Source of the DNA: a bacterium
Lineage (GTDB): Bacteria; Pseudomonadota; Alphaproteobacteria; SP197
Length of the DNA: 64,000 nt
NCBI GenBank assembly: GCA_028821455.1
Contig: JAPPGE010000067.1
Location: 111,242 to 175,241 of the forward strand
Direction: 5' to 3'
This document shows, piece by piece, positions 1 to 64,000 of this stretch. Position 1 is the stretch's first letter; each line of letters begins with the position of its first letter. The translations under genes and the position numbers were made by a program. The notes under the pieces are model-generated. The model saw only the letters and a program-made list of their open reading frames with translations, searched no databases and was not told where the DNA came from.

Positions 1-343
1 TCGAGCCCAGCACGAAGCCGGCAACCGCTCGCTTCAGGCTCGACCACGCATGACCGGCAAGTTCACCGCTGGCAATCAGGTCCCACAGGGTTCCGACAAC
101 GCCGGAAGGCGGGGGAAACATCTGCAGGTTCACTCCGGGAACCACGCGTGGAGCGACCTCCCAGAGGATCAAGAACAGGATCACACCCGCAATGTTCAGC
201 ATCAGGCGCTGAACCCGGCGGCGGTGGCGACTGCGTTGCAGGTCGTAGCGAAACCTCTCCTCGATCTTTTGCACAAGATCCGGCGTCAAATCATCCCGTC
301 CACCAGCATGAGCGGAACGAAAGTCCCTTTCCATCTCCGTCAT
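1..343 (-). CDS. ABC transporter permease, NitT/TauT (SsuC/TauC) type, N-terminal part
   Basis: Membrane permease of an ABC importer. Only the N-terminal 114 or so codons lie in the window; the gene runs off the left edge. The minus-strand reading begins MTEMERDFRSAHAG, has a basic cytoplasmic stretch (RYDLQRSRHRRRVQR), then one hydrophobic segment (GVILFLILWEVAPRVVPG) and a P-P-S-G-V-V-G-T-L-W-D-L region typical of the start of SsuC/TauC permeases. Its ATG overlaps the stop of the upstream ATPase gene (ATGA), which indicates translational coupling in an operon of binding protein, ATPase and permease. Substrate cannot be told from this fragment. Family call is good; the symbol is left empty because sulfonate, taurine, nitrate and thiamine-precursor systems share this architecture. 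Confidence 0.85.
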   Translation of the reverse strand, partial: MTEMERDFRSAHAGGRDDLTPDLVQKIEERFRYDLQRSRHRRRVQRLMLNIAGVILFLILWEVAPRVVPGVNLQMFPPPSGVVGTLWDLIASGELAGHAWSSLKRAVAGFVLGS

Positions 344-1176
344 GACGCTGATACTCCTTGCCGATGGAAGATACCGTTGACCTTTGCATAGAGCCGACCG
401 AACTCCAGCTCGCTCCGGTTCCGTGGCCGAGCGATGTCCACTTCGACAGTTTCCTGTATCTGGCCGGGATTGGGTGACATCACAACAATGCGGTCCCCGA
501 GATAGACGGCTTCCTCGATATTGTGCGTGATGAAGAAGATCGTGATGCCGATCTCCTCCCAGATCCTCAGCAATTCGGTCTGAAGGGAGGCGCGGGTCAG
601 GGCATCGACTGCTGCAAAGGGTTCATCCATCAGCAGGATCCGGGGATGATTCACCAGCGCGCGCGCGACAGCCACCCGCTGACGCATGCCGCCAGAAAGC
701 TCGAAAGGATAGCGTCGGGCGGCATCTGCCAGACCGACGAGATTCAATGCCTCGTTCGCGCGTTCCCTTCGCTCGGCCTTCGCCATGCCCTGCATTTTCA
801 GACCGAACTCAACGTTGCGCTGTGCTGTCAACCAGGGAAAAAGGGCATACTCCTGGAAAACGACACCGCGTTCAGGCGCCGGCCCGGAGATCGGCGTCTT
901 GTCGAAGCGAAGTTCGCCGCGCGTCGGTTCGATGAAGCCGGCGATCAGGTTGAGGAGCGTCGTCTTTCCGCACCCGCTCGGACCGATCGCGCACATGAAC
1001 TCCCCGTCCCGGATGGACAGCGACACGTCGAGAAGCGCCCAGGTAGACTCGCCCTCCGTCGAGGGAAAGAGCTTGGAGACATGTTCGATCGCGACCACGC
1101 CTTCATCAGGCCGCTCGGACACATGGCCTCTACTGGAGGATCGAGCCGCCTCGCTTCCCCGCGCGACTCGTCTCAC
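340..1176 (-). CDS. ABC transporter ATP-binding protein, NitT/TauT family
   Basis: Cytoplasmic ATPase that powers the adjacent importer. It has a complete ABC ATPase core: Walker A GPSGCGKTT, Q-loop region FQEYALFPW, signature LSGGMRQR, Walker B ILLMDEP and switch histidine in FFITHN. The length of 278 residues includes an N-terminal extension of about 25 residues over SsuB/TauB proteins. The start is GTG at 1176, preceded by a GAGGGAAGA ribosome-binding site, so the extension is probably real. It lies 25 bp after the binding-protein gene and overlaps the permease start by 4 bp. The substrate is unknown; aliphatic sulfonates, taurine, nitrate and pyrimidine-like compounds are the usual ligands of this family. 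Confidence 0.93.
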   Translation of the reverse strand: MRRVARGSEAARSSSRGHVSERPDEGVVAIEHVSKLFPSTEGESTWALLDVSLSIRDGEFMCAIGPSGCGKTTLLNLIAGFIEPTRGELRFDKTPISGPAPERGVVFQEYALFPWLTAQRNVEFGLKMQGMAKAERRERANEALNLVGLADAARRYPFELSGGMRQRVAVARALVNHPRILLMDEPFAAVDALTRASLQTELLRIWEEIGITIFFITHNIEEAVYLGDRIVVMSPNPGQIQETVEVDIARPRNRSELEFGRLYAKVNGIFHRQGVSAS

Positions 1177-1201
1177 GCTCTTCCCTCGCCACCACCTGAA
1201 A

Positions 1202-2212
1202 TCAGCTCGACAGGTTCACGCGCTCAGGTGCCAACTTCTGGAGAGCGTCCTCGTAAACCGCACCCCTGAAGAGAGCACGCAGGTCGCCATCGTATTCCGG
1301 TGAGATACCCTGACCAATTGCCCACTCGGCCTCCGCAACCATGACGTCGACCAGGCCGTCATCGAGTATCACCCCGATATCCAGCAGATCCATCCCCGTG
1401 GAGGTGTCATCGATGGAGGTCGCGGTCCGTTCGGCAACATGCTCGATTGCCTGAGAGCGGTCCGTGTTGATCAAGTCTTCCGCATCCAACAGGCTCTGCA
1501 CCGCCATTTCGATCGTCTCCGGTGATTCCTCGACCAGTCTGCTGTGGGCGACAAGAATCAGGCGGTACGCCCAGATCTCCTCTATGCCTTCCCGATCCAG
1601 CACGACGATGTCTTCGCCTGCCTGGTTCTGGGCCGCAATGGCTGTCAGCCAGTCCCAGGCAAACGCGTCGACATCTCCGCGAACAACCGCGGTCACCATT
1701 TCCGGACCACCCATGTTCACCAGTTCAACATCACCCAATGTCATGCCATGAAGCGCCAGCCATTGATTGAGGAAGAAATGGCCACTCGTGCCGACCTTGG
1801 TGGCGATTTTTCTGCCCTTGAGGTCGGAGGGTTCGGAAACGCCCAGTGTCCTGTTGGCGGCCACCAGCATTTCCCTGGAGGAGCGGCTGAAATCAGCCAC
1901 GATACGTGGTTCCAGGCCGCGCATCAGCGCAAGCAATGTCGGGCTCTGGGTCGTGGTGCAAAAGTCGGCATTTTCCGTCAGCACCGCATCAAGCGCCAGA
2001 CGACCGGCCGTAAACTTGGCGACGCTGGCCTCCAGGCCATTCTTGGCCCACAGGCCGGCGGCGTCTGCCGTATAAACCACGGCCCAGCCGTGTCCTTCGC
2101 TCTCCGCGACGGTTATGGAAGTCCCGGCGTGCGCCGGAACGACAACGCAAGGAACGACAGCGGCCAATCCCAGGCCGCTAGTTGTTTGGAGAAAATTACG
2201 ACGGGAAATCAT
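1202..2212 (-). CDS. ABC transporter substrate-binding protein (SsuA/THI5-like)
   Basis: Periplasmic ligand-binding protein of the importer encoded downstream. The chosen ATG at 2212 gives MISRRNFLQTTSG, a twin-arginine-type signal (SRRNFLQ), then a hydrophobic stretch ending AHAGTS as a cleavage region. A GAGGAGGACC ribosome-binding site sits just upstream, so the longer reading from 2278 is rejected. The mature part shows the NMT1/SsuA-like layout: an early AAGLWAKNGL, a C-T-T-T-Q-S ligand-loop region, and LKGRKIATKVGTSGHFFLNQWL. A Tat-type signal is not rare in this family. It is the first gene of a three-gene minus-strand operon; the 374 bp before it are shared with the divergent transhydrogenase operon. 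Confidence 0.88.
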   Translation of the reverse strand: MISRRNFLQTTSGLGLAAVVPCVVVPAHAGTSITVAESEGHGWAVVYTADAAGLWAKNGLEASVAKFTAGRLALDAVLTENADFCTTTQSPTLLALMRGLEPRIVADFSRSSREMLVAANRTLGVSEPSDLKGRKIATKVGTSGHFFLNQWLALHGMTLGDVELVNMGGPEMVTAVVRGDVDAFAWDWLTAIAAQNQAGEDIVVLDREGIEEIWAYRLILVAHSRLVEESPETIEMAVQSLLDAEDLINTDRSQAIEHVAERTATSIDDTSTGMDLLDIGVILDDGLVDVMVAEAEWAIGQGISPEYDGDLRALFRGAVYEDALQKLAPERVNLSS

Positions 2213-2586
2213 GTCTTGGTCCTCCTCATTCCATTGTTGCATCCAAATGGTGCCAGTCATGGCTCTTGAAACGGCCATGTTGTGTTGACTGGCAAGTATG
2301 AAGCATTTTCACATCTTTTTCATCACAATCCTCGCCATCGTCTTGGAAGATAAGTGAATCTCTCGGTGTCGCTGGACTTCGTGATCCTCTTTCCCCTTCC
2401 TGGTTGCTTTGGTCGTGTTCCCAGCATCGACCATCACGGATCCGGTACAGGGTTGGGCCAACGCAAGACCAACCTGTGCGGTGGTCGAACTGGTGCACGC
2501 CCCGACAGTATCACCACCCTCCCCTTCACATTGTCCGGTGTCTTCGCCAAGATGTGGCGCCCGTCCTCCAGCCATCCGGACAGCCG
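2213..2586. other. Divergent intergenic region, ABC importer / pnt operon
   Basis: 374 bp between the outward-facing binding-protein gene and pntAA. It must hold promoters for both operons, but I see no confident sigma-70 pair. One TTGACT near 2285 lacks a good -10 partner. Short open readings here (for example 2404 onward in frame with pntAA) carry no recognisable domain. No repeat or RNA element was recognised. Confidence 0.4.
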
Positions 2587-3735
2587 ATGAAGTGTGCAGT
2601 ACTGCGGGAGCGACATCCCGGCGAGACCAGGGTTGCCGCCTCTCCGGACATGGTCAAGAGGCTGAAGAACCAGGGTGTCGCAGTCGCCATTGAAGCGGGC
2701 GCAGGCGAGTTCGCCGGCTGGACGGACGACACGTTTCGCGAGGCCGGCGCCATCGTGTCCGCCGATGCCGCAGATGTCCTGACCGGCGCCGACGTCGTCT
2801 TCAAGGTTGGCCGGCCGGTTGTCACGGATGACGTCGACGAGCTGGCCCTCATCCCCGAAGGATGCATCGTCGTCGGCCTCATCAATCCCCTCGTCGACCG
2901 CGAACAGTACGCCGGCTACGCCGCCAGGCGGCTGACCGTGCTGGCCATGGAGCTGATCCCCAGGATCAGCCGCGCCCAGTCGATGGACGCCCTCACATCC
3001 CAGGCCAGTCTGGCCGGTTACAAGGCGGTGCTGGACGCCTGCATTTTCTTCGGACGCGCCATGCCCATGATGATGACGGCCGCCGGAACGATCGCGCCGG
3101 CGCGGGTGCTGGTCCTTGGCGCCGGCGTGGCGGGGCTCCAGGCCATCGCCACGGCACGACGGCTTGGCGCCGTGGTCGAGGCCTTCGATGTTCGCGCCGC
3201 TGTCAAGGAGGAGGTGGAGAGTCTTGGCGCCACCTTCGTGGAGGTCCCCGGCGCCGGTGACGCCGAGACCCGGGAAGGCTACGCCCGGGAGATGGATGAT
3301 GCCTATCTCGTCCGGCAGGGCGAAGTGATCGCGAGCGCCCTGAAGAAAACCGACATCTGTATTACCACCGCGCGCATCCCCGGGCGCCCGGCGCCGCGGC
3401 TCGTGACCGCCGCCATGGTTCAAGACATGAAACCAGGTTCCGTCATCGTCGACCTCGCGGTCGAGGACGGTGGCAACTGCGACAGCAGCCGCTGCGGCGA
3501 AGTCGTCGAAGCCGGCGGTGTCGCCATCGTCGGATTCTCCAACGTGGCGGGACGCCTGGCGGCCGATGCCTCGACCTTCTACGCACGCAACCTGTTCAAT
3601 CTCATCACGCCCTTCATCGACACCTCTGCCGGGCGCCTGGCGCTTGATCACACAGACGAGGTGATCAATGGAATGTGCGTGATGCGCGACGGCTTGCTCG
3701 TCCACCCCCTGCTCTGCGACACGAAGGAGTGCTGA
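2587..3735 (+). CDS. pntAA: Proton-translocating NAD(P) transhydrogenase, subunit alpha part 1
   Basis: The soluble NAD(H)-binding domain I of the membrane transhydrogenase, which couples hydride transfer from NADH to NADP+ with proton entry. The chosen ATG at 2587 gives MKCAVLRERHPGETRVAASP, the normal family start (residues R-E-x-x-x-G-E-x-R-V-A). An upstream extension of 61 codons in the same frame has no family similarity. The Rossmann motif is visible as VLVLGAGVAGLQAIATARRLGA followed by an acidic EAFDVR, and RQGEVIASALKKTD follows. At 383 residues it matches the split alpha-1 subunit of alphaproteobacteria. It is followed 4 bp later by pntAB and then pntB, an intact three-gene operon. 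No strong ribosome-binding site is seen before the ATG, so the exact start is slightly uncertain. Confidence 0.95.
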   Translation: MKCAVLRERHPGETRVAASPDMVKRLKNQGVAVAIEAGAGEFAGWTDDTFREAGAIVSADAADVLTGADVVFKVGRPVVTDDVDELALIPEGCIVVGLINPLVDREQYAGYAARRLTVLAMELIPRISRAQSMDALTSQASLAGYKAVLDACIFFGRAMPMMMTAAGTIAPARVLVLGAGVAGLQAIATARRLGAVVEAFDVRAAVKEEVESLGATFVEVPGAGDAETREGYAREMDDAYLVRQGEVIASALKKTDICITTARIPGRPAPRLVTAAMVQDMKPGSVIVDLAVEDGGNCDSSRCGEVVEAGGVAIVGFSNVAGRLAADASTFYARNLFNLITPFIDTSAGRLALDHTDEVINGMCVMRDGLLVHPLLCDTKEC

Positions 3736-3739
3736 GCTC

Positions 3740-4050
3740 ATGGAAGCGGCAGTCGATCCGTTCTTCTTTCGGCTGACAATCTTCGTGCTCGCCATCTTTG
3801 TCGGGTACCACGTGGTCTGGGCCGTGACTCCGGCACTGCATACGCCACTGATGTCGGTCACCAACGCGATTTCCAGCGTCATCATCGTCGGCGCGCTGAT
3901 CGCCGCCGGCCCGGAGGGAATGGACCTCTCGGGCATCCTCGGTTTCGTCGCCGTCACCCTGGCGGCCATCAACATCTTTGGCGGCTTCGCCGTGACCCAG
4001 CGCATGCTCGAGATGTTCCGCAGGAAGGACGGCGCAAGGGGACAGGATCC

Positions 4051-4054
<4 letters not shown>
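3740..4054 (+). CDS. pntAB: NAD(P) transhydrogenase, subunit alpha part 2 (membrane)
   Basis: Small membrane subunit of the transhydrogenase; forms part of the proton channel with PntB. It has 104 residues with three hydrophobic segments (FFRLTIFVLAIFVGYHVVWAV, AISSVIIVGALIAAG, ILGFVAVTLAAINIFGGFAV) and the family ending VTQRMLEMF(RRK). It begins 4 bp after the pntAA stop, and its stop overlaps the pntB start as ATGA. The split of PntA into two polypeptides is the usual state in alphaproteobacteria. It has no plausible alternative identity. Confidence 0.95.
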
Positions 4055-5436
<1,382 letters not shown>

Positions 5437-5443
5437 AGGGGAC

Positions 5444-5668
5444 TCAGGCGTTGCCTTCCCTCAGAGCCCGCTTGCGGGCCATCTTGCGGGCCCGGCGCAC
5501 GCCTTCGGCGCGCTCGCGCTTCTTCTTCTCCGACGGCTTCTCGAAGTGGCGGCGCAGTTTCATCTCACGATAGACGCCCTCGCGCTGCAGCTTCTTCTTC
5601 AGCGCCCGCAGGGCCTGGTCGACGTTGTTGTCGCGGACAATGATGTGAACGATGGGTCTTCTCCTCAC
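5444..5668 (-). CDS. rpsU: 30S ribosomal protein S21
   Basis: Small basic protein of the 30S subunit. The core [20 protein letters not shown] and [20 protein letters not shown] is typical of S21, ending in a basic tail ([17 protein letters not shown]). The start is unusual: no in-frame ATG lies near the family start. GTG at 5668 gives 74 residues ([15 protein letters not shown]). However, a GAGGAG ribosome-binding-site-like run at 5666-5661 sits inside that reading, 7 bases before an ATC codon and 10 before the GTT that aligns with the usual initiator Met. The same frame stays open far upstream (to 6568), which is a shadow of the plus-strand genes. Identity is certain; the start codon is not. 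Confidence 0.93.
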
Positions 5669-5756
5669 GGTTCGGCCGGCATCGTGATATCCCGGCGCGT
5701 GTGCTATTAGCATGGTATCCAGGTCCTTGTGAAGGGTGCATGGTGCTAGGGAACCG

Positions 5757-6080
5757 ATGACGGTGATGCTTGGAGATATCCGCCTCGACCGGATCGAGGA
5801 GTCTTCGGACATCGGCAATGTCCCCCATCTGGACTTTCCCGACGCCACGCCCGAGGCGCTGGCGCCATACCTGGGGTGGCTTGTGCCGGCTGCAATTGAT
5901 TCGGGGATGGCGGCGGCGAACCGTCGACGCATCCTCGAACAACTGACCGATTCCGGCGTCCTGGTGCTCACACAGCACTTTCCGGCACCCTCGGCCGGAC
6001 AAGTCTTTTCCGCCCGAACCGGTATCGGCTTCCGCCACCTCGAAGGCGGCATGGCGATGGGCGAGGAGCTCCACCGGTGA
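5757..6080 (+). pseudogene. Metallo-beta-lactamase-fold hydrolase with central deletion
   Basis: A 107-residue open frame that looks like the two ends of a roughly 280-residue MBL-fold hydrolase joined in frame. The N-terminal half ([16 protein letters not shown], then [18 protein letters not shown]) matches the start of that family. The C-terminal part ([34 protein letters not shown]) matches its last strand region. The whole metal-binding core, including HxHxDH, is absent; the join falls near the [14 protein letters not shown] stretch. The reading frame is intact and its stop overlaps the def start (GTGA), so it may still be translated and couple def expression. A catalytic role is very unlikely. 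Alternatively it is a small protein of its own family; the HFPAP ending argues for the remnant view. Confidence 0.65.
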
Positions 6081-6595
6081 CGCTGCTGAAGATTGCGCGC
6101 ATGGGGCACCCGGTGCTGGCCGGGCGCGCCGCGGAGGTGGCGGATCCGACGGCGCCCGAAGTACGCCGGCTCGTCGACGACATGATCGAGACCATGCACG
6201 ACGCAGGCGGCGTGGGTCTCGCCGCACCCCAGGTCCATGTCCCCTTGCGCATCGTGGTGTTCATGCCTCCCGATGCTCCGGAGGACGAACCGGTCCTGGC
6301 GCTCGTCAACCCCCGCCACGAGATCCTCACCGACGAGCGCATCGAGGGCTGGGAGGGATGCCTTTCGGTCCCCGGGTTGCAGGGGCTTGTGCCGCGCGCG
6401 CCCAGCATCAGCTACACCGGCACCACGCCTGACGGCGTCGAGGTCTCGAGGACCGTGGACGGCTATCATGCGGTGGTGGTCCAGCACGAATTCGACCATC
6501 TCGACGGCATCCTCTACCCGCAGCGCATGACGGACATGCGACATCTCATCTTCACCTCGGAACGGCACTGGCGCGCCGATGAGGACGAGTCATGA
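6077..6595 (+). CDS. def: Peptide deformylase
   Basis: Removes the formyl group from the N-terminal methionine of nascent proteins. All three catalytic motifs are present: GVGLAAPQ (motif 1), EGCLSVPG (motif 2, metal-binding Cys) and QHEFDHLDG (motif 3, two metal-binding His and the catalytic Glu). It has 172 residues, a normal length. The start is GTG at 6077, overlapping the stop of the upstream MBL remnant (GTGA), and its own stop overlaps the next start (ATGA at 6592). The position in front of a COQ9-family gene rather than fmt is unusual; a second, canonical def next to fmt may exist elsewhere, which would make this a paralogue. Confidence 0.95.
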
Positions 6596-7245
6596 CGACG
6601 GCTTCCGCCACCAGGCAGGAACTCCGGCGGCGGCTTCTTGCCGCCACCCTTCCCCATGTGCCCTTTGACGGCTGGACCCGCGCGTCGATCGATGCCGGCG
6701 CCGCCGATGCCGGGATGGCGGCGGGCGAGGCGCGGCGGCTGTTTCCGGAAGGGGCCGGCGAGATGGTGTCCTTCTTTCTCGCCGAGGGCGATCGCGCCAT
6801 GCTTGACGAACTCTCGGAGATCAATCTGGCAGACATGAGGGTGCGCGACCGCATCGCCACGGCGGTGAGGATCCGGCTCGAGGTCGACGGCAAGCATCGC
6901 GAGGCGGTGCTGAGGGCTGCCGCCATGAAGACCGGCCCCTCCGGCGCCAGGGCGCTCTGGCGCACGGTCGACGCCATCTGGCATGCCGCCGGAGACACGG
7001 CAACCGACTTCAACTACTACACCAAGCGGCTGCTGCTGGCGGGCGTCCATTCGGCGACGCTGCTCTGCTGGCTCAACGACGACAGCCCGGGCCGTGAAAC
7101 GACCTGGGCCTTTCTCGACCGCCGCATTGCCGATGTCATGACCATCAGCACGCTGAAGGCGCGTCTCCCCCGGCTGCGACCGGGACCAATAGCCCGCTTC
7201 GCCATGTCACGATCACCCCTATCCGGCTGCCGGCCCGATCGTTGA
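6592..7245 (+). CDS. COQ9 family protein (ubiquinone biosynthesis)
   Basis: COQ9-family proteins are lipid-binding, TetR-fold-derived helpers of ubiquinone synthesis. The 217-residue product has a TetR-like N-terminal helical part (ATLPHVPFDGWTRASIDAGA) and the diagnostic C-terminal region DFNYYTKRLLLAGVHSATLL with ETTWAFLDRRIADVM. The start overlaps the def stop (ATGA), so the two are co-translated. The last 25 residues (RLPRLRPGPIARFAMSRS and onward) look poorly conserved, and the stop lies inside the first copy of a 15-bp direct repeat. COQ9 is common in alphaproteobacteria and supports the assignment of the organism. Confidence 0.9.
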   Translation: MTTASATRQELRRRLLAATLPHVPFDGWTRASIDAGAADAGMAAGEARRLFPEGAGEMVSFFLAEGDRAMLDELSEINLADMRVRDRIATAVRIRLEVDGKHREAVLRAAAMKTGPSGARALWRTVDAIWHAAGDTATDFNYYTKRLLLAGVHSATLLCWLNDDSPGRETTWAFLDRRIADVMTISTLKARLPRLRPGPIARFAMSRSPLSGCRPDR

Positions 7246-7299
7246 CGGCGCCGGCGCTGCCATGGCCGCTCCAGCATGCTGGAGCGTTGACGGCGCCGG
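7240..7299. repeat. 15-bp direct repeats flanking an 18-bp palindrome
   Basis: CGTTGACGGCGCCGG occurs at 7240-7254 and again at 7285-7299. Between them, 7268-7285 is the perfect palindrome GCTCCAGCATGCTGGAGC. The first repeat overlaps the COQ9 stop codon. There is no T-tract after the hairpin, so a Rho-independent terminator is not supported. It could be a recombination scar, a protein-binding site or a mobile repeat unit. Confidence 0.6.
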
Positions 7300-7412
7300 G
7301 TTTCGCGCTTTCGACAGGTCTCTCACGCGGCCCGGAAACCGGTCAGGACATTGAACTCTCCCGGAACGGCGCCGAATCGCGTGCGTGACATGGCACGTGC
7401 ACAGGCCCTCGC

Positions 7413-7925
7413 TCATTCTTCCTGGCCCAACTCCCACGGCGTCAGCCTGGGAATCCAACGCGGTACGTTTGCCTTGTAATGCCGATAGTCCTCGCCGAGC
7501 CGTCGTTCGAGGCCCGGCTCCTCCACCAGCACGAAGTAGAGCGAGTTGAGAAGGAAGAAGCCAAGCATCCAGCCCGCGACGGGCCATGAGCCAAGAATGA
7601 GGGATTCGCCGGCGAGCATGAAAAGGACGCCCGTGATCATCGGATTTCGGACATAGCGATAGGGACCGCGGACGACCAGTCTCCGCGGCGGCGCCCACGG
7701 AGCTGGGGTGCCCTTGCCCACGGTCAGGAACAGCCTGACCGTCCAAACGGCGATAGCGAGTCCGATCACGACTGCAACGAGGCCAATCCAGAGTCGCGTC
7801 CCGGTGATCTCTGCCGGCACCATGTCTGCGGAGGTCCCGGCCGCGATCCAGAGCAGGGCGCCGGGAACGTACACGAGCGCTGTCCCTGGCAGGATCACAA
7901 TGGCCTTGATGAGTTCCGCGTTCAT
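7413..7925 (-). CDS. Isoprenylcysteine carboxyl methyltransferase-family membrane protein
   Basis: Small integral membrane methyltransferase of the ICMT/PEMT superfamily. It has about 170 residues with hydrophobic segments at the N-terminus (IKAIVILPGTALVYVPGALLWIAA), middle (LWIGLVAVVIGLAIAVWTVRLFL) and later (MITGVLFMLAGESLILGSW). The family C-terminal motif is present: VRGPYRYVRNPM, then EEPGLERRLGEDYRHYKANVPRWIPR, where the RNPM and E-x-x-L-x-x-x-x-G-x-x-Y residues bind SAM. The chosen ATG at 7925 overlaps the stop of the upstream PIN-domain remnant (ATGA). The methyl acceptor is unknown; prokaryotic members methylate lipids or isoprenoid-like substrates. Confidence 0.85.
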   Translation of the reverse strand: MNAELIKAIVILPGTALVYVPGALLWIAAGTSADMVPAEITGTRLWIGLVAVVIGLAIAVWTVRLFLTVGKGTPAPWAPPRRLVVRGPYRYVRNPMITGVLFMLAGESLILGSWPVAGWMLGFFLLNSLYFVLVEEPGLERRLGEDYRHYKANVPRWIPRLTPWELGQEE

Positions 7926-8152
7926 GCGGGAGTTTCCGACAACGGGTGCTTTCCCTGATCCCATGTACTCGATCGATCAGCGAGATCGCGCCGCAGCTTG
8001 TCCGGAATCAGACGACCTATGCCATCGGGTATCTCCCAGACGGTGACGGAAGCGAGCCCAAGGCTGTCATCGGCGATCAGGTCGAGACAGCAAGCGGCCC
8101 CAGCCTCCGGCTTTGAGCCTATCATTTCGGAAACGACGTTGGTCGCTATGGG
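7922..8152 (-). pseudogene. PIN-domain toxin remnant (FitB/VapC-like)
   Basis: Directly downstream of a FitA-like antitoxin, the minus strand reads ATNVVSEMIGSKPEAGA, then ASVTVWEIPDGIGRLIPDKLRRDL. This matches the start of FitB-type PIN nucleases (usual form LDTNVVSE followed by SAVTxxEIxxGIxxL). Three defects show decay. No start codon lies at the expected position (ATA where ATG is expected). The first catalytic acid is lost (GCG ACC AAC instead of GAC ACC AAC). The frame ends after about 76 residues instead of about 140, so the C-terminal acidic residues are missing. The toxin is therefore almost surely inactive. Confidence 0.7.
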
Positions 8153-8169
8153 CCACGCGAGCGGAGCGG

Positions 8170-8415
8170 TCACTCCTCGCCCTTGCCGGAGAATGACGTC
8201 GACTTGTGGCCACTCCGCACCGGAACCGGAAGCTCGATGCCGTACTGCTCCCCGAAATGACGCGCGAAGGCCTCGGACGGCTTCGGGCGACGCTCGGTCT
8301 TCGCGCGCTTCTCGCGGATCAACTGGCGAACCATCTCTTCCATCGAGACGCCGCGTTGCCGCGAGTAGCACCGGAGCCAGGACTTGTCTCCCGGATCGAT
8401 GTCGCGGACGGTCAT
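8170..8415 (-). CDS. FitA-like ribbon-helix-helix antitoxin
   Basis: An 81-residue protein: MTVRDIDPGDKSWLRCYSR, then GVSMEEMVRQLIREKRA and a C-terminal tail SEAFARHFGEQYGIELPVP. This is the usual layout of FitA/VapB antitoxins, with an N-terminal ribbon-helix-helix DNA-binding part and a C-terminal toxin-binding tail. The ATG at 8415 was chosen over the longer reading from 8475 because the family starts at this Met and a GAGGCGAGAGAG ribosome-binding site precedes it. The partner toxin just downstream is degenerate, so this is probably an orphan antitoxin and may act only as a DNA-binding protein. Confidence 0.8.
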   Translation of the reverse strand: MTVRDIDPGDKSWLRCYSRQRGVSMEEMVRQLIREKRAKTERRPKPSEAFARHFGEQYGIELPVPVRSGHKSTSFSGKGEE

Positions 8416-8748
8416 GCTGGTGCCCACTCTCTCGCCTCCTGTTCGGTCGGGAACCCTCCTGCGGCCCTCCATCAATCAAATCATGCTATCAGCAAGTGCG
8501 GGTCAACGTCTTCTTCCGTCCGCTCTTCGAGGGCACGGACAACGCAGGTTTCATGCGGGAGTGCGAGCGAGTTTCCGAGCGGGTGACGACTCCCGCCAGG
8601 CTCATTCGAGCGAACGGCGTCCCGGTCTGTGCAGCCGAGCGCACTCAAGGGATCGTCAACACAACTTGCCATCGCGCGCCGGATGTACCCGGTGGAAGGT
8701 TCGACAGACGGTGACAGCGCCGATCCGACTCACAGGCGAGGGAGAGTC
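8416..8748. other. Intergenic region without recognised gene
   Basis: 333 bp upstream of the antitoxin and downstream of purK. Short open readings exist on both strands but none has a recognisable domain, and neither strand has a ribosome-binding site plus start followed by a family-like protein. It presumably contains the promoter of the antitoxin gene. No repeat or RNA gene was seen. Confidence 0.4.
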
Positions 8749-9825
8749 TCACTCCAATGGGAACAGCCGCGTGACGTGGCCCATCTTGCGGCCTGGCCGT
8801 GCCTGGGTCTTGCCGTAGAGGTGAAGCTTGGCATCGCCCTCGCAGAGAATGTCGCGCCAAGAGGATGCGTCGTCACCCAGAAGATTGGTCATCACGGCGT
8901 TGCTGTGGCGTGACGGATCGCCCAGGGGCAGTCCGGCCACGGCGCGGATGAACTGTTCGAACTGGCTGGTGCGGCAGGCATCGATGGTCCAGTGCCCCGA
9001 ATTGTGGGGCCTGGCGGCAAGTTCGTTCACCAGAAGACGATCGCCGGGGGCAACGAACATCTCCACTGCCAGGAGACCGACGAGGCCGAGAGCCTCTGCC
9101 AGCCGGCCGGCCATGGCAACGGCGGCAGCGGCCACGTCCCCGGGCAGGGGTGCGGGCGCCCGGGTCTCCGCGAGGATGCCGTCTCGATGGGTGTTCCGGA
9201 CAACATCGAAAGCCCGGATGGCGCCCCTGATGTCGCGGGCAACGATGGCCGAGACCTCCATGGTGAAGTCGACGACGCCCTCCAGGATGGCCTCCCGGCG
9301 CCCCATGGCCACCCAGGCGTCCTCGAGATCCCGCTGCTGTGTGACGCGGACCTGACCCTTGCCGTCATAGCCCATGCGCGCCGTCTTCAGGATCGCCGGG
9401 CTGCCTGTCGCTGCGAGTCTCTCACCGGGTCCGGGAAGGGCGGCGTAGGGCGCAGTGGCGCAACCCTGGCGGTTGAGAAAATCCTTCTCGCTCACCCGGT
9501 GCTGGGTCATCTCCAGGCAACGCCAGTGGGGGCGCACCGGAGCATGCCGGGCCATGTGCCGGAAGGACGCAACCGGCAGGTTCTCGAACTCGAAGGTGAT
9601 GACATCCACCGCCGAGGCAAAGGTCTCGATACTGCCGGCATCATCGTATGCTCCGATGGTCGCGGCGTGGGCCACCTCCACGGCCGGACTTTCCTCTGCC
9701 GGGCAGAACACATGGCAACGGTAGCCCAGCGCCGCGGCGGCGAGGGCCACCATGCGACCGAGCTGACCGCCGCCGACGATACCGATGACACCGCCCGGCG
9801 GCACCACCCGGCGGTCGTCATCCAT
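8749..9825 (-). CDS. purK: N5-carboxyaminoimidazole ribonucleotide synthase
   Basis: ATP-grasp enzyme that converts AIR, bicarbonate and ATP to N5-CAIR in purine synthesis. The 358-residue product begins [25 protein letters not shown], and the GGGQLGRM loop is diagnostic. Later come [22 protein letters not shown] and the ATP-grasp metal region [26 protein letters not shown]. The chosen ATG at 9825 lies 8 bp inside the end of purE, as expected for a purEK operon; the upstream 67 codons of the open frame are antisense to purE's true frame. A short tail ([16 protein letters not shown]) ends the protein normally. Confidence 0.96.
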
Positions 9826-10303
9826 CGGCGTCAGGGTGCTCGGCCACGGACCCGGTCTGCTGGCTCCGCCAGTCCTCCAGGGCCCGGGCCACGTGCGGAT
9901 TGACGAGACCGACGATGGCGGCGGCCAGAAGGGCGGCATTGATGGCGCCCGACTTGCCGATGGCAAGCGTGCCGACCGGCACTCCGGTCGGCATCTGCAC
10001 GATGGAAAGCAGGCTGTCGAGGCCATTGAGTGCCCGGCTTTCCACAGGCACGCCGAGCACCGGAAGGGAGGTCTTGGCCGCCGTCATGCCCGGAAGATGC
10101 GCCGCGCCGCCGGCACCGGCGATGATGACCTTGAGGCCGCGGTCATGGGCGGCCTCGGCATAGGCAAACATGCGATCGGGCGTACGGTGGGCCGAAACGA
10201 TCCTGACCTCGTGCGGGACGCCGATCTCGCCCAGTGTTTCGGCGGCATGGCGCATGGTGTCCCAGTCCGACTGGCTTCCCATGATGATGCCCACTTCAAC
10301 CAT
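9818..10303 (-). CDS. purE: N5-carboxyaminoimidazole ribonucleotide mutase
   Basis: Converts N5-CAIR to CAIR, the step after PurK. The 161-residue protein starts [14 protein letters not shown] (active-site GSxSDW), followed by [13 protein letters not shown] (catalytic His region), [12 protein letters not shown] and [25 protein letters not shown], all family signatures. ATG at 10303 is preceded by GGGGAGGCGACGGGTC, a good ribosome-binding site. It overlaps purK by 8 bp as the first gene of the purEK operon and is divergent from the DUF465 gene. Confidence 0.97.
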
Positions 10304-10529
10304 GACCCGTCGCCTCCCCATCAAGGCAGCTCCGCACCGATCCTACACCCGGTCGATTCCGCGAAACAGCCGGGGTAGAGGACACGAGCGCCCGGCAATC
10401 GACCGCTCTCGCATAGCCACCACGTCACTTCCTTCCTATACTGTCCGTCAGGTCCTGACCGGACAGGATGTTCGCCTTGCGGCGATGTCCGGCAAGGAAC
10501 CGGAAACAGGAATCCTGGCGGAGGAATCG

Positions 10530-10709
10530 ATGACAAACCCCGATGATTTGGCTGTCCTGGAAGCGCGGCATGCAGCACTCGAGCAGGAAATCCATGATGA
10601 ATCCCATCGCCCGCTACCGAACCAGACCCATCTCACGGATCTCAAGCGCAGGAAACTTCAGATCAAGGAGCAGATTGAACGAATGTCGGCCGTGAACGGT
10701 CCTGCCTGA
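10530..10709 (+). CDS. DUF465 (YdcH-like) small protein
   Basis: A 59-residue charged, helical protein: an N-terminal helix (LAVLEARHAALEQEI) and a C-terminal helix LTDLKRRKLQIKEQIERM separated by a short turn. This is the DUF465/YdcH pattern, in which L-K-x-x-K-L-x-x-K-x-x-I is conserved. The chosen ATG at 10530 has GGCGGAGGAATCG before it; the longer frame upstream is antisense to purE. Function is unknown; members are abundant small cytosolic coiled coils. It stands alone, divergent from purEK and convergent with hldE. Confidence 0.85.
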   Translation: MTNPDDLAVLEARHAALEQEIHDESHRPLPNQTHLTDLKRRKLQIKEQIERMSAVNGPA

Positions 10710-10754
10710 CCCTGCCAGGCACAGGGGGCCCCGAAGCGAGGTGTTGCGGGGCGG

Positions 10755-12239
10755 TCATCTCCCGTCGGCGTCGGAAGCCATCCGGGTCACGGTCGCGGTG
10801 GTGCTGAACCCCTCTACCAGATCGGCAAGGTAGACCCTGCCACCATAGGAGGTCACGATATCGGCGCCGACGACCTCGTCGAGGCGGTAATCCGACCCCT
10901 TCACCAGAACGTCAGGGCGCAGGTGTTCGATCAGGGTTAACGGCGTCGCTTCGCTGAAGACGACCACCAGGTCCACGTCCGCCATCGAGGCGAGGATCTG
11001 GGCCCTGGAAATCTCGGACTGCACGGGACGGCCAGGACCCTTGAGACCCCGGACGGAGCTATCGTTGTTGAGCGCCACCACCAGCCGGTCACACTGCTGG
11101 CGTGCCTGGCGCAGGAGCGATACATGGCCGGGATGGAGCAGATCGAAACAGCCGTTGGTGAAGCCGATCCGATCTGCAGAGTCACGCCACGAGGCGACCA
11201 TGTCCTGGGCCGTCTCGAGGGACACGATCTTCGCTTCGTTGCTCTCGAAGGCCTGGCCATGCAGGACATGCCGCAGATCGTCGGTGCCGACCACCGCTGT
11301 CCCGCTCTTGCCCACGGCCGCACCACCGGCAAGGTTGGCCAGCCGGGCAGCAGTCTCCAGCGCGAGGCCCTGACCCAGGGCGGCAGCGAACACCGCGACC
11401 ACGGTGTCTCCGGCGCCGGAAACGTCATAGACCTCGCGCACCTCCGCCGGCAGATGAAGTGTCGCGCCGTTGCGCTCGACGAGGGACATGCCGGAGGCAC
11501 TCCGTGTGACCAGGATGCACCCGGCATCCGATTCTTCCATCACGGCTCGGGCCGCCGCGACAACGTCCCCGTCGCCGTTCACGTCCATGCGGGCCGCCAT
11601 GGCCAGTTCCTGGCGGTTGGGAGTGAGAACACTGGCCCCGCGGTAACGCGAGAATGTGTGACTCTTGGGGTCGACGACGACGGGGATGCCCGCGTGACGC
11701 GCCGCGGCAATGACGGCACCGGTCACCTCCGCTGTCATCACGCCCTTGGCATAGTCCGACAGGACAAGCACATCGACACCCGACATGGCGTGGGCGGCGA
11801 TGTCGACGATCCTGGACGCCGTCTCCGGCAGAATGGCGCGATCCGTCTCATGATCGGCGCGCAACAGCTGGTGCCCACCGTCGACGAATCGGTCCTTGCG
11901 GGTGGAAAGCCGGTTCCGCTCCACCAGTACGTAAGGTTCCACACCCTCTTCTCGGGCGATCATGGAAATCAGATCGCGACCGACCTGGTCGTCTCCCACG
12001 ACGGCCACGAAACACACCCGTGCGCCGATGGCGACCAGGTTGCGCAGGACATTGCCGGCACCTCCCGGCATGGATTCCTCGGTCTCGACGCGCAGCACGG
12101 GAACGGGTGCCTCGGGAGAGATCCGCTCCACACCCCCGTAGATGAAACGGTCGAGCATGACGTCGCCGATCACCATGATACGGGCGCCGGCAAGCCGGTC
12201 GATCGCTGCCGCAAGATCGGGAGACTGGTTCGTCGACAT
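10755..12239 (-). CDS. hldE: Bifunctional heptose-7-phosphate kinase / heptose-1-phosphate adenylyltransferase
   Basis: Makes ADP-heptose precursor for lipopolysaccharide core. The 494-residue product has an N-terminal PfkB-type kinase (VIGDVMLDRFIYGGVERISPEAP, then PGGAGNVLRNL and the anion-hole motif VSGAGDTVVAVF at about residue 270). The C-terminal cytidylyltransferase-like domain has GFTNGCFDLLHPGHVSLLRQ (HxGH nucleotide-binding motif). The ATG at 12239 follows GGAAGGGGC; the longer reading to 12320 has no family match. Both domains are intact, so this is the fused HldE form rather than separate HldA/HldC. It is divergent from prpE across 123 bp. Confidence 0.96.
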   Translation of the reverse strand: MSTNQSPDLAAAIDRLAGARIMVIGDVMLDRFIYGGVERISPEAPVPVLRVETEESMPGGAGNVLRNLVAIGARVCFVAVVGDDQVGRDLISMIAREEGVEPYVLVERNRLSTRKDRFVDGGHQLLRADHETDRAILPETASRIVDIAAHAMSGVDVLVLSDYAKGVMTAEVTGAVIAAARHAGIPVVVDPKSHTFSRYRGASVLTPNRQELAMAARMDVNGDGDVVAAARAVMEESDAGCILVTRSASGMSLVERNGATLHLPAEVREVYDVSGAGDTVVAVFAAALGQGLALETAARLANLAGGAAVGKSGTAVVGTDDLRHVLHGQAFESNEAKIVSLETAQDMVASWRDSADRIGFTNGCFDLLHPGHVSLLRQARQQCDRLVVALNNDSSVRGLKGPGRPVQSEISRAQILASMADVDLVVVFSEATPLTLIEHLRPDVLVKGSDYRLDEVVGADIVTSYGGRVYLADLVEGFSTTATVTRMASDADGR

Positions 12240-12362
12240 GCCCCTTCCTTGCACCGATGGGCCTTTTGCGTCAATCGACCGGCCGGAGAACGCTAGGGCG
12301 TGGCTTTCAGGTCGTGCCAAAGGACCCTACGATAGTGACCGGTTGGACCAGGAGCTGGAGCG

Positions 12363-14264
12363 ATGTCGCAGGCTTTTGAGAGCATCTACCATCAATCGCT
12401 GGCCGATCCGGCCGGTTACTGGGATGAGCTGGCCGGTAACATCTGCTGGACGAGGCGCTGGGAACGGGTGCTCGACGACACCCGGGCGCCCTTCTATCGC
12501 TGGTTCCCCGGAGGCGAGACCAACACCTGCTGGAATGCCATTGATCGCCACGTGGACGCCGGACGCGGCGATCAACTCGCGCTGATCTGGGAAAGTCCGA
12601 TCACCGGTGCCAGGCGAACGCTGACCTACAGCGAACTCAAGCGCGAGGTGGCGACCTTTGCCGGTGTCCTGAGCAACCACGCGGTCACCCGGGGAGACCG
12701 TGTCGTGATCTACATGCCTGCCGTGCCCGAGGCAGTCATTGCAATGCTGGCCTGTGCCCGCATCGGTGCCGTCCACTCGGTGGTGTTCGGCGGGTTTGCC
12801 GCGGCGGAGGTCGCCAAGCGCCTTGATGACGCGACGCCGAAAGTGGTTCTCACTGCCACTTGCGGTATCGAACCGGGCCGCATCATCCCCTACCTCCCCA
12901 TACTCGAGGAGGCTTTCACCCTCGCATCACACGTCCCCGAAACAATGATCGTCCTGGCGCGGGAACAGCAATCCGCCGGACTGAAGGCGGGACGCGATCA
13001 TGACTGGCACGAGGAAATGGTCCGGGCGGCACCCGTCGACTGGGTCCCTGTGGCCGCCACCGACCCGCTCTACATCCTCTATACCTCCGGGACCACGGGC
13101 AAGCCGAAGGGTGTCGTGCGGGACAATGGCGGGCACGCCGTGGCGCTCATGTGGACCATGAAGGCGATCTATGACGTGGCGCCGGGCGAATGCTGGTGGG
13201 CGGCGAGCGACATCGGCTGGGTCGTCGGTCACAGCTACATCGTCTATGCGCCTCTCCTCCACGGGAATCCGACAATTCTCTTCGAGGGCAAGCCGGTCGG
13301 CACACCCGATGCCGGGGTCTTCTGGCGCGTCATCGAAAGGAACGGCGTGGCAGCCCTCTTTACGGCGCCGACCGCGATCCGCGCCATCCGCCGTGACGAT
13401 CCGGAAGGCGAATTCCTCGCGGAAGCGGATCTCTCGGCGTTCCGCACCCTCTTCCTTGCCGGTGAACGCGCCGATCCGGACACCATCGCATGGGCGGAGG
13501 AGAAGCTGTCGCGGCCGGTGGTCGACCACTGGTGGCAAACGGAGACGGGTTGGGCGATGGCTGCCTATTGCCGTGGCATCGACGATCTCCCGGTACGGCA
13601 CGGCTCGCCGGGTCGGCCGACACCCGGATATGCCATCGACATTCTCAATGCGCGAGGCCATCGCCTGCCTGCCGGCACCACGGGCGCCGTCTGCGTGCGT
13701 CTCCCTCTGCCGCCGAGCTCGCTGCCCACCCTGTGGAACAACGACGAAGGCTTTGTCTCGAGCTATCTCGAGGAGTACCCCGGATACTATTCGACGGGAG
13801 ATGCCGGCATGTACGACAGCGACGGCTATCTCTACATCATGGGCCGCACCGACGATGTCATGAACGTCGCCGGACACCGCCTGTCGACAGGCGCCATGGA
13901 AGAAATCCTGGCCACGTTGCCGGACGTTGCCGAGTGCGCCGTGATCGGCGTTGCCGATGCGTTGCGCGGCCAGGTTCCCGTCGGACTTCTGGTGCTCAAT
14001 GCGACGTCGACCGCCTCCCACGCCGACATCGTGAACGATGCCGTGCGGCGGGTGCGCAACGATGTTGGCGCGGTGGCGAATTTCCGCAAGGCGGTGATCG
14101 TTCCGCGCCTTCCCAAGACCCGCTCGGGCAAGATCCTGCGCCGTTCCATGCGGCAGATCGCCGACGGTGAAGCCGTGCCCATGCCGGCCACGATCGAGGA
14201 TCCCGGCGCGCTTGACGAGATCAGGGAGGCCCTGGCGACAATCGGCTACCCGGCAGACAGCTGA
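12363..14264 (+). CDS. prpE: Propionate--CoA ligase (AMP-forming acyl-CoA synthetase)
   Basis: Activates propionate (or acetate) to the CoA thioester with ATP. The 633-residue protein has the ANL-superfamily core: P-loop YTSGTTGKPKGVVRDNGGH, the DNGGH being typical of PrpE rather than Acs; HWWQTETGW; STGDAGMYDSDGYLYIMGRTDDVMNVAGHRL; and the C-terminal catalytic lysine in KTRSGKILRRSMR. The N-terminal ACAS_N region begins QAFESIYHQSLADPAGYW. The start ATG at 12363 is well placed. It ends exactly where the convergent rnd stop begins (no spacer). Substrate assignment to propionate rests on the DNGGH motif and overall resemblance. Confidence 0.92.
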   Translation: MSQAFESIYHQSLADPAGYWDELAGNICWTRRWERVLDDTRAPFYRWFPGGETNTCWNAIDRHVDAGRGDQLALIWESPITGARRTLTYSELKREVATFAGVLSNHAVTRGDRVVIYMPAVPEAVIAMLACARIGAVHSVVFGGFAAAEVAKRLDDATPKVVLTATCGIEPGRIIPYLPILEEAFTLASHVPETMIVLAREQQSAGLKAGRDHDWHEEMVRAAPVDWVPVAATDPLYILYTSGTTGKPKGVVRDNGGHAVALMWTMKAIYDVAPGECWWAASDIGWVVGHSYIVYAPLLHGNPTILFEGKPVGTPDAGVFWRVIERNGVAALFTAPTAIRAIRRDDPEGEFLAEADLSAFRTLFLAGERADPDTIAWAEEKLSRPVVDHWWQTETGWAMAAYCRGIDDLPVRHGSPGRPTPGYAIDILNARGHRLPAGTTGAVCVRLPLPPSSLPTLWNNDEGFVSSYLEEYPGYYSTGDAGMYDSDGYLYIMGRTDDVMNVAGHRLSTGAMEEILATLPDVAECAVIGVADALRGQVPVGLLVLNATSTASHADIVNDAVRRVRNDVGAVANFRKAVIVPRLPKTRSGKILRRSMRQIADGEAVPMPATIEDPGALDEIREALATIGYPADS

Positions 14265-15413
14265 TCACTCGAGCGGAACCAGCTTCAGCGTTCCCTTCTC
14301 CAGGGCGAGCGCCAGCGTTCCGTCGCGCAGGCGTTCGATGTCCCGCCCAAGCAGGTCATAGCGCCAGCCACATGCCAGCGGACTGTCGCCCGGCGGCGTG
14401 GCGGCGAACCGGCGGATCTCGTCAGAACTGGCGATCAGCGCCTGGGCCACGCCGAGTTCCTCGCAACGGGCGTTGATCAGGGTGCGGATGAGATCGGCGA
14501 GGGCCAGCGGCACACGCGCAGACTGCCTTTCTTCGAACTGCGGCAGGGCGTCCGTACCGAGCGCCATGGCACGATTGACAGCCTCGATGATCTGGCGTCC
14601 CCGGGAACCTCCAGCCATGCCGCGCGGAATCAGCCGGACTCCCCCGAGCGCCTCCTCGGTCTGCGGCCGGGAGGTGGCGATGGCGACAAGGGCGTCATCG
14701 GTCATGACGCGCCGGCGGGGAAGGTTCCTTTCCTGCGCCAATCGCTCCCGCCATGCCGCGACCTCGCGCAACACCGCCAGATCGCGCGGCCGCCGGGGTT
14801 TCTTCCTGATGCGGATCCAGGCCTGGGAAATGTCATTGCGGTAGGTTTGCGGGTCGTTGAGCCATGCCATTCTGTCGCCGACCCACGCCTCGCGCCCCTT
14901 GCTGGCCAGTTCCGAGGAGAGGTGTTCGTAGACATGGCGAAGACTGGTCACATCTTCGAGGGCATAGGCAATCTGCTTCCTGGAGAGCGGCCGCTTCGAC
15001 CAGTCCGTGATCTGCGCTCCCTTGCCGATGGTCCTTCCGGTGACAGCCTCGACAATCCGCGCGTAGCCGACCTGTTCACCATGACCGCAGGCCATGGCCG
15101 CCACCTGGGTATCGAAGACCGGACCCGGCAGCGCGCCCGAAAGATGGAGAAGGATCTCCAGATCCTGGCGGCCCGCATGGAACACCTTGAGCACATTCCT
15201 GTCGGCCATGAGATCGAAGACGGGACCCAGATCGACACCGTCCGCCAGGGCATCGACAACCGCCGCCTCGCCGGCGCCGGCGATTTGGACGAGACACAAC
15301 TGCGGCCAGTACGTGCGCTCCGGAATGAACTCCGTATCAACGGTGATCCAGGTGTCGCCCCGCAGTCGGCGACAGAACCCGGCAATGCTCTGCGTGTCGG
15401 CAAGTACCTGCAT
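14265..15413 (-). CDS. rnd: Ribonuclease D
   Basis: 3'-to-5' exoribonuclease involved in tRNA 3' maturation. The 382-residue protein starts MQVLADTQSIAGFCRRL. The DEDD exonuclease acids are visible in VDTEFIPERTYWPQLCLVQ, FHAGRQDLEIL and YALEDVTSLRHVYEHL, with the conserved Tyr. HRDC-type helical regions follow (LREVAAWRERLAQERNLPRR). The ATG at 15413 was chosen over the longer reading from 15578 because the family begins here. It is convergent with prpE without a spacer and divergent from aspS. The usual alphaproteobacterial rnd-aspS neighbourhood is conserved. Confidence 0.95.
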   Translation of the reverse strand: MQVLADTQSIAGFCRRLRGDTWITVDTEFIPERTYWPQLCLVQIAGAGEAAVVDALADGVDLGPVFDLMADRNVLKVFHAGRQDLEILLHLSGALPGPVFDTQVAAMACGHGEQVGYARIVEAVTGRTIGKGAQITDWSKRPLSRKQIAYALEDVTSLRHVYEHLSSELASKGREAWVGDRMAWLNDPQTYRNDISQAWIRIRKKPRRPRDLAVLREVAAWRERLAQERNLPRRRVMTDDALVAIATSRPQTEEALGGVRLIPRGMAGGSRGRQIIEAVNRAMALGTDALPQFEERQSARVPLALADLIRTLINARCEELGVAQALIASSDEIRRFAATPPGDSPLACGWRYDLLGRDIERLRDGTLALALEKGTLKLVPLE

Positions 15414-15650
15414 GGCGGCCTCTCTACCGGCGCGCTTCCCGGAAGTCCACAAGGACGAGTCTTGCGTTCGGAGCGCGATTGTCGCGGATCCACCGGCGAG
15501 GGACGGAGCTGTTGCCGTCACGGCGCCCATGTCATGGCAGCGCTGCGAATGACCGAGCGGGGAACGCGCCGGCAGCATGCCATCCGCCGCTTGACAAACA
15601 GGTGGCGTTGCGTTGTCTAGCCTTCACACCTGCTTCCCGGATTGTCGTTC

Positions 15651-17420
15651 ATGCACCGTTATCGCACACACACCTGCGGTGAACTTCGCCGCGACCATGT
15701 CGGCACCTCCGTGCGCCTTTCTGGCTGGGTTCACCGCAAGCGGGATCACGGCAACCTTCTCTTCGTTGATCTGCGCGACCAGTACGGCATGACCCAGTGT
15801 GTCATCGAGACCGATGATCCCGGGTTCGCCGCCGTGGAGGGGATTCGCCCGGAAAGTGTGGTCACCATCGAAGGCGAACTGGTGTCCCGCGATGACGACA
15901 CCGTGAACCCGGAAATCGACACCGGCGAGGTCGAGGTGCGCATCCGGGAGTTCCGCGTGCTGTCGGAGGCCGAGCCGTTGCCGATGCCGGTGTTCGGCGA
16001 GGTCGACTATCCCGAGGACGTGCGTCTGCGATACAGGTTTCTCGACCTGCGCAGACCATCGATGCACGCCAACATCGTGCTGCGCTCGAGGATCATCGAA
16101 TCCATACGCCGGCGCATGATCCAGGGCGGTTTCCTCGAGTTCCAGACTCCCATACTGACCGCTTCGAGTCCGGAAGGGGCGCGGGACTTCCTGGTTCCCA
16201 GCCGCCTTCACCACGGCTCCTTCTACGCCCTCCCCCAGGCGCCGCAGCAGTTCAAGCAGCTTGTCATGGCCTCCGGCTTCGACCGCTACTTCCAGATCGC
16301 GCCATGTTTCCGTGACGAGGATGCGCGCGCCGACCGGTCGCCCGGGGAATTCTACCAGCTCGACGTGGAGATGGCCTTCGCGACGCAGGAGGACGTGTTC
16401 GCGGCCATCGAACCCGTCATCGGCGGACTGTTCCGGGAGTTCACGTCGTTTTCGGTCACGGAGCCGCCGTTCCCCCGCATCACCTATGCCGACGCTATGC
16501 TGAAGTACGGCACCGACAAGCCGGACCTGCGCAATCCCCTCATCAACGTCGACGCCACGGCGCCCTTTGCCGATTCCGACTTCAGGATCTTCCGCCGGCA
16601 GATCAGCGAAGGCGCGGTGGTCCGCGCCATTCCCGTGCCGGGAGGCGCGGCGTCGCCGCGCAGCTTCTTCGATCGCATGATCGCCTTTGCCCAGGAGAAC
16701 GGGGCGGGAGGCTTGGCCTGGATCGTTTTCCAGGACGGCGCCGGCAAGGGACCCGTCGCACGGCTTCTCAAAGACGGAGAACTCGACGCAATCCGATCAC
16801 TCGCCGGACTTGGCGACGGCGATGCGGTGTTCTTTTCCTGCGATTCGAGGGATGCGGCCGAGCGCATCGCCGGGCTGGTGCGCGCCCGTGTCTGCGATGA
16901 GCTTTCTCTCGCCAAAGGGGACAGTTTCCGGTTCTGCTGGATCGTCGACTATCCGATGTACGAATACGATCCGGAGAGGAAGAGGATCGATTTCAGCCAC
17001 AATCCCTTTTCCATGCCCCAGGGCGGTCTCGTGGCCCTGGAGTCCCGGGACCCTCTCGACATCCTGGCCTACCAGTACGACATCGTGTGCAACGGCGTCG
17101 AACTCTCCAGCGGCGCCATCCGCAATCACGAACCGGCCACCATGATCAAGGCTTTCGAGATCGCCGGCTACCCGGCGAGTGAGGTCGAGGCGCGGTTCGG
17201 CGCCCTCCACGACGCCTTCCGCTACGGGTGTCCCCCGCACGGCGGCATCGCTCCCGGAATCGACCGCATCGTCATGCTGCTCGCAGGGGAATCGAACATC
17301 CGCGAAGTCACGCTCTTCCCGATGAATCAGCAGGCCCAGGACCTGATGATGGGGGCGCCGGGAGAGGTTTCCGGGCAACAGCTGAGAGAACTCGGCATCC
17401 GTCTCGCCAAACCGTCATGA
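15651..17420 (+). CDS. aspS: Aspartyl-tRNA synthetase
   Basis: Charges tRNA-Asp (and, in bacteria lacking AsnRS, tRNA-Asn). The 589-residue product is the long bacterial class II form. It has an N-terminal OB-fold anticodon-binding domain ([26 protein letters not shown]), motif 2 around [24 protein letters not shown], the bacterial GAD insertion in the middle, and motif 3 [17 protein letters not shown]. The ATG at 15651 is preferred over the TTG three codons upstream. No adjacent operon partner; an 817-bp region without a recognised gene follows. Confidence 0.97.
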
Positions 17421-18237
17421 ACAGCCGTCGGTTTAGCGACCTCGGCCGCAAATGGAAACCACTCCGTCACGGCATGAAACAACGGTACGATCTCGGTCAG
17501 ACATGAAGCGCTGTCTCGCACGGCGCACCGATCAACATGATCGCAACACGACGCGTTGCTCGTTGTGCGCCATTCAGCAACTCCTGGAGCAAGTATTCGT
17601 TCAGGCCGTGGAATCAACCGGCATCAGGGCGCGATGCTGAGGAGCGTGGCGTTTGCATCGAACGTCCCCGCAGCCGGCGAGAGACTCGTTCGGCAGCGGT
17701 GAAGTGCTGATCTAGCAGGGTTGCTGGTGGTTCGCGGCGGCGCAGCGTGCGGTGAAGAGCGGGCGGACCGGATTCCAGCTGGTCGGCGTTCGGGAAACCA
17801 CGACAGCCGAAGACCGGAGACGCACGTTGGGTCTCGCGGGACTGGCAAGGTCGTCCACCCCTCCACCGGACCAGAGAGCCAGGAACTTGCAGAGCTCTGG
17901 ACACTGCCTGACGAGCAGTCGCTTGGACGACAGCCTCCGCACAGGCGTCTCTGAACGTCGACCTCCGTCCTGCCGGTCTTGCGGAACGTCTCGGAGCGGG
18001 ATGCGCCTATGCCCATAGTGCGGCACGACGACCGCCATACCGGATCCAGCCGAAGTTCCGCCTGCTTTCAGCAACACAAACACGGTCGAGTGTCGCCTGA
18101 ATTTGCAAAGCTGCGTTTCGCCGTCGAGTCAGCCGGATTGCCAGCCCGCTGAAGTGAAGCCGAATGTGCGGTATGGCTGGCGTCAGACAACGTCCTTGAA
18201 CGCCAGAAGCGTCAAGAATTCATGTGATCGATATGAA
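17421..18237. other. 817-bp region without recognised gene
   Basis: Lies between aspS and the enolase-superfamily pair. Several short open readings cover it on both strands (for example the minus-strand frame from 18016 to 17624), but none shows a domain, a good ribosome-binding site with a family start, or codon use like the neighbours. One minus-strand stretch near 18000 has a basic, arginine-rich reading that could be decayed transposase, but I could not support that. No tRNA or clear repeat was found. It may be a decayed gene. Confidence 0.4.
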
Positions 18238-19362
18238 TCAGCTGCCGGTGTCGAGAGTCGTGAACGCGTCGTTCTCGATGCGATCCGCCTGGATGGCGAG
18301 GCCGAGCCCCGGACCATTCGGCAATGTGGCATTGCCTTGCAGGTCGGTACGGATCGGATTGGCCGCGCCGTAATCGAAATGCTCGACCGGCACCGGCTGT
18401 TCAAAGTAGCTGCAGCCCCTCACTCCGAGCATCAGCGCAAGGTTGGCGGCCTGGGCAAGCGGATATCCGTAGCTTTGCAACTCGGTCTTCAGACCCCGCG
18501 CACCGGCGAGCGCCATCGCTTTGATCGCTTGGCTGATTCCGCCACAATTGTTGGGGTCGCAGCGAAGTCTTGCCCAGGCGCCGGCATCCAGTGCATGGAC
18601 CATATCCGCGAGATCGACCAACGTGTTGCCGGCAGGAATGATGTCGACTCCGACGGCCCGGTTGAGTTCCGCATAGGCATCGATGTCACTGTCGTTGAAC
18701 GGAGCCTCAAGCCAGTCGCATGGCATGGTCTCGAGCTCTCTGCCAAGTGACAGGGCATCATCGAAGCCGTAGCTCTGTTCAAGATCGAGCATGAACCGGA
18801 GATTTCCACCGAATCGACTGGTTACGGATCGCGCAAGCTCGGCTTCGAATGGCGGCGCACTCATGACGTTGAACTTGACTGCGCGGTAGCCTGCTGCCAC
18901 CAGCTTGTCGCAATAGTCCAGGTAGTCCTCCGGATCTTCGAACACTGGAGAGCTGGCATAGCTCGGAATACGCTCCTGAAAGCCGCCCAACAGCGCTGCC
19001 ATTCCGATATCTGCTTGACGTGCGAAAGCATCCCACATGGCGATGTCGATCAGCGATTCCGCCTCGGGCACTGGCATGGATCGATTGGCCAGCAGATCGA
19101 GTGTCTTGGCGGACCTGTGAACTGTGTTGAAACCGACGAGATCTCCGATCAATGGTTCAAGGGCTGCAACAGCCGGCCCAGGCGGTGCCAGCGGTTGTCC
19201 GGAGTCGTCGCCAGACCATCCTGAGGCGCCGCCAGCCGTATCGACTCTCACCACGGTGTATGCGAGCCGCCGGGCCGGCCGGTGGCCCACAAATCGGTAG
19301 GGCGGTGTGTCGGCCGGTGTAATGCCGTAGACACGGACGCGGCTGATCTCAAACTCCCTCAC
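18238..19362 (-). CDS. Mandelate racemase/muconate lactonizing enzyme (enolase superfamily) protein
   Basis: A 374-residue acid-sugar-dehydratase or racemase-like protein. The enolase-superfamily barrel is visible: K163-F-N165 in the strand-2 position, metal ligands D193 (MLDLEQ) and E219 (WLEAP), and the third position occupied by N246 (PAGN) where many members have Glu. The expected Asp/His dyad on strands 6 and 7 is not obvious: RCDPNNCGGIS supplies an Asp, but the His position reads ELQSYG. The start is GTG at 19362, overlapping the stop of the upstream paralogue (GTGA), so the two form an operon. It is a diverged duplicate of the next gene. Substrate unknown; an acid sugar is the usual kind. 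Confidence 0.8.
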   Translation of the reverse strand: MREFEISRVRVYGITPADTPPYRFVGHRPARRLAYTVVRVDTAGGASGWSGDDSGQPLAPPGPAVAALEPLIGDLVGFNTVHRSAKTLDLLANRSMPVPEAESLIDIAMWDAFARQADIGMAALLGGFQERIPSYASSPVFEDPEDYLDYCDKLVAAGYRAVKFNVMSAPPFEAELARSVTSRFGGNLRFMLDLEQSYGFDDALSLGRELETMPCDWLEAPFNDSDIDAYAELNRAVGVDIIPAGNTLVDLADMVHALDAGAWARLRCDPNNCGGISQAIKAMALAGARGLKTELQSYGYPLAQAANLALMLGVRGCSYFEQPVPVEHFDYGAANPIRTDLQGNATLPNGPGLGLAIQADRIENDAFTTLDTGS

Positions 19363-20516
19363 TGTACCTCGCCTGACACGTCGTGAACTACAAGGGTGTC
19401 TGCCTCGACCTTCTGCCAATTGATATCGAGGCCGAGGCCCGATGCTGGGGGTGCGTGCATCAAACCGTCCGCATCTGGTCGGGGCGGACACATCATTTCG
19501 TATTCGTAGTGTTCAAACGGCACCGGTATCTCGAAGAACGAGCAGTTGCCACAGCCCAGAGCGAGATGGAGGTTGGCGAGCTTTCGTCCCTCGAAACCAT
19601 ACGATTGCAATTCGACATTGACCCCGCGTGATTCCGCAAGCGCCATTGCTCGGCGTGCCGCACCGATGCCGCCAACATGCGTAGCGCCCGTTCGCATGCT
19701 GCTCCATGCGCCCATGACAAGACCGGCGTCGAGGCAGTCAAGGGCGTTGATGGTGTTGCCGGCACAGATTATCGGAACATCGACGGCACGCCGCAGCTCC
19801 GCATAGGCCTCAAGATCAGTATCCGGCAGAGGTGCCTCGAACCAGATGGCATTGTGGTGCGCCAGTTCGCGGCCCATGACGACAGCGTCATCAAAGCTGT
19901 AGCGTTGTTCCACGTCGAGCATGAGACGAATGTCTCCCTCAAAACGCTTGGCGAGGCGCCGTATGAGCTCCAGATCGCGTTGTGGCTCGCACCACACATG
20001 GATCTTGGCGGCGCCAAATCCTCGTTGACTCAGGTTGACCAGGAGATCTTCGTATGCCTCGACCGTATCAAGCACTGGCGTACTGGCGTAGGCTGGAATT
20101 GTACGCCGAGCGCCTCCCAGCAGGGTCCAGAGCGGCAGGCCAATCGCCTTGCCCGTGAGATCCCACAGAGCGATATCGATCAGCGACTCGGCTTGGCGGC
20201 GAGGATCGTTGCTGTCCGCGAGACAACGATCATTGAACAGTTCACGCTCGATCGGATTGCCGCCGACCACCGACGGTGCAATTCCCGCGAGGCGGTCGGC
20301 GAGCGCGCGATCTGCCTGGCGCGACGTGCTGCCATCCTCGCCTTGCGGAACATTCGACGTATTGCTGGCAACACCCTCCAGGCCGCAGCGAGCCGTCAAT
20401 CGCACGATGTTGTTCGTGACGCGCACAAACCCGTCCTTCCCGCTCCACCGATAGAGTGGAGTTGAGGTCGGCGCTACCGCATAGACGCGCACTCTCACGA
20501 TATCGAGTTCATGCAT
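19359..20516 (-). CDS. Mandelate racemase/muconate lactonizing enzyme (enolase superfamily) protein
   Basis: A 385-residue paralogue of the downstream gene. Key positions: K171-I-H173 at the strand-2 acid/base site, D201 (MLDVEQ), E227 (WFEAP) and N254 (CAGN) as the probable metal ligands. Asn at the third site is known in glucarate dehydratase. The strand-6/7 region reads MRTGATHVGGIGAARRAMALAESRG and VELQSYG, so the classical His is not at its usual place. The ATG at 20516 (MHELDIVRVRVYAV) is chosen because the barrel-cap domain starts there; the upstream extension is not family-like. It is the first gene of a two-gene operon. Function beyond the superfamily cannot be assigned. Confidence 0.8.
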   Translation of the reverse strand: MHELDIVRVRVYAVAPTSTPLYRWSGKDGFVRVTNNIVRLTARCGLEGVASNTSNVPQGEDGSTSRQADRALADRLAGIAPSVVGGNPIERELFNDRCLADSNDPRRQAESLIDIALWDLTGKAIGLPLWTLLGGARRTIPAYASTPVLDTVEAYEDLLVNLSQRGFGAAKIHVWCEPQRDLELIRRLAKRFEGDIRLMLDVEQRYSFDDAVVMGRELAHHNAIWFEAPLPDTDLEAYAELRRAVDVPIICAGNTINALDCLDAGLVMGAWSSMRTGATHVGGIGAARRAMALAESRGVNVELQSYGFEGRKLANLHLALGCGNCSFFEIPVPFEHYEYEMMCPPRPDADGLMHAPPASGLGLDINWQKVEADTLVVHDVSGEVQ

Positions 20517-20830
20517 CACAGATAATGTCCGCGCGGGCTCGGGGGCGTGCCCCCAGTGGTGGCGTAGCAGTTCTGGCTCCGCTGGCAACTGCGGGCTTCA
20601 AGGACTCGGCGGCACGATTGGTGGGGGTGAGTTTCACCTTGGCAATTCGCTTTTCCATCCCCGAAATGGTGCTGCTAACTCGTTTCGAGCCAACTCACAA
20701 TCAACACCATGACTCAGATTCCTGACGATCGGCGGCGCCGCTTGTCGCCCCTGATCGATGCAGCCCAACTAATAGGTCAAGCCTCTACGCGGACTTTGGC
20801 TCGTTTCTGGCTCACGGCGCTTGTTGACAG
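20517..20830. other. Intergenic region without recognised gene
   Basis: 314 bp between the enolase-superfamily operon and the DUF427 gene, both read leftward. It should hold the promoter of the operon. Short open readings have no recognisable content. No hairpin-T terminator for the DUF427 gene was identified with confidence. Confidence 0.35.
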
Positions 20831-21589
20831 TCAGGATGGCGACCACGCTGTCTGCGGCCGCCCGACGGGCTTGCCGTCCACGAGGATCCGGTCGACCCGT
20901 TCGTTGTAGAAGGCGATGTGACCGGCAATGCGGGGGCACTCCGGAATTGGATCGGGATAGACCCAGGCGATGTCCTCGTGAGCGACGCCATCGAGGACGA
21001 GCGAAAGGTGCGTGGCCACACCCTTGTAGGGGCAGCGCGTGGTGGTCGGCGATTCGACAAGGAGATCCCGCCGCACGTCCTCTGGCGGAACGTAGTAGCG
21101 GGTCGGAAGACCGGTTTCGAAGAGGAACTGCGCCCGGCTGCTCGTCGCCAGCACCTCGCCGGCATGGATCACCTCGACGGGCCGGTGGCTCAGCAGCGTG
21201 TCGACCCTGACGCGCGGATCCCGGGCATGGACGAAAACCTCCTCGTCCTCCTCGTACCAGTGATCGAGGCTCTGCCAGTAGAAAGCGATGCGATCCTGCA
21301 GCGCGGAAGCCTCTTCCAGCGGCTCGGGATAGGCCCAGGCTGCATTCTCCGCCGCGTGACCTTCGGCATGGATGGTCCAGTAACAGGCGTCCCCCTTCCA
21401 TGGACAATGCGTCTTGTTTGCGGTGGGGGTGAGCAGGTCCATGGCGACATCGTCGCGAGGAAAATAGTAGACCGGAACATGGCCCGTCTCGCGCACCAGC
21501 AGGACGTCCGTACTGTCGACGACCGTCTCGTCCCGCAACACCGCCCTCACCCGCCTGGGAGAGGGTTCATACTCCACGCGATGCGTCAT
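20831..21589 (-). CDS. Protein with two DUF427 domains
   Basis: A 252-residue protein made of two similar halves. Each half has the DUF427 pattern: strand pairs ending VYYFPRDDV or RYYVPPEDV, then CPWKGDACYW or CPYKGVATHL, and a closing AWAYPEPL or AWVYPDPI followed by IAFY. The first copy spans about residues 15-105, the second about 130-235. DUF427 proteins are small soluble beta-tent folds of unknown role. The start MTHRVEYEPSPRRVRA is well placed. It has no operon partner. The fused double-domain form is common. Confidence 0.9.
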   Translation of the reverse strand: MTHRVEYEPSPRRVRAVLRDETVVDSTDVLLVRETGHVPVYYFPRDDVAMDLLTPTANKTHCPWKGDACYWTIHAEGHAAENAAWAYPEPLEEASALQDRIAFYWQSLDHWYEEDEEVFVHARDPRVRVDTLLSHRPVEVIHAGEVLATSSRAQFLFETGLPTRYYVPPEDVRRDLLVESPTTTRCPYKGVATHLSLVLDGVAHEDIAWVYPDPIPECPRIAGHIAFYNERVDRILVDGKPVGRPQTAWSPS

Positions 21590-21662
21590 GGTCGCCTCCC
21601 GTTTCGTCCTCTATCGATCCTATGCACCCGCCATGCTCCGATCAACGCTGGAACTCCGTTCC

Positions 21663-22496
21663 TCACCTGGCGGCCCTTTTCCGGCGCTTGGCGAAGGTGT
21701 GTTCGGGTCCCGGAAAGCGCCGGCTGCGGACATCGCTGGCATAGGCCATGACCGCCTCTTCCACGATCTTTCCGACCTCGGCATAGCGCTTCACGAACTT
21801 CGGCGTGAAGGTGTCGAACATGCCGGTCATGTCCTCGGTGACGAGGATCTGCCCGTCGCAGGCGACCGATGCGCCAATGCCGATGATGGGAACGGTTGAG
21901 GCTTGCGTGATGTCGCGCGCAACGCTCTCGACAACTCCCTCGACGACGATGGCGAACGCCCCGGCCTGGGCAATCGCCCGGGCATCTTTCAGGATGCGTC
22001 GCCGGGTGGTGTCCGAATGGCCCCTAGAGCGCATCTGCGCGACGCTTCGCGCCTGCTGCGGCATCAGGCCGACATGGCCCATCACGGGAATGCCGTCCGC
22101 GACGGCAGCCTCGACCGTCCCGGCAAGACTGTCCCCGCCTTCCATCTTCACGGCATCGCAGCCCGTCTCGGCGAGCATGCGCCGGGCATTCGAGAGCGCC
22201 ACGTCCCGGTTGTGCTCATAGGTACCAAAGGGCATGTCGATGACGACCAGGGTGTTGGCCGCGGCCTGTGCCACAGCCCGGCCATGGCGGATCATCGTGT
22301 CGATGTCGATGGTCCGTGTCGTTGACATGCCGTAGAGCACCATGGCAACCGAATCGCCGACCAGGATGAAGTCCACATGCCGGTCGATCCTGGCAGCCAT
22401 GGGCGCCGTGTAGGCCGTCAGGCCGACGATCGGCTCGCCACCCCGGGGACCGAGCAGTCCGCTTGGATCAGGTTTGTCCGGCAGGCCGGGCGCCAT
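21663..22496 (-). CDS. panB: 3-methyl-2-oxobutanoate hydroxymethyltransferase
   Basis: First committed step of pantothenate synthesis: transfers a hydroxymethyl group from methylene-THF to alpha-ketoisovalerate. The 277-residue product contains VGLTAYTAPMAARIDRHVDFILVGDS (metal-binding Asp in VGDS), DMPFGTYE, DAVKMEGG, VMGHVGLMPQ and a late IIGIGASVACDGQILVTEDM. It lies 3 bp after the panC stop, so the order is panC-panB in one minus-strand operon. The C-terminus is basic (FAKRRKRAAR). No other reading is plausible. Confidence 0.96.
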   Translation of the reverse strand: MAPGLPDKPDPSGLLGPRGGEPIVGLTAYTAPMAARIDRHVDFILVGDSVAMVLYGMSTTRTIDIDTMIRHGRAVAQAAANTLVVIDMPFGTYEHNRDVALSNARRMLAETGCDAVKMEGGDSLAGTVEAAVADGIPVMGHVGLMPQQARSVAQMRSRGHSDTTRRRILKDARAIAQAGAFAIVVEGVVESVARDITQASTVPIIGIGASVACDGQILVTEDMTGMFDTFTPKFVKRYAEVGKIVEEAVMAYASDVRSRRFPGPEHTFAKRRKRAAR

Positions 22497-22499
22497 GTC

Positions 22500-23351
22500 T
22501 CACGTCCCTCCCGGCAGCGTCACCGCCACGTTGTCGATCAACCGGGTCCCCCCAAGACGCACCGCGGACAGCAGTCTTGCCGCACGGGTCTGCGTCTCGA
22601 CCACACCAAGCGTGACGGAGTCGCGCAACGAGAGGTAGTCGACGGCATCGAAGGCTGCTCTCAGGCTCCTCGATGCGTCAGCGATCGCGGCCGCCGCAGG
22701 CTCTCCCCGATCAAGGACATCGCGTGTCTCCGTCAGGATGCGGAAGAGTCCGGCCGCGCGGCGACGGTCTTCGGCGCCGAGGTAGGCATTGCGCGAGGAC
22801 ATGGCGAGACCGTCGGCCTCGCGCACCGTGGCCACCGATACGATGTCGATCCGAAGGTCGAGGTCGCGGACCATCTGCCGCACGACGACAAGCTGCTGGA
22901 AGTCCTTTTCGCCGAACACCGCCACGTCGGCGCCTGTCTGCATGAAGAGCTTGAGCACCACGGTGGCAACGCCTGAAAAGAACCCCTCCCGGTAGTCGGC
23001 CTCGAGCCCCTGTGCAGCACCGCCCGGCGTGACAGTCGTGGCAAAGCCCTGCGGGTACATGTCCTGTGTCCCCGGGGCATAGACGAGATCGACGCCCGCC
23101 TCGAGAAAACGCGCCACGTCCCCCGCCTCGTCCCTCGGATAGCAGGCAAAATCCTCGCCCGGGGCAAACTGGGCGGGATTGACGAAGAGGCTCGCCACCA
23201 CGCGGCAGGCACGTTCCCTCGCCACTCGGACCAGGGCCATGTGTCCATCATGCAGGGCCCCCATCGTCGGAACGAGGGCAACGGTGTCCCCGGCCACCCG
23301 CCATTCATCCAGCTGACGGCGCAGCGCCGCCACGGTGCGTACAGGTGTCAT
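22500..23351 (-). CDS. panC: Pantothenate synthetase
   Basis: Condenses pantoate and beta-alanine using ATP. The 283-residue product begins MTPVRTVAALRRQLDEWR and carries PTMGALHDGHMALV (HxGH-type nucleotide motif), FVNPAQFAPGEDF, FGEKDFQQLVVVRQMVRDL and AMSSRNAYL, all PanC signatures. The ATG at 23351 was chosen because homologues begin with this V-x-x-L-R pattern; the long in-frame upstream extension to 23990 is antisense to the PhyH gene. It is followed directly by panB. Confidence 0.97.
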   Translation of the reverse strand: MTPVRTVAALRRQLDEWRVAGDTVALVPTMGALHDGHMALVRVARERACRVVASLFVNPAQFAPGEDFACYPRDEAGDVARFLEAGVDLVYAPGTQDMYPQGFATTVTPGGAAQGLEADYREGFFSGVATVVLKLFMQTGADVAVFGEKDFQQLVVVRQMVRDLDLRIDIVSVATVREADGLAMSSRNAYLGAEDRRRAAGLFRILTETRDVLDRGEPAAAAIADASRSLRAAFDAVDYLSLRDSVTLGVVETQTRAARLLSAVRLGGTRLIDNVAVTLPGGT

Positions 23352-23452
23352 GACCGCCCCGCACTTGTCATTGTGCAGTGCAGCATAAACCGTTTGCGAC
23401 GGCTCTGCCACACGCCGGAGCGAGCGACCATGCTGATCAGCGCGCCAGGATT

Positions 23453-24421
23453 TCAGGAGTGTGCATGGAGAGGGCTGTTCCGGCTCCACCGCACCGTCTC
23501 GAAGATGGGTCCCTCGACATCGCCTGCCAGGATCGCCTCCCTGGCGGCTTCCCACAGACCGGCCCACGCTTGCGCATCCCGCAGGACCGAACCGGGTGCG
23601 GCCCGGCTCCTGGCGACAAAGCAGGGAAAGGCGGGCCGGCCAGTCGCCTGGCCGACGGGCTGATAGCGCAGATCGAAACTCATGCGGATATCGTCGCTCC
23701 GGTTGGGCAGCGACGCGTGGTGGGTCAGCTTGTCGAACAGCACGAGACCGCCACGGCGTACGGGCAACGCAACGGGCGAACCGGGCGCCAGATCGGTATC
23801 GGGAATATAGTTCGATTCTCCCGGAGCATCGATGACATGGCGGGTCAGGGTATCGCCGAGGTGCCGATGACTGCCGGGGATGACCAGGAGGCAGCCGTTC
23901 TCCACCGTGACATCGGTCAGGGCGACCCAGACAGTCAGAATGTCCGAATTCAGTGCCTCGTCCAGCAGGCCTGCGAGATCCTGATGCCATGTCGTCGCAT
24001 CATCTCCGCCGGGAACCTTCAGGCGCAGATGCTGGGTCGGATTGGAGACGATTTCGGGTCCCAGGATGTCTTCCGCCACATCGAGGATGGCGGGATGGCG
24101 CAACAGGTCGAACACTGCCGGATGGGCGAACACCGGAGCGTCCGCCGCCATGTCATCGACAACAGGCAGAGTAATGTCCAGATGGCTGTACACATCGGGG
24201 CGCATCCGGGCGATACGGGCATAGCGTTCACCGAAGGCGAGTTCCGCAAAGGTGTCCGCAATCAATCCGCTTGCCGCGAACTGCCGGGCAACCTGGTCAA
24301 GGCGGGTCTCATAGGCATTCCAGAGCGGTTCCAAGTCGCTGTCGTCGAGCAACCCTTCGACGACGAGATAACCGTCCCTCCGGAACTGCTCCAGATCGCC
24401 ACGGTCAAGGCGCCGCGTCAT
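23453..24421 (-). CDS. Phytanoyl-CoA dioxygenase (PhyH) family protein
   Basis: Probable Fe(II)/2-oxoglutarate-dependent oxygenase, 322 residues. Iron ligands are visible as WHQD (H-x-D) in TTWHQDLAGLLDEAL and a distal His in LTHHASLPNRSDDIRMSFDLRYQP, where the R of DIRMS would bind 2-oxoglutarate. LLVIPGSHRHLGD is a PhyH-typical segment. The ATG at 24421 gives MTRRLDRGDLEQFRRDGYLVV, the standard family start. The gene stands alone between panC and a divergent toxin-antitoxin pair. Marine alphaproteobacteria carry many such paralogues; the substrate is unknown. Confidence 0.88.
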   Translation of the reverse strand: MTRRLDRGDLEQFRRDGYLVVEGLLDDSDLEPLWNAYETRLDQVARQFAASGLIADTFAELAFGERYARIARMRPDVYSHLDITLPVVDDMAADAPVFAHPAVFDLLRHPAILDVAEDILGPEIVSNPTQHLRLKVPGGDDATTWHQDLAGLLDEALNSDILTVWVALTDVTVENGCLLVIPGSHRHLGDTLTRHVIDAPGESNYIPDTDLAPGSPVALPVRRGGLVLFDKLTHHASLPNRSDDIRMSFDLRYQPVGQATGRPAFPCFVARSRAAPGSVLRDAQAWAGLWEAAREAILAGDVEGPIFETVRWSRNSPLHAHS

Positions 24422-24511
24422 GGATGGAAGCCGGTTCGCACACCACGTCGCCACCAGTGCCGGGTGTCTCTCACACCCCAGAGGCTCGTCATCAGCGATG
24501 CCCGGAATCGA

Positions 24512-24610
24512 ATTGGCGCATGTTGGCGTATCTCACGGCTGCGATCCAGACCGCGTCCCTGCCAGTCGCATCCGTCAGCGCTCTTGGTATGTACGCCATT
24601 TTGGCGCATT
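24512..24610. promoter_or_regulatory. Candidate antitoxin operator repeats
   Basis: Upstream of the DUF1778 antitoxin are two similar blocks, ATTGGCGCATGTTGGCGTAT (24512-24531) and GTACGCCATTTTGGCGCATT (24591-24610). They share TTGGCGCAT as a direct repeat and TGGCGTA/TACGCCA as an inverted pair. Such paired sites are what a ribbon-helix-helix antitoxin would bind to repress its own operon. The functional call is inference from position. Confidence 0.45.
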
Positions 24611-24642
24611 TGTTGTCACCACCTTCCTTGAGAGGCATCGCG

Positions 24643-24927
24643 ATGGCGGAAGCAACCGGGACGAAACACGAGCGGGTCCACCTGCGCCTCGACACCAAGA
24701 GCAAGCACAAGCTTGAACGCGCGGCAGCCTACGAGGAAACCACGGTCAGTCGTTTTGTGCTGCACAACGCCGTCACCGCTGCCGAACGCGTGATCGAGGC
24801 GCACGAGCGAAACGTGCTTCCGGCAACGGACTGGAATGCCTTCCATGATGCGCTGCTCAACCCGCCCGAGCCTAATGCGGTGCTGAGGCGCGCCGCGCGC
24901 CGCTATCGCGAGCGCATGGGTGGATGA
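24643..24927 (+). CDS. DUF1778 (TacA-like) antitoxin
   Basis: A 94-residue protein: ERVHLRLDTKSKHKLERAAAYEETTVSRFVL is a ribbon-helix-helix DNA-binding part of the DUF1778 type. It is followed by a long helix and a toxin-binding tail (DWNAFHDALLNPPEPNAVLRRAARRY). The start ATG at 24643 (MAEATGTKHE) is favoured by family length. Its end overlaps the start of the GNAT toxin gene by 8 bp, the standard antitoxin-then-toxin order of TacAT/AtaRT modules. It likely represses its own promoter through the repeats upstream. Confidence 0.9.
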   Translation: MAEATGTKHERVHLRLDTKSKHKLERAAAYEETTVSRFVLHNAVTAAERVIEAHERNVLPATDWNAFHDALLNPPEPNAVLRRAARRYRERMGG

Positions 24928-25429
24928 ATCGCCACTCAACGTCGAGCCGCTTGGTCCGAATCACGACCGCAGGTCCTTCTCCTGTGGCGAGCCGTCGTTC
25001 GATGCCTACATCCGTCGGCAGGCTTTGCAGGACGCCAGGCGGCGCGCGGCGCGGGTCTTCGTGGCGTCGGGAGACCCTCCCGAACGGATTGCCGGCTACT
25101 ACACGCTGAGCGCGGCAAGCTTCGAGAAGGACAACCTGCCCGCGGAAGTCGCCAGGCGTCTGCCGCATTATCCCGTGCCGGCGGCCGTCATCGGGCGGTT
25201 GGCGGTCGATCTTCGCAGCCAGGGGATCGGGCTCGGTGAGCTTCTGTTGCTCGACGCGATCAATCGGGTAGTCCGCGCGGGCGACACGATGGGGGTCTAT
25301 GCAGTCGTCGTCGATGCGTTGCACGACCGCGCCAGCGCCTTCTATGAACGGTACGGCTTCGTGCCCTTCCCGTCGCGACCGTTACGCCTCTATCTGCCGC
25401 TTCGGACCTTCGATCAACTCAGGCTGTAG
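24920..25429 (+). CDS. GNAT-family acetyltransferase toxin (TacT-like)
   Basis: Toxins of this family acetylate the amino group on charged tRNAs and stop translation. The 169-residue product has the family start PLGPNHDRRSFSCGEPSFDAYIRRQA, then RVFVASGDPPERIAGYYTLS and the acetyl-CoA loop RLAVDLRSQGIGLGELLLLDAI, ending with the catalytic-tyrosine region ASAFYERYGFVPFPSRPLRLYLPL. The start is GTG at 24920 (VDESPLNVEPL), overlapping the antitoxin; the nearby ATG at 24924 is out of frame. All key motifs are intact, so the toxin is probably active and held by its DUF1778 partner. Confidence 0.92.
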   Translation: MDESPLNVEPLGPNHDRRSFSCGEPSFDAYIRRQALQDARRRAARVFVASGDPPERIAGYYTLSAASFEKDNLPAEVARRLPHYPVPAAVIGRLAVDLRSQGIGLGELLLLDAINRVVRAGDTMGVYAVVVDALHDRASAFYERYGFVPFPSRPLRLYLPLRTFDQLRL

Positions 25430-25535
25430 TGTCCTCCTCGGCCTCCCGGCAAGATGCGCGGTCGCTGCCAGATCCGGAAACCGCCGTTTCCGGGGCGCCT
25501 GCCTCTTCCGCTCGTTCAACGAGAAGAGAGATTGC

Positions 25536-25568
25536 AAAAAAATGGGGGTGAGCCGGAACCCACCCCCA
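25536..25568 (-). terminator. Rho-independent terminator of nrdJ
   Basis: On the minus strand an 8-bp perfect GC-rich stem (CACCCCCA at 25561-25568 pairing with TGGGGGTG at 25543-25550) with a 10-base loop is followed by seven T residues (A-run at 25536-25542 on the plus strand). It lies 80 bp past the nrdJ stop, so it should end the nrdJ transcript. The opposite orientation has no T-run after the stem. Confidence 0.85.
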
Positions 25569-25647
25569 AGTTGGGGAGGACACACCATGAAATCAGGTAG
25601 TCAGCCGGCCGATCGCCAGACCCGACCACCCATGCCAGCAACGGGAG

Positions 25648-28600
25648 TCACGAGCATCCACTTGTCGCACCACAGGTGACGCACTTGAGACAGGTCCCGT
25701 TGCGGACCAGTGTGAGGTTGCCGCATTCTTCGCACGGATCCCCCTCATAGCCTTGCATGCGTGCCGCATCGGCGGCGGTGACGCCTGCAAACATTTCGTG
25801 TTGGGCCGCGGCCACCCTGACCGGCTCTGTCTGGCGGCCGCCATCGAGCACCTGGAGGTGCCGGCCCCGCATGTAACCCCTGCTGGCGACCTGCTCGAGC
25901 AGGCTCTGGACCTCGGCCATGCCGTCATCGTTCTCGGCGAACTCCTCGCCGGCATCGCCGCGACCCACCGTATCCGGCATCAGGTCGCCGGGCTCGACAT
26001 GGGCGAGATCGTTGCGGGCGAGATAGCTGATCGCCAGCTCGCGGAAGATGTAGTCAAGGATGGACGTCGACATCTTGATGGTGTCGTTGCCCTCGACCAT
26101 GCCGCTGGGCTCGAAGCGGGTGAAGGTGTAGGCGTCAACGAACTCCTCGAGCGGCACGCCGTACTGCAGGCCGATCGACACGGCGATCGCGAAATTGTTC
26201 ATCAGGCTGCGGAAGGCCGCACCTTCCTTGTGCATGTCGATGAAGATCTCGCCGAGACTGCCGTCGACATATTCGCCGGTCTTCAGGTAGACCTTGTGAC
26301 CGCCGACGATGGCCTTCTGGGTATAGCCGCGACGACGGTTGTCGAGGCGCCGGCGCTCGTGGCGCACGATGGTGGTGACGACCTTGCGGATCGCCTCGGG
26401 GCGGTCTTCCGCCTCCTCGAGTTCCTCTGCCAGGTCGCCGAGATGCATGGCGGAGAGGGGCTGCGAGAGTTTCGAACCGTCGCGGTAGAGCGCGTTCGCC
26501 TTGAGGCCAAGGCGCCAGGACAGCTTGTAGGTGTCGCGGCATTCCTCGACCGAGGCCGTGGCGGGCATGTTGATCGTCTTGGAGATGGCGCCCGAGATGA
26601 AAGGCTGGGCCGCCGCCATCATCCTGATGTGACTGTCGGTCGACAGGAACCGTCTGCCCAGACGGCCGCAGGGATTGGCACAGTCGAACACCGCGAGATG
26701 CTCGTCACGGATGTGCGGTGCTCCCTCGAGTGTCATGGTGCCACAGCAGAAGCTGTTGGCGGCCTCGATGTCGGTCCGGCTGAAGCCGATGGCCGCCAGG
26801 AGATCGAAGGCAGGATCGTCGAGTTCTTCGGATTCGAGTTCCAGCACCCCGGTGCAGAAATCTTCGCCGAGGGTCCATCTGTTGAAGACGAAACGGATGT
26901 CGAACGCCGCCTTCAGGGAACCCTCGACCTTCTCCAGGACGTCGTCCGTGAATCCCTTCGCGCGAAGGGCCTCGTGATTCACCAACGGCGCGCCGGCGAG
27001 CGTGCCGTGGCCTACGGCATGGGTGATCATCGCCGTGATCTCGCGCTCGCTGTAACCCAGCATGGCAAGCGCCACCGGCACCGTCCGGTTGATGATCTTG
27101 AAGTAGCCGCCGCCGGCCAGCTTCTTGAACTTCACCAGCGCGAAGTCGGGTTCGATTCCCGTGGTGTCGCAATCCATGACGAGGCCGATGGTCCCCGTCG
27201 GCGCGATCACCGTCGCCTGGGCATTCCGGTAGCCGTGCTGTTCACCGAGCCGGAGAGCCTCGTCCCACGCCCGGATGGCGGCCTCGCCCAGCTCGGGCAA
27301 TGGCAGTGCCTCGTGATCGATGGACACGGGCAGCACCGACAGTCCTTCGTAGTTGTCCTGTCCGCTGATGGCGGCCCGGCGGTGGTTGCGCATGACCCGC
27401 AGCATGGCGTCCCGGTTTCTGGCGAAACCGGGGAAGGGCCCGAGTTCGCCGGCCATCTCGGCACTCGTGGCGTAACCGACCCCGGTCATGATGGCGCTGA
27501 CAGCGCCGCAGAACGCCCGGCCTTCCGCCGAGTCATAGGAATGGCCCGATGCCATCAGCAGGCCACCGAGGTTGGCATAGCCCAGTCCGAGCGACCGGAA
27601 ATCATACGACCGCCTGGCGATCTCCCGGGACGGGAACTGCGCCATCATGACCGATATCTCCAGCACGATGGTCCACAGCCGGACCGCGTGCTCGAAGGCG
27701 GCGATGTCGAAGCGGCCGTCGTCCATTCGGAACTTGAGGAGATTGAGCGAAGCGAGATTGCACGCCGTGTCGTCGAGGAACATGTACTCCGAACAGGGAT
27801 TGGAGGCGTTGATCCGTCCCGACCCGGGGCATGTGTGCCACTCGTTGATCGTCGTGTCGTACTGGATTCCGGGGTCCGCCGAGGCCCAGGCGGCAAAGGC
27901 GATCCTGTCCCACAGATCCCGCGCCTTCACGGATCTGGCCACCGTGCCGTCCGTGCGCCGTATCAGGTCCCAGCTGCGGTCGGCCTCGACGGCTTCGAGG
28001 AATGCGTTGGTCACCCTGACGGAGTTGTTGGCGTTCTGCCCCGAAACGGTCCTGTAGGCCTCGGAATCCCAGTCCGTGTCCAGCACCGGAAACTCGACCG
28101 TGCGGTAGCCCTGCCGGGCGAGCTGGAGCACACGCTGGATTCCGGCTTCCGGGACCATCGCCCGGCGACACGCCAGAACGGCCTTGCGCAGCGATGAATT
28201 CTCCTTCGGATCGAACCTCGCCTCGTCGTGGCGATCTCCCTCGTGGCATGCCTCCATCACGGCACCGAGGTGCTTGTGGCACTGCCTCGATCCGGCGACG
28301 AGCGCCGCCACCTTCTGTTCCTCGACCATCTTCCAGGAGATGAAGTTCTCGACATCGGGGTGATCGATGTCGACGACCACCATCTTGGCGGCGCGTCGTG
28401 TCGTGCCACCGGACTTGATGGCGCCCGCCGCCCTGTCGCCCACCTTGAGGAAACTCATGAGGCCCGATGAACGGCCGCCGCCCGACAGCGGCTCGCCCTC
28501 GCCTCTCAGGGCCGAGAAGTTCGATCCGGTGCCGGACCCGAACTTGAAGAGGCGCGCCTCGCGCACCCACAGGTCCATGATGCCGTTCTCGTTGACCAGG

Positions 28601-29196
28601 TCGTCGGCCACGCTCTGGATGAAACAGGCGTGCGGCTGGGGCCGCTCGTAGGCATTGGTCGAGCGGTTGAGGCGACCGGTCTCGTGGTTGACGTAGTAGT
28701 GACCCTGGGCCGGGCCCGAGATGCCGTAGGCCCAGTGAAGGCCGGTGTTGAACCACTGCGGCGAGTTGGGCGCCGCGATCTGCGAGGCGAGCATGAACCG
28801 CACCTCGTCGAAGAAGGTGCGCGCATCCTCTTCCCGGTCGAAGTAGCCGCCCTTCCAGCCCCAGTAGGTCCAGGTTCCGGCCATGCGGTCAAAGACCTGC
28901 CGGCTGTCCGTCTCACCGGTCGTGCCGGTGCCGGGCGCGGCTTCGCGACGGCTGAGCCAGGCCGGAATCGACCCTTCCTCGACAGCCTGCAGGCTGTCGG
29001 GCACACCCGCCTTGCGGAAGTACTTCTGGGCAATGATGTCGCTGGCGACCTGGGACCAGGAGTCGGGAACCTCGATTCCCTCCTGCCGGAAAACAACCGA
29101 ACCATCGGGGTTGCGGATCTCGCTCATCGCCTTGCGAAAGCCGATGCCGTGGTAGGCATCCTTGCCTGCGGTGGTGAAGTGGCGCCTGATCCGCAT
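25648..29196 (-). CDS. nrdJ: Adenosylcobalamin-dependent ribonucleoside-diphosphate reductase
   Basis: Class II ribonucleotide reductase, makes deoxynucleotides with or without oxygen using coenzyme B12. The 1182-residue product starts [17 protein letters not shown]. An early segment [21 protein letters not shown] is typical. The catalytic barrel shows [37 protein letters not shown], with the redox Cys in HTCP and the N-x-C-x-E triad in NPCSE. The C-terminal region includes a zinc-ribbon-like [22 protein letters not shown]. Length and layout match the long NrdJ/NrdZ form of alphaproteobacteria. Candidate NrdR boxes lie upstream and a good terminator downstream. It requires cobalamin supply; no cobalamin riboswitch was seen. 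Confidence 0.97.
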
Positions 29197-29270
29197 CCAT
29201 CCAACTCCCAGTGACTTGCCTCATCACAGCTCTTGATGGCTGCTGACGAACGATAATTTTGACAACGGAT

Positions 29271-29316
29271 ACACTATATGTTCAACAACTTTTTTCAATA
29301 CCACCATATGTTGAGT
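29271..29316 (-). promoter_or_regulatory. Candidate tandem NrdR boxes upstream of nrdJ
   Basis: Two similar 16-bp sites, ACACTATATGTTCAAC (29271-29286) and CCACCATATGTTGAGT (29301-29316), start exactly 30 bp apart, about three helical turns. Both resemble the palindromic NrdR box (ACACwATATATwGTGT), matching at about 11 and 12 of 16 positions. They lie 75 to 120 bp before the nrdJ start, where NrdR (the ATP/dATP-sensing repressor of nrd genes) would bind. A TTGAAA at 29298-29293 on the minus strand may be the -35 element between the boxes. Confidence 0.65.
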
Positions 29317-29456
29317 GACATACCCGGTTTTGGGGAGATTTCCCAAGAACCGGTATCATGTGGTGGATTGCCGCGTGACCGCACACACGCGAAGGTTGCC
29401 CCCATCGGCGAACTCGCACACTCTCGCGAATCGGTGATGTCCTGCCGGAGAAACCG

Positions 29457-30389
29457 ATGACCGATCGTCCCAACGAGCGAATCGCCTACTTCAATGGCCA
29501 CTACGTTCCGGAAAGTCATGTCGTCGTTCCGTTCCGCGACCGCGGGTTCCGCTGGGGAGACGGCGCCTTCGACACGGAACGCACGGTCAACGGCAGGCTG
29601 TTTCGCCTCGCGGAACATATCGACCGTCTCTACCGGTCCCTGCGCTATCTCGGAATCGACGTCGACGAATCGCCGGAAGACATGGCTGCCATCACCGAAG
29701 AGGTGGTTTCCCGCAACCTGCCGCTCCTGCCTGAGGGAGAGGACTACTGGGTGTTCCAGAACGTGTCGCGTGGCGCCGACTGGGTCGGCGACGAACCCAA
29801 CCTGCGTGCCGGCCCCACGGTCATCGTCCATGTCCAGCCGATTCCCTTCCGGCCACGGGCTCGGCTGTTCCGCGACGGCATCGACATCGGCATCTCGTCC
29901 ATCCGCCGGACACCTCCCGAATCCCAGAGTCCCCGCGCCAAGCTCACGAACTACATCAACGTCTTCCTTGCGGACCGGCAGGTGAAGGCGGCGAATCCCG
30001 ACGCCTGGGCCGGGTTGCTGGATATCAACGGCAATCTCAACGAGGGGGCGGGACAGAACCTGTGGATCGTGCGTCAGGGCGAGCTCTTCACGCCGCGGGG
30101 CGACATGGTGCTCGAGGGAGTCAGCCGGTCGACCGTCATGGATCTTGCGGCAGATCTTGGAATCGTGGTGCACGAGACCAGTCTCGATCTTTTCGATGCC
30201 TACACGGCTGACGAGATCTTCCTGTCATCGACCAGTCTGTGCGTCTGTCCCGTCCGCTCGGTCGATCGCCGCGAAACGGTCTGCGGCACCATTCCCGGCC
30301 CGGTGACGCGGCGCATCATGGACGCCTACAAGGAACTTCTCGCTTTCGATTTCGAGGAACAGTACCTGCAGTTCCTTGACGACAGGTAG
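29457..30389 (+). CDS. PLP-dependent class IV aminotransferase (BCAT-like)
   Basis: Fold-type IV aminotransferase, 310 residues. The start region IAYFNGHYVPESHVVVPFRDRGFRWGDGAFDTERTVNG is the standard class IV opening. The PLP lysine is in SPRAKLTNYINVFLADRQ, and the cofactor-binding loop is NLNEGAGQNLWIV (usual form EGxxxNxF). A late ADEIFLSSTSLCVCPV replaces the more usual DELFFxGTAxEVxPI. It could be a branched-chain aminotransferase, D-amino-acid aminotransferase or a relative; the sequence does not decide. It is divergent from nrdJ and convergent with ureC (3-bp gap). Confidence 0.88.
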   Translation: MTDRPNERIAYFNGHYVPESHVVVPFRDRGFRWGDGAFDTERTVNGRLFRLAEHIDRLYRSLRYLGIDVDESPEDMAAITEEVVSRNLPLLPEGEDYWVFQNVSRGADWVGDEPNLRAGPTVIVHVQPIPFRPRARLFRDGIDIGISSIRRTPPESQSPRAKLTNYINVFLADRQVKAANPDAWAGLLDINGNLNEGAGQNLWIVRQGELFTPRGDMVLEGVSRSTVMDLAADLGIVVHETSLDLFDAYTADEIFLSSTSLCVCPVRSVDRRETVCGTIPGPVTRRIMDAYKELLAFDFEEQYLQFLDDR

Positions 30390-30392
30390 GAC

Positions 30393-32102
30393 CTATCCGA
30401 GAAGGTAGAGCTGTCCCAGGGCCACGCGATCGACCGGTTCGCACCAGGCCGCCTCGCCATCGACCATCACCTCGAAGGTCTGCGGATCGACGCGGATCTC
30501 CGGCAGGGCATCGTTGTGGAGCATGTCGGCCTTGGTGAGCCGGCGGGTCGGTCCGATCGCGGTGAGGGGCTTCGCCAGGTTCAGCCTGCCAGCCAGATCC
30601 TGCCCGATTGCCGAGGGGTGGACGAACGTTGTCGCGATGGACGATGGCGCGCGACCGGACATGCCCCAGGCAGGTCTCTCGAGAACCGGATCGGCGTGGC
30701 CGATGCTTGCCGCGGCATCACCGATCGCCGCAAAGGTGGTGAAGCCGCCCTTGATCACGGTCTGCGGCTTGAGCCCGAAGAACGCCGGCTTCCACAGCAC
30801 GATATCAGCCATTTTCCCGGTCTCCAGACTGCCCACCTCGTGATCGATGCCGAAGACCCGGGCCGCGTTGATCGTGTACTTGGCGAGGTATCTCAGGATG
30901 CGCGCGTTGTCGGCGCCCTCCACCGGTTCGCCTGAGAGAGGACCACGCTGATCGCGCATCTTGCTGGCCAGCTGCCAGCAGCGCGCCACGACCTCGTTCA
31001 CCCGGCCCATGCCCATGCTATCGGAACCGAACATGGAAATCGCCCCGAGATCATGAAGGATGTCTTCGGCCGCCGTGGTGGTGCGGCGGATCCGGCTCTC
31101 GGCGAAGGCCACGTCCTCGGGTGAATCCGCAGACAGATGGTGCACCGCCATCACCATGTCGAGGTGCTCATCGAAGGTGTTGACGGTGAAGGGATTGGTC
31201 GGATTGGTTGAGGACGGCAGGCAGTGGGCTTCGCCGTTGCAGCGGATGATGTCGGGAGCATGCCCTCCGCCCGCACCTTCCGTGTGATACATGTGAATGG
31301 TGCGCCCGGCGATGGCCGCCATGGTGGACTCGTAGAAACCCGATTCGTTCAGCGTGTCCGTGTGGAGCTGCACCTGGAAGTCGACGTCGTCGGCGACACC
31401 GAGCGCCGTGTCGATCGCAGCCGGACTTGCCCCGTAGTCCTCGTGCACCTTGATGCCGATGATGCCCGATGCGACATGTTCACGTATCCCCGTGGCCCGG
31501 CTGGCGCTGCCGCGCCCGAGAAAACCGAAGTTCATCGGCAGGGCATCGGTAGCCTGCAGCATGCGCCCGGTGGTCCAGGCGCCGCCGGAATCGATGCTGA
31601 AAAGCGGACCGTGGCCACCGCCCACCAGGGTGGTAAGGCCGGTGGCAAGGGCATGGCGCACCAGATCGGGTGACTTGAAGTGGACATGGACATCGATGCC
31701 GCCCGGTGTGGCGATGAGGCGTTCGCCATGGGCGACGACGGTCGAGGGTCCGCAGACCAGCCCGGGATCGACGCCATCCATGATTCGCGGATTGCCCGCC
31801 TTGCCGATCCCGGCGATGCGGCCCTCCCGCACACCGATGTCGGCCTTCACGATTCCGATCACGGGATCGATCACCAGCGCGTTGTGAATGACGAGATCGA
31901 GGGCTCCCCCGTCGTGACGCGCGCCGGAGTCCATTCCCATGCCGTCGCGGTAGCTCTTGCCCGCCCCCGTGGTCAGTTCGTCACCGGCCACGAGGTGATC
32001 CCTGGTGACCGCGGCCAGGAGACTCGTGTCGCCAAGCCTGACGCGGTCGCCCGTGGTCGGCCCGAAGGTTCCGGCGTAGCGCGCCCTGGACATGGTCGCC
32101 AT
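30393..32102 (-). CDS. ureC: Urease subunit alpha
   Basis: Catalytic nickel subunit of urease, 569 residues from ATG at 32102 ([26 protein letters not shown]). Nickel ligands are kept: HVH in GGIDVHVHF, the carbamylated Lys and His in GIKVHEDYG, His in [13 protein letters not shown], His in [14 protein letters not shown], and Asp in [11 protein letters not shown]. The active-site flap reads [13 protein letters not shown]: the catalytic His is present, but the flap Cys (C319 in Klebsiella numbering) is Val. GGGHGP stands where most ureases have GGGTGP. It starts 1 bp after the fused ureAB stop. No ureD/E/F/G accessory gene is in this window, so maturation genes must lie elsewhere. Confidence 0.95.
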
Positions 32103-32103
32103 G

Positions 32104-32787
32104 TCACGCCCCCCTGAAGCCGCGTGCGCGGGCCCTTTGCAGGGCCGTCTCGCGGACATCCGCATCATCCAGCGATCCTTCGACAAGGCGGTTGAACCCG
32201 CCCACCACGCCGTCGCCGCCATAGTCCACCAGCGTGACGGTTCGGTTTTCGCCGGGTTCGAAGCGAACGGCCGTTCCGGCCGCGATGTCGAGGCGCATGC
32301 CGAATGCCGCCTCGCGATCGAAATCGAGTTCGGCATTGGCCTCGAAGAAGTGATGGTGGCTCCCCACCTGGACCGGCCGATCGCCCGTGTTGAGCACCGC
32401 CAGCTCGACCCGCCGACGGCCGGCGTTGAGCGTGATGTCCGAATCCGGGGTCATCACCTCCCCCGGTTGCGCGCCGTCGGCCTGCGGACGAATGGGCTGG
32501 TGCACCGTGATCAGTTTGGCTCCATCCGGAAAGAGACCCTCGACCTGGACGATCGGCATGAGCGCCCCCACGCCCGGCATCACGTCGTCGCTGGAGAGCA
32601 GCGTTGCGCCCCAGCCTGCAAGGTCGGCGAGGCTACGCCCCTCCCGCGCCCCTTCGAGCAGGGTGTCGGCGATGTAGGCATGGGCTTCCGGGTGGTTGAG
32701 CCTGAGGCCTCGCGCCTTGCGCCGCCTTGCCATTTCGGCCACGACGAAGATGGTCATGCGCTCGAGCTCTGTCGGGGTCAGCATCAT
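32104..32787 (-). CDS. ureAB: Fused urease gamma-beta subunit
   Basis: Structural urease subunits gamma and beta in one 227-residue chain. Residues 1 to about 100 are gamma-like ([35 protein letters not shown], then [20 protein letters not shown] and [16 protein letters not shown]). Residues about 108 to 227 are beta-like ([56 protein letters not shown]). The ATG at 32787 follows CCAGGGAGGTGG. Fusion of these subunits is best known from Helicobacter and occurs sporadically elsewhere. It is the first gene of the urease operon, with ureC next. Confidence 0.93.
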
Positions 32788-32895
32788 GGCGACCACCTCC
32801 CTGGGGGATTCCTCACCATAACGCACGTCATGCCGCCGTGTTCAATCGGCGGCAACCTTGGTGCCGGTGCCCGGGATCGGATATCGTCTGGAGTG

Positions 32896-32970
32896 TGGTG
32901 CCGCCGCTCAGGATTGAACTGAGGACCTCACCCTTACCAAGGGTGCGCTCTACCACTGAGCTACGGCGGC
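32896..32970 (-). tRNA. tRNA-Thr (anticodon GGU)
   Basis: The minus strand folds as a full cloverleaf: acceptor GCCGCCG/CGGCGGC, D arm GCTC-AGTGGTA-GAGC, anticodon arm CACCC-TTGGTAA-GGGTG with anticodon GGT, variable AGGTC, T arm CTCAG-TTCAATC-CTGAG. Discriminator A is at 32899 and an encoded CCA at 32898-32896. GGU reads Thr codons ACC and ACU. Confidence 0.97.
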
Positions 32971-33038
32971 GTGGCGCCTGACAGGCGGCCGGAACCTGCC
33001 ACAGCGGACTGGCGGAAACAAGTTCGGGAGGCACGATC

Positions 33039-33242
33039 GTGGGCGGGAGAGCCGGAGCGTCAGACGAGAAGGCAAGACGCCTCGCCGAGGCCCTGCGCGC
33101 CAACCTGAAACGGCGCAAGGAACAGTCGCGCGCGCGCCGCCAGCCCCCCGGTGAGGAGGCTGACCGTGAGGACGGCGCACCGCAAGGTCACGATTCAACC
33201 ACAGGACCACGGTTGACTTGTCGCCGGCCCGAAGGTCTATGA
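33039..33242 (+). CDS. Small basic conserved protein upstream of murA
   Basis: A 67-residue, highly charged protein: [32 protein letters not shown]. Short proteins with this [10 protein letters not shown] pattern sit just before murA in many alphaproteobacteria, which supports it as a real gene. The GTG start at 33039 follows a GGGAGGC ribosome-binding site. The second half (after GEEADREDG) is low in order. Function is unknown. It is co-directional with murA, 31 bp upstream. Confidence 0.7.
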
Positions 33243-33273
33243 GGAAGGCGCCAGGAATTCCGGGAGCAGGGAC

Positions 33274-34536
33274 GTGGACAGGATACGCCTTGAGGGCGGC
33301 AAGCCGCTCGAGGGCACGATTGCCATAGCGGGCGCCAAGAACACGGCGCTCAAGCTCATGGTCGCCTCGTTGTTGAGCGATGAGCCCCTGGTTCTCTCGA
33401 ACCAGCCGGAGGTGGTGGATGTCGGCGTCCTCGCTCACCTGCTCGCCGAACTCGGCGTCCGTGTGGGGAGAAGAAGTGACGGATACATGACACTGGATGC
33501 CGCATCGCTGACCTCGATGAAGGCTCCCTATGACCTGGTCCGCAAGATGCGGGCCTCGATCCTGGTCTTCGGTCCGCTCCTTGCCCGCTGCGGTCACGCC
33601 GAGGTCTCGCTCCCCGGCGGTTGCGCCATCGGCACGCGGCCGGTCGACCTCCACATCGCGGGACTCGAGGCGCTTGGCGCTACAATCGAGCTGAAGGAAG
33701 GCTATCTCGTGGGCGAGGCGCCAGGTGGCCTTGAAGGCGCTGAATTCACTTTTCCGCAGGTTTCGGTAGGCGCTACCGAGCACGTCATGATGACGGCGAC
33801 TCTGGCCCGCGGCACCACCCTCATCCGCAATGCCGCCATGGAACCGGAAATCCGCGACCTTGCCGACTGCCTTAACGCAATGGGCGCCGACATCACCGGC
33901 GCCGGCGGCAGCGAAATCCGCATCAACGGCGTCACTCGCCTGGGAGGCGCCACCCACCGCATGCTCCCGGACCGCATCGAGGCCGGCACCTATGCCATGG
34001 CGGCGGCAGCCACCGGCGGACGCCTCCGACTCGCCGGCACCACGGAGGACCACTTCGGCGATGTCGCCACCGCACTGCGCCAGGCAGGCGTTGCACTCGA
34101 CAGCCGGAAGGGCGGTATCGATGTCCGGCGCGCCGACGGCGTCCTCAAGGGAGTCGATGTCACCACCCGCCCCTTCCCAGGATTTGCCACCGACCTCCAG
34201 GCCCAGTTCATGGCGCTCATGACCACGGCGTGCGGGGTTTCGCGGATTCACGAGAGCATCTTTGAAAACCGGTTCATGCATGTGCCCGAACTGATGCGCA
34301 TGGGTGCGGATATCGAGGTGCGCGGCGGCACGGCCATCGTCCGGGGAGTCGACGGGCTGAAGGGCGCTCCGGTCATGGCCACGGACCTTCGCGCCTCCGT
34401 TTGCCTGGTCCTTGCCGGACTGGTCGCCGAAGGCGAAACCATGGTCAACCGCGTCTATCACCTCGACCGCGGCTACGAACGGCTTGTAGAAAAGCTCCAG
34501 GGGTGCGGCGCAACGATCGAGAGGATTGCAGGCTGA
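33274..34536 (+). CDS. murA: UDP-N-acetylglucosamine 1-carboxyvinyltransferase
   Basis: First committed step of peptidoglycan synthesis. The 420-residue product begins (GTG) [29 protein letters not shown], with the conserved K-N of the KN motif. The active-site loop is [16 protein letters not shown], with Cys as the catalytic residue that reacts with fosfomycin. Late motifs include [11 protein letters not shown] and [25 protein letters not shown]. Full length and intact. It sits between the small basic gene and the DUF2948 gene, a normal alphaproteobacterial cluster. Confidence 0.97.
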
Positions 34537-34537
34537 C

Positions 34538-35002
34538 ATGAAGCCGCTTCGACTCAAGGCTGTCGACGATGACGATCTGGAGGTCTTCGCCACCGTGCTG
34601 CAAAGCGCACGCATGCCCCTTGCCGAGGTGACCTGGGTGGAGGAGGACAGCCGGTTTGCCGCCCTGTTCCGGCGTTTCTGCTATGAACTTCCCGGCGGCG
34701 ACGGCATGCAGGTCGACTGCGCCCTCGTTCTCGACCGCGTCGCCAGGGTCGACACCTGGGATCTCGATGGCCTGGGAGGCGACGGTGATGCGGAACTGAT
34801 GACCATCATCAGCGAAGGTCGCCGGGAGACGGTCGGCTGCATATCCCTCGTCTTCCGCAATGGCGGTCTCATCCGCCTCGAAACCGACGCCATCGAAGGC
34901 CGCCTCGCCGACATCGGCCAACCGGCCACTGCCACGGACACACCCCGTTACGCCGTGGCAGCGAACTCTGCGGCAGCGGGAGACGATCACCATGACGCAT
35001 GA
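34538..35002 (+). CDS. DUF2948 family protein
   Basis: A 154-residue protein starting MKPLRLKAVDDDDLEVFATVLQSARMPLAEVTWVEEDSRFA, the DUF2948 start. RFCYELPG and a late SLVFRNGGLIRLETDAIEGRLADIG also fit. DUF2948 genes usually lie between murA and hisD in alphaproteobacteria. Here murA precedes it 1 bp away, but the following gene is a choline-kinase-like gene whose start lies 11 bp inside this one. Function is unknown. Confidence 0.88.
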   Translation: MKPLRLKAVDDDDLEVFATVLQSARMPLAEVTWVEEDSRFAALFRRFCYELPGGDGMQVDCALVLDRVARVDTWDLDGLGGDGDAELMTIISEGRRETVGCISLVFRNGGLIRLETDAIEGRLADIGQPATATDTPRYAVAANSAAAGDDHHDA

Positions 35003-35876
35003 CGAAGCAGTTGCCAGGGCTGCCGGACTGCCCTGCTGGAACGGGCCAGTGACACCCCGCCCGATCGACGGGGGCATCACCAACCTCAACTTCCGCGTCG
35101 ATGACGGCGACCAGAGTTTCCTGGTGCGGGTGGGCGGCAACATTCCTGTCCACGGCATCCGCCGGACCTATGAGACTGCCTGCAGCCGTGCGGCGTACGC
35201 GGCGGGCATCGCACCGGAGGTCCATTACACCGCCAAGGGCGTCCTGGTGGTGCGCTGGATCGACGGCCACACCTTCGGCGATGCCGATGTGCGTGATCCC
35301 AGAAATCTCGAACGCATTGCGGATCTGCTGGCCCGCCTCCACCGCGACGGGGCGCGTCATCTGCGCGGCCGGGCTCCGTTCTTCTGGGTTTTCCACGTCA
35401 TCCGGGACTATGGGCACCGTCTTCACGATGACCGCCATCGCCTGCTGTCGGAGGTACCGCAGCTCCTCGGAGCGGCGCAGGACCTGGAAGCTGCCGTCGG
35501 GCCCATCAGCCCGGTGCTCTGCCACAACGACCTGCTGGCCGCGAACTTCCTCGATGACGGTGAGAGACTGTGGCTCGTCGACTGGGAGTACGCCGGCTAC
35601 AACACGGCCCTCTTCGACATCGCCAACCTTGCCTCCAACAGTCACCTCGGCGCCGAAAGCCGCGAGAAGGTCGCCGAGCTGATTCTGGACCAGGCGATCA
35701 CCGATGAGCTGAGGCGGCGTCTCGGGGCACTGGCCTGCGCATCGCTGTTGCGCGAAGCGATGTGGAGCATGGTCCAGGAGACCCACTCGCCTCTCGATGT
35801 CGACTATGTCGCCTATACGGCGGACTATCTCGACCGCTTCAATCGCACCCTCGCCGCGTGGCGGCACGACGGCTGA
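34992..35876 (+). CDS. Choline/ethanolamine kinase-like phosphotransferase (APH fold)
   Basis: A 294-residue kinase-like protein. GGITNLNFRVDDGDQSFLVRVGG is the N-lobe nucleotide loop of the choline kinase/APH family. The catalytic loop is LCHNDLLAANFL (H-x-D-x-x-x-x-N) and the metal-binding DxE is in LVDWEYAGYNTALFDIANLA. This last segment is typical of choline and ethanolamine kinases (LicA-like). The ATG at 34992 overlaps the end of the DUF2948 gene. The likely substrate is choline, ethanolamine or a related amino alcohol; methylthioribose and homoserine kinases are less likely. Confidence 0.85.
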   Translation: MTHDEAVARAAGLPCWNGPVTPRPIDGGITNLNFRVDDGDQSFLVRVGGNIPVHGIRRTYETACSRAAYAAGIAPEVHYTAKGVLVVRWIDGHTFGDADVRDPRNLERIADLLARLHRDGARHLRGRAPFFWVFHVIRDYGHRLHDDRHRLLSEVPQLLGAAQDLEAAVGPISPVLCHNDLLAANFLDDGERLWLVDWEYAGYNTALFDIANLASNSHLGAESREKVAELILDQAITDELRRRLGALACASLLREAMWSMVQETHSPLDVDYVAYTADYLDRFNRTLAAWRHDG

Positions 35877-36177
35877 CGTGTTTCGGCGTCGCGCTCTCAA
35901 GGCTTCAGATTCGTACGCGTCTTCTGCCGGACCCTGATCCGGCACCACGCCAGATACAGGGGGCCGCCTCGAACCCGAAGGCTTGCACCAGTGCGCCCGG
36001 TCCCGGCCTGCCCGGCGTCGGACACGCGACCGACGAGCGCTTCGCCCGCGTCGGCGCACCGGCATGTTCTCGAACGGCAGCCGCTCCCGGATGGGCACAG
36101 GAATCCCGCCTCGAGCCACAGGACGCGATTCGCCGCGGGCCGGGACCGGTGACGACCGGTCCCTGCGGTTTCGCCTG
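35877..36177. other. Convergent intergenic region
   Basis: 301 bp between the choline-kinase-like gene and the convergent SbmA/BacA-like gene. No gene, RNA or clear terminator with a T-run was recognised on either strand. Confidence 0.35.
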
Positions 36178-37395
36178 CTACCCGACCGCCGTCCGGTACC
36201 CGGTCTCGAACTCGATCGCCGCCTGGTCGTCGCCGGCGATCGCGCGCTCGAAGGCGGCGAGACGTTTGTAGATCGACATCAGCTCCACGATCGTCGTCCA
36301 GGAATTGACGAGGAACTGGAACGAATTCTCCACCCGGCTGAAGGCACGGATGATCTGCTGCATCACGCCGAGCGTGACGCCGGCCGTCACGATGGTCGGC
36401 CCGAGCGCGATGTAGGGAAGGATCACTCCCGCCTGCAGATAGCCGTACCGGACGACGTTGAAATAGAGGTAGTTGAGGTAGAGCCGGAAGTAGTTCCGCC
36501 TCACGTTGGCGAACAGCTCGTAGAGGGTCGGCGGCTGTGCCCGGTCCTCCCGGTCCTCGCCCACGACGAGTTCCTTGCGGAAGGCGGCCTCGACCCGCTG
36601 GTTGCGGAACTCGAGCCCCGGCAGGCGGAAGCCGGCCAGCGCCAGGATGCCCGTCCCGAACACCGACCAGATGATGGCGATCCAGACCAGGGCGTATGCA
36701 ACCTCGCCGAAGACCGGGATCTCCCGGATGTGCTGCGACAGCCCCCAGAGGATCGGCAGGAAGGCGACCAGGGTCATCACCGCGTCGATGAGGCGCACAC
36801 CCAGCGACTCCATGATGTTGGCAAAGCGCATGGCGTCTTCCTGGACGCGCTGCGAGGCGCCCTCGATGTGGCGCACCTGCTGCCAGAGCTCAACATAGCG
36901 GTCGTTCATCGCCGTGCGCCAGCGGAACACGAAATGGGCGGTAAAGAACGCGTTGAGCACGGCTGTGGTGATGAACACCATGGCGATGACGAGGAAGGTG
37001 GCGAGCTGCCCGTAGTAGTCCTCGAGGGTCACGGCCCCTGGCTCGCCCAGCGCCGTCTGGATCGTGTCGTAGAAGCGCCCGAACCACTCGTTGATCATCA
37101 CGTCGAGCTGCACCTGGAACCACGTGACGAAGACGATCAGCGCCGAGCCGGCCACGGACCAGAGCGACCAGCGGTGTGGCCGGAACCACATCCAGAACCC
37201 CGCAAAGGCTGCGTAGGCGATGAAGGTGTAGAGATAGACCCAGGCGGTCTTCTCCTCGACCCCCAGCAGCCCGGAAATGCCGGTCGGATCGCCCCAGTCG
37301 TGCGCGACGAGATACCAGAACAGGAGCGCGGCAAGCGCCCACGCTCCCGCCGAAATGCAGAACATGCGTGGGCTGGGGAAGAAGCATCTGAACAT
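36178..37395 (-). CDS. SbmA/BacA-like peptide transporter
   Basis: Inner-membrane proton-driven transporter of the SbmA/BacA family, which imports antimicrobial peptides and is needed for symbiosis in rhizobia. The 405-residue product has several hydrophobic helices and the family regions WFQVQLDVMINEWFGRFYDTIQ, NAFFTAHFVFRWRTAMNDRYV, HIEGASQRVQEDAMRFA and LGVMQQIIRAFSRVENSFQFLV. The ATG at 37395 follows AAAGGAATTGCCC; the TTG two codons earlier is rejected. It has the SbmA form without an ABC ATPase domain. No operon partner. A role in peptide or bleomycin-type uptake is inferred from the family. Confidence 0.88.
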   Translation of the reverse strand: MFRCFFPSPRMFCISAGAWALAALLFWYLVAHDWGDPTGISGLLGVEEKTAWVYLYTFIAYAAFAGFWMWFRPHRWSLWSVAGSALIVFVTWFQVQLDVMINEWFGRFYDTIQTALGEPGAVTLEDYYGQLATFLVIAMVFITTAVLNAFFTAHFVFRWRTAMNDRYVELWQQVRHIEGASQRVQEDAMRFANIMESLGVRLIDAVMTLVAFLPILWGLSQHIREIPVFGEVAYALVWIAIIWSVFGTGILALAGFRLPGLEFRNQRVEAAFRKELVVGEDREDRAQPPTLYELFANVRRNYFRLYLNYLYFNVVRYGYLQAGVILPYIALGPTIVTAGVTLGVMQQIIRAFSRVENSFQFLVNSWTTIVELMSIYKRLAAFERAIAGDDQAAIEFETGYRTAVG

Positions 37396-37549
37396 GGGCA
37401 ATTCCTTTCGCTGGGACCGCTGGTCCAGGCGGCCGGTGCGGAGCCCGCAAGATGCGGGCGTTCCGAGAAGAACATGCCGGCTATAGCAGATTCAGCCGTC
37501 GTGCGGCGATGCCCGCAGGAATGGGGCCGGCGCCGGTCTGCTCGCCAGG

Positions 37550-38188
37550 GTGGTGGCCACCGCGGCCGCGCGCCGGTTCATGGCGGAGATCAGGACCGAT
37601 CACGGCGAGATCATGTTCCACCGGTCGGGCTGCTGCTGCGACGGCTCTTCGCCCATGTGCTACCCGAAAGGGGAATTCCGCCTCGGGAGCGTGGCCGGTG
37701 CGGAGGTGTGGATTTCCGGCCCGCAGTTCGAGGCCCGGAAGCACACCCGGCTGATCCTCGACGTCGTCCCCGGCCGCGGTAGCATGTTCAGCCTCGACAA
37801 CGGCCGCGAAAGGCGCTTCCTCATCTGTTCGCGCGTCTTCACGGACGACGAGATGCTCCGGCTCGGCGAGGAACAGCCGCAGGCCGGCATCGTCCCTGGT
37901 CCGGATCCGTCAGGCGCTCTCCGGCACGTACCAGCCCTCGCCCCGCGCCGTCGTCACATATTCCGGCCAGGCGAAGCCGACCGGCGGCCGGAAATCACGC
38001 GGCAACAGCGGCGCCACCCAGGACGATCCACCGATGCCGCCCCCGGTCCTCTCCTCGAATTCAGCGCGCGCCTCCTGCAGGCGCCGCGGATCGGTGAGGA
38101 GATCGACGATGGTCGCGCCGATCACCTTCGCCGCGCACATGATGGTCGGATCAATGGTCGGCGCATGGCCGCCGAGCGCGTTCCATGA
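37550..38188 (+). CDS. DUF779 protein with unusual C-terminal run-on
   Basis: Residues 1 to about 115 are a clear DUF779 protein: ARRFMAEIRTDHGEIMFHRSG, CCCDGSSPMCYPKGEFRLGS, FEARKHTRLILDVVPGRGSMFSLDNGRERRFLICSRVFTDDEMLRLG. DUF779 proteins are normally about 110-125 residues and sit near aldehyde dehydrogenases. Here no stop follows, and the frame runs on for about 95 more codons, antisense to the end of the AbgB-like gene (overlap from 37910). The tail is unlikely to be conserved. Either a stop was lost or a frameshift is present. The start is one of two adjacent GTG codons at 37550 and 37553. Function unknown; the conserved Cys cluster suggests metal or redox binding. Confidence 0.75.
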   Translation: MVATAAARRFMAEIRTDHGEIMFHRSGCCCDGSSPMCYPKGEFRLGSVAGAEVWISGPQFEARKHTRLILDVVPGRGSMFSLDNGRERRFLICSRVFTDDEMLRLGEEQPQAGIVPGPDPSGALRHVPALAPRRRHIFRPGEADRRPEITRQQRRHPGRSTDAAPGPLLEFSARLLQAPRIGEEIDDGRADHLRRAHDGRINGRRMAAERVP

Positions 38189-39490
38189 CCAGTCCGGGTA
38201 GGTGTAGCCCTCGGGAGCCTTCAGGGTGCAGCGGCCGACGATGAGGCGCACCGTGGGCGTATGCCATGTCCAGTCGACATAGTCGTCGGAAGTGTAGTTG
38301 AGCTGCCATGGCGGCAGAATGGCGCGCAGCTGCGCCTCGCCCTCCTCGGGAGGGCAGAGATCGGTCATCTCGGCGAGGATCGGCTCCTCCATGGGTTCGA
38401 TCCCCAGGTTCTCCTGCAGCTCCCGGCAGAATGACCTGGCTTCATCGTCCCATTGCGGTCCGCCAACCAGCGCGAGATTCGCATAGGCAATGCGGGCCAT
38501 GGCGTGGTTGGGCAACCCGACCCGCGTGCGCGTCACCCAGTGGGATTCCAGGCGGCAGTGGGTCAAGGCGGCGACATGTTCGGCATTCCGGTCGAGCACC
38601 TCGGCGATGCGCTGCTGCATCTCCAGCGTCGGCGACCTCCAGGAATACTGGATCTGGCTGAACCGCGGCGCCAGGTTGTCGCTCGTCGCGTTGCCGGTCG
38701 CCAGCAACGCCTCGTTCAGTGTCCACGTGCCGGTGTGCGGCAGCATCGATTCCTTCGTGTACTTGGTGGTCGTGTACATCAGGCACAGCGCATCGTTGGC
38801 GCCAGGCGCCCGGGCGACGGTGTGGGCGGACGATGGACCGGGGGCGCCAACGCTCTTCCACGTCTCCGGAGAATCGCAGATGAAGCTGTAGATGCGGCTC
38901 CAGTAGCTGCCGCAGTGGGTGTCGAGAATGCAGGTGTTGGTGCGCAAGGTCCCGTAGGAAGGATGAAACGAGACCGCGGCGTCCATGTCGTCGTAGTAGC
39001 CCTTCGCCGCATGGACAGGCTTGGACCCGCACACTTTCTCCGCCGGCTCGCCCATGAACTTCAGCCGCCCCTGGATGCCGTGCCGCTCCATCGCCGCCTT
39101 GGCCGCCAGTATGCCGCCCAGAGCGGACATGCCGAGGGCGGAGTGGGGATCGGTATGCCCGGCCGCGGCGTGATGGGTGCCGTCGCGCAGCTTGCGCCAG
39201 GGGACGCGATCCTGGTTGTTGCCGGGAACCGCGTCGTACTCCGCGTAGGAGCCGATCGTCGGTCCGTCGCCGTTGGACCAGGTGGCGCAGAAGGCTGTCG
39301 GCATGCCTCCGGATCCTTCCTCGACCTCAAATCCCTCGCAGCGCAGGCGATCGACGTACCAGGCCGCCGACCTGTATTCCCGCCACGCCGGCTCATGCAG
39401 GTCCCAGATTGTCGCGTGCCACTCCGAGAGCTGTTGACGATGGGCTTCGACCCAGTCCAGTGCCGAGCGCTTGGCTTCACTGATGTCCAT
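37910..39490 (-). CDS. M20-family amidohydrolase (AbgB-like)
   Basis: Zinc peptidase of the M20D group resembling subunit B of p-aminobenzoyl-glutamate hydrolase, 526 residues. Visible regions: WDLHEPAWREYRSA, GSYAEYDAVPGNNQ (metal-binding E and D), AAAGHTDPHSALGM (metal His), KFMGEPAEKVCGSKP with the Glu pair, and a late ALGGHAPTIDPTIMCAAKVIG. The ATG at 39490 follows GGAGGAACTC. The C-terminal 95 codons overlap the run-on of the convergent DUF779 frame. It could be an AbgB or an N-acyl-amino-acid amidohydrolase; no AbgA or AbgT gene is adjacent. Confidence 0.88.
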   Translation of the reverse strand: MDISEAKRSALDWVEAHRQQLSEWHATIWDLHEPAWREYRSAAWYVDRLRCEGFEVEEGSGGMPTAFCATWSNGDGPTIGSYAEYDAVPGNNQDRVPWRKLRDGTHHAAAGHTDPHSALGMSALGGILAAKAAMERHGIQGRLKFMGEPAEKVCGSKPVHAAKGYYDDMDAAVSFHPSYGTLRTNTCILDTHCGSYWSRIYSFICDSPETWKSVGAPGPSSAHTVARAPGANDALCLMYTTTKYTKESMLPHTGTWTLNEALLATGNATSDNLAPRFSQIQYSWRSPTLEMQQRIAEVLDRNAEHVAALTHCRLESHWVTRTRVGLPNHAMARIAYANLALVGGPQWDDEARSFCRELQENLGIEPMEEPILAEMTDLCPPEEGEAQLRAILPPWQLNYTSDDYVDWTWHTPTVRLIVGRCTLKAPEGYTYPDWSWNALGGHAPTIDPTIMCAAKVIGATIVDLLTDPRRLQEARAEFEERTGGGIGGSSWVAPLLPRDFRPPVGFAWPEYVTTARGEGWYVPESA

Positions 39491-39632
39491 GAGTTCCTCC
39501 CTGGTTCAGGCCGCCCCGGCACCCTTGAACCGCTCAGGCATGTTGGCAACAAAGCCAGCGCGGTCAATCTGGATCCGCGTCCCGAAATGCGAAAGAGGCC
39601 GCGAATGGCTCGACCTGTAGCGTGCCGAAAGT

Positions 39633-39842
39633 TCAGTCGGCGGCGCACGGGGTGATCAACCGGATCGACGCATTGAGACTGCCGCTGACCACGCACAGGG
39701 CTTCCATGCCATGGACCCTGAGTTCTTGGTCGACCACGGCATCGGGGCCTTGGCCCATGCGACAGGTTCCATAGGGATGGACTCCGCGTTGGCCAGGGCC
39801 ACGCATCATCTGCACGATCTCGTGACACTGTCGAGGGTTGAA
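39633..39842 (-). pseudogene. GMC-family oxidoreductase remnant (C-terminal fragment)
   Basis: The minus strand encodes about 69 residues matching the C-terminus of GMC (choline dehydrogenase-like) flavoproteins: GVHPYGTCRMGQGPDAVVDQELRVHGMEALCVV. The His of HPYGTCRMG is the usual catalytic base site. The N-terminal FAD domain is absent, and the expected NTNAPTIMIAEKAAD ending is replaced by SLNASIRLITPCAAD. A fragment this short cannot be active. It lies between the AbgB-like gene and a HAD phosphatase, close to the border of the accessory region. Confidence 0.75.
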
Positions 39843-39912
39843 GTCAAACTGCCGGCAGACAGTCGGAACACTCCGGGGACCGCGTGAACTCTCTGACAAC
39901 GAGCCTGCTCGC

Positions 39913-40581
39913 ATGGTCGACCTGAGCGCCATCAGGGGCATCCTGTTCGACAAGGACGGAACGCTGATCGAAATGGATTCGATGTGGCTTCCAGCCTGGG
40001 AAGGGGCTGCGCACCAGGTTGCGACAGGTGCCGGACAGCCCGGCCTTGCCGACGCCTTGCTGCGGAAGGTCGGCTATCATCGCGCCACGGCAACGTTCGA
40101 TCCGAACGCCACGCTCCTCACAGGCACGGTGCACGATATCGTCGACACGTGGGAAACCGTTCTCGACGACAGGGCGCCAGCCGATCTTGAACCCATGATC
40201 CTGAAAGTGTTTTCCGAAGCCTCGACGCGCGACCCCGTTCCCGTCACCGATGTGCGGGCACTCCTGCGCTCGCTGCGCACAAGGGGCTACATTCTGGGCG
40301 CGGCCACGAACGACAGCACACGCAAGGTGCAGCGGATGGTCGATCACCTCGGTCTTGCCGACGAACTTGCCTTCCACTGTGGCGCCGATGCCGGCCATGG
40401 AGGAAAGCCCGGCCCGGGCATGGGACTGGCGTTTTGTGAAGAAACGGGAATCCCTCCAGAACGTGTTCTCATGGTGGGCGATTCGATCATCGATGCCCTG
40501 ATGAGCCGGGCCGCCGGCTTCGGGGCGGCCGTCGGTGTGAACAACAACGTCACCACTGACAGCGCCTACGCGACTTCCTAG
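39913..40581 (+). CDS. HAD-family phosphatase (phosphoglycolate-phosphatase-like)
   Basis: A 222-residue haloacid dehalogenase-fold hydrolase. Motif I is ILFDKDGTLIEMD (nucleophile D of DKDGT), motif II around LGAATNDST, motif III Lys in HGGKPGPGMG and motif IV VLMVGDSIIDALMSRAAGF. These are the four HAD motifs, with an alpha-helical cap between I and II, as in Gph-like enzymes. The ATG at 39913 (MVDLSAIRGILFDKDG) is chosen; the earlier in-frame ATG at 39838 has no family match. It is the last clearly chromosomal gene before the mobile region. The substrate is unknown. Confidence 0.9.
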   Translation: MVDLSAIRGILFDKDGTLIEMDSMWLPAWEGAAHQVATGAGQPGLADALLRKVGYHRATATFDPNATLLTGTVHDIVDTWETVLDDRAPADLEPMILKVFSEASTRDPVPVTDVRALLRSLRTRGYILGAATNDSTRKVQRMVDHLGLADELAFHCGADAGHGGKPGPGMGLAFCEETGIPPERVLMVGDSIIDALMSRAAGFGAAVGVNNNVTTDSAYATS

Positions 40582-41016
40582 CGCCCAACCATCCCTCTCT
40601 CGAATACGGCTCGTTATCAAAGATATGCATACCATGTCAACGCCCTTGTGGCTCGGCTCCAGCAACCGCATTTCATGACCCCTAACCGTTGCAAGAGTTG
40701 CATTTCCGGAACAGATGGGCATACGGCAACGTGCCGGCAACAAAATGACGCCGTTGGCCGGACATGCGACCTTGTTCCATAGGTGAACCTACGGTAGTTT
40801 GTGCCCGAAAAGACGCTCTCGATGATCACCCTATGGTCTCCACAACCAGACCTCTATGTCGCAGCGCTGAACACCAGTTCCCGGCATCATCCACAGACCC
40901 CAATATGACCACAATTATGGAGGTCTCCGGTAGCCTCCGACCGCACCATAAGATCACCATAGCCCCTACCGGACGCCATCAATCCGCCTGACCACAATTT
41001 GACCACAGGAGAGGAC
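40582..41016. other. 435-bp non-coding region at the left edge of the mobilisation module
   Basis: No gene recognised. It lies between the HAD phosphatase and the first ribbon-helix-helix-like gene and is visibly less GC-rich than its surroundings. It contains short repeats (see the TGACCACA entry) and a GTTGCA-AGA-GTTGCA direct repeat near 40690. A transfer origin or the left attachment site of the island would be expected about here, but neither could be shown from the sequence alone. Confidence 0.45.
40906..41007 (+). repeat. TGACCACA repeats (candidate operator or oriT elements)
   Basis: TGACCACAATT occurs at 40906-40916 and 40989-40999, and a third TGACCACA follows at once at 41000-41007, 9 bp before the ATG of the first small gene at 41017. 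Tandem sites directly in front of a ribbon-helix-helix gene suggest autoregulation, or binding of a relaxosome accessory protein at a transfer origin. The function is inferred from position. Confidence 0.5.
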
Positions 41017-41319
41017 ATGAGCGACGCACCACGCAAACAACGCGCGGTAATGATGACCGATGCCGAGTGGCAGGATCTCAAGGAGACTGCCGAGTCTGCA
41101 GGCATGCGTCCCTCGGCCTTCATCGTCCACCGCCTCGCCGCCCTGCGCGGCGACAACGAGGAGGTCCACATCGGCGATGCCCTGGCTCGCATGGAGCGCT
41201 CGCTCGCCATTCTCGAGGAGGTCGAGCGGCTGCGCCTTGCCGGGGATCCGGAGACCTGGAGGGCCGTCAACGAGCGAGTAGAGGCCCGCCTGGCGCTGGA
41301 ACGGAAGCTGGGCCGGTGA
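41017..41319 (+). CDS. Ribbon-helix-helix-like mobilisation accessory protein 1
   Basis: A 100-residue protein: KQRAVMMTDAEWQDLKETAESAGMRPSAFIVHRLAALRG looks like a ribbon-helix-helix DNA-binding fold of the MobC/TraY type (a strand with a hydrophobic pattern, helix, turn, helix). A helical acidic tail (ALARMERSLAILEEVERLRLAG) follows. The ATG at 41017 has GGAGAGGAC before it. Its stop overlaps the GTG start of the next gene. The three genes in this array share this layout and probably arose by duplication. A role in relaxosome assembly or repression of the module is inferred from the convergent relaxase gene. Confidence 0.7.
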   Translation: MSDAPRKQRAVMMTDAEWQDLKETAESAGMRPSAFIVHRLAALRGDNEEVHIGDALARMERSLAILEEVERLRLAGDPETWRAVNERVEARLALERKLGR

Positions 41320-41624
41320 CCGGCGACCGCGCCCGGCAGCGCAGCTACTACTGCTCGGCGAAACAGCAGGCGATCATTGCCAGGCGGGCGAAGGCCGCCG
41401 GCATGACCAGGTCGGCCTTCATGGTTGCCTGCGCGCTCTACGACGAACCGGTAGGCGCGGAGCTGCTGGCGACGGCCTCGGAACGGAAGGCCCTTCTCGA
41501 TCAGCTCAAGGCCACGGGCGAAGTGGTCACGCGCCTGACGGCGCCGCTGCCGGATCTCGGCATGTCGGTCATCGACGCGCTCGAGCTGCTCTGCCGCCTC
41601 GAGGCGCCGGAGACGGATCCATGA
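41316..41624 (+). CDS. Ribbon-helix-helix-like mobilisation accessory protein 2
   Basis: A 102-residue protein starting at GTG 41316 (overlap GTGA with the gene before): QRSYYCSAKQQAIIARRAKAAGMTRSAFMVACALYDE again fits a strand-helix-helix DNA-binding unit. It is followed by ELLATASERKALLDQLKATGEVVTRLTAPLP, a helical tail. Similar in layout but not in detail to its two neighbours. The stop overlaps the next ATG (ATGA). It could equally be a small repressor; MobC-like is the favoured view because of the relaxase. Confidence 0.65.
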   Translation: MTGDRARQRSYYCSAKQQAIIARRAKAAGMTRSAFMVACALYDEPVGAELLATASERKALLDQLKATGEVVTRLTAPLPDLGMSVIDALELLCRLEAPETDP

Positions 41625-42058
41625 CGCGCCGTCCGAAGAGACCGGGCAAGTACTCTCTATCCTGCACGGACGAGGCGTGGGAGAGGATTGGGGCCCGGGC
41701 GTCCCGTGACGACATGCCGGTATCGGCCTACCTCGTGCGGGCCGCCCTGGCGGTCGATCCGACACGTGCCAAAGTGGACGTGGCCCGCGCCATGGAACAG
41801 CAGCAAACAATCGCGGAAGCCGCCCGACTGTTGATCGCGCATCTGCCTCCCGTGCCGCCGGAAACGGCAACGTCGTTCTGGACGACCCTCCACGGGCGGA
41901 TCTCTTTCCTGGTCCGCATGGCGATGGACGACATGTTGGAGAAGGGGGCCCGTGGTGATCTCGAACGCCATCTCGACCGCCAGTTCGGCGCCGGTCAGGG
42001 CGCCAACATGGTTGCCGCCTACCTGGAGCGCACGAGGCGCGACGACATCCCGGAGTAA
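41621..42058 (+). CDS. Ribbon-helix-helix-like mobilisation accessory protein 3
   Basis: A 145-residue protein: GKYSLSCTDEAWERIGARASRDDMPVSAYLVRAALAVD is the third copy of the strand-helix-helix pattern. A longer helical C-terminal half follows (ARAMEQQQTIAEAARLLIAHLP, then ISFLVRMAMDDMLEKGARGDLERHLDRQFGAG). The ATG overlaps the previous stop. It ends 13 bp from the convergent end of the relaxase gene. Function is inferred as for the other two. Confidence 0.65.
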   Translation: MTRRPKRPGKYSLSCTDEAWERIGARASRDDMPVSAYLVRAALAVDPTRAKVDVARAMEQQQTIAEAARLLIAHLPPVPPETATSFWTTLHGRISFLVRMAMDDMLEKGARGDLERHLDRQFGAGQGANMVAAYLERTRRDDIPE

Positions 42059-42071
42059 TCCCTCAGGCTTC

Positions 42072-45000
42072 TCACATGGAAGGGCCGCGGCTGCGGCCGC
42101 GGCGCTGCGACCAGGAGCGACGACGCTCCTCGTCCTCCTGACGCATCCGTTCCAGGCGAGCGCTGTTGTCCGGCTCGCCATGCGCGGCCCGCGTCTGCTC
42201 GAAGTGGGCGAGCGTTTCCTCGAATGCCTGACGTGTGCCCTGGCCGTCGTGGAGAACCACGCGGAGGTTCCGGTCGCCGCCGCTCAGAACCTCGCGGGCC
42301 TGGTCTTCCAGTTGCATGGACTGGTTGTACCAACGGGTCCAGGCCATGCTCTGCTGCAGGGGCAGGTCCTCGCGGCTTGCACGCGTATCGAGGGACGCCG
42401 TATCGGCGTCGTGCACCTTGAGGTCGGCGAGGAGGCGGGCGACCGTGCGCCGGGTTCGATCAAGGGCCTGATACGCGTTGATTTCGCCGCGGAGCACCAC
42501 GCGCCGCGGGTCGTTCGCCCTCAAGCCCGAGTCAAGACGCTGCATGTCGGAGACGATCCCGGCATAGTCCTTCGTCATGGCCGGATGTATGGCGGAACCG
42601 GCGTTGGCCGCGTTGTCGTGGAGACGCAGCAGCAGCCACCCCGGCAGAGAGTCGAGGCGGTCGCTGGCCGCGTGCGCCTTCCTGACGCGCGATGCCACGG
42701 CGGTGTCGTCGACATGCGCGATCAACGCCGCATCCGTGGCCTCGATGTCGGCCACCACGGCCTCCGACGCCTCGCGCCAGCGCCTCCGGGCCCTGTTGAA
42801 CCGGCGGTCGAGCGGCCGTGACGACTTGCCCTCGCGCTCAAGCAGGGAGCGCCGTGCGTCGTCGACTTCCCTTGCGCGTGCGAGCAACTCTCTTGCCCGA
42901 TCAGCGGCCCGCTCGTGTTCGGCCAGCCGTTCGAGCGCCGGACGAAGATCCTGGAAGATGATCGCGTGGCGCGGCAGACCGGCCTCCAGCGCCTTGAGAT
43001 CCGCGGCGAGGGACTCGCCTTCGGGCCCGAGAAAGCGTTGAGCCGCGTCTTTGCCAATGCTGGCGATTCGCCAGCGGGTAAGAACGTCGCGGGTACGTTC
43101 CTCGAAGGCCATGAGGTCCTCGAGGGCCGCGGCCGTCTCGGAGACCGCTGGATTCCTCTCGTCCGCCTCCGTCATGGCTCGCCACGCGTCGATGGCGTTC
43201 CTCGTCTCGAAGCACCAGATCCGGATATCGGAGAGTTGCCGGGCCGTGTCGTCGGTCGGCCCGTGGCAGGCGCGATAGTCCTCGAGGGCCCGCGTGAGCG
43301 AGGCGGCGGCCTCGTCCCGTTCCGCGATCCGCGCCTCGTGGCGGTCAAGCGCCTGCGACGCCTCCCGCAATGACGACAGCAAGTCGCCATGACGGGGGAG
43401 ACTGGCCTCGAGGGCGCGGAGGTCGGCGGCCAGGGTGTCGCCGTCTTCCGCCAGGAAGGGACGCGCCGCCCCGCCGGTGCGGCGGGCATCGTTCCACCGC
43501 GCATGAAGGTCAAAGGCGCGTTCCTCGAAGGCGATGATGTCCTCGAGGACGGCCGCTGTCGCGGACAGTGCAGGATCCCTCTCGTCCACCACCGTCATGG
43601 CCCGCCAGGTGTCGATGGCCGCCTTCGTCCCGGCACACCACTCCCCGATGGCGGAGAGCGGGTTGGCCGTGTCCCGGTGGCGAGCGCGATAGCCGTCCAG
43701 GTCCCGCGTGATCGCGGCCACCGCCTTCTCCCGTTCTTCGGTCCGTGTCTGGTGACGGGCGAGGATTCTGGTCAGGATCTCGAGCGGCGCCTCGCCCTCG
43801 GGCGGGTTGCCGGCGAGGTGGCGAACCTGCGCCAGCAGCGGATCGCCTGCGGCAAGGTCGACCGCCTCCACCCCCCGGGCGCGTGCCTCGCCCTCGAAAG
43901 CGGTCCAGTCGGTGATCAGCGCCGCCACATCGTCGTCATGGTCGAATGCCTCTTCGAGACGGAGCGCGTCGGTCAAGCCGCGTTGTTCCCGTTCGCCATC
44001 CCTTGACACCGCCCTCCGCAAAGCGTCGATGGCGGCGTCGGCCCGTTCCCGCCAAGCAGCGTGGCCACTGACTGCATGAAGAGGCCTGCCCTTCGCCATA
44101 CTCCTCAACGCCCGCCGTTCGTCCTTCACGGCATCTAGTTCCCGTTCCGCCCGATCGAGCCTGGCCAGGATCTCGGCGTCGGCACGCGCCACCGCCTCGT
44201 CATGTTCGCGCCGGGTCGCGGTGACCAAGTCCAGGAACGGGGAGAGATTCCAGGGAATCTCCTTCGGACGTGGAGCGGTCTCCACGAGGGCCCGGCCGCG
44301 GGCTATCAAGTCGTCGCTCCCGGGATGGAGGGCGAAGTTTTCTCCGGCCGTCCTGGCGGCCTGGGCATGGCGCTGGCGGTCCCGGTCGAACTCGGCCAGA
44401 TCGTCGTCGAATGCCACCAGCTTCTCGAGGAGGTCGGCCTTGCCGGCGAAGCCCTCGTTGTGCTCGTAGCACACCCCGACAGCCGCCAGCGTCCGCTCGC
44501 GCCACGCCGCGTGGCCTGCTACGCCGGCCAGGGCCGAGTTCCCCTCCGTGCGCGAATAGCGGGCGCGGTCGAGCAGCACCTCGCGCTCGGCGAGACGATG
44601 ATCAAGATGGCGTTCCAGGGTGGAGCGAATCTCCTCCTGCCAGGCCTTCGCGTCGCTTAGGACCGCAAGGGGTATCACTTCCTTGTCCGCCACGGCCACC
44701 TCCGGCTCCCGGAACTGGTGGCCGATCGCCTCGAGGGTCGAGAGCTCGTCGTCGGCCGCCGTCTCGAGGGCCTCAACCAGACCGTCGCGATCGTCGGTCA
44801 GCAGCACCGCGTTGTCGCGGGCCCGCGTCAGCTCGACGTAGAACGCCGCCTGGCCGGCGATGGCGCCCTGGTTCGCATCGAGAACCGCGATCACTTGGTC
44901 GCAGGTGATCCCCTGGGCTGCGTGAACCGTCGAGGTCCAAGCGTGGTCGATGAAGTGAAGCTGGGGATCGTCGTGGGCCAGGGTGAGCGTGCGGCCGTCG

Positions 45001-47450
45001 GCTGTCCGAAGCTTCAGGTTCTTCGGCCCGATCGAGAGGATCTGCGCCTCCTCGCCGTTGAGAAGGGAGCGGTCCCTGTCGTTGCGCGTCCAGCGGATCC
45101 TTTCGCCGGCCTGGAGTTCGATCCCTTCCGTCTCGAAGAGATCCACCCGGTAGCGCAGGTACTTCGACGGATCGGCACGGCGGGTCTTGCCGTCGGGGTG
45201 CTTCAGGAGGACCTTCTCGCCTTGCGATCCGATCACCTCGAAGATGTCGCCCGACTTCGCTTGGACGCCGTAGACGTCGGCATGGAACACCGCGACGTCG
45301 CCCTCGCGCCAGTTGGCGAGATCGCCCTTCTGGGCCCGGGTGAGGTGGAGGTTGACGTAGCGTTCAATCTCGATTGTCCGTCCGCGAAGGCTCCCCTCGG
45401 CCTTGAGGCCCTCGCGGATGGCGCCCGTGATCTCCCGGCGCTGCAGATGGGTCGGCGCCAGCACCTTCGTCGCCTCGCGCTCTGCCGCGTCGAGGTCGAG
45501 CCACAGGGCCGCGGCGCGCGGTCCGAGTTCGTCGGCATCCATCTCCAGCACGCCGGGGCCAAGCTCTTCAATGGCGAGTTCCGGCTTCTGGTTGATCATG
45601 TGGAGCACCGCGGCCTTGAGGCCCTCGCCCCGCTGGCGCATCACCTCGTCCATCACCGCCGTCTCCATGCCGGCCTTCTGCAGCACCCTGAAGGGCTGCC
45701 CGGCCTCCACCGAGCGCAGCTGCGCCTGATCGCCCACCAGGGCGACGCGGGCGATCCCCGTCGCCTCGGCGATACGGGCGAGGGCATGCATCTGCGCCAT
45801 GCTGACCAGCGACGCCTCGTCCACCACGAGGAGCTTGCCCTGACACGCCGCCCGGACTTGCTCCAGGGCCTTTTCGTTGGCGCAGCCGTCGCCGACGTCC
45901 CGGTAACGGGTGAGGAACCACTGCAGCGTCTTCGTGCCGATCCCGGTCTCCTGCTGCAGCGTGCGGGCCGCGCTGCTCGAGGGTGCGAGGGCGACGATCC
46001 GCTCCGCGCCGGCGAGCTCCACGACCTCTTTCAGCATCGTGGTCTTCCCGGTACCCGCATGACCCTGGACGCCCACGACGTGGCGGGGCGACAGCAGCAG
46101 GGTGGAGACGGCGGCCTGCTGGCCGTCGTTGAGGGTACTGGCCTCGAGGTGGCAGTGGACATCACCGGCATCGATCTCGAATCCGTCCGGGGCGTCGCTC
46201 TCCTTCTTCATCCAGCGCAGGACGGCGCGTTCGGCCTTCACCGCCCGGTCTGTGACGAAGGCGAGATCGGAGCGCGCCCTGGTCGCCTCGATGAGGTGGC
46301 CCTCGTGCGTGAGCCGGGCGATGGCCGAGTCGATCTCCGGCAGCGTCCATTGCCCCGGCGCCAGGACGAGGCTCCTCAGCATGTTCGCGGTGAAGACCGT
46401 GCGCCGCTCCTCGAGATGTTCCACCGCCTGGCGTACCGCGTGGAGGGCCGAGCGGGACTGCCGGTTGGCGGCGTCACGGCGCTCGAGGTGCCAGCGCTCC
46501 TGGTCGGGCCGGGCGCGCGACGGCGGGCGGTTGCGGGCAACGCGCCGGTTGCGGGGCTCCATCTCCGCCATCCGGGCCTGCCAGATACTGGCGAGTTCCT
46601 CGCGCGACGGCTCGTCCTTGCGCTTGCGGGTGTAGAGCACCGCCTGCTGCATCACCGCCGCCGATCTCGCATCGAGGTTGCGCTCCTTCACCCAGGCCAG
46701 GGCCTCCGCACGGCGGGTCGAGAAGGCTCTCAGCGTCGCCTTGTCGTAGCCGGCGATCTCGAAGCCGGGGACGCTTCCCACCATGGTCTGCTCCGTGGCG
46801 TAGCCCAGGGCCTCCAGGCGGCGTTTGAGTTCGCCGCGATAGTGGGCGCCGATCAGGTGCTTGGACCGCTCGATCTTGATGAAGTCGGCGCTCCTCCACT
46901 CGCCCTCGGCGTTGCGGGTCATGTTGGCGACGACGCTGTGAGTGTGGAGCTGGGGGTCGAGATTGCGGCTGGCGAGGTGGCGGAAGGTGGCCGCCACCAG
47001 GCCGTCGCCCTTGACGCGGGGACGTCTGCGGGTCACGGGGTCCCAGCCCCGGGTCTCCAGCAGCTCGCTCTCGATGAAGTCGAGGGTCGCCGTCACCGCC
47101 TCGTCGTGGGCGCGGATGATCCGGGCCGACGCCTTCGGCGCCGCGTGGACCAGGGCTTCCAGCGAGACGGACTTCGGCGCCGAGAAGGTGATGTCGAGAC
47201 CGGGGCGGTGCTCGTGCCTGCCGTCGCGCAGCCGGCCGAGACGCGTCGTCGTGCCGGGGATGCGGCCGGAGAGCACCTCCTCGAAGCGCTTCGGCTTGAC
47301 GGGGCCGTGGAGGCCCAGGGCCGCCACGCCGGCGCCGTGCCAGCGGCTCGCCTTGCGGTGCTCTGCGTCGTTTTTGGCGTAGTAGCCATCGGTCTCGAAG
47401 TAGTGGACCGTCGAGGCGGCTTCGCTCAGGCGGGTGACCGTGGCGACCAT
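42072..47450 (-). CDS. MobF-family conjugative relaxase-helicase (TraA/TrwC-like)
   Basis: Nicks the transfer origin and unwinds DNA for conjugation. The 1792-residue product has a TrwC-type relaxase domain: Tyr residues in YFETDGYYAKNDAEH (catalytic Tyr pair at about 23-24), ITFSAPKSVSLEAL, and the metal site FRHLASRNLDPQLHTHSVVAN (His at about 158, 169 and 171). A RecD/TraI-like helicase follows, with Walker A GVQGHAGTGKTTMLKE (about 463-471), Walker B LLVVDEASLVSM, and the late TSTVHAAQGITCDQVIAVLD. The last roughly 800 residues are helical and repetitive. ATG at 47450 follows GGTAAGGTGACGCC. All catalytic residues appear intact. It is convergent with the small DNA-binding genes. Confidence 0.92.
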   Translation of the reverse strand: MVATVTRLSEAASTVHYFETDGYYAKNDAEHRKASRWHGAGVAALGLHGPVKPKRFEEVLSGRIPGTTTRLGRLRDGRHEHRPGLDITFSAPKSVSLEALVHAAPKASARIIRAHDEAVTATLDFIESELLETRGWDPVTRRRPRVKGDGLVAATFRHLASRNLDPQLHTHSVVANMTRNAEGEWRSADFIKIERSKHLIGAHYRGELKRRLEALGYATEQTMVGSVPGFEIAGYDKATLRAFSTRRAEALAWVKERNLDARSAAVMQQAVLYTRKRKDEPSREELASIWQARMAEMEPRNRRVARNRPPSRARPDQERWHLERRDAANRQSRSALHAVRQAVEHLEERRTVFTANMLRSLVLAPGQWTLPEIDSAIARLTHEGHLIEATRARSDLAFVTDRAVKAERAVLRWMKKESDAPDGFEIDAGDVHCHLEASTLNDGQQAAVSTLLLSPRHVVGVQGHAGTGKTTMLKEVVELAGAERIVALAPSSSAARTLQQETGIGTKTLQWFLTRYRDVGDGCANEKALEQVRAACQGKLLVVDEASLVSMAQMHALARIAEATGIARVALVGDQAQLRSVEAGQPFRVLQKAGMETAVMDEVMRQRGEGLKAAVLHMINQKPELAIEELGPGVLEMDADELGPRAAALWLDLDAAEREATKVLAPTHLQRREITGAIREGLKAEGSLRGRTIEIERYVNLHLTRAQKGDLANWREGDVAVFHADVYGVQAKSGDIFEVIGSQGEKVLLKHPDGKTRRADPSKYLRYRVDLFETEGIELQAGERIRWTRNDRDRSLLNGEEAQILSIGPKNLKLRTADGRTLTLAHDDPQLHFIDHAWTSTVHAAQGITCDQVIAVLDANQGAIAGQAAFYVELTRARDNAVLLTDDRDGLVEALETAADDELSTLEAIGHQFREPEVAVADKEVIPLAVLSDAKAWQEEIRSTLERHLDHRLAEREVLLDRARYSRTEGNSALAGVAGHAAWRERTLAAVGVCYEHNEGFAGKADLLEKLVAFDDDLAEFDRDRQRHAQAARTAGENFALHPGSDDLIARGRALVETAPRPKEIPWNLSPFLDLVTATRREHDEAVARADAEILARLDRAERELDAVKDERRALRSMAKGRPLHAVSGHAAWRERADAAIDALRRAVSRDGEREQRGLTDALRLEEAFDHDDDVAALITDWTAFEGEARARGVEAVDLAAGDPLLAQVRHLAGNPPEGEAPLEILTRILARHQTRTEEREKAVAAITRDLDGYRARHRDTANPLSAIGEWCAGTKAAIDTWRAMTVVDERDPALSATAAVLEDIIAFEERAFDLHARWNDARRTGGAARPFLAEDGDTLAADLRALEASLPRHGDLLSSLREASQALDRHEARIAERDEAAASLTRALEDYRACHGPTDDTARQLSDIRIWCFETRNAIDAWRAMTEADERNPAVSETAAALEDLMAFEERTRDVLTRWRIASIGKDAAQRFLGPEGESLAADLKALEAGLPRHAIIFQDLRPALERLAEHERAADRARELLARAREVDDARRSLLEREGKSSRPLDRRFNRARRRWREASEAVVADIEATDAALIAHVDDTAVASRVRKAHAASDRLDSLPGWLLLRLHDNAANAGSAIHPAMTKDYAGIVSDMQRLDSGLRANDPRRVVLRGEINAYQALDRTRRTVARLLADLKVHDADTASLDTRASREDLPLQQSMAWTRWYNQSMQLEDQAREVLSGGDRNLRVVLHDGQGTRQAFEETLAHFEQTRAAHGEPDNSARLERMRQEDEERRRSWSQRRGRSRGPSM
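42940..43755 (-). repeat. Tandem roughly 135-residue repeat in the relaxase C-terminus
   Basis: Two adjacent, diverged units inside the relaxase gene align along their length. Unit 1 (about 43755-43350) has AIDTWRAMTVVDERDPA, LEDIIAFEERAFDLHARW, LAADLRALEASLPRH. Unit 2 (about 43349-42940) has AIDAWRAMTEADERNPA, LEDLMAFEERTRDVLTRW, LAADLKALEAGLPRH. Looser copies sharing GHAAWRER lie further upstream in the protein. They look like helical spacer modules; unit borders are approximate. Confidence 0.75.
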
Positions 47451-47775
47451 AAGGCGTCACCTTACCAGATGACGCGGAACATGAACGACGTAGACCAACG
47501 ACCGGCACAACACTTTCAATCGTTACCGGCAAGATGCGCTGTTGGACAGGATTGCCATGTTGGTCCTATTTTCAAGGCACAAGACATATTCGGATTGTTC
47601 ATGCCCATACGATGGAACACATATCAGAGTCTGGCGCGGCTGGCGCAGAGCTGTCGCCCAGCACCGTCGACGAAGCGCGGATTGTTGAGCGGTCGGTTGA
47701 CAATCCGGTGCTCAGGATAACGCCGCTGGGAACATGTAGCAGGAAGTGGGAAACGGGGTAGGAGATAACCAACCG
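47451..47775. other. Divergent promoter region, relaxase / defence-like operon
   Basis: 325 bp between the outward-facing relaxase gene and the DUF499 gene. It should carry promoters for both. No confident sigma-70 pair, repeat or RNA was identified. An open frame from 47534 to 47761 has no recognisable content. Confidence 0.4.
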
Positions 47776-50700
47776 ATGACCGTCCCAAGCGTCTTTGAAT
47801 TGTGCAAGCTGCGTGACGATGTTCTGGAAGGAACCGTGACGGAAGCTGACTTTGCCGCCGACCTTGCCCAGGTGATCGTCAACAAGGGTCCTGATGACTA
47901 CATCGACCCCGCCCGCTTCTTTGCCAACACCTATCCAACGCAAGGTTTGAGGGATCTACTCCGCAACGTCTGCAGCCGTCTCAGCGGAGCAGGTGATCAT
48001 GTGGCGTCGATCTTCCGTCTCGACACGTCCTACGGTGGCGGCAAGACACACGCGCTGATCGCCCTGTGCCACGTTGCGCGGAGCCGCGGCAAGGTTCCTG
48101 GCATCGAAGAATTCATCGATCCCGCGATCCTTCCCACAGCCGGAGTGCGAATCGCGGCATTTGATGGCGAGAACGCCGATCCAGCCAACGGGCGCCGCAT
48201 GGCTGATGGACACCTGGCCTTTACTCCATGGGGTGAGATCGCGTCGGCTCTTGCCGGCCGTGATGGTTACGAGCGTGTCCGCAAGAGCGACGAGACCGGC
48301 GAGGCACCGGGCGCGGAGACCTTGCGCGAATTGTTTGGCGGTGAACCAACTTTAATCCTGCTTGATGAGCTGTCAGTCTACCTGCGCAAGGTCCAGCGTA
48401 GAGACAACGCCCGGGACCAGCTGACCGCCTTTCTGACCTCGCTCTTCAAGGCGATTGGGAGCGCACCCAATGCGGTCGTTGTCTTCACCCTTGCCATCGG
48501 CAAGGACGGTTCCAGCGACGCCTACAGCCAGGAAAACCAGTTCATTGCAGACAAGATGCAGGAACTGACGAGCGTTGCAGGCCGCACGGCGACATTGCTC
48601 AATCCAACCGAAGAACATGAGACCATCCAGGTTCTCAAACGGCGCCTGTTCGAGTCCATCGACGAGTCGGCGGCGGTCACGGTTGTCGATGCCTATCGGG
48701 ATGTGTGGAACAGGCACAGGGAAGAACTACCGGAGTATGCCCAGCGACCGGAAATCGTCGACGAGTTCCGGTCCGGTTATCCCTTGCACCCGGATGTGCT
48801 CAAGACCCTGACCAGCAAGACCGCGACCCTCGACAACTTCCAGCGTGTGCGTGGCATGTTGCGGTTGCTGGCCCGCACGCTCTCCCATCTGTGGAACCAG
48901 CAGCCATCCCCTACGACCGCCATTCATGTGCATCACATTGACCCGGGTTACGAACCGGTTCGCCAAGAGATTCTGACGCGCCTTGGGCAAGAAAAATTCA
49001 GGTCGGCGATCTCCAATGACATCGCTTCACTTAAGATCAAGCGGGAGTCGCTAGCCGAGCAGATCGATGAGAAGGATCACCGCGGCCTGCAACCCTTTGC
49101 AAGGTACGTCGCCCGCACGATCTTCATTCATTCCCTTGCCTTCAATGACGCGTTGAAGGGCATCTCGCCGGAAGATCTGCGTTTTGCCGTTCTTGGTCCC
49201 GATACTGATATCAGTTTCATCGAGGGCGCTCGCAAGAGTTTCATCGCGGACTCCTCCTACCTCGATGATCGTCCTGGCATGCCTATGCGGTTTCTCATCG
49301 AAGCGAACCTTCAACAGGTCATCCGGCGGGCAGAAGGGCTGATTGACAGGGGAGAGGCTCGATCCGAACTGAACGACAGGATCCGGGAGATCTTCAACGG
49401 CAAGACATTCGACGTCGTTCCCTTTCCGGGAGGTCCTTTTGATGTCGCCGATGACCTGGCCGACGGCCGCCCGAAACTGGTTGTGCTCGGGTACGAGGCC
49501 GCCACCATCGGTGTTTCGGTCGATCATGTCCCCGATCTGGTCGAGCGGATCTTTGAACGAACAGGCTTGCAGGAATCCGCTTTGCGCAAGTATCGGAACA
49601 ATCTGGTGTTCGTGGTTGCAGACGATGCGCGCACGGACGACATGCGGCGGACGATGTTCCGGCGCATGGCCTTGCGTGCGATAAGGCGGCCTGAGCGTCT
49701 GAGCGAACTGGCGGACCATCAGCAGGACCGGGTGCGGGAACTGGAGACAAGGTCCGAACAGCAACTCGCAATCGCCATTCAGCATTGCTATCGGCACGTT
49801 TTCTATCCGACACGCAATCGCATCGAGGGAAGTCAAGTCGATCTGGGTCACACTGCCATCGACACCCCTTCCACCTCTGACCGCCCGGGCGTGGGGCAAA
49901 GGCAGGTTGAGCGCGTGTTGCGAGATCTCAACAAGCTCCGTCTGCCGGAGGACAATCCTGATTCGCCCACCTACGTGCGCGACCGGACTCCGCTCAAGAA
50001 CAAGGGACAGATCACCACCCTTTCGCTGCGGGAGGAGTTTCGCCGGGCACCGTCACTACCCATTCTCGTCGGCGATGACACCTTCGTCCGGGGTGTGAGA
50101 CTCGGTATCGAGGAAGGGCACTACGTCTATCGGCGCGGCGACTTGCTGTGCGGACCCGGTGATCCGATGGCGAGTATCGAGATCGACGAACAGTCCATGA
50201 TCCTGACGATGGACTTTGCAAAGAAGAACAACGTGTGGCCCCGCCCTTCATCGGAAAAGACTTCCGGCGAAGATGACCGTTCAGATGATGATAGTGACGG
50301 TCAGAATGACGAGGGTGACACAACCAGTGAAGGCGAGAGCGATAAAGATCATGGAACTGGGCCTGTGGAGTGCAAGGCCGAGGGCGTGCTTCGGGAAGCG
50401 TTGGTCAAAGTTTGGGAACAGGCCCGCGAGAAGAAGATAGAGAGCATCGCAACGCTCACGATCGCGATGTACGAAGCAGGAGATGCGTTCCGCCTCTTCC
50501 AGGCCGTTGCTGCGGTGACCGGCGCCACGAAGTCGGTCAGAATGGAGGGCGGCTACGACACACGTGAAGGTGGTTCATTCCAGTTGGAGTTCGATGGGCC
50601 GATCCCGGATGCGCAGCCAGTGCGCGAGTTTCTCGGTCCGCAGTTCCGGGACGCGAAGTCCAGCACCCTCAACGTCACCTTCCGGCTTGACTTCGCCGAT

Positions 50701-50805
50701 GGACTGAAGATGGAGAGTGATGCTGCGGAGAGGCTTACCGAACGTCTCAACAAGTTTGCGTCAGGCGCGGCCTATGTCTCGGCCACGGCCTCGGCGAAGA
50801 CCTGA
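47776..50805 (+). CDS. DUF499 P-loop ATPase, defence-associated
   Basis: A 1009-residue ATPase. Near the N-terminus, FRLDTSYGGGKTHALIALCHVA is the DUF499 Walker A (residues about 83-92, GGGKTH), and PTLILLDELSVYLRK (about 191-205) is Walker B. A middle part holds FRSGYPLHPDVLKTLTSKT, typical of DUF499. An acidic low-complexity linker, rich in D, E, S and G, lies near residue 830-870 before a compact C-terminal domain. The ATG at 47776 follows TAGGAG; a GTG ten codons upstream is less likely. It is the first gene of a tightly packed operon with a DUF1156 methyltransferase, a partner seen repeatedly with DUF499 in loci described as anti-phage. The biochemical role is unknown; NTP-driven DNA or complex remodelling is an inference. 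Confidence 0.85.
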   Translation: MTVPSVFELCKLRDDVLEGTVTEADFAADLAQVIVNKGPDDYIDPARFFANTYPTQGLRDLLRNVCSRLSGAGDHVASIFRLDTSYGGGKTHALIALCHVARSRGKVPGIEEFIDPAILPTAGVRIAAFDGENADPANGRRMADGHLAFTPWGEIASALAGRDGYERVRKSDETGEAPGAETLRELFGGEPTLILLDELSVYLRKVQRRDNARDQLTAFLTSLFKAIGSAPNAVVVFTLAIGKDGSSDAYSQENQFIADKMQELTSVAGRTATLLNPTEEHETIQVLKRRLFESIDESAAVTVVDAYRDVWNRHREELPEYAQRPEIVDEFRSGYPLHPDVLKTLTSKTATLDNFQRVRGMLRLLARTLSHLWNQQPSPTTAIHVHHIDPGYEPVRQEILTRLGQEKFRSAISNDIASLKIKRESLAEQIDEKDHRGLQPFARYVARTIFIHSLAFNDALKGISPEDLRFAVLGPDTDISFIEGARKSFIADSSYLDDRPGMPMRFLIEANLQQVIRRAEGLIDRGEARSELNDRIREIFNGKTFDVVPFPGGPFDVADDLADGRPKLVVLGYEAATIGVSVDHVPDLVERIFERTGLQESALRKYRNNLVFVVADDARTDDMRRTMFRRMALRAIRRPERLSELADHQQDRVRELETRSEQQLAIAIQHCYRHVFYPTRNRIEGSQVDLGHTAIDTPSTSDRPGVGQRQVERVLRDLNKLRLPEDNPDSPTYVRDRTPLKNKGQITTLSLREEFRRAPSLPILVGDDTFVRGVRLGIEEGHYVYRRGDLLCGPGDPMASIEIDEQSMILTMDFAKKNNVWPRPSSEKTSGEDDRSDDDSDGQNDEGDTTSEGESDKDHGTGPVECKAEGVLREALVKVWEQAREKKIESIATLTIAMYEAGDAFRLFQAVAAVTGATKSVRMEGGYDTREGGSFQLEFDGPIPDAQPVREFLGPQFRDAKSSTLNVTFRLDFADGLKMESDAAERLTERLNKFASGAAYVSATASAKT

Positions 50806-51285
50806 ATGATGGACTCTGGCTTCGTCTTTCATCGCGACACTCCGGACTCCGCGCCGCGTTACGAATTGCGTGTGCGCCGATACGGGGCCACAGACTCCGG
50901 ATACGAGGTCTGGCAGCTTCCCGCGGCAGCTTCACCCCATGTCACCAGTGCCGTGCGCGTTGCCGGACTCCGCGGACGTAACTTCGAACTTGTCGAGCAT
51001 CGGGTCCTCAAGCGGCTATCCAGGGCCGGAATCACACCTGTGCCGGCCCGCGATGCAGCCATCGACAGCCACTCATTGACAGAAGATCTCGCCTTGAACC
51101 TGGGGCTTCTATTCCGGACACTGGCGCCCATGCGCAGCCGCGACAACATGAGAGCCGTCGCCGAAGGCATCGACGCGATGGGGCGCGAAGAAGCGGCCTA
51201 CTGGCTGGGAATGGCGATGCATCGCAAGCACCCGCGAAGGGTATTGACGGCATTACGATGCTTGCTGACAGCGCCCCGGAGGTGA
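50806..51285 (+). CDS. Unassigned 159-residue protein in defence-like operon
   Basis: I do not recognise a family with confidence. The product begins MMDSGFVFHRDTPDSAPRYELRVRRYGATDSGYEVWQLP, a beta-rich start. It then has RVAGLRGRNFELVEHRVLKRLSRAGI and ends with a helical SRDNMRAVAEGIDAMGREEAAYWLGMAMHRKHPRRVLTALRCLL. The stop of the DUF499 gene directly abuts its ATG, so it is translationally tied to the ATPase. A small partner of this kind between DUF499 and the methyltransferase would fit an accessory subunit, but this is only inference. No catalytic motif is seen. Confidence 0.7.
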   Translation: MMDSGFVFHRDTPDSAPRYELRVRRYGATDSGYEVWQLPAAASPHVTSAVRVAGLRGRNFELVEHRVLKRLSRAGITPVPARDAAIDSHSLTEDLALNLGLLFRTLAPMRSRDNMRAVAEGIDAMGREEAAYWLGMAMHRKHPRRVLTALRCLLTAPRR

Positions 51286-51977
51286 TGATCGTCATGCGGA
51301 TCGAGCCGGACATTAGTGGTGTGGATATCGTACTTCGGGGAAACTTCAATCCGGCGATACTCACGCCGGCCTGGTTTGCGATGCACGGTCTGCTTCCCGG
51401 TGCTGACGAAACCGCTACGCTGGACTTGGCAACCCCTTCATTGGTCGCGTTTTCCACCGAATGGGTGAGCCTTCATTCAACAACCGATCAGTTCCAGGTC
51501 CATACTCAGCTGATGCCCTATGTGCGACTATCCGATCTTGTCCTTCGCATCTTTCGCGAACGTCTCCATCACACTCCTCTGTCGGCGTTGAGCATCAATC
51601 GCCACATTCATTTCCGTGTCGCAAGCCCCGAGACAAGACAACGGGTTGGCAGAATGCTGGCCCCACTTGCGCCTTGGACGGGGATTGCGGACACACTGAG
51701 ACTGACGGGAGCCGACAGCGGAATGCTGTCGCTTACCATGCGACAGTCAGAATTGACGGATCGGCCCAGCGGTGGACATATTGACACCCGAGTGGAACCT
51801 TCCGTCAGGGTCGGTGATGGCAGGCAGGGGGTCTACGTACATGTCAACGATCACTATGGTGCTGTCAATACGGCTGATGGAGCGGAGTACCTGCTGGACC
51901 TTCTTGAGACCAAGTTCGAGGAGTCACTTCAACGTGCCGACTCCATCGTCAATCACGTGATGTCTCTGTCAACCTGA
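51285..51977 (+). CDS. Unassigned 230-residue protein in defence-like operon
   Basis: Not recognised. The ATG at 51285 overlaps the previous stop (TGATG) and a GGAGG lies just upstream; the ATG at 51258 inside the previous gene and the one at 51294 are alternatives. The protein is mostly beta (VMRIEPDISGVDIVLRGNF, VAFSTEWVSLHSTTDQFQVHTQLMPYV), with ALSINRHIHFRV and a late beta pair RVGDGRQGVYVHVNDHYGA. It ends in a helix LLDLLETKFEESLQRADSIV. The layout is somewhat like TIGR04255-type proteins of sporadic distribution, a weak resemblance. Role unknown. Confidence 0.65.
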   Translation: MIVMRIEPDISGVDIVLRGNFNPAILTPAWFAMHGLLPGADETATLDLATPSLVAFSTEWVSLHSTTDQFQVHTQLMPYVRLSDLVLRIFRERLHHTPLSALSINRHIHFRVASPETRQRVGRMLAPLAPWTGIADTLRLTGADSGMLSLTMRQSELTDRPSGGHIDTRVEPSVRVGDGRQGVYVHVNDHYGAVNTADGAEYLLDLLETKFEESLQRADSIVNHVMSLST

Positions 51978-51986
51978 CAAAGTAGA

Positions 51987-52604
51987 GTGACCAATCCCAT
52001 GGCCCCATTCGATCAGTCGACTGCGGCGCAGTGGCATGACACGGCCGCTGACGAAAACGAATACGACGTCAACACCACCCTGCCGATTAGTCCCGGCGTT
52101 TCAGCAGCGAATCACGAAGTTGAACGAGCGCTTGCGAAGCGACGATTGGCAGACTCCCATCTGATGGACAACTCTGCCGCTCACGGCTCATCAGTTTCAC
52201 CTCTTCACGAGTGGAACACCGAGGCAGAGTCATTGATCGTCGATCTCCCTCCACGGGTCACGCGCCGGCGGCGTGGTGCGACATTGCATGCACTGCAGGA
52301 ATGGGAGGGGTATGTGGCGGAAATTCGTCACGATGACGTCGTGGCCCGCCTGACCGACATCACGGCCGGTCATCGTTACGAGAGCGTGGAAGCCATCATT
52401 CCTCGCTCCGAGATTGCCGAACGGGATGCCGAGCGCATGGTGGAAGGCAGTATTTTCCGCTGGGTCATCGGGATCGAGCGCTCCGGCAAGGAGACGGTCA
52501 GCCGCGTTTCGAGGATCGTCTTTCGTGATCTCCCCAGAATGACTCAGGAGGACTACCGCAGAGGCCGCGAATGGGCCCGATCGACTATGGCGAACTGGAC
52601 GTAG
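51987..52604 (+). CDS. Unassigned 205-residue protein upstream of MBL-fold gene
   Basis: The N-terminal 90 residues look disordered (STAAQWHDTAADENEYDVN). The C-terminal part is a compact beta domain: LHALQEWEGYVAEIRHDDVVARLTDITAG, then AIIPRSEIAERDAERMVEGSIFRWVIGIE and RVSRIVFRDLPRMTQEDYRRGREWA. Small proteins with this WEGxV, FxWxIG and FRxLP pattern occur often as uncharacterised partners in accessory loci. A GTG at 51987 or an ATG at 51999 may start it. The following MBL gene starts 34 bp before its stop, so the two are probably co-translated. It may be a partner of the MBL-fold protein; this is inference. Confidence 0.65.
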   Translation: MTNPMAPFDQSTAAQWHDTAADENEYDVNTTLPISPGVSAANHEVERALAKRRLADSHLMDNSAAHGSSVSPLHEWNTEAESLIVDLPPRVTRRRRGATLHALQEWEGYVAEIRHDDVVARLTDITAGHRYESVEAIIPRSEIAERDAERMVEGSIFRWVIGIERSGKETVSRVSRIVFRDLPRMTQEDYRRGREWARSTMANWT

Positions 52605-53686
52605 TGAACGGCACCGAGCGATCTCCCCGGGACGACGAGATCGAACTCACGTTGTTTGGTCCCGGCTATGGAGAAAGTATGGTCTTGCATCTCGGTAATG
52701 GCGTGTGGGTGGTGGTCGACTCTTGCGTGGATTCAACGGGTGCGCCGGCAGCCTTGCGATACCTTGAGCGGATAGGGGTCGATTCGGCTGAGTCGGTCAA
52801 TGTTGTTTTCGCGACGCACTGGCACGATGACCACATCAGGGGTCTGGTCGACATTCTCGCGGCCGCTCCAAACGCCGACTTCTGTTGCGCCAGCGCCTTA
52901 TGCACGTCGGAGTTTCTTGGAATGGTCGGTGCTCTCGAGACGGGGCACTTCTCGGTAGGCGGTTCCGGTATGCGAGAACTCCATGGCGTCTTTTCGCTTC
53001 TGGTTGACAGGGGCAAGGAACCGATCCACGCGATCGCCAACCGCATGGTGTACTGCAACCCAGACTGCGAGGTGTGGTCCCTCTCGCCGTCGGATTCGGT
53101 GTTCCAGACGTTTCTGAAGGCACTTCACGGTCTTATGCCGAAGGAGCGGGAAGCCAAGAACCGCGTCCGCGATCTTTCCCCAAACGAGGCGGCGGTTGTC
53201 CTGTGGGTGGAGGCAAAAGGAACATCGCTTCTCCTCGGATCCGACATGGAAAGGGGTGGATGGTCATTGATCCTGAGTGACACCACGCGCCCCGTCGGCA
53301 GGGCCTCGGTTTTCAAGGTGCCTCACCACGGCTCTGGGAATGCCCATGTACCTGAGGTCTGGGACTCCATGGTGGAGAAAGAAGCTGCCGCGATTCTTGC
53401 ACCTTGGAGAAGAGGCGGCCACGCCTTGCCCACGACGCAGGATGCCAAACGTATTCTGAACGAAACAACTCGCGCCTGGATCACCAGAAGCGGTTCTTCG
53501 AAGCAACTCTCCTTCAAACATCCAAATCGCACGGTCGAGAAGACTCTCAGGCAGGGCGTCGTGCGCCTGCAGCGTCTGCCTGACAGTTATCACAGAATCC
53601 GGTTGCGACGCCAATTTGATTCGAGCGACCCCTGGTCGGTCGAATTGTTTGGTGACGCCAGCCATCTTTCCGCCTACGCCGCCTGA
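52571..53686 (+). CDS. Metallo-beta-lactamase-fold protein (ComEC-like hydrolase)
   Basis: A 371-residue soluble MBL-fold protein. Metal-binding residues: THWHDDHIRGL (HxHxDH at about 83-88), LLLGSDMERGG (Asp at about 225) and VPHHGSGNAHVPEV (about 251-261), the last being typical of the hydrolase domain of ComEC-like proteins. Unlike ComEC it has no membrane part. Start ATG at 52571 lies inside the previous gene; a GTG at 52604 overlapping that gene's stop is an alternative. The methyltransferase gene follows 2 bp later. In a defence context a nuclease or nucleotide-phosphodiesterase role is plausible but unproved. Confidence 0.85.
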   Translation: MGPIDYGELDVVNGTERSPRDDEIELTLFGPGYGESMVLHLGNGVWVVVDSCVDSTGAPAALRYLERIGVDSAESVNVVFATHWHDDHIRGLVDILAAAPNADFCCASALCTSEFLGMVGALETGHFSVGGSGMRELHGVFSLLVDRGKEPIHAIANRMVYCNPDCEVWSLSPSDSVFQTFLKALHGLMPKEREAKNRVRDLSPNEAAVVLWVEAKGTSLLLGSDMERGGWSLILSDTTRPVGRASVFKVPHHGSGNAHVPEVWDSMVEKEAAAILAPWRRGGHALPTTQDAKRILNETTRAWITRSGSSKQLSFKHPNRTVEKTLRQGVVRLQRLPDSYHRIRLRRQFDSSDPWSVELFGDASHLSAYAA

Positions 53687-53688
53687 GC

Positions 53689-56619
53689 ATGTCCGACGCC
53701 CGCCTCATTGAGCGCTGGCTACCCATCGCTGCTCTGGGAGAGGAGAGCGTTCGCGAACGACGTTCCATGACCTCTCTGCCTCCAACGTACTACCTCCACG
53801 TGTGGTGGGCACGGCGGCCATTGGTTGCATCTCGCGCAGCTGTTCTTGCATCGCTTCTGCCATCGAATGCCGACCGTGAGAAGTTCATGCATGCTCTGGG
53901 AATTCATGGGGACCCGGTGGCGGCAAAACGGCGGATTGCAGCTGCGACAAGGCGAGGCGAGCGTTTGGGTTCTGCGGCGTACGGATATTCACGCGCCTTT
54001 GGCTACACTCCCGATCAGGATGATCGTCAATGGTTTGATGCCAACATCCCCAACGGGGCCAAGGTTCTTGATCCAACAGCGGGCGGGGGATCAGTACCAA
54101 TTGAGACGATCCGGCTTGGCTTCGAAGCCGTCGCCAATGATCTGAATCCGGTTGCCGCGTTGGTGGAGCGAGCAACATTTGAGTGGCCGGTGACACTCGG
54201 TGCAGATGTCAGGGACACCTTTGCGAAGCTCGGAAAAACACTGACCTGCAAGGTACGTGAGCAACTGGCTGGAGTGTTCCCTGAAGAGACAGGAGACGAC
54301 ATTCGACCAGATGGGTATCTATGGGCGCGCACGATCACCTGTCCCTATTGCGCTGGCCTGGTTCCGCTCTCTCCGAACTGGCGTCTGGCGCCCGGAGGAA
54401 CGGGTGTTCGATTGAAACCGGATCTTGGCGCTGGACCTGGCGACGACGACAGGATTTGCTCGTTCGAGATTGTCGAGAGTGTGCGGGAGCAATCGGCAGG
54501 AACGGTGGCTCGCGGGGACGGCGCGTGTCCGTATTCGGACTGCGGACGCATCATCGACGGCGACGAGATCAAGCGGCAGGCTCAGGCTGGCGACATGGGC
54601 GAGCAACTCTACGCTGTCGTCTACAAGAAACGCGTTCCCGGGAAGAAACTGAAATCCGGCAAGCGCGGCAAGGAGAAATGGGTACGCGGCTACCGGGCGC
54701 CACGTCCGGAGGACGACAACCGTGCGGACATCGCAGCGCGGCTCGCCGAGAAACTCCCCGAGTGGGAAGCGCTCGACATGGTGCCGAGCGAGAGGATTCC
54801 CGACGGCAACAAGACAACGGAACCCCTTCGGTACGGTATGCAGTACTGGCGCGATCTGTTCTCGCCACGCCAGCTTCTCTGCCACGGCACCAGCGTCGAG
54901 ATCTTCCGCGAGATGCTGGACACCGATCAGGCGAAGGGCGAACTGACGGATATTCGTCGCGCGGCATACGGGTACTTGGCGCTGTCGCTGGACAAGCTAC
55001 TGAACTACAATTCACGCATGTCGGTGTGGATGCCAACCCGAGAGGTCGTGGCAAACACCTTCAATCGGCATGACTACGCGTTCTGTTGGTCTCACGCCGA
55101 AATGGCTCCGCTCGTCACAGGTCTGGGCTACGATTGGGCCATCGAGCAGACAGCAAAGTGCATCGACGAGCTGGTTGCGTTGGTCTGTCCAGGAGCGACG
55201 GGCAATGCGGACGATTTCTTTGAGTCCTCCCGCACACCGCCGCCGATCACGATTTCCTGCAAGTCCGGCGACAATCTCGACCACGTCGAGGACGGCAGCA
55301 TCGATGCGGTGGTCATGGACCCACCCTACTACGACAATGTCATGTATGCCGAGCTGGCGGATTTCTTCTATGTCTGGCTCAAGCGTACCGCGGGCCATGT
55401 GTTCTCCGAACTCTTCCGCCGTAACCTGACGGACAAGGAGAACGAGGCCGTAGCCAACCCTGCGCGGTTCCAGGGACAGAAGGGCGCCAGGGCACTTGCT
55501 GGTCGCGACTATCAGGAACGGATGGCCTTGATCTTCGAAGAGTGCCGCCGGGTGCTCAAGCCGGATGGCATCATGACCCTCATGTTCACCCACAAGGCGA
55601 CGGGAGCCTGGGATGCGCTCACCACCGGCCTGATGGACGCGGGGTTTGTCATCACAGCCTCGTGGCCGGTCAACACGGAGGCTGAAGGAAGCCTCCACAT
55701 CAAGGACAAGGCTGCCGCCAAGAGCACCATATTCCTGGCCTGCCGGCCACGCACCTCCAGTCCGGAAGGTGAAGAGGTGTACTGGGAAGATGTGGAGCCC
55801 CATGTGACGCAGGCTGTCAGGAAGCAGATTGAATCGTACCAAGCGGCAGGGATCGCCGGCGTCGATCTCTATCTGGCGTCCTTCGGCCCTGCACTCGAGG
55901 AGTTTTCGCGTCACTGGCCCCTCAAGCGCGGCACTCCACGAGAAGTGCCGGAAGAACGCAGGCGAAGACGTCAGCGGGATTTGTTCGAGGACACGTGGGA
56001 TCCCTACGCGGCGACTCCGGAAGACGCTCTCGAGACCGCACGCCGTGAGGTGAAGCGTTGGCGTCTAGAACAGTTGACGCACAGTAAAGCCAGGACCGAC
56101 CTCGATCCCGCTACAGCCTTCTTTGTCCTCGCATGGGATGCGTTCAGGGCACCGACATTTGCCTACGACGAAGCCTTGCGCCTGGCCAGAGCCGTTGGCT
56201 CCGATCTTGAGAGGGACGTTGTCGGCAGGCTTGCCCACAAGAAGGCAAGCGACCTCACGTTGTGGGGCAGCGCTGAACGAGCAGCAAAGGGAACGCTCGG
56301 CCCTGCCGATGGTTCACGTGGCATGATCGATGCCATTCACCATGCCGTGAACTTGGCGCGCATGCGCACGCTTGATGCAGCCCGGGAGCTGCTCAGCCGG
56401 TCGGGAGTGGATCAGGATGCACAATTTGTCGCGTCGCTCGAAGCGGTGCTCGAAGTCCTGCCGGTCTCCATGACTTTCACCGGTATCGAGCTTGAAGGCG
56501 ATGTCGCTGCGTCAGGAGACGATTTTGAGATCCTCTACAACCTGAGCAGGTTTGCCTACAGTGACCGTGTCGACGAGCCGGAGCAGCTCAAGCTCTGGCA
56601 GGACGAAGATGTTTCCTGA
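53689..56619 (+). CDS. DUF1156 DNA adenine methyltransferase, defence-associated
   Basis: A 976-residue methyltransferase-like protein. DUF1156 start: LIERWLPIAALGEESVRERR, LPPTYYLHVWWARRPLVASRA. The SAM-binding motif I is VLDPTAGGGSVPIETIRLG (about 128-135) and the catalytic motif IV is VVMDPPYYDNVMYAELADFFYVWLKR (DPPY at about 544-547), as in N6-adenine methyltransferases. Between them a Cys-rich segment (TCPYC at about 217-221 and CPYSDC at about 280-285) looks like a zinc ribbon, possibly the target-recognition part. It starts 2 bp after the MBL gene and overlaps the helicase start by 1 bp (TGATG). In anti-phage systems such enzymes mark self DNA. The target sequence is unknown. Confidence 0.88.
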   Translation: MSDARLIERWLPIAALGEESVRERRSMTSLPPTYYLHVWWARRPLVASRAAVLASLLPSNADREKFMHALGIHGDPVAAKRRIAAATRRGERLGSAAYGYSRAFGYTPDQDDRQWFDANIPNGAKVLDPTAGGGSVPIETIRLGFEAVANDLNPVAALVERATFEWPVTLGADVRDTFAKLGKTLTCKVREQLAGVFPEETGDDIRPDGYLWARTITCPYCAGLVPLSPNWRLAPGGTGVRLKPDLGAGPGDDDRICSFEIVESVREQSAGTVARGDGACPYSDCGRIIDGDEIKRQAQAGDMGEQLYAVVYKKRVPGKKLKSGKRGKEKWVRGYRAPRPEDDNRADIAARLAEKLPEWEALDMVPSERIPDGNKTTEPLRYGMQYWRDLFSPRQLLCHGTSVEIFREMLDTDQAKGELTDIRRAAYGYLALSLDKLLNYNSRMSVWMPTREVVANTFNRHDYAFCWSHAEMAPLVTGLGYDWAIEQTAKCIDELVALVCPGATGNADDFFESSRTPPPITISCKSGDNLDHVEDGSIDAVVMDPPYYDNVMYAELADFFYVWLKRTAGHVFSELFRRNLTDKENEAVANPARFQGQKGARALAGRDYQERMALIFEECRRVLKPDGIMTLMFTHKATGAWDALTTGLMDAGFVITASWPVNTEAEGSLHIKDKAAAKSTIFLACRPRTSSPEGEEVYWEDVEPHVTQAVRKQIESYQAAGIAGVDLYLASFGPALEEFSRHWPLKRGTPREVPEERRRRRQRDLFEDTWDPYAATPEDALETARREVKRWRLEQLTHSKARTDLDPATAFFVLAWDAFRAPTFAYDEALRLARAVGSDLERDVVGRLAHKKASDLTLWGSAERAAKGTLGPADGSRGMIDAIHHAVNLARMRTLDAARELLSRSGVDQDAQFVASLEAVLEVLPVSMTFTGIELEGDVAASGDDFEILYNLSRFAYSDRVDEPEQLKLWQDEDVS

Positions 56620-59600
56620 TGCTGAAAGACCACAAGTGGAAGTTGAAGTATACACTCGATGACGGTGACCTTGTTCGCATCTTCTATGTCCCGGCACTGA
56701 AAACTGCCAAGCGTTACCATCGACTGACTGGATACTTCAGTGCTCGCGCGCTGGAACTGGCCGCTCGCGGAATCGAAGGGCTGGTGCGTAACGATGGGCA
56801 CATGAAACTCATCGTTGGATGCACCCTTGATCCGCCCGAGATCGACGCGATCACGAAAGGGGAGCAACTTCGCGATCTCGTCGAAAGACGATTGACGAGC
56901 CTTCCGCTGGACCCACCCGATGTGGACTCAACCGACGCACTGGAGTTGCTGGCCTGGATGGTCGGACGCGGCATCCTCGATGTGAAGGTCGCCGTGCCGT
57001 GCGATGGCAATGGCACACCGATACCAGACAACGGAATCTTCCACGAGAAGAGCGGCATCATCGAGGATGACCTTGGCGACCGGATCGCTTGGACCGGGAG
57101 CCTGAATGAAACCGGTGCGGGTTGGCAGACAAACTGGGAAACCATCAGTGTCTACACCAGCTGGGGACCGGAGCCAGGACGGGTCACAGAGGAAGAAGAG
57201 AGTTTTTCACGGGTCTGGTCTGGACACACCGGGCGGGTCAAGGTGCTCAATGTTCCGGAGGCAGTTCGTCGGGATCTGATGCGTTTCATGCCAAACCACG
57301 ACAGGCCAAAGCGTCTCGAGAACTTGCCGATGGCCCCGGGCATGGCCGTAAAGCCCGAGGTAGAGAGTGATGTAGAAGCCTCTCTCCCGATGAATTCATT
57401 GCGAGATCGGGTTTGGGCGTTCATCCGCGATGCTCCATCTCGCCCAGGTGGTGGAGAGAGGATTGGGGAAGCGACAGCACCGGTGGAGCCATGGCCTCAC
57501 CAGATCAGAGCCTTTGATCGTCTTTACCGGAATTGGCCACCGAAACTCCTGATCGCCGACGAAGTCGGACTCGGCAAGACCATCCAAGCCGGTTTGCTGC
57601 TGCGTCAGGCTTGGTTGGCTCGACGTGCCAAACGCATCTTGATTCTGGCGCCGAAGGCTGTGTTGCGCCAGTGGCAGATCGAATTGCGCGAGAAGTTCAA
57701 CCTCAACTGGCCGATCTACGACGGCCGCAAGCTGTCCTGGTATCCCTCTCCCGCCTTGAGAGGGAATCACGAACATGTCGTGGATCGTGACGAATGGCAC
57801 AGAGAACCGGTGGTGATCGCATCGAGCCAGTTGATGCGCCGCAAGGATCGGGCATCGGCGCTTCTCGAACAGGCAGAACCCTGGGATCTCGTGGTGCTTG
57901 ATGAAGCCCACCATGCCCGGCGGCGGGGTGCCGGCAGTACACGGGAAGGAGGGCCGAACACGTTGCTGAGGCTGATACAAGGCTTGAGGGAGAAAACCCA
58001 AGGCCTCCTCTTGCTGACGGCAACGCCGATGCAGGTTCACCCTATTGAGGTGTGGGACCTGTTGAATCTTCTCGGCCTCCCGTCCGCTTGGAGCGGGAAG
58101 AACTTCCTGCAGTTCTTTGACGATGCAGGCCACCCAAACCCTTCAAGAGACGCTTGGGAAAGGCTGGCGACGCTCTTCCAGTCGGTCGAGCGCACTTACG
58201 GTGAAGTGAGCAGAGAAGAAGGACAACGGATCGCAAAGGTGTCGCCCATGAAGACTGGGAAGATCTTGAGAGCCCTTCGCGCCGAGGCAAGTATTCCTCG
58301 TCGCCAGCTCGAGGCGGACGAGCGGCGTGCGGCAATCGCCATCCTGAAGATGAACACCCCAATACGCAGGTTGGTTTCGCGGCATACCCGTGAACTACTG
58401 CGACGGTACCACGAGGCGGGGATGCTCTCGACACAAATCGCGAGTCGGGTAGTCGAAGACCGCTTTCTCGACATGACTGCGGAGGAACGCCTCCTCTACG
58501 ATGCCGTCGAGGATTACATTTCCAACACCTACGAGCAGGCCGGAGACCACGAGCGTTCCGCGGTGGGATTTGTCATGACTGTCTATCGCCGTCGTCTTGC
58601 GAGCAGCTTCTTTGCCCTTCGCAAGACGTTGAAGAAGCGCCGGAACTCAATGCTTGACGATGAGGTTTCGAGACTAGCGTTTGAGGAGGAAGACTTGCCC
58701 GATGACGATCTCTCGGATGAAACCATCGATCTTGACGCCGTCGAGGACTTCCAGAGTGCATCACTTGCAAAGGAACAAAGGGATGCGATCGATGTCCTCC
58801 TGAACGACATCGCGCGCCTGCCTCCCGACAGCAAGCTCAACAGCCTCTTGGGCGTTCTCGATGACCTGCGCGACAACCACTTCATGCAGGTCATGGTCTT
58901 CACTCAGTTTTCCGACACCATGGACTTTCTTCGCGAGGAACTCACCTGGAGAACGAACCTCAGGCTGTTGTGCTTTTCCGGGCGTGGGGGAGAAGTTCCA
59001 GGCAGCGATGGCACATGGCGGCAGATCACCAGGGACGACGCCAAGCGGCGCTTTCGCGATCGCGCTGCGGACATCCTGATTTGCACCGATGCGGCAGCCG
59101 AAGGTCTCAACTTTCAGTTCTGCGGTGCCCTTGTGAACTATGACATGCCATGGAACCCGATGCGTGTGGAACAGCGCATTGGACGCATTGATCGTCTGGG
59201 ACAGGAACACCCCACAATCCGCATCGTCAATCTACACTATGAGAATACCGTCGAAACCGATGTCTATCGCGCTGTTCGGAAGCGTATCAATCTCTTCGAA
59301 ACGGTTGTGGGACCGTTGCAGCCGATCCTGTCGAAACTCCCGGGGAGGATTTCGGAAACCGTGTTGCGCGGAAGGTCTCGCGGCGCTCGTGAGTACCCAG
59401 ACATCGTCGATGTTCTGATACATGATGCCGACGAACATGGTGGGGCCCTTTTCGACATCGACGAAGTAACCGATACCGATCTCGAGATGCCAGCGCAACC
59501 GCAGCCTACAGTTACCATGGAGGATCTCGACAGGATCATCAGAACCGAAGAGCTCATGCCTCCCAGCATCGAAACCCGACCCCTGGAGAGGCGCGTGTAC

Positions 59601-59789
59601 GCCATACGGATGCCAGGTATGCACAACGAAGTTCGAATCACCAGCAACACCCTCTACTACGAAGAACATTCCGAGAGTGTTGAGCTTTGGTCCCCAGGTT
59701 GCCCTATGTTTGTGCCGCCAGAGTACACTGCGACCAGAGAGGATGACAATTCACCTACAACCTTGGCAGACCTTCTGGACGGAAAATAG
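56619..59789 (+). CDS. SNF2-family helicase with N-terminal PLD-like domain
   Basis: A 1056-residue protein with two parts. Residues 1-180 are phospholipase-D-like: FYVPALKTAKRYHRLTGYFSARALELAARGIEGL, then FHEKSGIIEDDLGDRIAWTGSLNETGAGW (H-x-K at about 142-144, with the following G-S-x-N). Residues about 290-1056 are a superfamily 2 SNF2-type ATPase: IADEVGLGKTIQAGLLLRQ (Walker A, about 314-321), LVVLDEAHHARR (DEAH at about 428-431), LLTATPMQ, and the C-terminal VEQRIGRIDRLGQ. The start overlaps the methyltransferase stop. Only one H-x-K is visible, so the PLD part might need to dimerise or be non-catalytic. Such PLD-SNF2 proteins are common in defence islands. Confidence 0.88.
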   Translation: MLKDHKWKLKYTLDDGDLVRIFYVPALKTAKRYHRLTGYFSARALELAARGIEGLVRNDGHMKLIVGCTLDPPEIDAITKGEQLRDLVERRLTSLPLDPPDVDSTDALELLAWMVGRGILDVKVAVPCDGNGTPIPDNGIFHEKSGIIEDDLGDRIAWTGSLNETGAGWQTNWETISVYTSWGPEPGRVTEEEESFSRVWSGHTGRVKVLNVPEAVRRDLMRFMPNHDRPKRLENLPMAPGMAVKPEVESDVEASLPMNSLRDRVWAFIRDAPSRPGGGERIGEATAPVEPWPHQIRAFDRLYRNWPPKLLIADEVGLGKTIQAGLLLRQAWLARRAKRILILAPKAVLRQWQIELREKFNLNWPIYDGRKLSWYPSPALRGNHEHVVDRDEWHREPVVIASSQLMRRKDRASALLEQAEPWDLVVLDEAHHARRRGAGSTREGGPNTLLRLIQGLREKTQGLLLLTATPMQVHPIEVWDLLNLLGLPSAWSGKNFLQFFDDAGHPNPSRDAWERLATLFQSVERTYGEVSREEGQRIAKVSPMKTGKILRALRAEASIPRRQLEADERRAAIAILKMNTPIRRLVSRHTRELLRRYHEAGMLSTQIASRVVEDRFLDMTAEERLLYDAVEDYISNTYEQAGDHERSAVGFVMTVYRRRLASSFFALRKTLKKRRNSMLDDEVSRLAFEEEDLPDDDLSDETIDLDAVEDFQSASLAKEQRDAIDVLLNDIARLPPDSKLNSLLGVLDDLRDNHFMQVMVFTQFSDTMDFLREELTWRTNLRLLCFSGRGGEVPGSDGTWRQITRDDAKRRFRDRAADILICTDAAAEGLNFQFCGALVNYDMPWNPMRVEQRIGRIDRLGQEHPTIRIVNLHYENTVETDVYRAVRKRINLFETVVGPLQPILSKLPGRISETVLRGRSRGAREYPDIVDVLIHDADEHGGALFDIDEVTDTDLEMPAQPQPTVTMEDLDRIIRTEELMPPSIETRPLERRVYAIRMPGMHNEVRITSNTLYYEEHSESVELWSPGCPMFVPPEYTATREDDNSPTTLADLLDGK

Positions 59790-59833
59790 ATTTGCCGCAT
59801 TGGGCGGCACTCCTCACAAAGTACACTAGGTTC

Positions 59834-59859
59834 GGGCCCATACAGTTCCTGTAGGGCCC
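59834..59859 (+). promoter_or_regulatory. Strong hairpin between helicase and sacsin-like gene
   Basis: GGGCCCATACAG (59834-59845), loop TTC, CTGTAGGGCCC (59849-59859) form an 11-bp stem with one bulged A. It lies in the 109-bp gap after the helicase stop and 40 bp before the next ATG. No T-run follows, so a simple Rho-independent terminator is not supported. It could partly separate the last gene from the operon. Confidence 0.55.
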
Positions 59860-59898
59860 ACAGCCAGTTGCAATACCCACTGACCCAGCGAGTCCCAT

Positions 59899-62800
59899 AT
59901 GGCAACCCAGTACACTCAATACGTCAGTAATCTAGCAGATCGAAAGATTCGAGGGTTTCAGGGCACCATCGATGAGCATGGTGAATATCTTGACAGTATC
60001 TATCAGAGCAATCGGAGTTTGTCCGCAAGCATCGCCTCAGACTATCGTGATAGATTCCTACTGGAACTGATTCAGAATGCCTACGATGCGCACTTAATTG
60101 GAACACAAGGTGGCCAAATCGAACTCACTCTGGACAAGTCCGCGGGTAGGGCCGGAACGCTACTTGTAGCAAATGGTGGTAGGCCGTTTGCTGAAGCAAA
60201 CGTAAAGAGCCTATGCGACATAGGATTGTCCCAAAAGCCGTTAGGCGAATCGATCGGAAACAAAGGTCTCGGGTTTCGGAGCGTTGTTCAAATCACCGAC
60301 GCACCAGTAATCTACTCTCAATGCCTTTCCAATCCTGAAAAGAGCCACTTCTCCGGCTTTTGCTTCAGGTTTGCTGGTACTAGTGATTACCAAGAAATGA
60401 TCAGCGATGCTGCGCACCTTAGGCTCGCATTACGCGACCTTCCCATATTCCATGTTCCCGTATGGGTCGAGCGCCAAAGTGAAGTGATTCGTGGTTATGC
60501 CGCAGCCGGCTTTTCCTCAGTGATCGAATTGCCGTTGCGGGATTCAGATGCCCTAGACGCAGCGGAACGAGAAATCAATCATCTTGCCGAGCAGAATGTA
60601 CCGATACTGCTCTTCCTAGATCGTATATCTGCACTGACCGTTCGAATAGTGGGTAGCACGGGGCTCGTTGAGAGGGAGTTCGTATTCATCCGGAATGAGG
60701 AGAGCATTACTACGACAGGCATCAGGATGGCTCTCGTCAACTTAGGGGAGGTCGGCCGATTTCTTGTAGCTCGTGAGATCGTGCCAGAAGCAACGATGAA
60801 GAAGGCAATTAAGGTCGGTATCAAGAGGAAAGAGCTGAACGAGTATTGGGTGGATTGGGCCGGTGAAGGTGACGTTGCTGTTGCGGTGCGACTCGGCTCC
60901 AACTTAACGTCTTCCCGCCTGTATGCCTTTCTTCCGTTAGGCGAACAGGCGGTCGCACCCTTTTTGGGCTATCTCCATGGGAGCTTTGCGCCATCTTCCA
61001 ATCGCCGGAACCTGAATGCAGGAATCACGTTGAACTCCACATTGCTGATGACGTCGGCTAAGCTGGCGGCCGAGACTATTCATTACATCATAACTGACCC
61101 GCTAAACACGCTGACTGCTTGGTTAGCTGAGAAAGAGCGAGCAACGGCGGTTGTTGACCTGCTAAGCTGGACGAATGTCAGTAGTGTTGAGGGTGATGAC
61201 AAGCTCATCGCGGAACTGACCCAAGACTTGGCTAAGCACTTTGCGGTGGACAGGATCGAGCAGGCACCCGTGGTGCCTTGCCTAATGTCAGGCACTGATG
61301 ACCCCATCATTGCATGGCAACCACCTGCGCAAGTGCGCCGCTGGCCTGACGGTGGATCGGTATTTTCAGCCGACGAGTGTGTGCGGTTCGCACCAGCGGG
61401 GGGAGTATGGCCCATTTGGGGGGCCTTAGGCGAGAGAATAGATACACTCGAGGAATTTCTCCAAGCGAATACAGATTGTTATGTGGGGCCGCCTCGCCCG
61501 GATGAACGGGCATGGTTGGTAAGCATGATAGCCGGAACAATAGTTAAGCGCCGTCGAGGTGCAAAGGCCCAATGGTTGAGGTTTTTCCACGAGATTCCGG
61601 ATTTCATGCATCACAACGGAGATCACCTAGGCGGGCGAGAAGTACTCCTGGGTGATGATGGTGAACTTCACCGTGCGATGTCACCAGATGCTGTTGAGAC
61701 ATCCGCTGGCCGGTCAGTTCGTCGTCGACGGCGCACAGTAGAGATGGCCGTGTTTTCGCCGCCAGATCCGCGTAGAGCGTCGAATGATGATGAAAATGAA
61801 GTACGCCCACCCAAGAAATTGTCAAAGCGATTTACATTTCTGAGCTCCACTTTGCCTTGGCACGGAGAACTGAGTTCTGCCCGTTCATACTTCGAGAAAC
61901 ATAAGCTCGTAGGGGAGTTCGAGCGTGAGACTATCTTGGCACATTTGTCCCGGACCCTTCATGGTGAGAACAACCGAGAAGTGCTGCGGGGAGGTCTGCG
62001 GTGGGCATTTCAGCTCTGGCGTCAACCAAGAGCGCAAGGCAGAACATTCAAACTGCAACCCCAACACCGCTTTCGGGTTCCTGTGGTAGGTGGGAAATAT
62101 GTAGAGGCGCACGAGGTAGTCTTCTCCGCCGACTGGCCCGCTGAGACCGAAGGGCGACTGGTGCAGGATTTCTTGGACGCAGCACCAACCGGGCTGCCCG
62201 ACTTAGACAATTTATCAAGCAGCAGATTGGCTGCACCTGATCATCCTGCCTTCCGCGGGAGGTGGATAGATGACTGGGTTGTCTTTCTTGCTGAACTGGG
62301 CGTTAACAGGGGCTTGGTGCCAGAGTCGAGGAGCAGCAACGCCAATAGCTTTGTAGCTTCAAAAGTCTCCGACTTCACGTTTCTAAAGCACTATGGCATT
62401 CCCTCGAAGTTTGGTGATCTCTGGCGAGAAGATATAGTCTCGCAAAATCCTGACCTACTCCAACTTCCCACGTATACTGACTACGCAATTGAAGGCGAGG
62501 TCTCTTGGTTGCCAGGGCAAGCTGATATTGACGACTTTTCCGGAACCTGTAAGGCGCGTTATGCACGACTCATTATGGGGTGGCTGTTGCAACGCCCAAA
62601 AGTGCAATGGGATATTGATATCCATCATCTGTACTTCCATCAAGCTGACCGTAGAAAGTGGCCTTCGCCGATCAGGTCTTTCCTGCGTGCAGCGCGCTGG
62701 CTTCCGGTTGTCGAACCTTCAAGGAGCTCACTTGAAGCTGTCGGAGTGAAACCCAGTGATGTTTGGATAAGCAATACAGGAGGCGAACGCTTTGAGTCAT

Positions 62801-63951
62801 ACTTGCGCCGACCACCTCGCGAATTGCGGCGCTACATTGAACGATCACCGGACGAGCTTGTGCATAGACTTGCTGAACATTGTGAACTTAGGATCTTGGA
62901 TGATCCAGCGATCTTGCACAAACAATTGGAATTTCTAGCGGAGACATACACGAGAGGCGAGTTCGACAGTCACTTCGAGCCCCACTTGCTTAACAGATAC
63001 TATAGAACATGGCGACTGCTAGTTCGAAACATGGGGCATGGAGATCAAGAAGCCAATTCAAATGATGCACCGGTGACGATTCTTGCTCGAAGGGGGCAAG
63101 CAATCGAAAGAGTGGCATTGTTGGAGCAGGATGAAGAAATTGAAGAGTGTGTTTACGTCTGTGACACAAACAGGGAAAGCGATGCGAGTCTTCTTGAGGT
63201 AAGTGGACGCCTTTTCTTTTCGTTGAAGGACGTAGAGCCCGATAAGTTGGGAATGTTGTTCGAGAGTTGTTACGGCCAACGCATCAGGCGTGTTTCTCAG
63301 GTTTCATATGAGTTACTTGTGGACGGAAACGACATAAGGAACGCAAAGTCAAGGGCGGCCGTTGATATCTGTCCGCAACTACGTTCGATGTTGGCGATTG
63401 GAATGGAGGCTCTAGGCGGCACGGAGGCGCAACGCCTGCCAACGGATCGATCGACCGTACTCACGAGGCTCGACCGACTGACGATGACAAAAGCGGCCAG
63501 GGTTGGCTTCACTATCGACGGGATGGATGTGTCGACTGACCAAGACACTGCTTGCGCCTTTCACTTCCGGTTCGACAATGGGCAGTCAGTCGTTGCCGTT
63601 CAGTCCTCTCGAGAGTGGGATTGGGAACTGGTTGATGTATGCATCCCAGCGGTCTGTGAAGCAGTTGGACATAGAGCTCTAACGCCGCATCTCAGATTGC
63701 TCGTCGCACACCTTCGCAATGGTCAAGCACAGCCGGAATCGCTGTCACGTCCAGTCGAAGACATACAAAGTTTTTCAAACATCCTACAGCTTTCGCCTTC
63801 AGCATCGTTTTCGGCTCACGCCACACTCAGTGCAGGGTTGGAGCGCCAGGCACCATGGATACGAGCCGTTCTGCATCTCTTGGTGGGGCCTTCGGCAGTG
63901 GAGGCATTCGACAGGGAAAGCGATGAAGTGCTGATGGACGCCAGTTGTTGA
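59899..63951 (+). CDS. Sacsin/HSP90-like ATPase-domain protein, defence-associated
   Basis: A 1350-residue protein with an N-terminal GHKL (HSP90-type) ATPase. Visible motifs: LLELIQNAYDAH (N-box with E-x-x-x-N, about 55-64), LLVANGGRPFAEANVKSLC (G1-like region, about 88-106) and SIGNKGLGFRSVVQITDAP (G2-like, about 118-136). This matches the sacsin N-terminal ATP-binding-like domain found in large bacterial defence-island proteins. The remaining 1100 or so residues are not recognised. Base composition is visibly AT-richer than the upstream operon, and the gap has a hairpin, so it may be a separate acquisition. The start ATG at 59899 lacks a clear ribosome-binding site. Role unknown; an ATP-driven sensor or effector is a guess. 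Confidence 0.82.
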   Translation: MATQYTQYVSNLADRKIRGFQGTIDEHGEYLDSIYQSNRSLSASIASDYRDRFLLELIQNAYDAHLIGTQGGQIELTLDKSAGRAGTLLVANGGRPFAEANVKSLCDIGLSQKPLGESIGNKGLGFRSVVQITDAPVIYSQCLSNPEKSHFSGFCFRFAGTSDYQEMISDAAHLRLALRDLPIFHVPVWVERQSEVIRGYAAAGFSSVIELPLRDSDALDAAEREINHLAEQNVPILLFLDRISALTVRIVGSTGLVEREFVFIRNEESITTTGIRMALVNLGEVGRFLVAREIVPEATMKKAIKVGIKRKELNEYWVDWAGEGDVAVAVRLGSNLTSSRLYAFLPLGEQAVAPFLGYLHGSFAPSSNRRNLNAGITLNSTLLMTSAKLAAETIHYIITDPLNTLTAWLAEKERATAVVDLLSWTNVSSVEGDDKLIAELTQDLAKHFAVDRIEQAPVVPCLMSGTDDPIIAWQPPAQVRRWPDGGSVFSADECVRFAPAGGVWPIWGALGERIDTLEEFLQANTDCYVGPPRPDERAWLVSMIAGTIVKRRRGAKAQWLRFFHEIPDFMHHNGDHLGGREVLLGDDGELHRAMSPDAVETSAGRSVRRRRRTVEMAVFSPPDPRRASNDDENEVRPPKKLSKRFTFLSSTLPWHGELSSARSYFEKHKLVGEFERETILAHLSRTLHGENNREVLRGGLRWAFQLWRQPRAQGRTFKLQPQHRFRVPVVGGKYVEAHEVVFSADWPAETEGRLVQDFLDAAPTGLPDLDNLSSSRLAAPDHPAFRGRWIDDWVVFLAELGVNRGLVPESRSSNANSFVASKVSDFTFLKHYGIPSKFGDLWREDIVSQNPDLLQLPTYTDYAIEGEVSWLPGQADIDDFSGTCKARYARLIMGWLLQRPKVQWDIDIHHLYFHQADRRKWPSPIRSFLRAARWLPVVEPSRSSLEAVGVKPSDVWISNTGGERFESYLRRPPRELRRYIERSPDELVHRLAEHCELRILDDPAILHKQLEFLAETYTRGEFDSHFEPHLLNRYYRTWRLLVRNMGHGDQEANSNDAPVTILARRGQAIERVALLEQDEEIEECVYVCDTNRESDASLLEVSGRLFFSLKDVEPDKLGMLFESCYGQRIRRVSQVSYELLVDGNDIRNAKSRAAVDICPQLRSMLAIGMEALGGTEAQRLPTDRSTVLTRLDRLTMTKAARVGFTIDGMDVSTDQDTACAFHFRFDNGQSVVAVQSSREWDWELVDVCIPAVCEAVGHRALTPHLRLLVAHLRNGQAQPESLSRPVEDIQSFSNILQLSPSASFSAHATLSAGLERQAPWIRAVLHLLVGPSAVEAFDRESDEVLMDASC

Positions 63952-64000
63952 ACCCCTGATTGTTCCGGTCGGCCGAGGCCGCCTTTTCCCACATTGATCC

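What the first reader, a model, noticed from the sequence alone, without database searches (positions are those of the whole stretch)
47776..63951. Candidate poorly described anti-phage system: DUF499 ATPase, small unknowns, MBL-fold, DUF1156 methyltransferase, PLD-SNF2 helicase, sacsin-like ATPase
Seven plus-strand genes are packed with gaps of 0 to 9 bp or overlaps, followed by a large GHKL ATPase gene. The mix of a DNA methyltransferase, a PLD-helicase, two ATPases and an MBL-fold hydrolase is typical of restriction-like defence. From family knowledge, DUF499 and DUF1156 recur together in loci annotated as anti-phage-associated, and PLD, helicase and methyltransferase are also DISARM parts. 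Here there is no DUF1998 protein (so not DISARM), no PglZ/BrxC set (so not BREX) and no DUF3780. The MBL-fold gene and the three small unknowns are extra. I infer a defence function; it is not shown by the sequence.
Basis: partly seen in the sequence, partly recalled or inferred. Interest (0 to 1): 0.85.

Follow-up and report, generated by a model that had tools for sequence, protein, structure and literature searches.

The report
Phage-defence operon with swappable module slot
This stretch of a bacterial genome holds a four-gene core that likely fights viruses by marking its own DNA and destroying unmarked DNA; the core frames a slot that carries different defence-gene families in other genomes and here carries an unstudied three-gene set with a predicted DNA-cutting enzyme.

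Summary
DUF499, DUF1156 methyltransferase and HKD-SNF2 helicase are the core of the DUF499-centred BREX-related (BR, or "Hma") kind (PMC12839542). Three things are new relative to the text I read. (1) Gene 2 is DUF7680, a fourth core gene in the place that DUF3780 holds in Type-2 BR loci; its model has the published DUF3780 layout (4 strands, 5 helices), and DUF7680-linked DUF499 proteins form their own clade. (2) The gap between DUF7680 and the methyltransferase is a slot: 300 bp or more in 41 of 50 loci, against 2 of 72 for the DUF499-DUF7680 gap. Slots hold Septu, Nsn, Schlafen-type, Avs3-like and RT genes. Broken ends of the two flanking genes lie between modules, suggesting capture by recombination. 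(3) The window's slot carries g3-g4-MBL, a cassette found in 9 of 78 loci and, apart from the core, in 4 other genomes and 1 viral contig; I infer a backup DNase module. The sacsin-like gene 8 matches PADLOC TmtA and is probably a separate system. Function is inferred throughout; nothing was tested at the bench.

The parts
47776..50805 (+). g1, DUF499 AAA+ ATPase (core)
   Evidence: Pfam DUF499 147 bits, PADLOC HmaC 333 bits, NCBIfam DUF499_antiphage 215 bits (below its cut-off of 1200)
50806..51285 (+). g2, DUF7680 protein (core; likely counterpart of DUF3780)
   Evidence: Pfam DUF7680 147.5 bits; model of 4 strands and 5 helices, pLDDT 87; position and profile comparison with DUF3780
51286..53688 (+). 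variable slot between DUF7680 and methyltransferase, filled here by the g3-g4-MBL cassette
   Evidence: slot 300 bp or more in 41 of 50 loci
51294..51977 (+). g3, cassette protein of unknown family (likely start 51294; longest ORF from 51258)
   Evidence: 162 relatives, no Pfam hit, model pLDDT 90 without a clear fold match
51987..52604 (+). g4, cassette protein of unknown family, conserved C-terminal domain (EWEGYV...FRDLPRMT)
   Evidence: 574 relatives, no Pfam hit
52571..53686 (+). g5, MBL-fold hydrolase, ComEC-like, predicted nuclease
   Evidence: Lactamase_B 30.8 bits; HWHDDH and PHHGS kept in 9 of 9 copies; ComEC domains in the PDB, residues 204-258 only
53689..56619 (+). g6, DUF1156 DNA methyltransferase (core)
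   Evidence: DUF1156 56 bits, HmaB 232 bits; DPPY at residue 544
56619..59789 (+). g7, HKD(PLD)-SNF2 helicase (core)
   Evidence: SNF2, Helicase_C, PLDc_2; HxK and GSxN residues conserved
59899..63951 (+). g8, sacsin-type ATPase, PADLOC TmtA; probably a neighbouring separate system
   Evidence: TmtA 1082 bits; no match in 12 relatives with room beyond g7

Best explanation
The locus is a DUF7680-type, BREX-related operon, likely restriction-modification-like (DUF499 ATPase, DUF7680, DUF1156 methyltransferase, HKD-SNF2 helicase), whose core frames a variable slot between DUF7680 and the methyltransferase, and here that slot is filled by a g3-g4-MBL cassette that likely works as a nested backup immune module. 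Predicted core mechanism: the methyltransferase marks host DNA; the DUF499 ATPase, with DUF7680 as a likely reader or adaptor, licenses the HKD-helicase on unmarked invading DNA, which is then unwound and cut. Predicted cassette mechanism: g3 and g4 sense infection, or loss of the core, and release the MBL enzyme, a ComEC-like DNase. Slot contents appear to change by recombination at the ends of the two flanking core genes. Shown by calls: families, gene order, the slot, its contents, the remnants, and the cassette apart from the core. Inferred: every biochemical step, defence itself, the DUF7680-DUF3780 kinship and the recombination mechanism.
For: Core families; same order in other genomes; DUF499 and DUF7680 together in 6 of 6 close plasmid records. 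Slot: 41 of 50 loci with 300 bp or more, against 2 of 72 (g1-g2) and 15 of 39 (g6-g7). Slot contents: Septu, Nsn, Avs3a, AbiLi/PDC-M38A, RT, PDC-S01, Schlafen-type, STAND-TPR; an assigned family in 30 of 41 closed slots. Broken flanking-gene ends beside modules in 8 of 78 loci. Cassette in 9 of 78 loci and apart from the core in 4 genomes and 1 viral contig. DUF7680 in the DUF3780 place, 4 strands and 5 helices as published for DUF3780, whole-length profile alignment, own DUF499 clade. MBL site intact in 9 of 9 copies. Related MBL enzymes are immune DNases (PMC12799240, abstract and passages).
Against: No experiment. HHalign's own probability for DUF7680-DUF3780 is 2 to 6%, and one unrelated long profile (g7) scores as high, though over 39 columns only. 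11 of 41 closed slots have no assigned family, and 15 of 39 methyltransferase-helicase gaps are wide too. The window itself has no remnant in its slot. The MBL enzyme could have another substrate, and no activating protease was found beside it. One free-standing cassette lies among housekeeping genes. The 77 loci were picked by DUF7680, so its constant presence in them is no evidence.
Confidence: 0.6

Rival explanations
1. All seven genes g1-g7 form one integrated system in which g3, g4 and the MBL enzyme are obligatory subunits of this subtype rather than a swapped-in module.
For: Tight packing and overlaps over g1-g7; the cassette recurs in this place in 9 of 78 loci.
Against: 69 of 78 DUF7680 loci lack g3 and g5, many with other genes in the slot or none; the cassette occurs without core genes in the fetched stretch of 4 other genomes.
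Confidence: 0.15
2. The g3-g4-MBL cassette is not an immune module but a passenger with a metabolic or regulatory hydrolase that rides on the mobile operon.
For: MBL folds serve many reactions; one free-standing copy lies among housekeeping genes (priA, alr, gidA; L108).
Against: It sits where other loci carry defence modules; other free copies lie beside a BglII-type restriction gene on a viral contig (L104), a VapE-type gene (L109) and a Zot-type gene (L110); nearest solved relatives by sequence are ComEC domains.
Confidence: 0.2
3. The slot is only the usual accretion of defence genes in defence islands; the remnants are chance debris of rearranged operons, not traces of exchange at that junction.
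For: Defence genes cluster generally; the g6-g7 gap also takes insertions (15 of 39); remnants were seen in only 8 of 78 loci.
Against: The g1-g2 junction is nearly free of insertions (2 of 72); remnants are DUF7680 3' ends and methyltransferase 5' ends, the ends that face the slot, with none from DUF499, the DUF7680 N-terminus or the methyltransferase C-terminus in 64 slots.
Confidence: 0.25

Closest known systems
DUF499-centred BREX-Related (BR) systems, Type-2 (PMC12839542)
   Same: DUF499 ATPase, DUF1156 methyltransferase, helicase with N-terminal HKD nuclease, one small alpha+beta protein between ATPase and methyltransferase genes
   Different: DUF7680 instead of DUF3780; separate DUF499 clade; wide variable slot; MBL cassette, which the main text does not mention
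BR Type-1 / Hma (PMC12839542, PMC8565338)
   Same: ATPase, methyltransferase, helicase; Hma was noted to occur often with Septu type I
   Different: Type-1 helicases carry an N-terminal TUDOR and a C-terminal nuclease; the helicase here carries an N-terminal HKD domain, and DUF7680 is a fourth core gene
Auxiliary and backup effectors of BREX/BR loci (PMC12839542, section 35, part 1)
   Same: HNH-OLD ATPase pairs, Schlafen, PIN and others embedded within or beside core loci
   Different: Here one junction takes most insertions, broken flanking-gene ends accompany modules, and an MBL cassette is among them
MBL nuclease-protease pairs of Hachiman, AVAST, Lamassu and DRT (PMC12799240)
   Same: ComEC-like MBL hydrolase captured as an extra gene by an existing immune operon
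   Different: No trypsin- or caspase-like partner found by profile; partners are g3 and g4
PADLOC TmtA
   Same: gene 8 matches the profile over most of its length (1082 bits)
   Different: neighbour, not judged part of the operon; what the label stands for was not found

Membership tests
BREX-Related (DUF499-centred) systems in general | DUF499 ATPase, DUF1156 N6-type methyltransferase and SNF2 helicase in one operon | tested here: met
BREX-Related (DUF499-centred) systems in general | Phage restriction and self-methylation | not testable with these tools
   needs bench work and long-read methylation data
BR Type-2 | N-terminal HKD nuclease in the helicase | tested here: met
   PLDc_2; H142, K144, G160, N163 in 44 of 44 aligned helicases
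BR Type-2 | Standalone DUF3780 gene in the locus | tested here: not met
   no DUF3780 profile hit in the operon or genome; DUF7680 holds the place, kinship suggestive only
BR Type-2 | DUF499 within the Type-2 clade | tested here: not met
   37-sequence tree: DUF7680-linked and 8 DUF3780-linked DUF499 separate
BR Type-1 | No further core gene; helicase with TUDOR N-terminus and C-terminal PD-(D/E)XK nuclease | tested here: not met
   N-terminal HKD and DUF7680 present; the C-terminal region was not examined for a nuclease fold
BR Type-3 | PglZ gene in the core locus | tested here: not met
   no PglZ hit among the eight genes
BR Type-3 | iSTAND component | tested here: inconclusive
   g3 model shows no clear match; g4 not folded
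Hma (PADLOC) | HmaA, HmaB, HmaC profile matches | tested here: met
   HmaC 333, HmaB 232, HmaA 191 bits; for the helicase BrxH, PLD_Helicase, PbeA and DrmD profiles score higher
DISARM | DUF1998 protein (DrmB; recalled as defining) | tested here: not met
   no such hit
BREX (canonical) | BrxC and PglZ | tested here: not met
   no such hit listed
MBL nuclease-protease pair | MBL hydrolase with HxHxDH | tested here: met
MBL nuclease-protease pair | Trypsin- or caspase-like protease domain in the operon | tested here: not met
   no protease family among g1-g8
PADLOC TmtA (gene 8) | Profile match | tested here: met
   1082 bits

The most novel reading that the evidence does not exclude
The DUF7680-type operon is a plug-in platform for immunity: the ends of its DUF7680 and methyltransferase genes act as homology arms through which complete defence systems are captured, stacked and exchanged inside one operon, and g3-g4-MBL is a new free-standing three-gene immune system that plugs into it.
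Probability: 0.35. Interest if true: 0.82.

Novelty: new variant of a known kind. Interest (0 to 1): 0.6.

Why it matters
If true, it explains how multi-layered defence operons are assembled: a stable restriction-like core with a slot where backup systems are swapped. The slot is then a discovery tool, because unknown genes found in it (g3-g4-MBL, and the 11 of 41 closed slots without an assigned family) are prime candidates for new immune modules. It also gives DUF7680, with 2915 relatives found and no paper in the held library that names it, a testable role as the counterpart of DUF3780.

Tried and rejected

Limits of counts: PADLOC scans of slot genes covered 30 proteins of 329 plus-strand slot ORFs of 70 aa or more, many of the rest probably spurious; minus-strand ORFs in slots were not examined. 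Other members were assigned by clusters above 70 bits, and the family table was entered by hand from these. Gap counts leave out, for the slot, 25 loci with the methyltransferase missing, upstream or on the other strand, and 3 (L080, L082, L083) whose DUF7680 scored under 150 bits. Of the 2 wide DUF499-DUF7680 gaps, L062 is a DUF499 gene split in two frames and L009 a tandem copy. In the remnant search, hits in split or contig-cut methyltransferases (L009 at 16049, L053, L060, L067, L078) and the helicase hit in L028 were not counted; L038 and L082 were seen only; short DUF7680-like pieces in L013 (far upstream of the operon), L068 and L080 were left out.
Full report
What is there. The window is G000:C16:111242-175241 of a 104-contig assembly, and the contig ends 49 bp after the last gene. 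Eight plus-strand genes start at 47776. Profile searches give DUF499, DUF7680, two proteins without family, an MBL-fold hydrolase, a DUF1156 methyltransferase, a PLD/HKD-SNF2 helicase and a sacsin-type ATPase. GC content falls from 0.66-0.69 upstream to 0.53-0.60 across the locus, and the gene divergent from it is a MobF relaxase-helicase (42072-47450, minus), so the setting looks like a mobile element.

Core. DUF499, DUF1156 and SNF2 helicase are the three shared parts of the DUF499-centred BREX-related systems (PMC12839542; abstract, passages, sections 30 and 33 and part 1 of section 35 read) and of PADLOC's Hma (PMC8565338; passages read). The helicase has the N-terminal HKD domain that PMC12839542 gives as a mark of Type-2: H142, K144, G160 and N163 (HxK, GSxN) are kept in 44 of 44 aligned helicases, 6 of them from DUF3780 loci and 4 divergent. 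The methyltransferase has DPPY, which fits an N6 or N4 enzyme; PMC8565338 calls HmaB an m5C enzyme, PMC12839542 an N6 enzyme.

DUF7680. Gene 2 has 2915 relatives; the 120 listed are all 73% identical or more. I took 77 DUF7680 loci from the species-level genome collection, in Proteobacteria, Acidobacteria, Gemmatimonadota, Verrucomicrobia, Spirochaetia and others; they were found by two short conserved peptides, so they are a sample. With the window, 74 of 78 carry a DUF499 match. As the loci were chosen by DUF7680, an independent check is the plasmid search: 6 of 6 records whose DUF499 is over 50% identical to the window's also hold DUF7680. Divergent DUF7680 proteins lie between DUF499 and DUF1156 on plasmids of Haloarcula, Rhodococcus, Leptolyngbya and Annamia, with further small genes in between in the last two. 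DUF7680 is not shared by kin: 2 of 96 related genomes have a match, the window's own and one in pieces.

DUF7680 and DUF3780. DUF3780 holds the same place in seven Type-2 plasmid loci that I read. The DUF7680 model (pLDDT 87) has four strands and five helices; PMC12839542 describes DUF3780 as a four-stranded antiparallel sheet with five helices. A profile comparison aligns 137-140 columns in order, with EEAAYW facing EERWWL. Column-shuffled DUF3780 decoys reach the score in 1 of 150 with the first DUF7680 set, 0 of 150 with the set that has more divergent rows, and 0 of 200 with 14 DUF3780 rows; none aligns 100 columns. HHalign's own probability stays at 2 to 6%, and one unrelated long profile, g7, scores 24.5, though over 39 columns only. 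I read this as plausible but unproven kinship. In a DUF499 tree of 37 sequences the DUF7680-linked ones group together (support 0.966; 23 close, 4 divergent), apart from 8 DUF3780-linked ones (1.0) and from a Thermus locus and the second DUF499 locus of this genome (of 64 close DUF7680-linked sequences besides the window's, 22 were used).

Slot. Measured on profile boundaries, the DUF499-DUF7680 gap is 300 bp or more in 2 of 72 loci, the DUF7680-methyltransferase gap in 41 of 50, and the methyltransferase-helicase gap in 15 of 39. When narrow, the slot is 10-27 bp in 8 loci and 236 bp in one. An Aminobacter plasmid and three viral contigs carry the empty form, the former among conjugation genes. 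Slot genes, scanned as representatives, include Septu PtuA (404 bits) and PtuB (185), NsnA/B/C (386, 328, 346), Avs3a (642), PDC-M38A/AbiLi (200/156), an RT of the UG6 kind (77), a PDC-S01 ATPase (158), a Schlafen-type protein, STAND-TPR ATPases, an AAA-PD-(D/E)XK protein and a PIN_8 protein. With cluster members added, 30 of 41 closed slots hold an assigned family, 27 of them one other than the MBL cassette; 11 hold none. The Schlafen, STAND-TPR, AAA-PD-(D/E)XK and PIN_8 assignments rest on Pfam domains only, and in L007 the Nsn match is a 97-aa fragment.

Remnants. In 8 of 78 loci, broken ends of the flanking core genes lie beside modules: DUF7680 3' ends in L009, L016, L024, L030; methyltransferase 5' ends in L009, L011, L020, L030, L038, L082. 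In L030 the order is PtuA, PtuB, methyltransferase start, DUF7680 end, NsnA, NsnB, NsnC, full methyltransferase. In L016 and L024 the DUF7680 end lies directly before g3. In L009 a broken DUF7680 precedes g3-g4-MBL, which lie upstream of a second, intact DUF7680. In L011 a methyltransferase start follows the MBL gene and a STAND module comes next. Fragments of DUF499, of the DUF7680 N-terminus and of the methyltransferase C-terminus gave no hit in 64 slots. The simplest reading is that modules arrive with the ends of the neighbouring core genes, by recombination between operons; this is inferred. The window's own slot shows no remnant.

The g3-g4-MBL cassette. The three genes occur together in this order in 9 of 78 loci; g4 alone is found in two more. 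A search of 398 genomes of the phylum with the g3 profile found 4 besides the window's own; all 4 have the MBL gene close by and 3 a recognisable g4, with no hit to the four core genes in the fetched stretch (5 to 20 kb). One viral contig also carries it, beside a BglII-type restriction gene. Others lie near a VapE-type gene and a Zot-type gene, one among housekeeping genes; the neighbours of the fourth were not scanned. The MBL protein keeps HxHxDH and PHHGS in 9 of 9 copies; its only solved relatives by sequence are ComEC proteins, over residues 204-258 (E 0.001-0.003). PMC12799240 (abstract and passages read) reports that ComEC-like MBL enzymes of Hachiman and AVAST are DNases held back until a protease cuts them; here no protease family was found, so g3 and g4 are my candidates for the gate, without direct evidence.

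Gene 8. It matches PADLOC TmtA (1082 bits). No match was found in the 12 relatives with at least 1.5 kb beyond the helicase. A 109-bp gap with a hairpin (fold z -2.8) separates it from gene 7; the terminator scan does not list that hairpin on the plus strand. I treat it as a neighbour.

Verdict. An anti-phage function for the core rests on family membership (PMC12839542 states that a study confirmed phage defence by the Hma helicase; I did not read that study). The novelty lies in the DUF7680 clade, the slot and the cassette, none of which I found in the paper text read; DUF7680 has no hit in the held library. Associations of BR or Hma loci with Septu and other effectors were known before.

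Noticed in passing
L004 (G000:C35:8500-28000), 2242-11494: The same genome has a second DUF499 locus, ordered helicase, methyltransferase, DUF499, whose helicase match lacks the HKD part; it falls outside the DUF7680 clade.
   Followed up: partly
window 42072-47450, minus: A MobF/TraI-like relaxase-helicase is divergent from the defence operon; a tRNA-Ser lies just beyond it at 41929-42004.
   Followed up: no
L090 8669-9438 and L122 813-933: In two Deinococcus Type-2 loci a toxin-antitoxin gene or pair follows DUF3780 directly, the same place as the slot.
   Followed up: no
L009 3938-4027: A broken methyltransferase 5' end also lies upstream of DUF499, possibly left by a former tandem operon.
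   Followed up: no
L023, L027, L037: In three loci the methyltransferase and helicase lie on the other strand upstream of DUF499, so the operon can be split and inverted.
   Followed up: no
L006 (G079:C26): The only other DUF7680 match among 96 related genomes is in pieces in two frames, apparently a decayed gene.
   Followed up: no
window 52571-53686: The MBL protein matches a phage protein family of unknown function (phrog_28593, 117 bits), so phages carry relatives.
   Followed up: no
L008 7935-8303; L030 10591-11277: g4 occurs without g3 and MBL right after DUF7680, and in databases it is commoner than g3 (574 against 162 relatives), so it may serve other modules as an adaptor.
   Followed up: partly
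gap between methyltransferase and helicase, e.g. L019, L025, L046, L051: A second, less used insertion place of about 0.9-1 kb lies between methyltransferase and helicase (15 of 39 loci).
   Followed up: no
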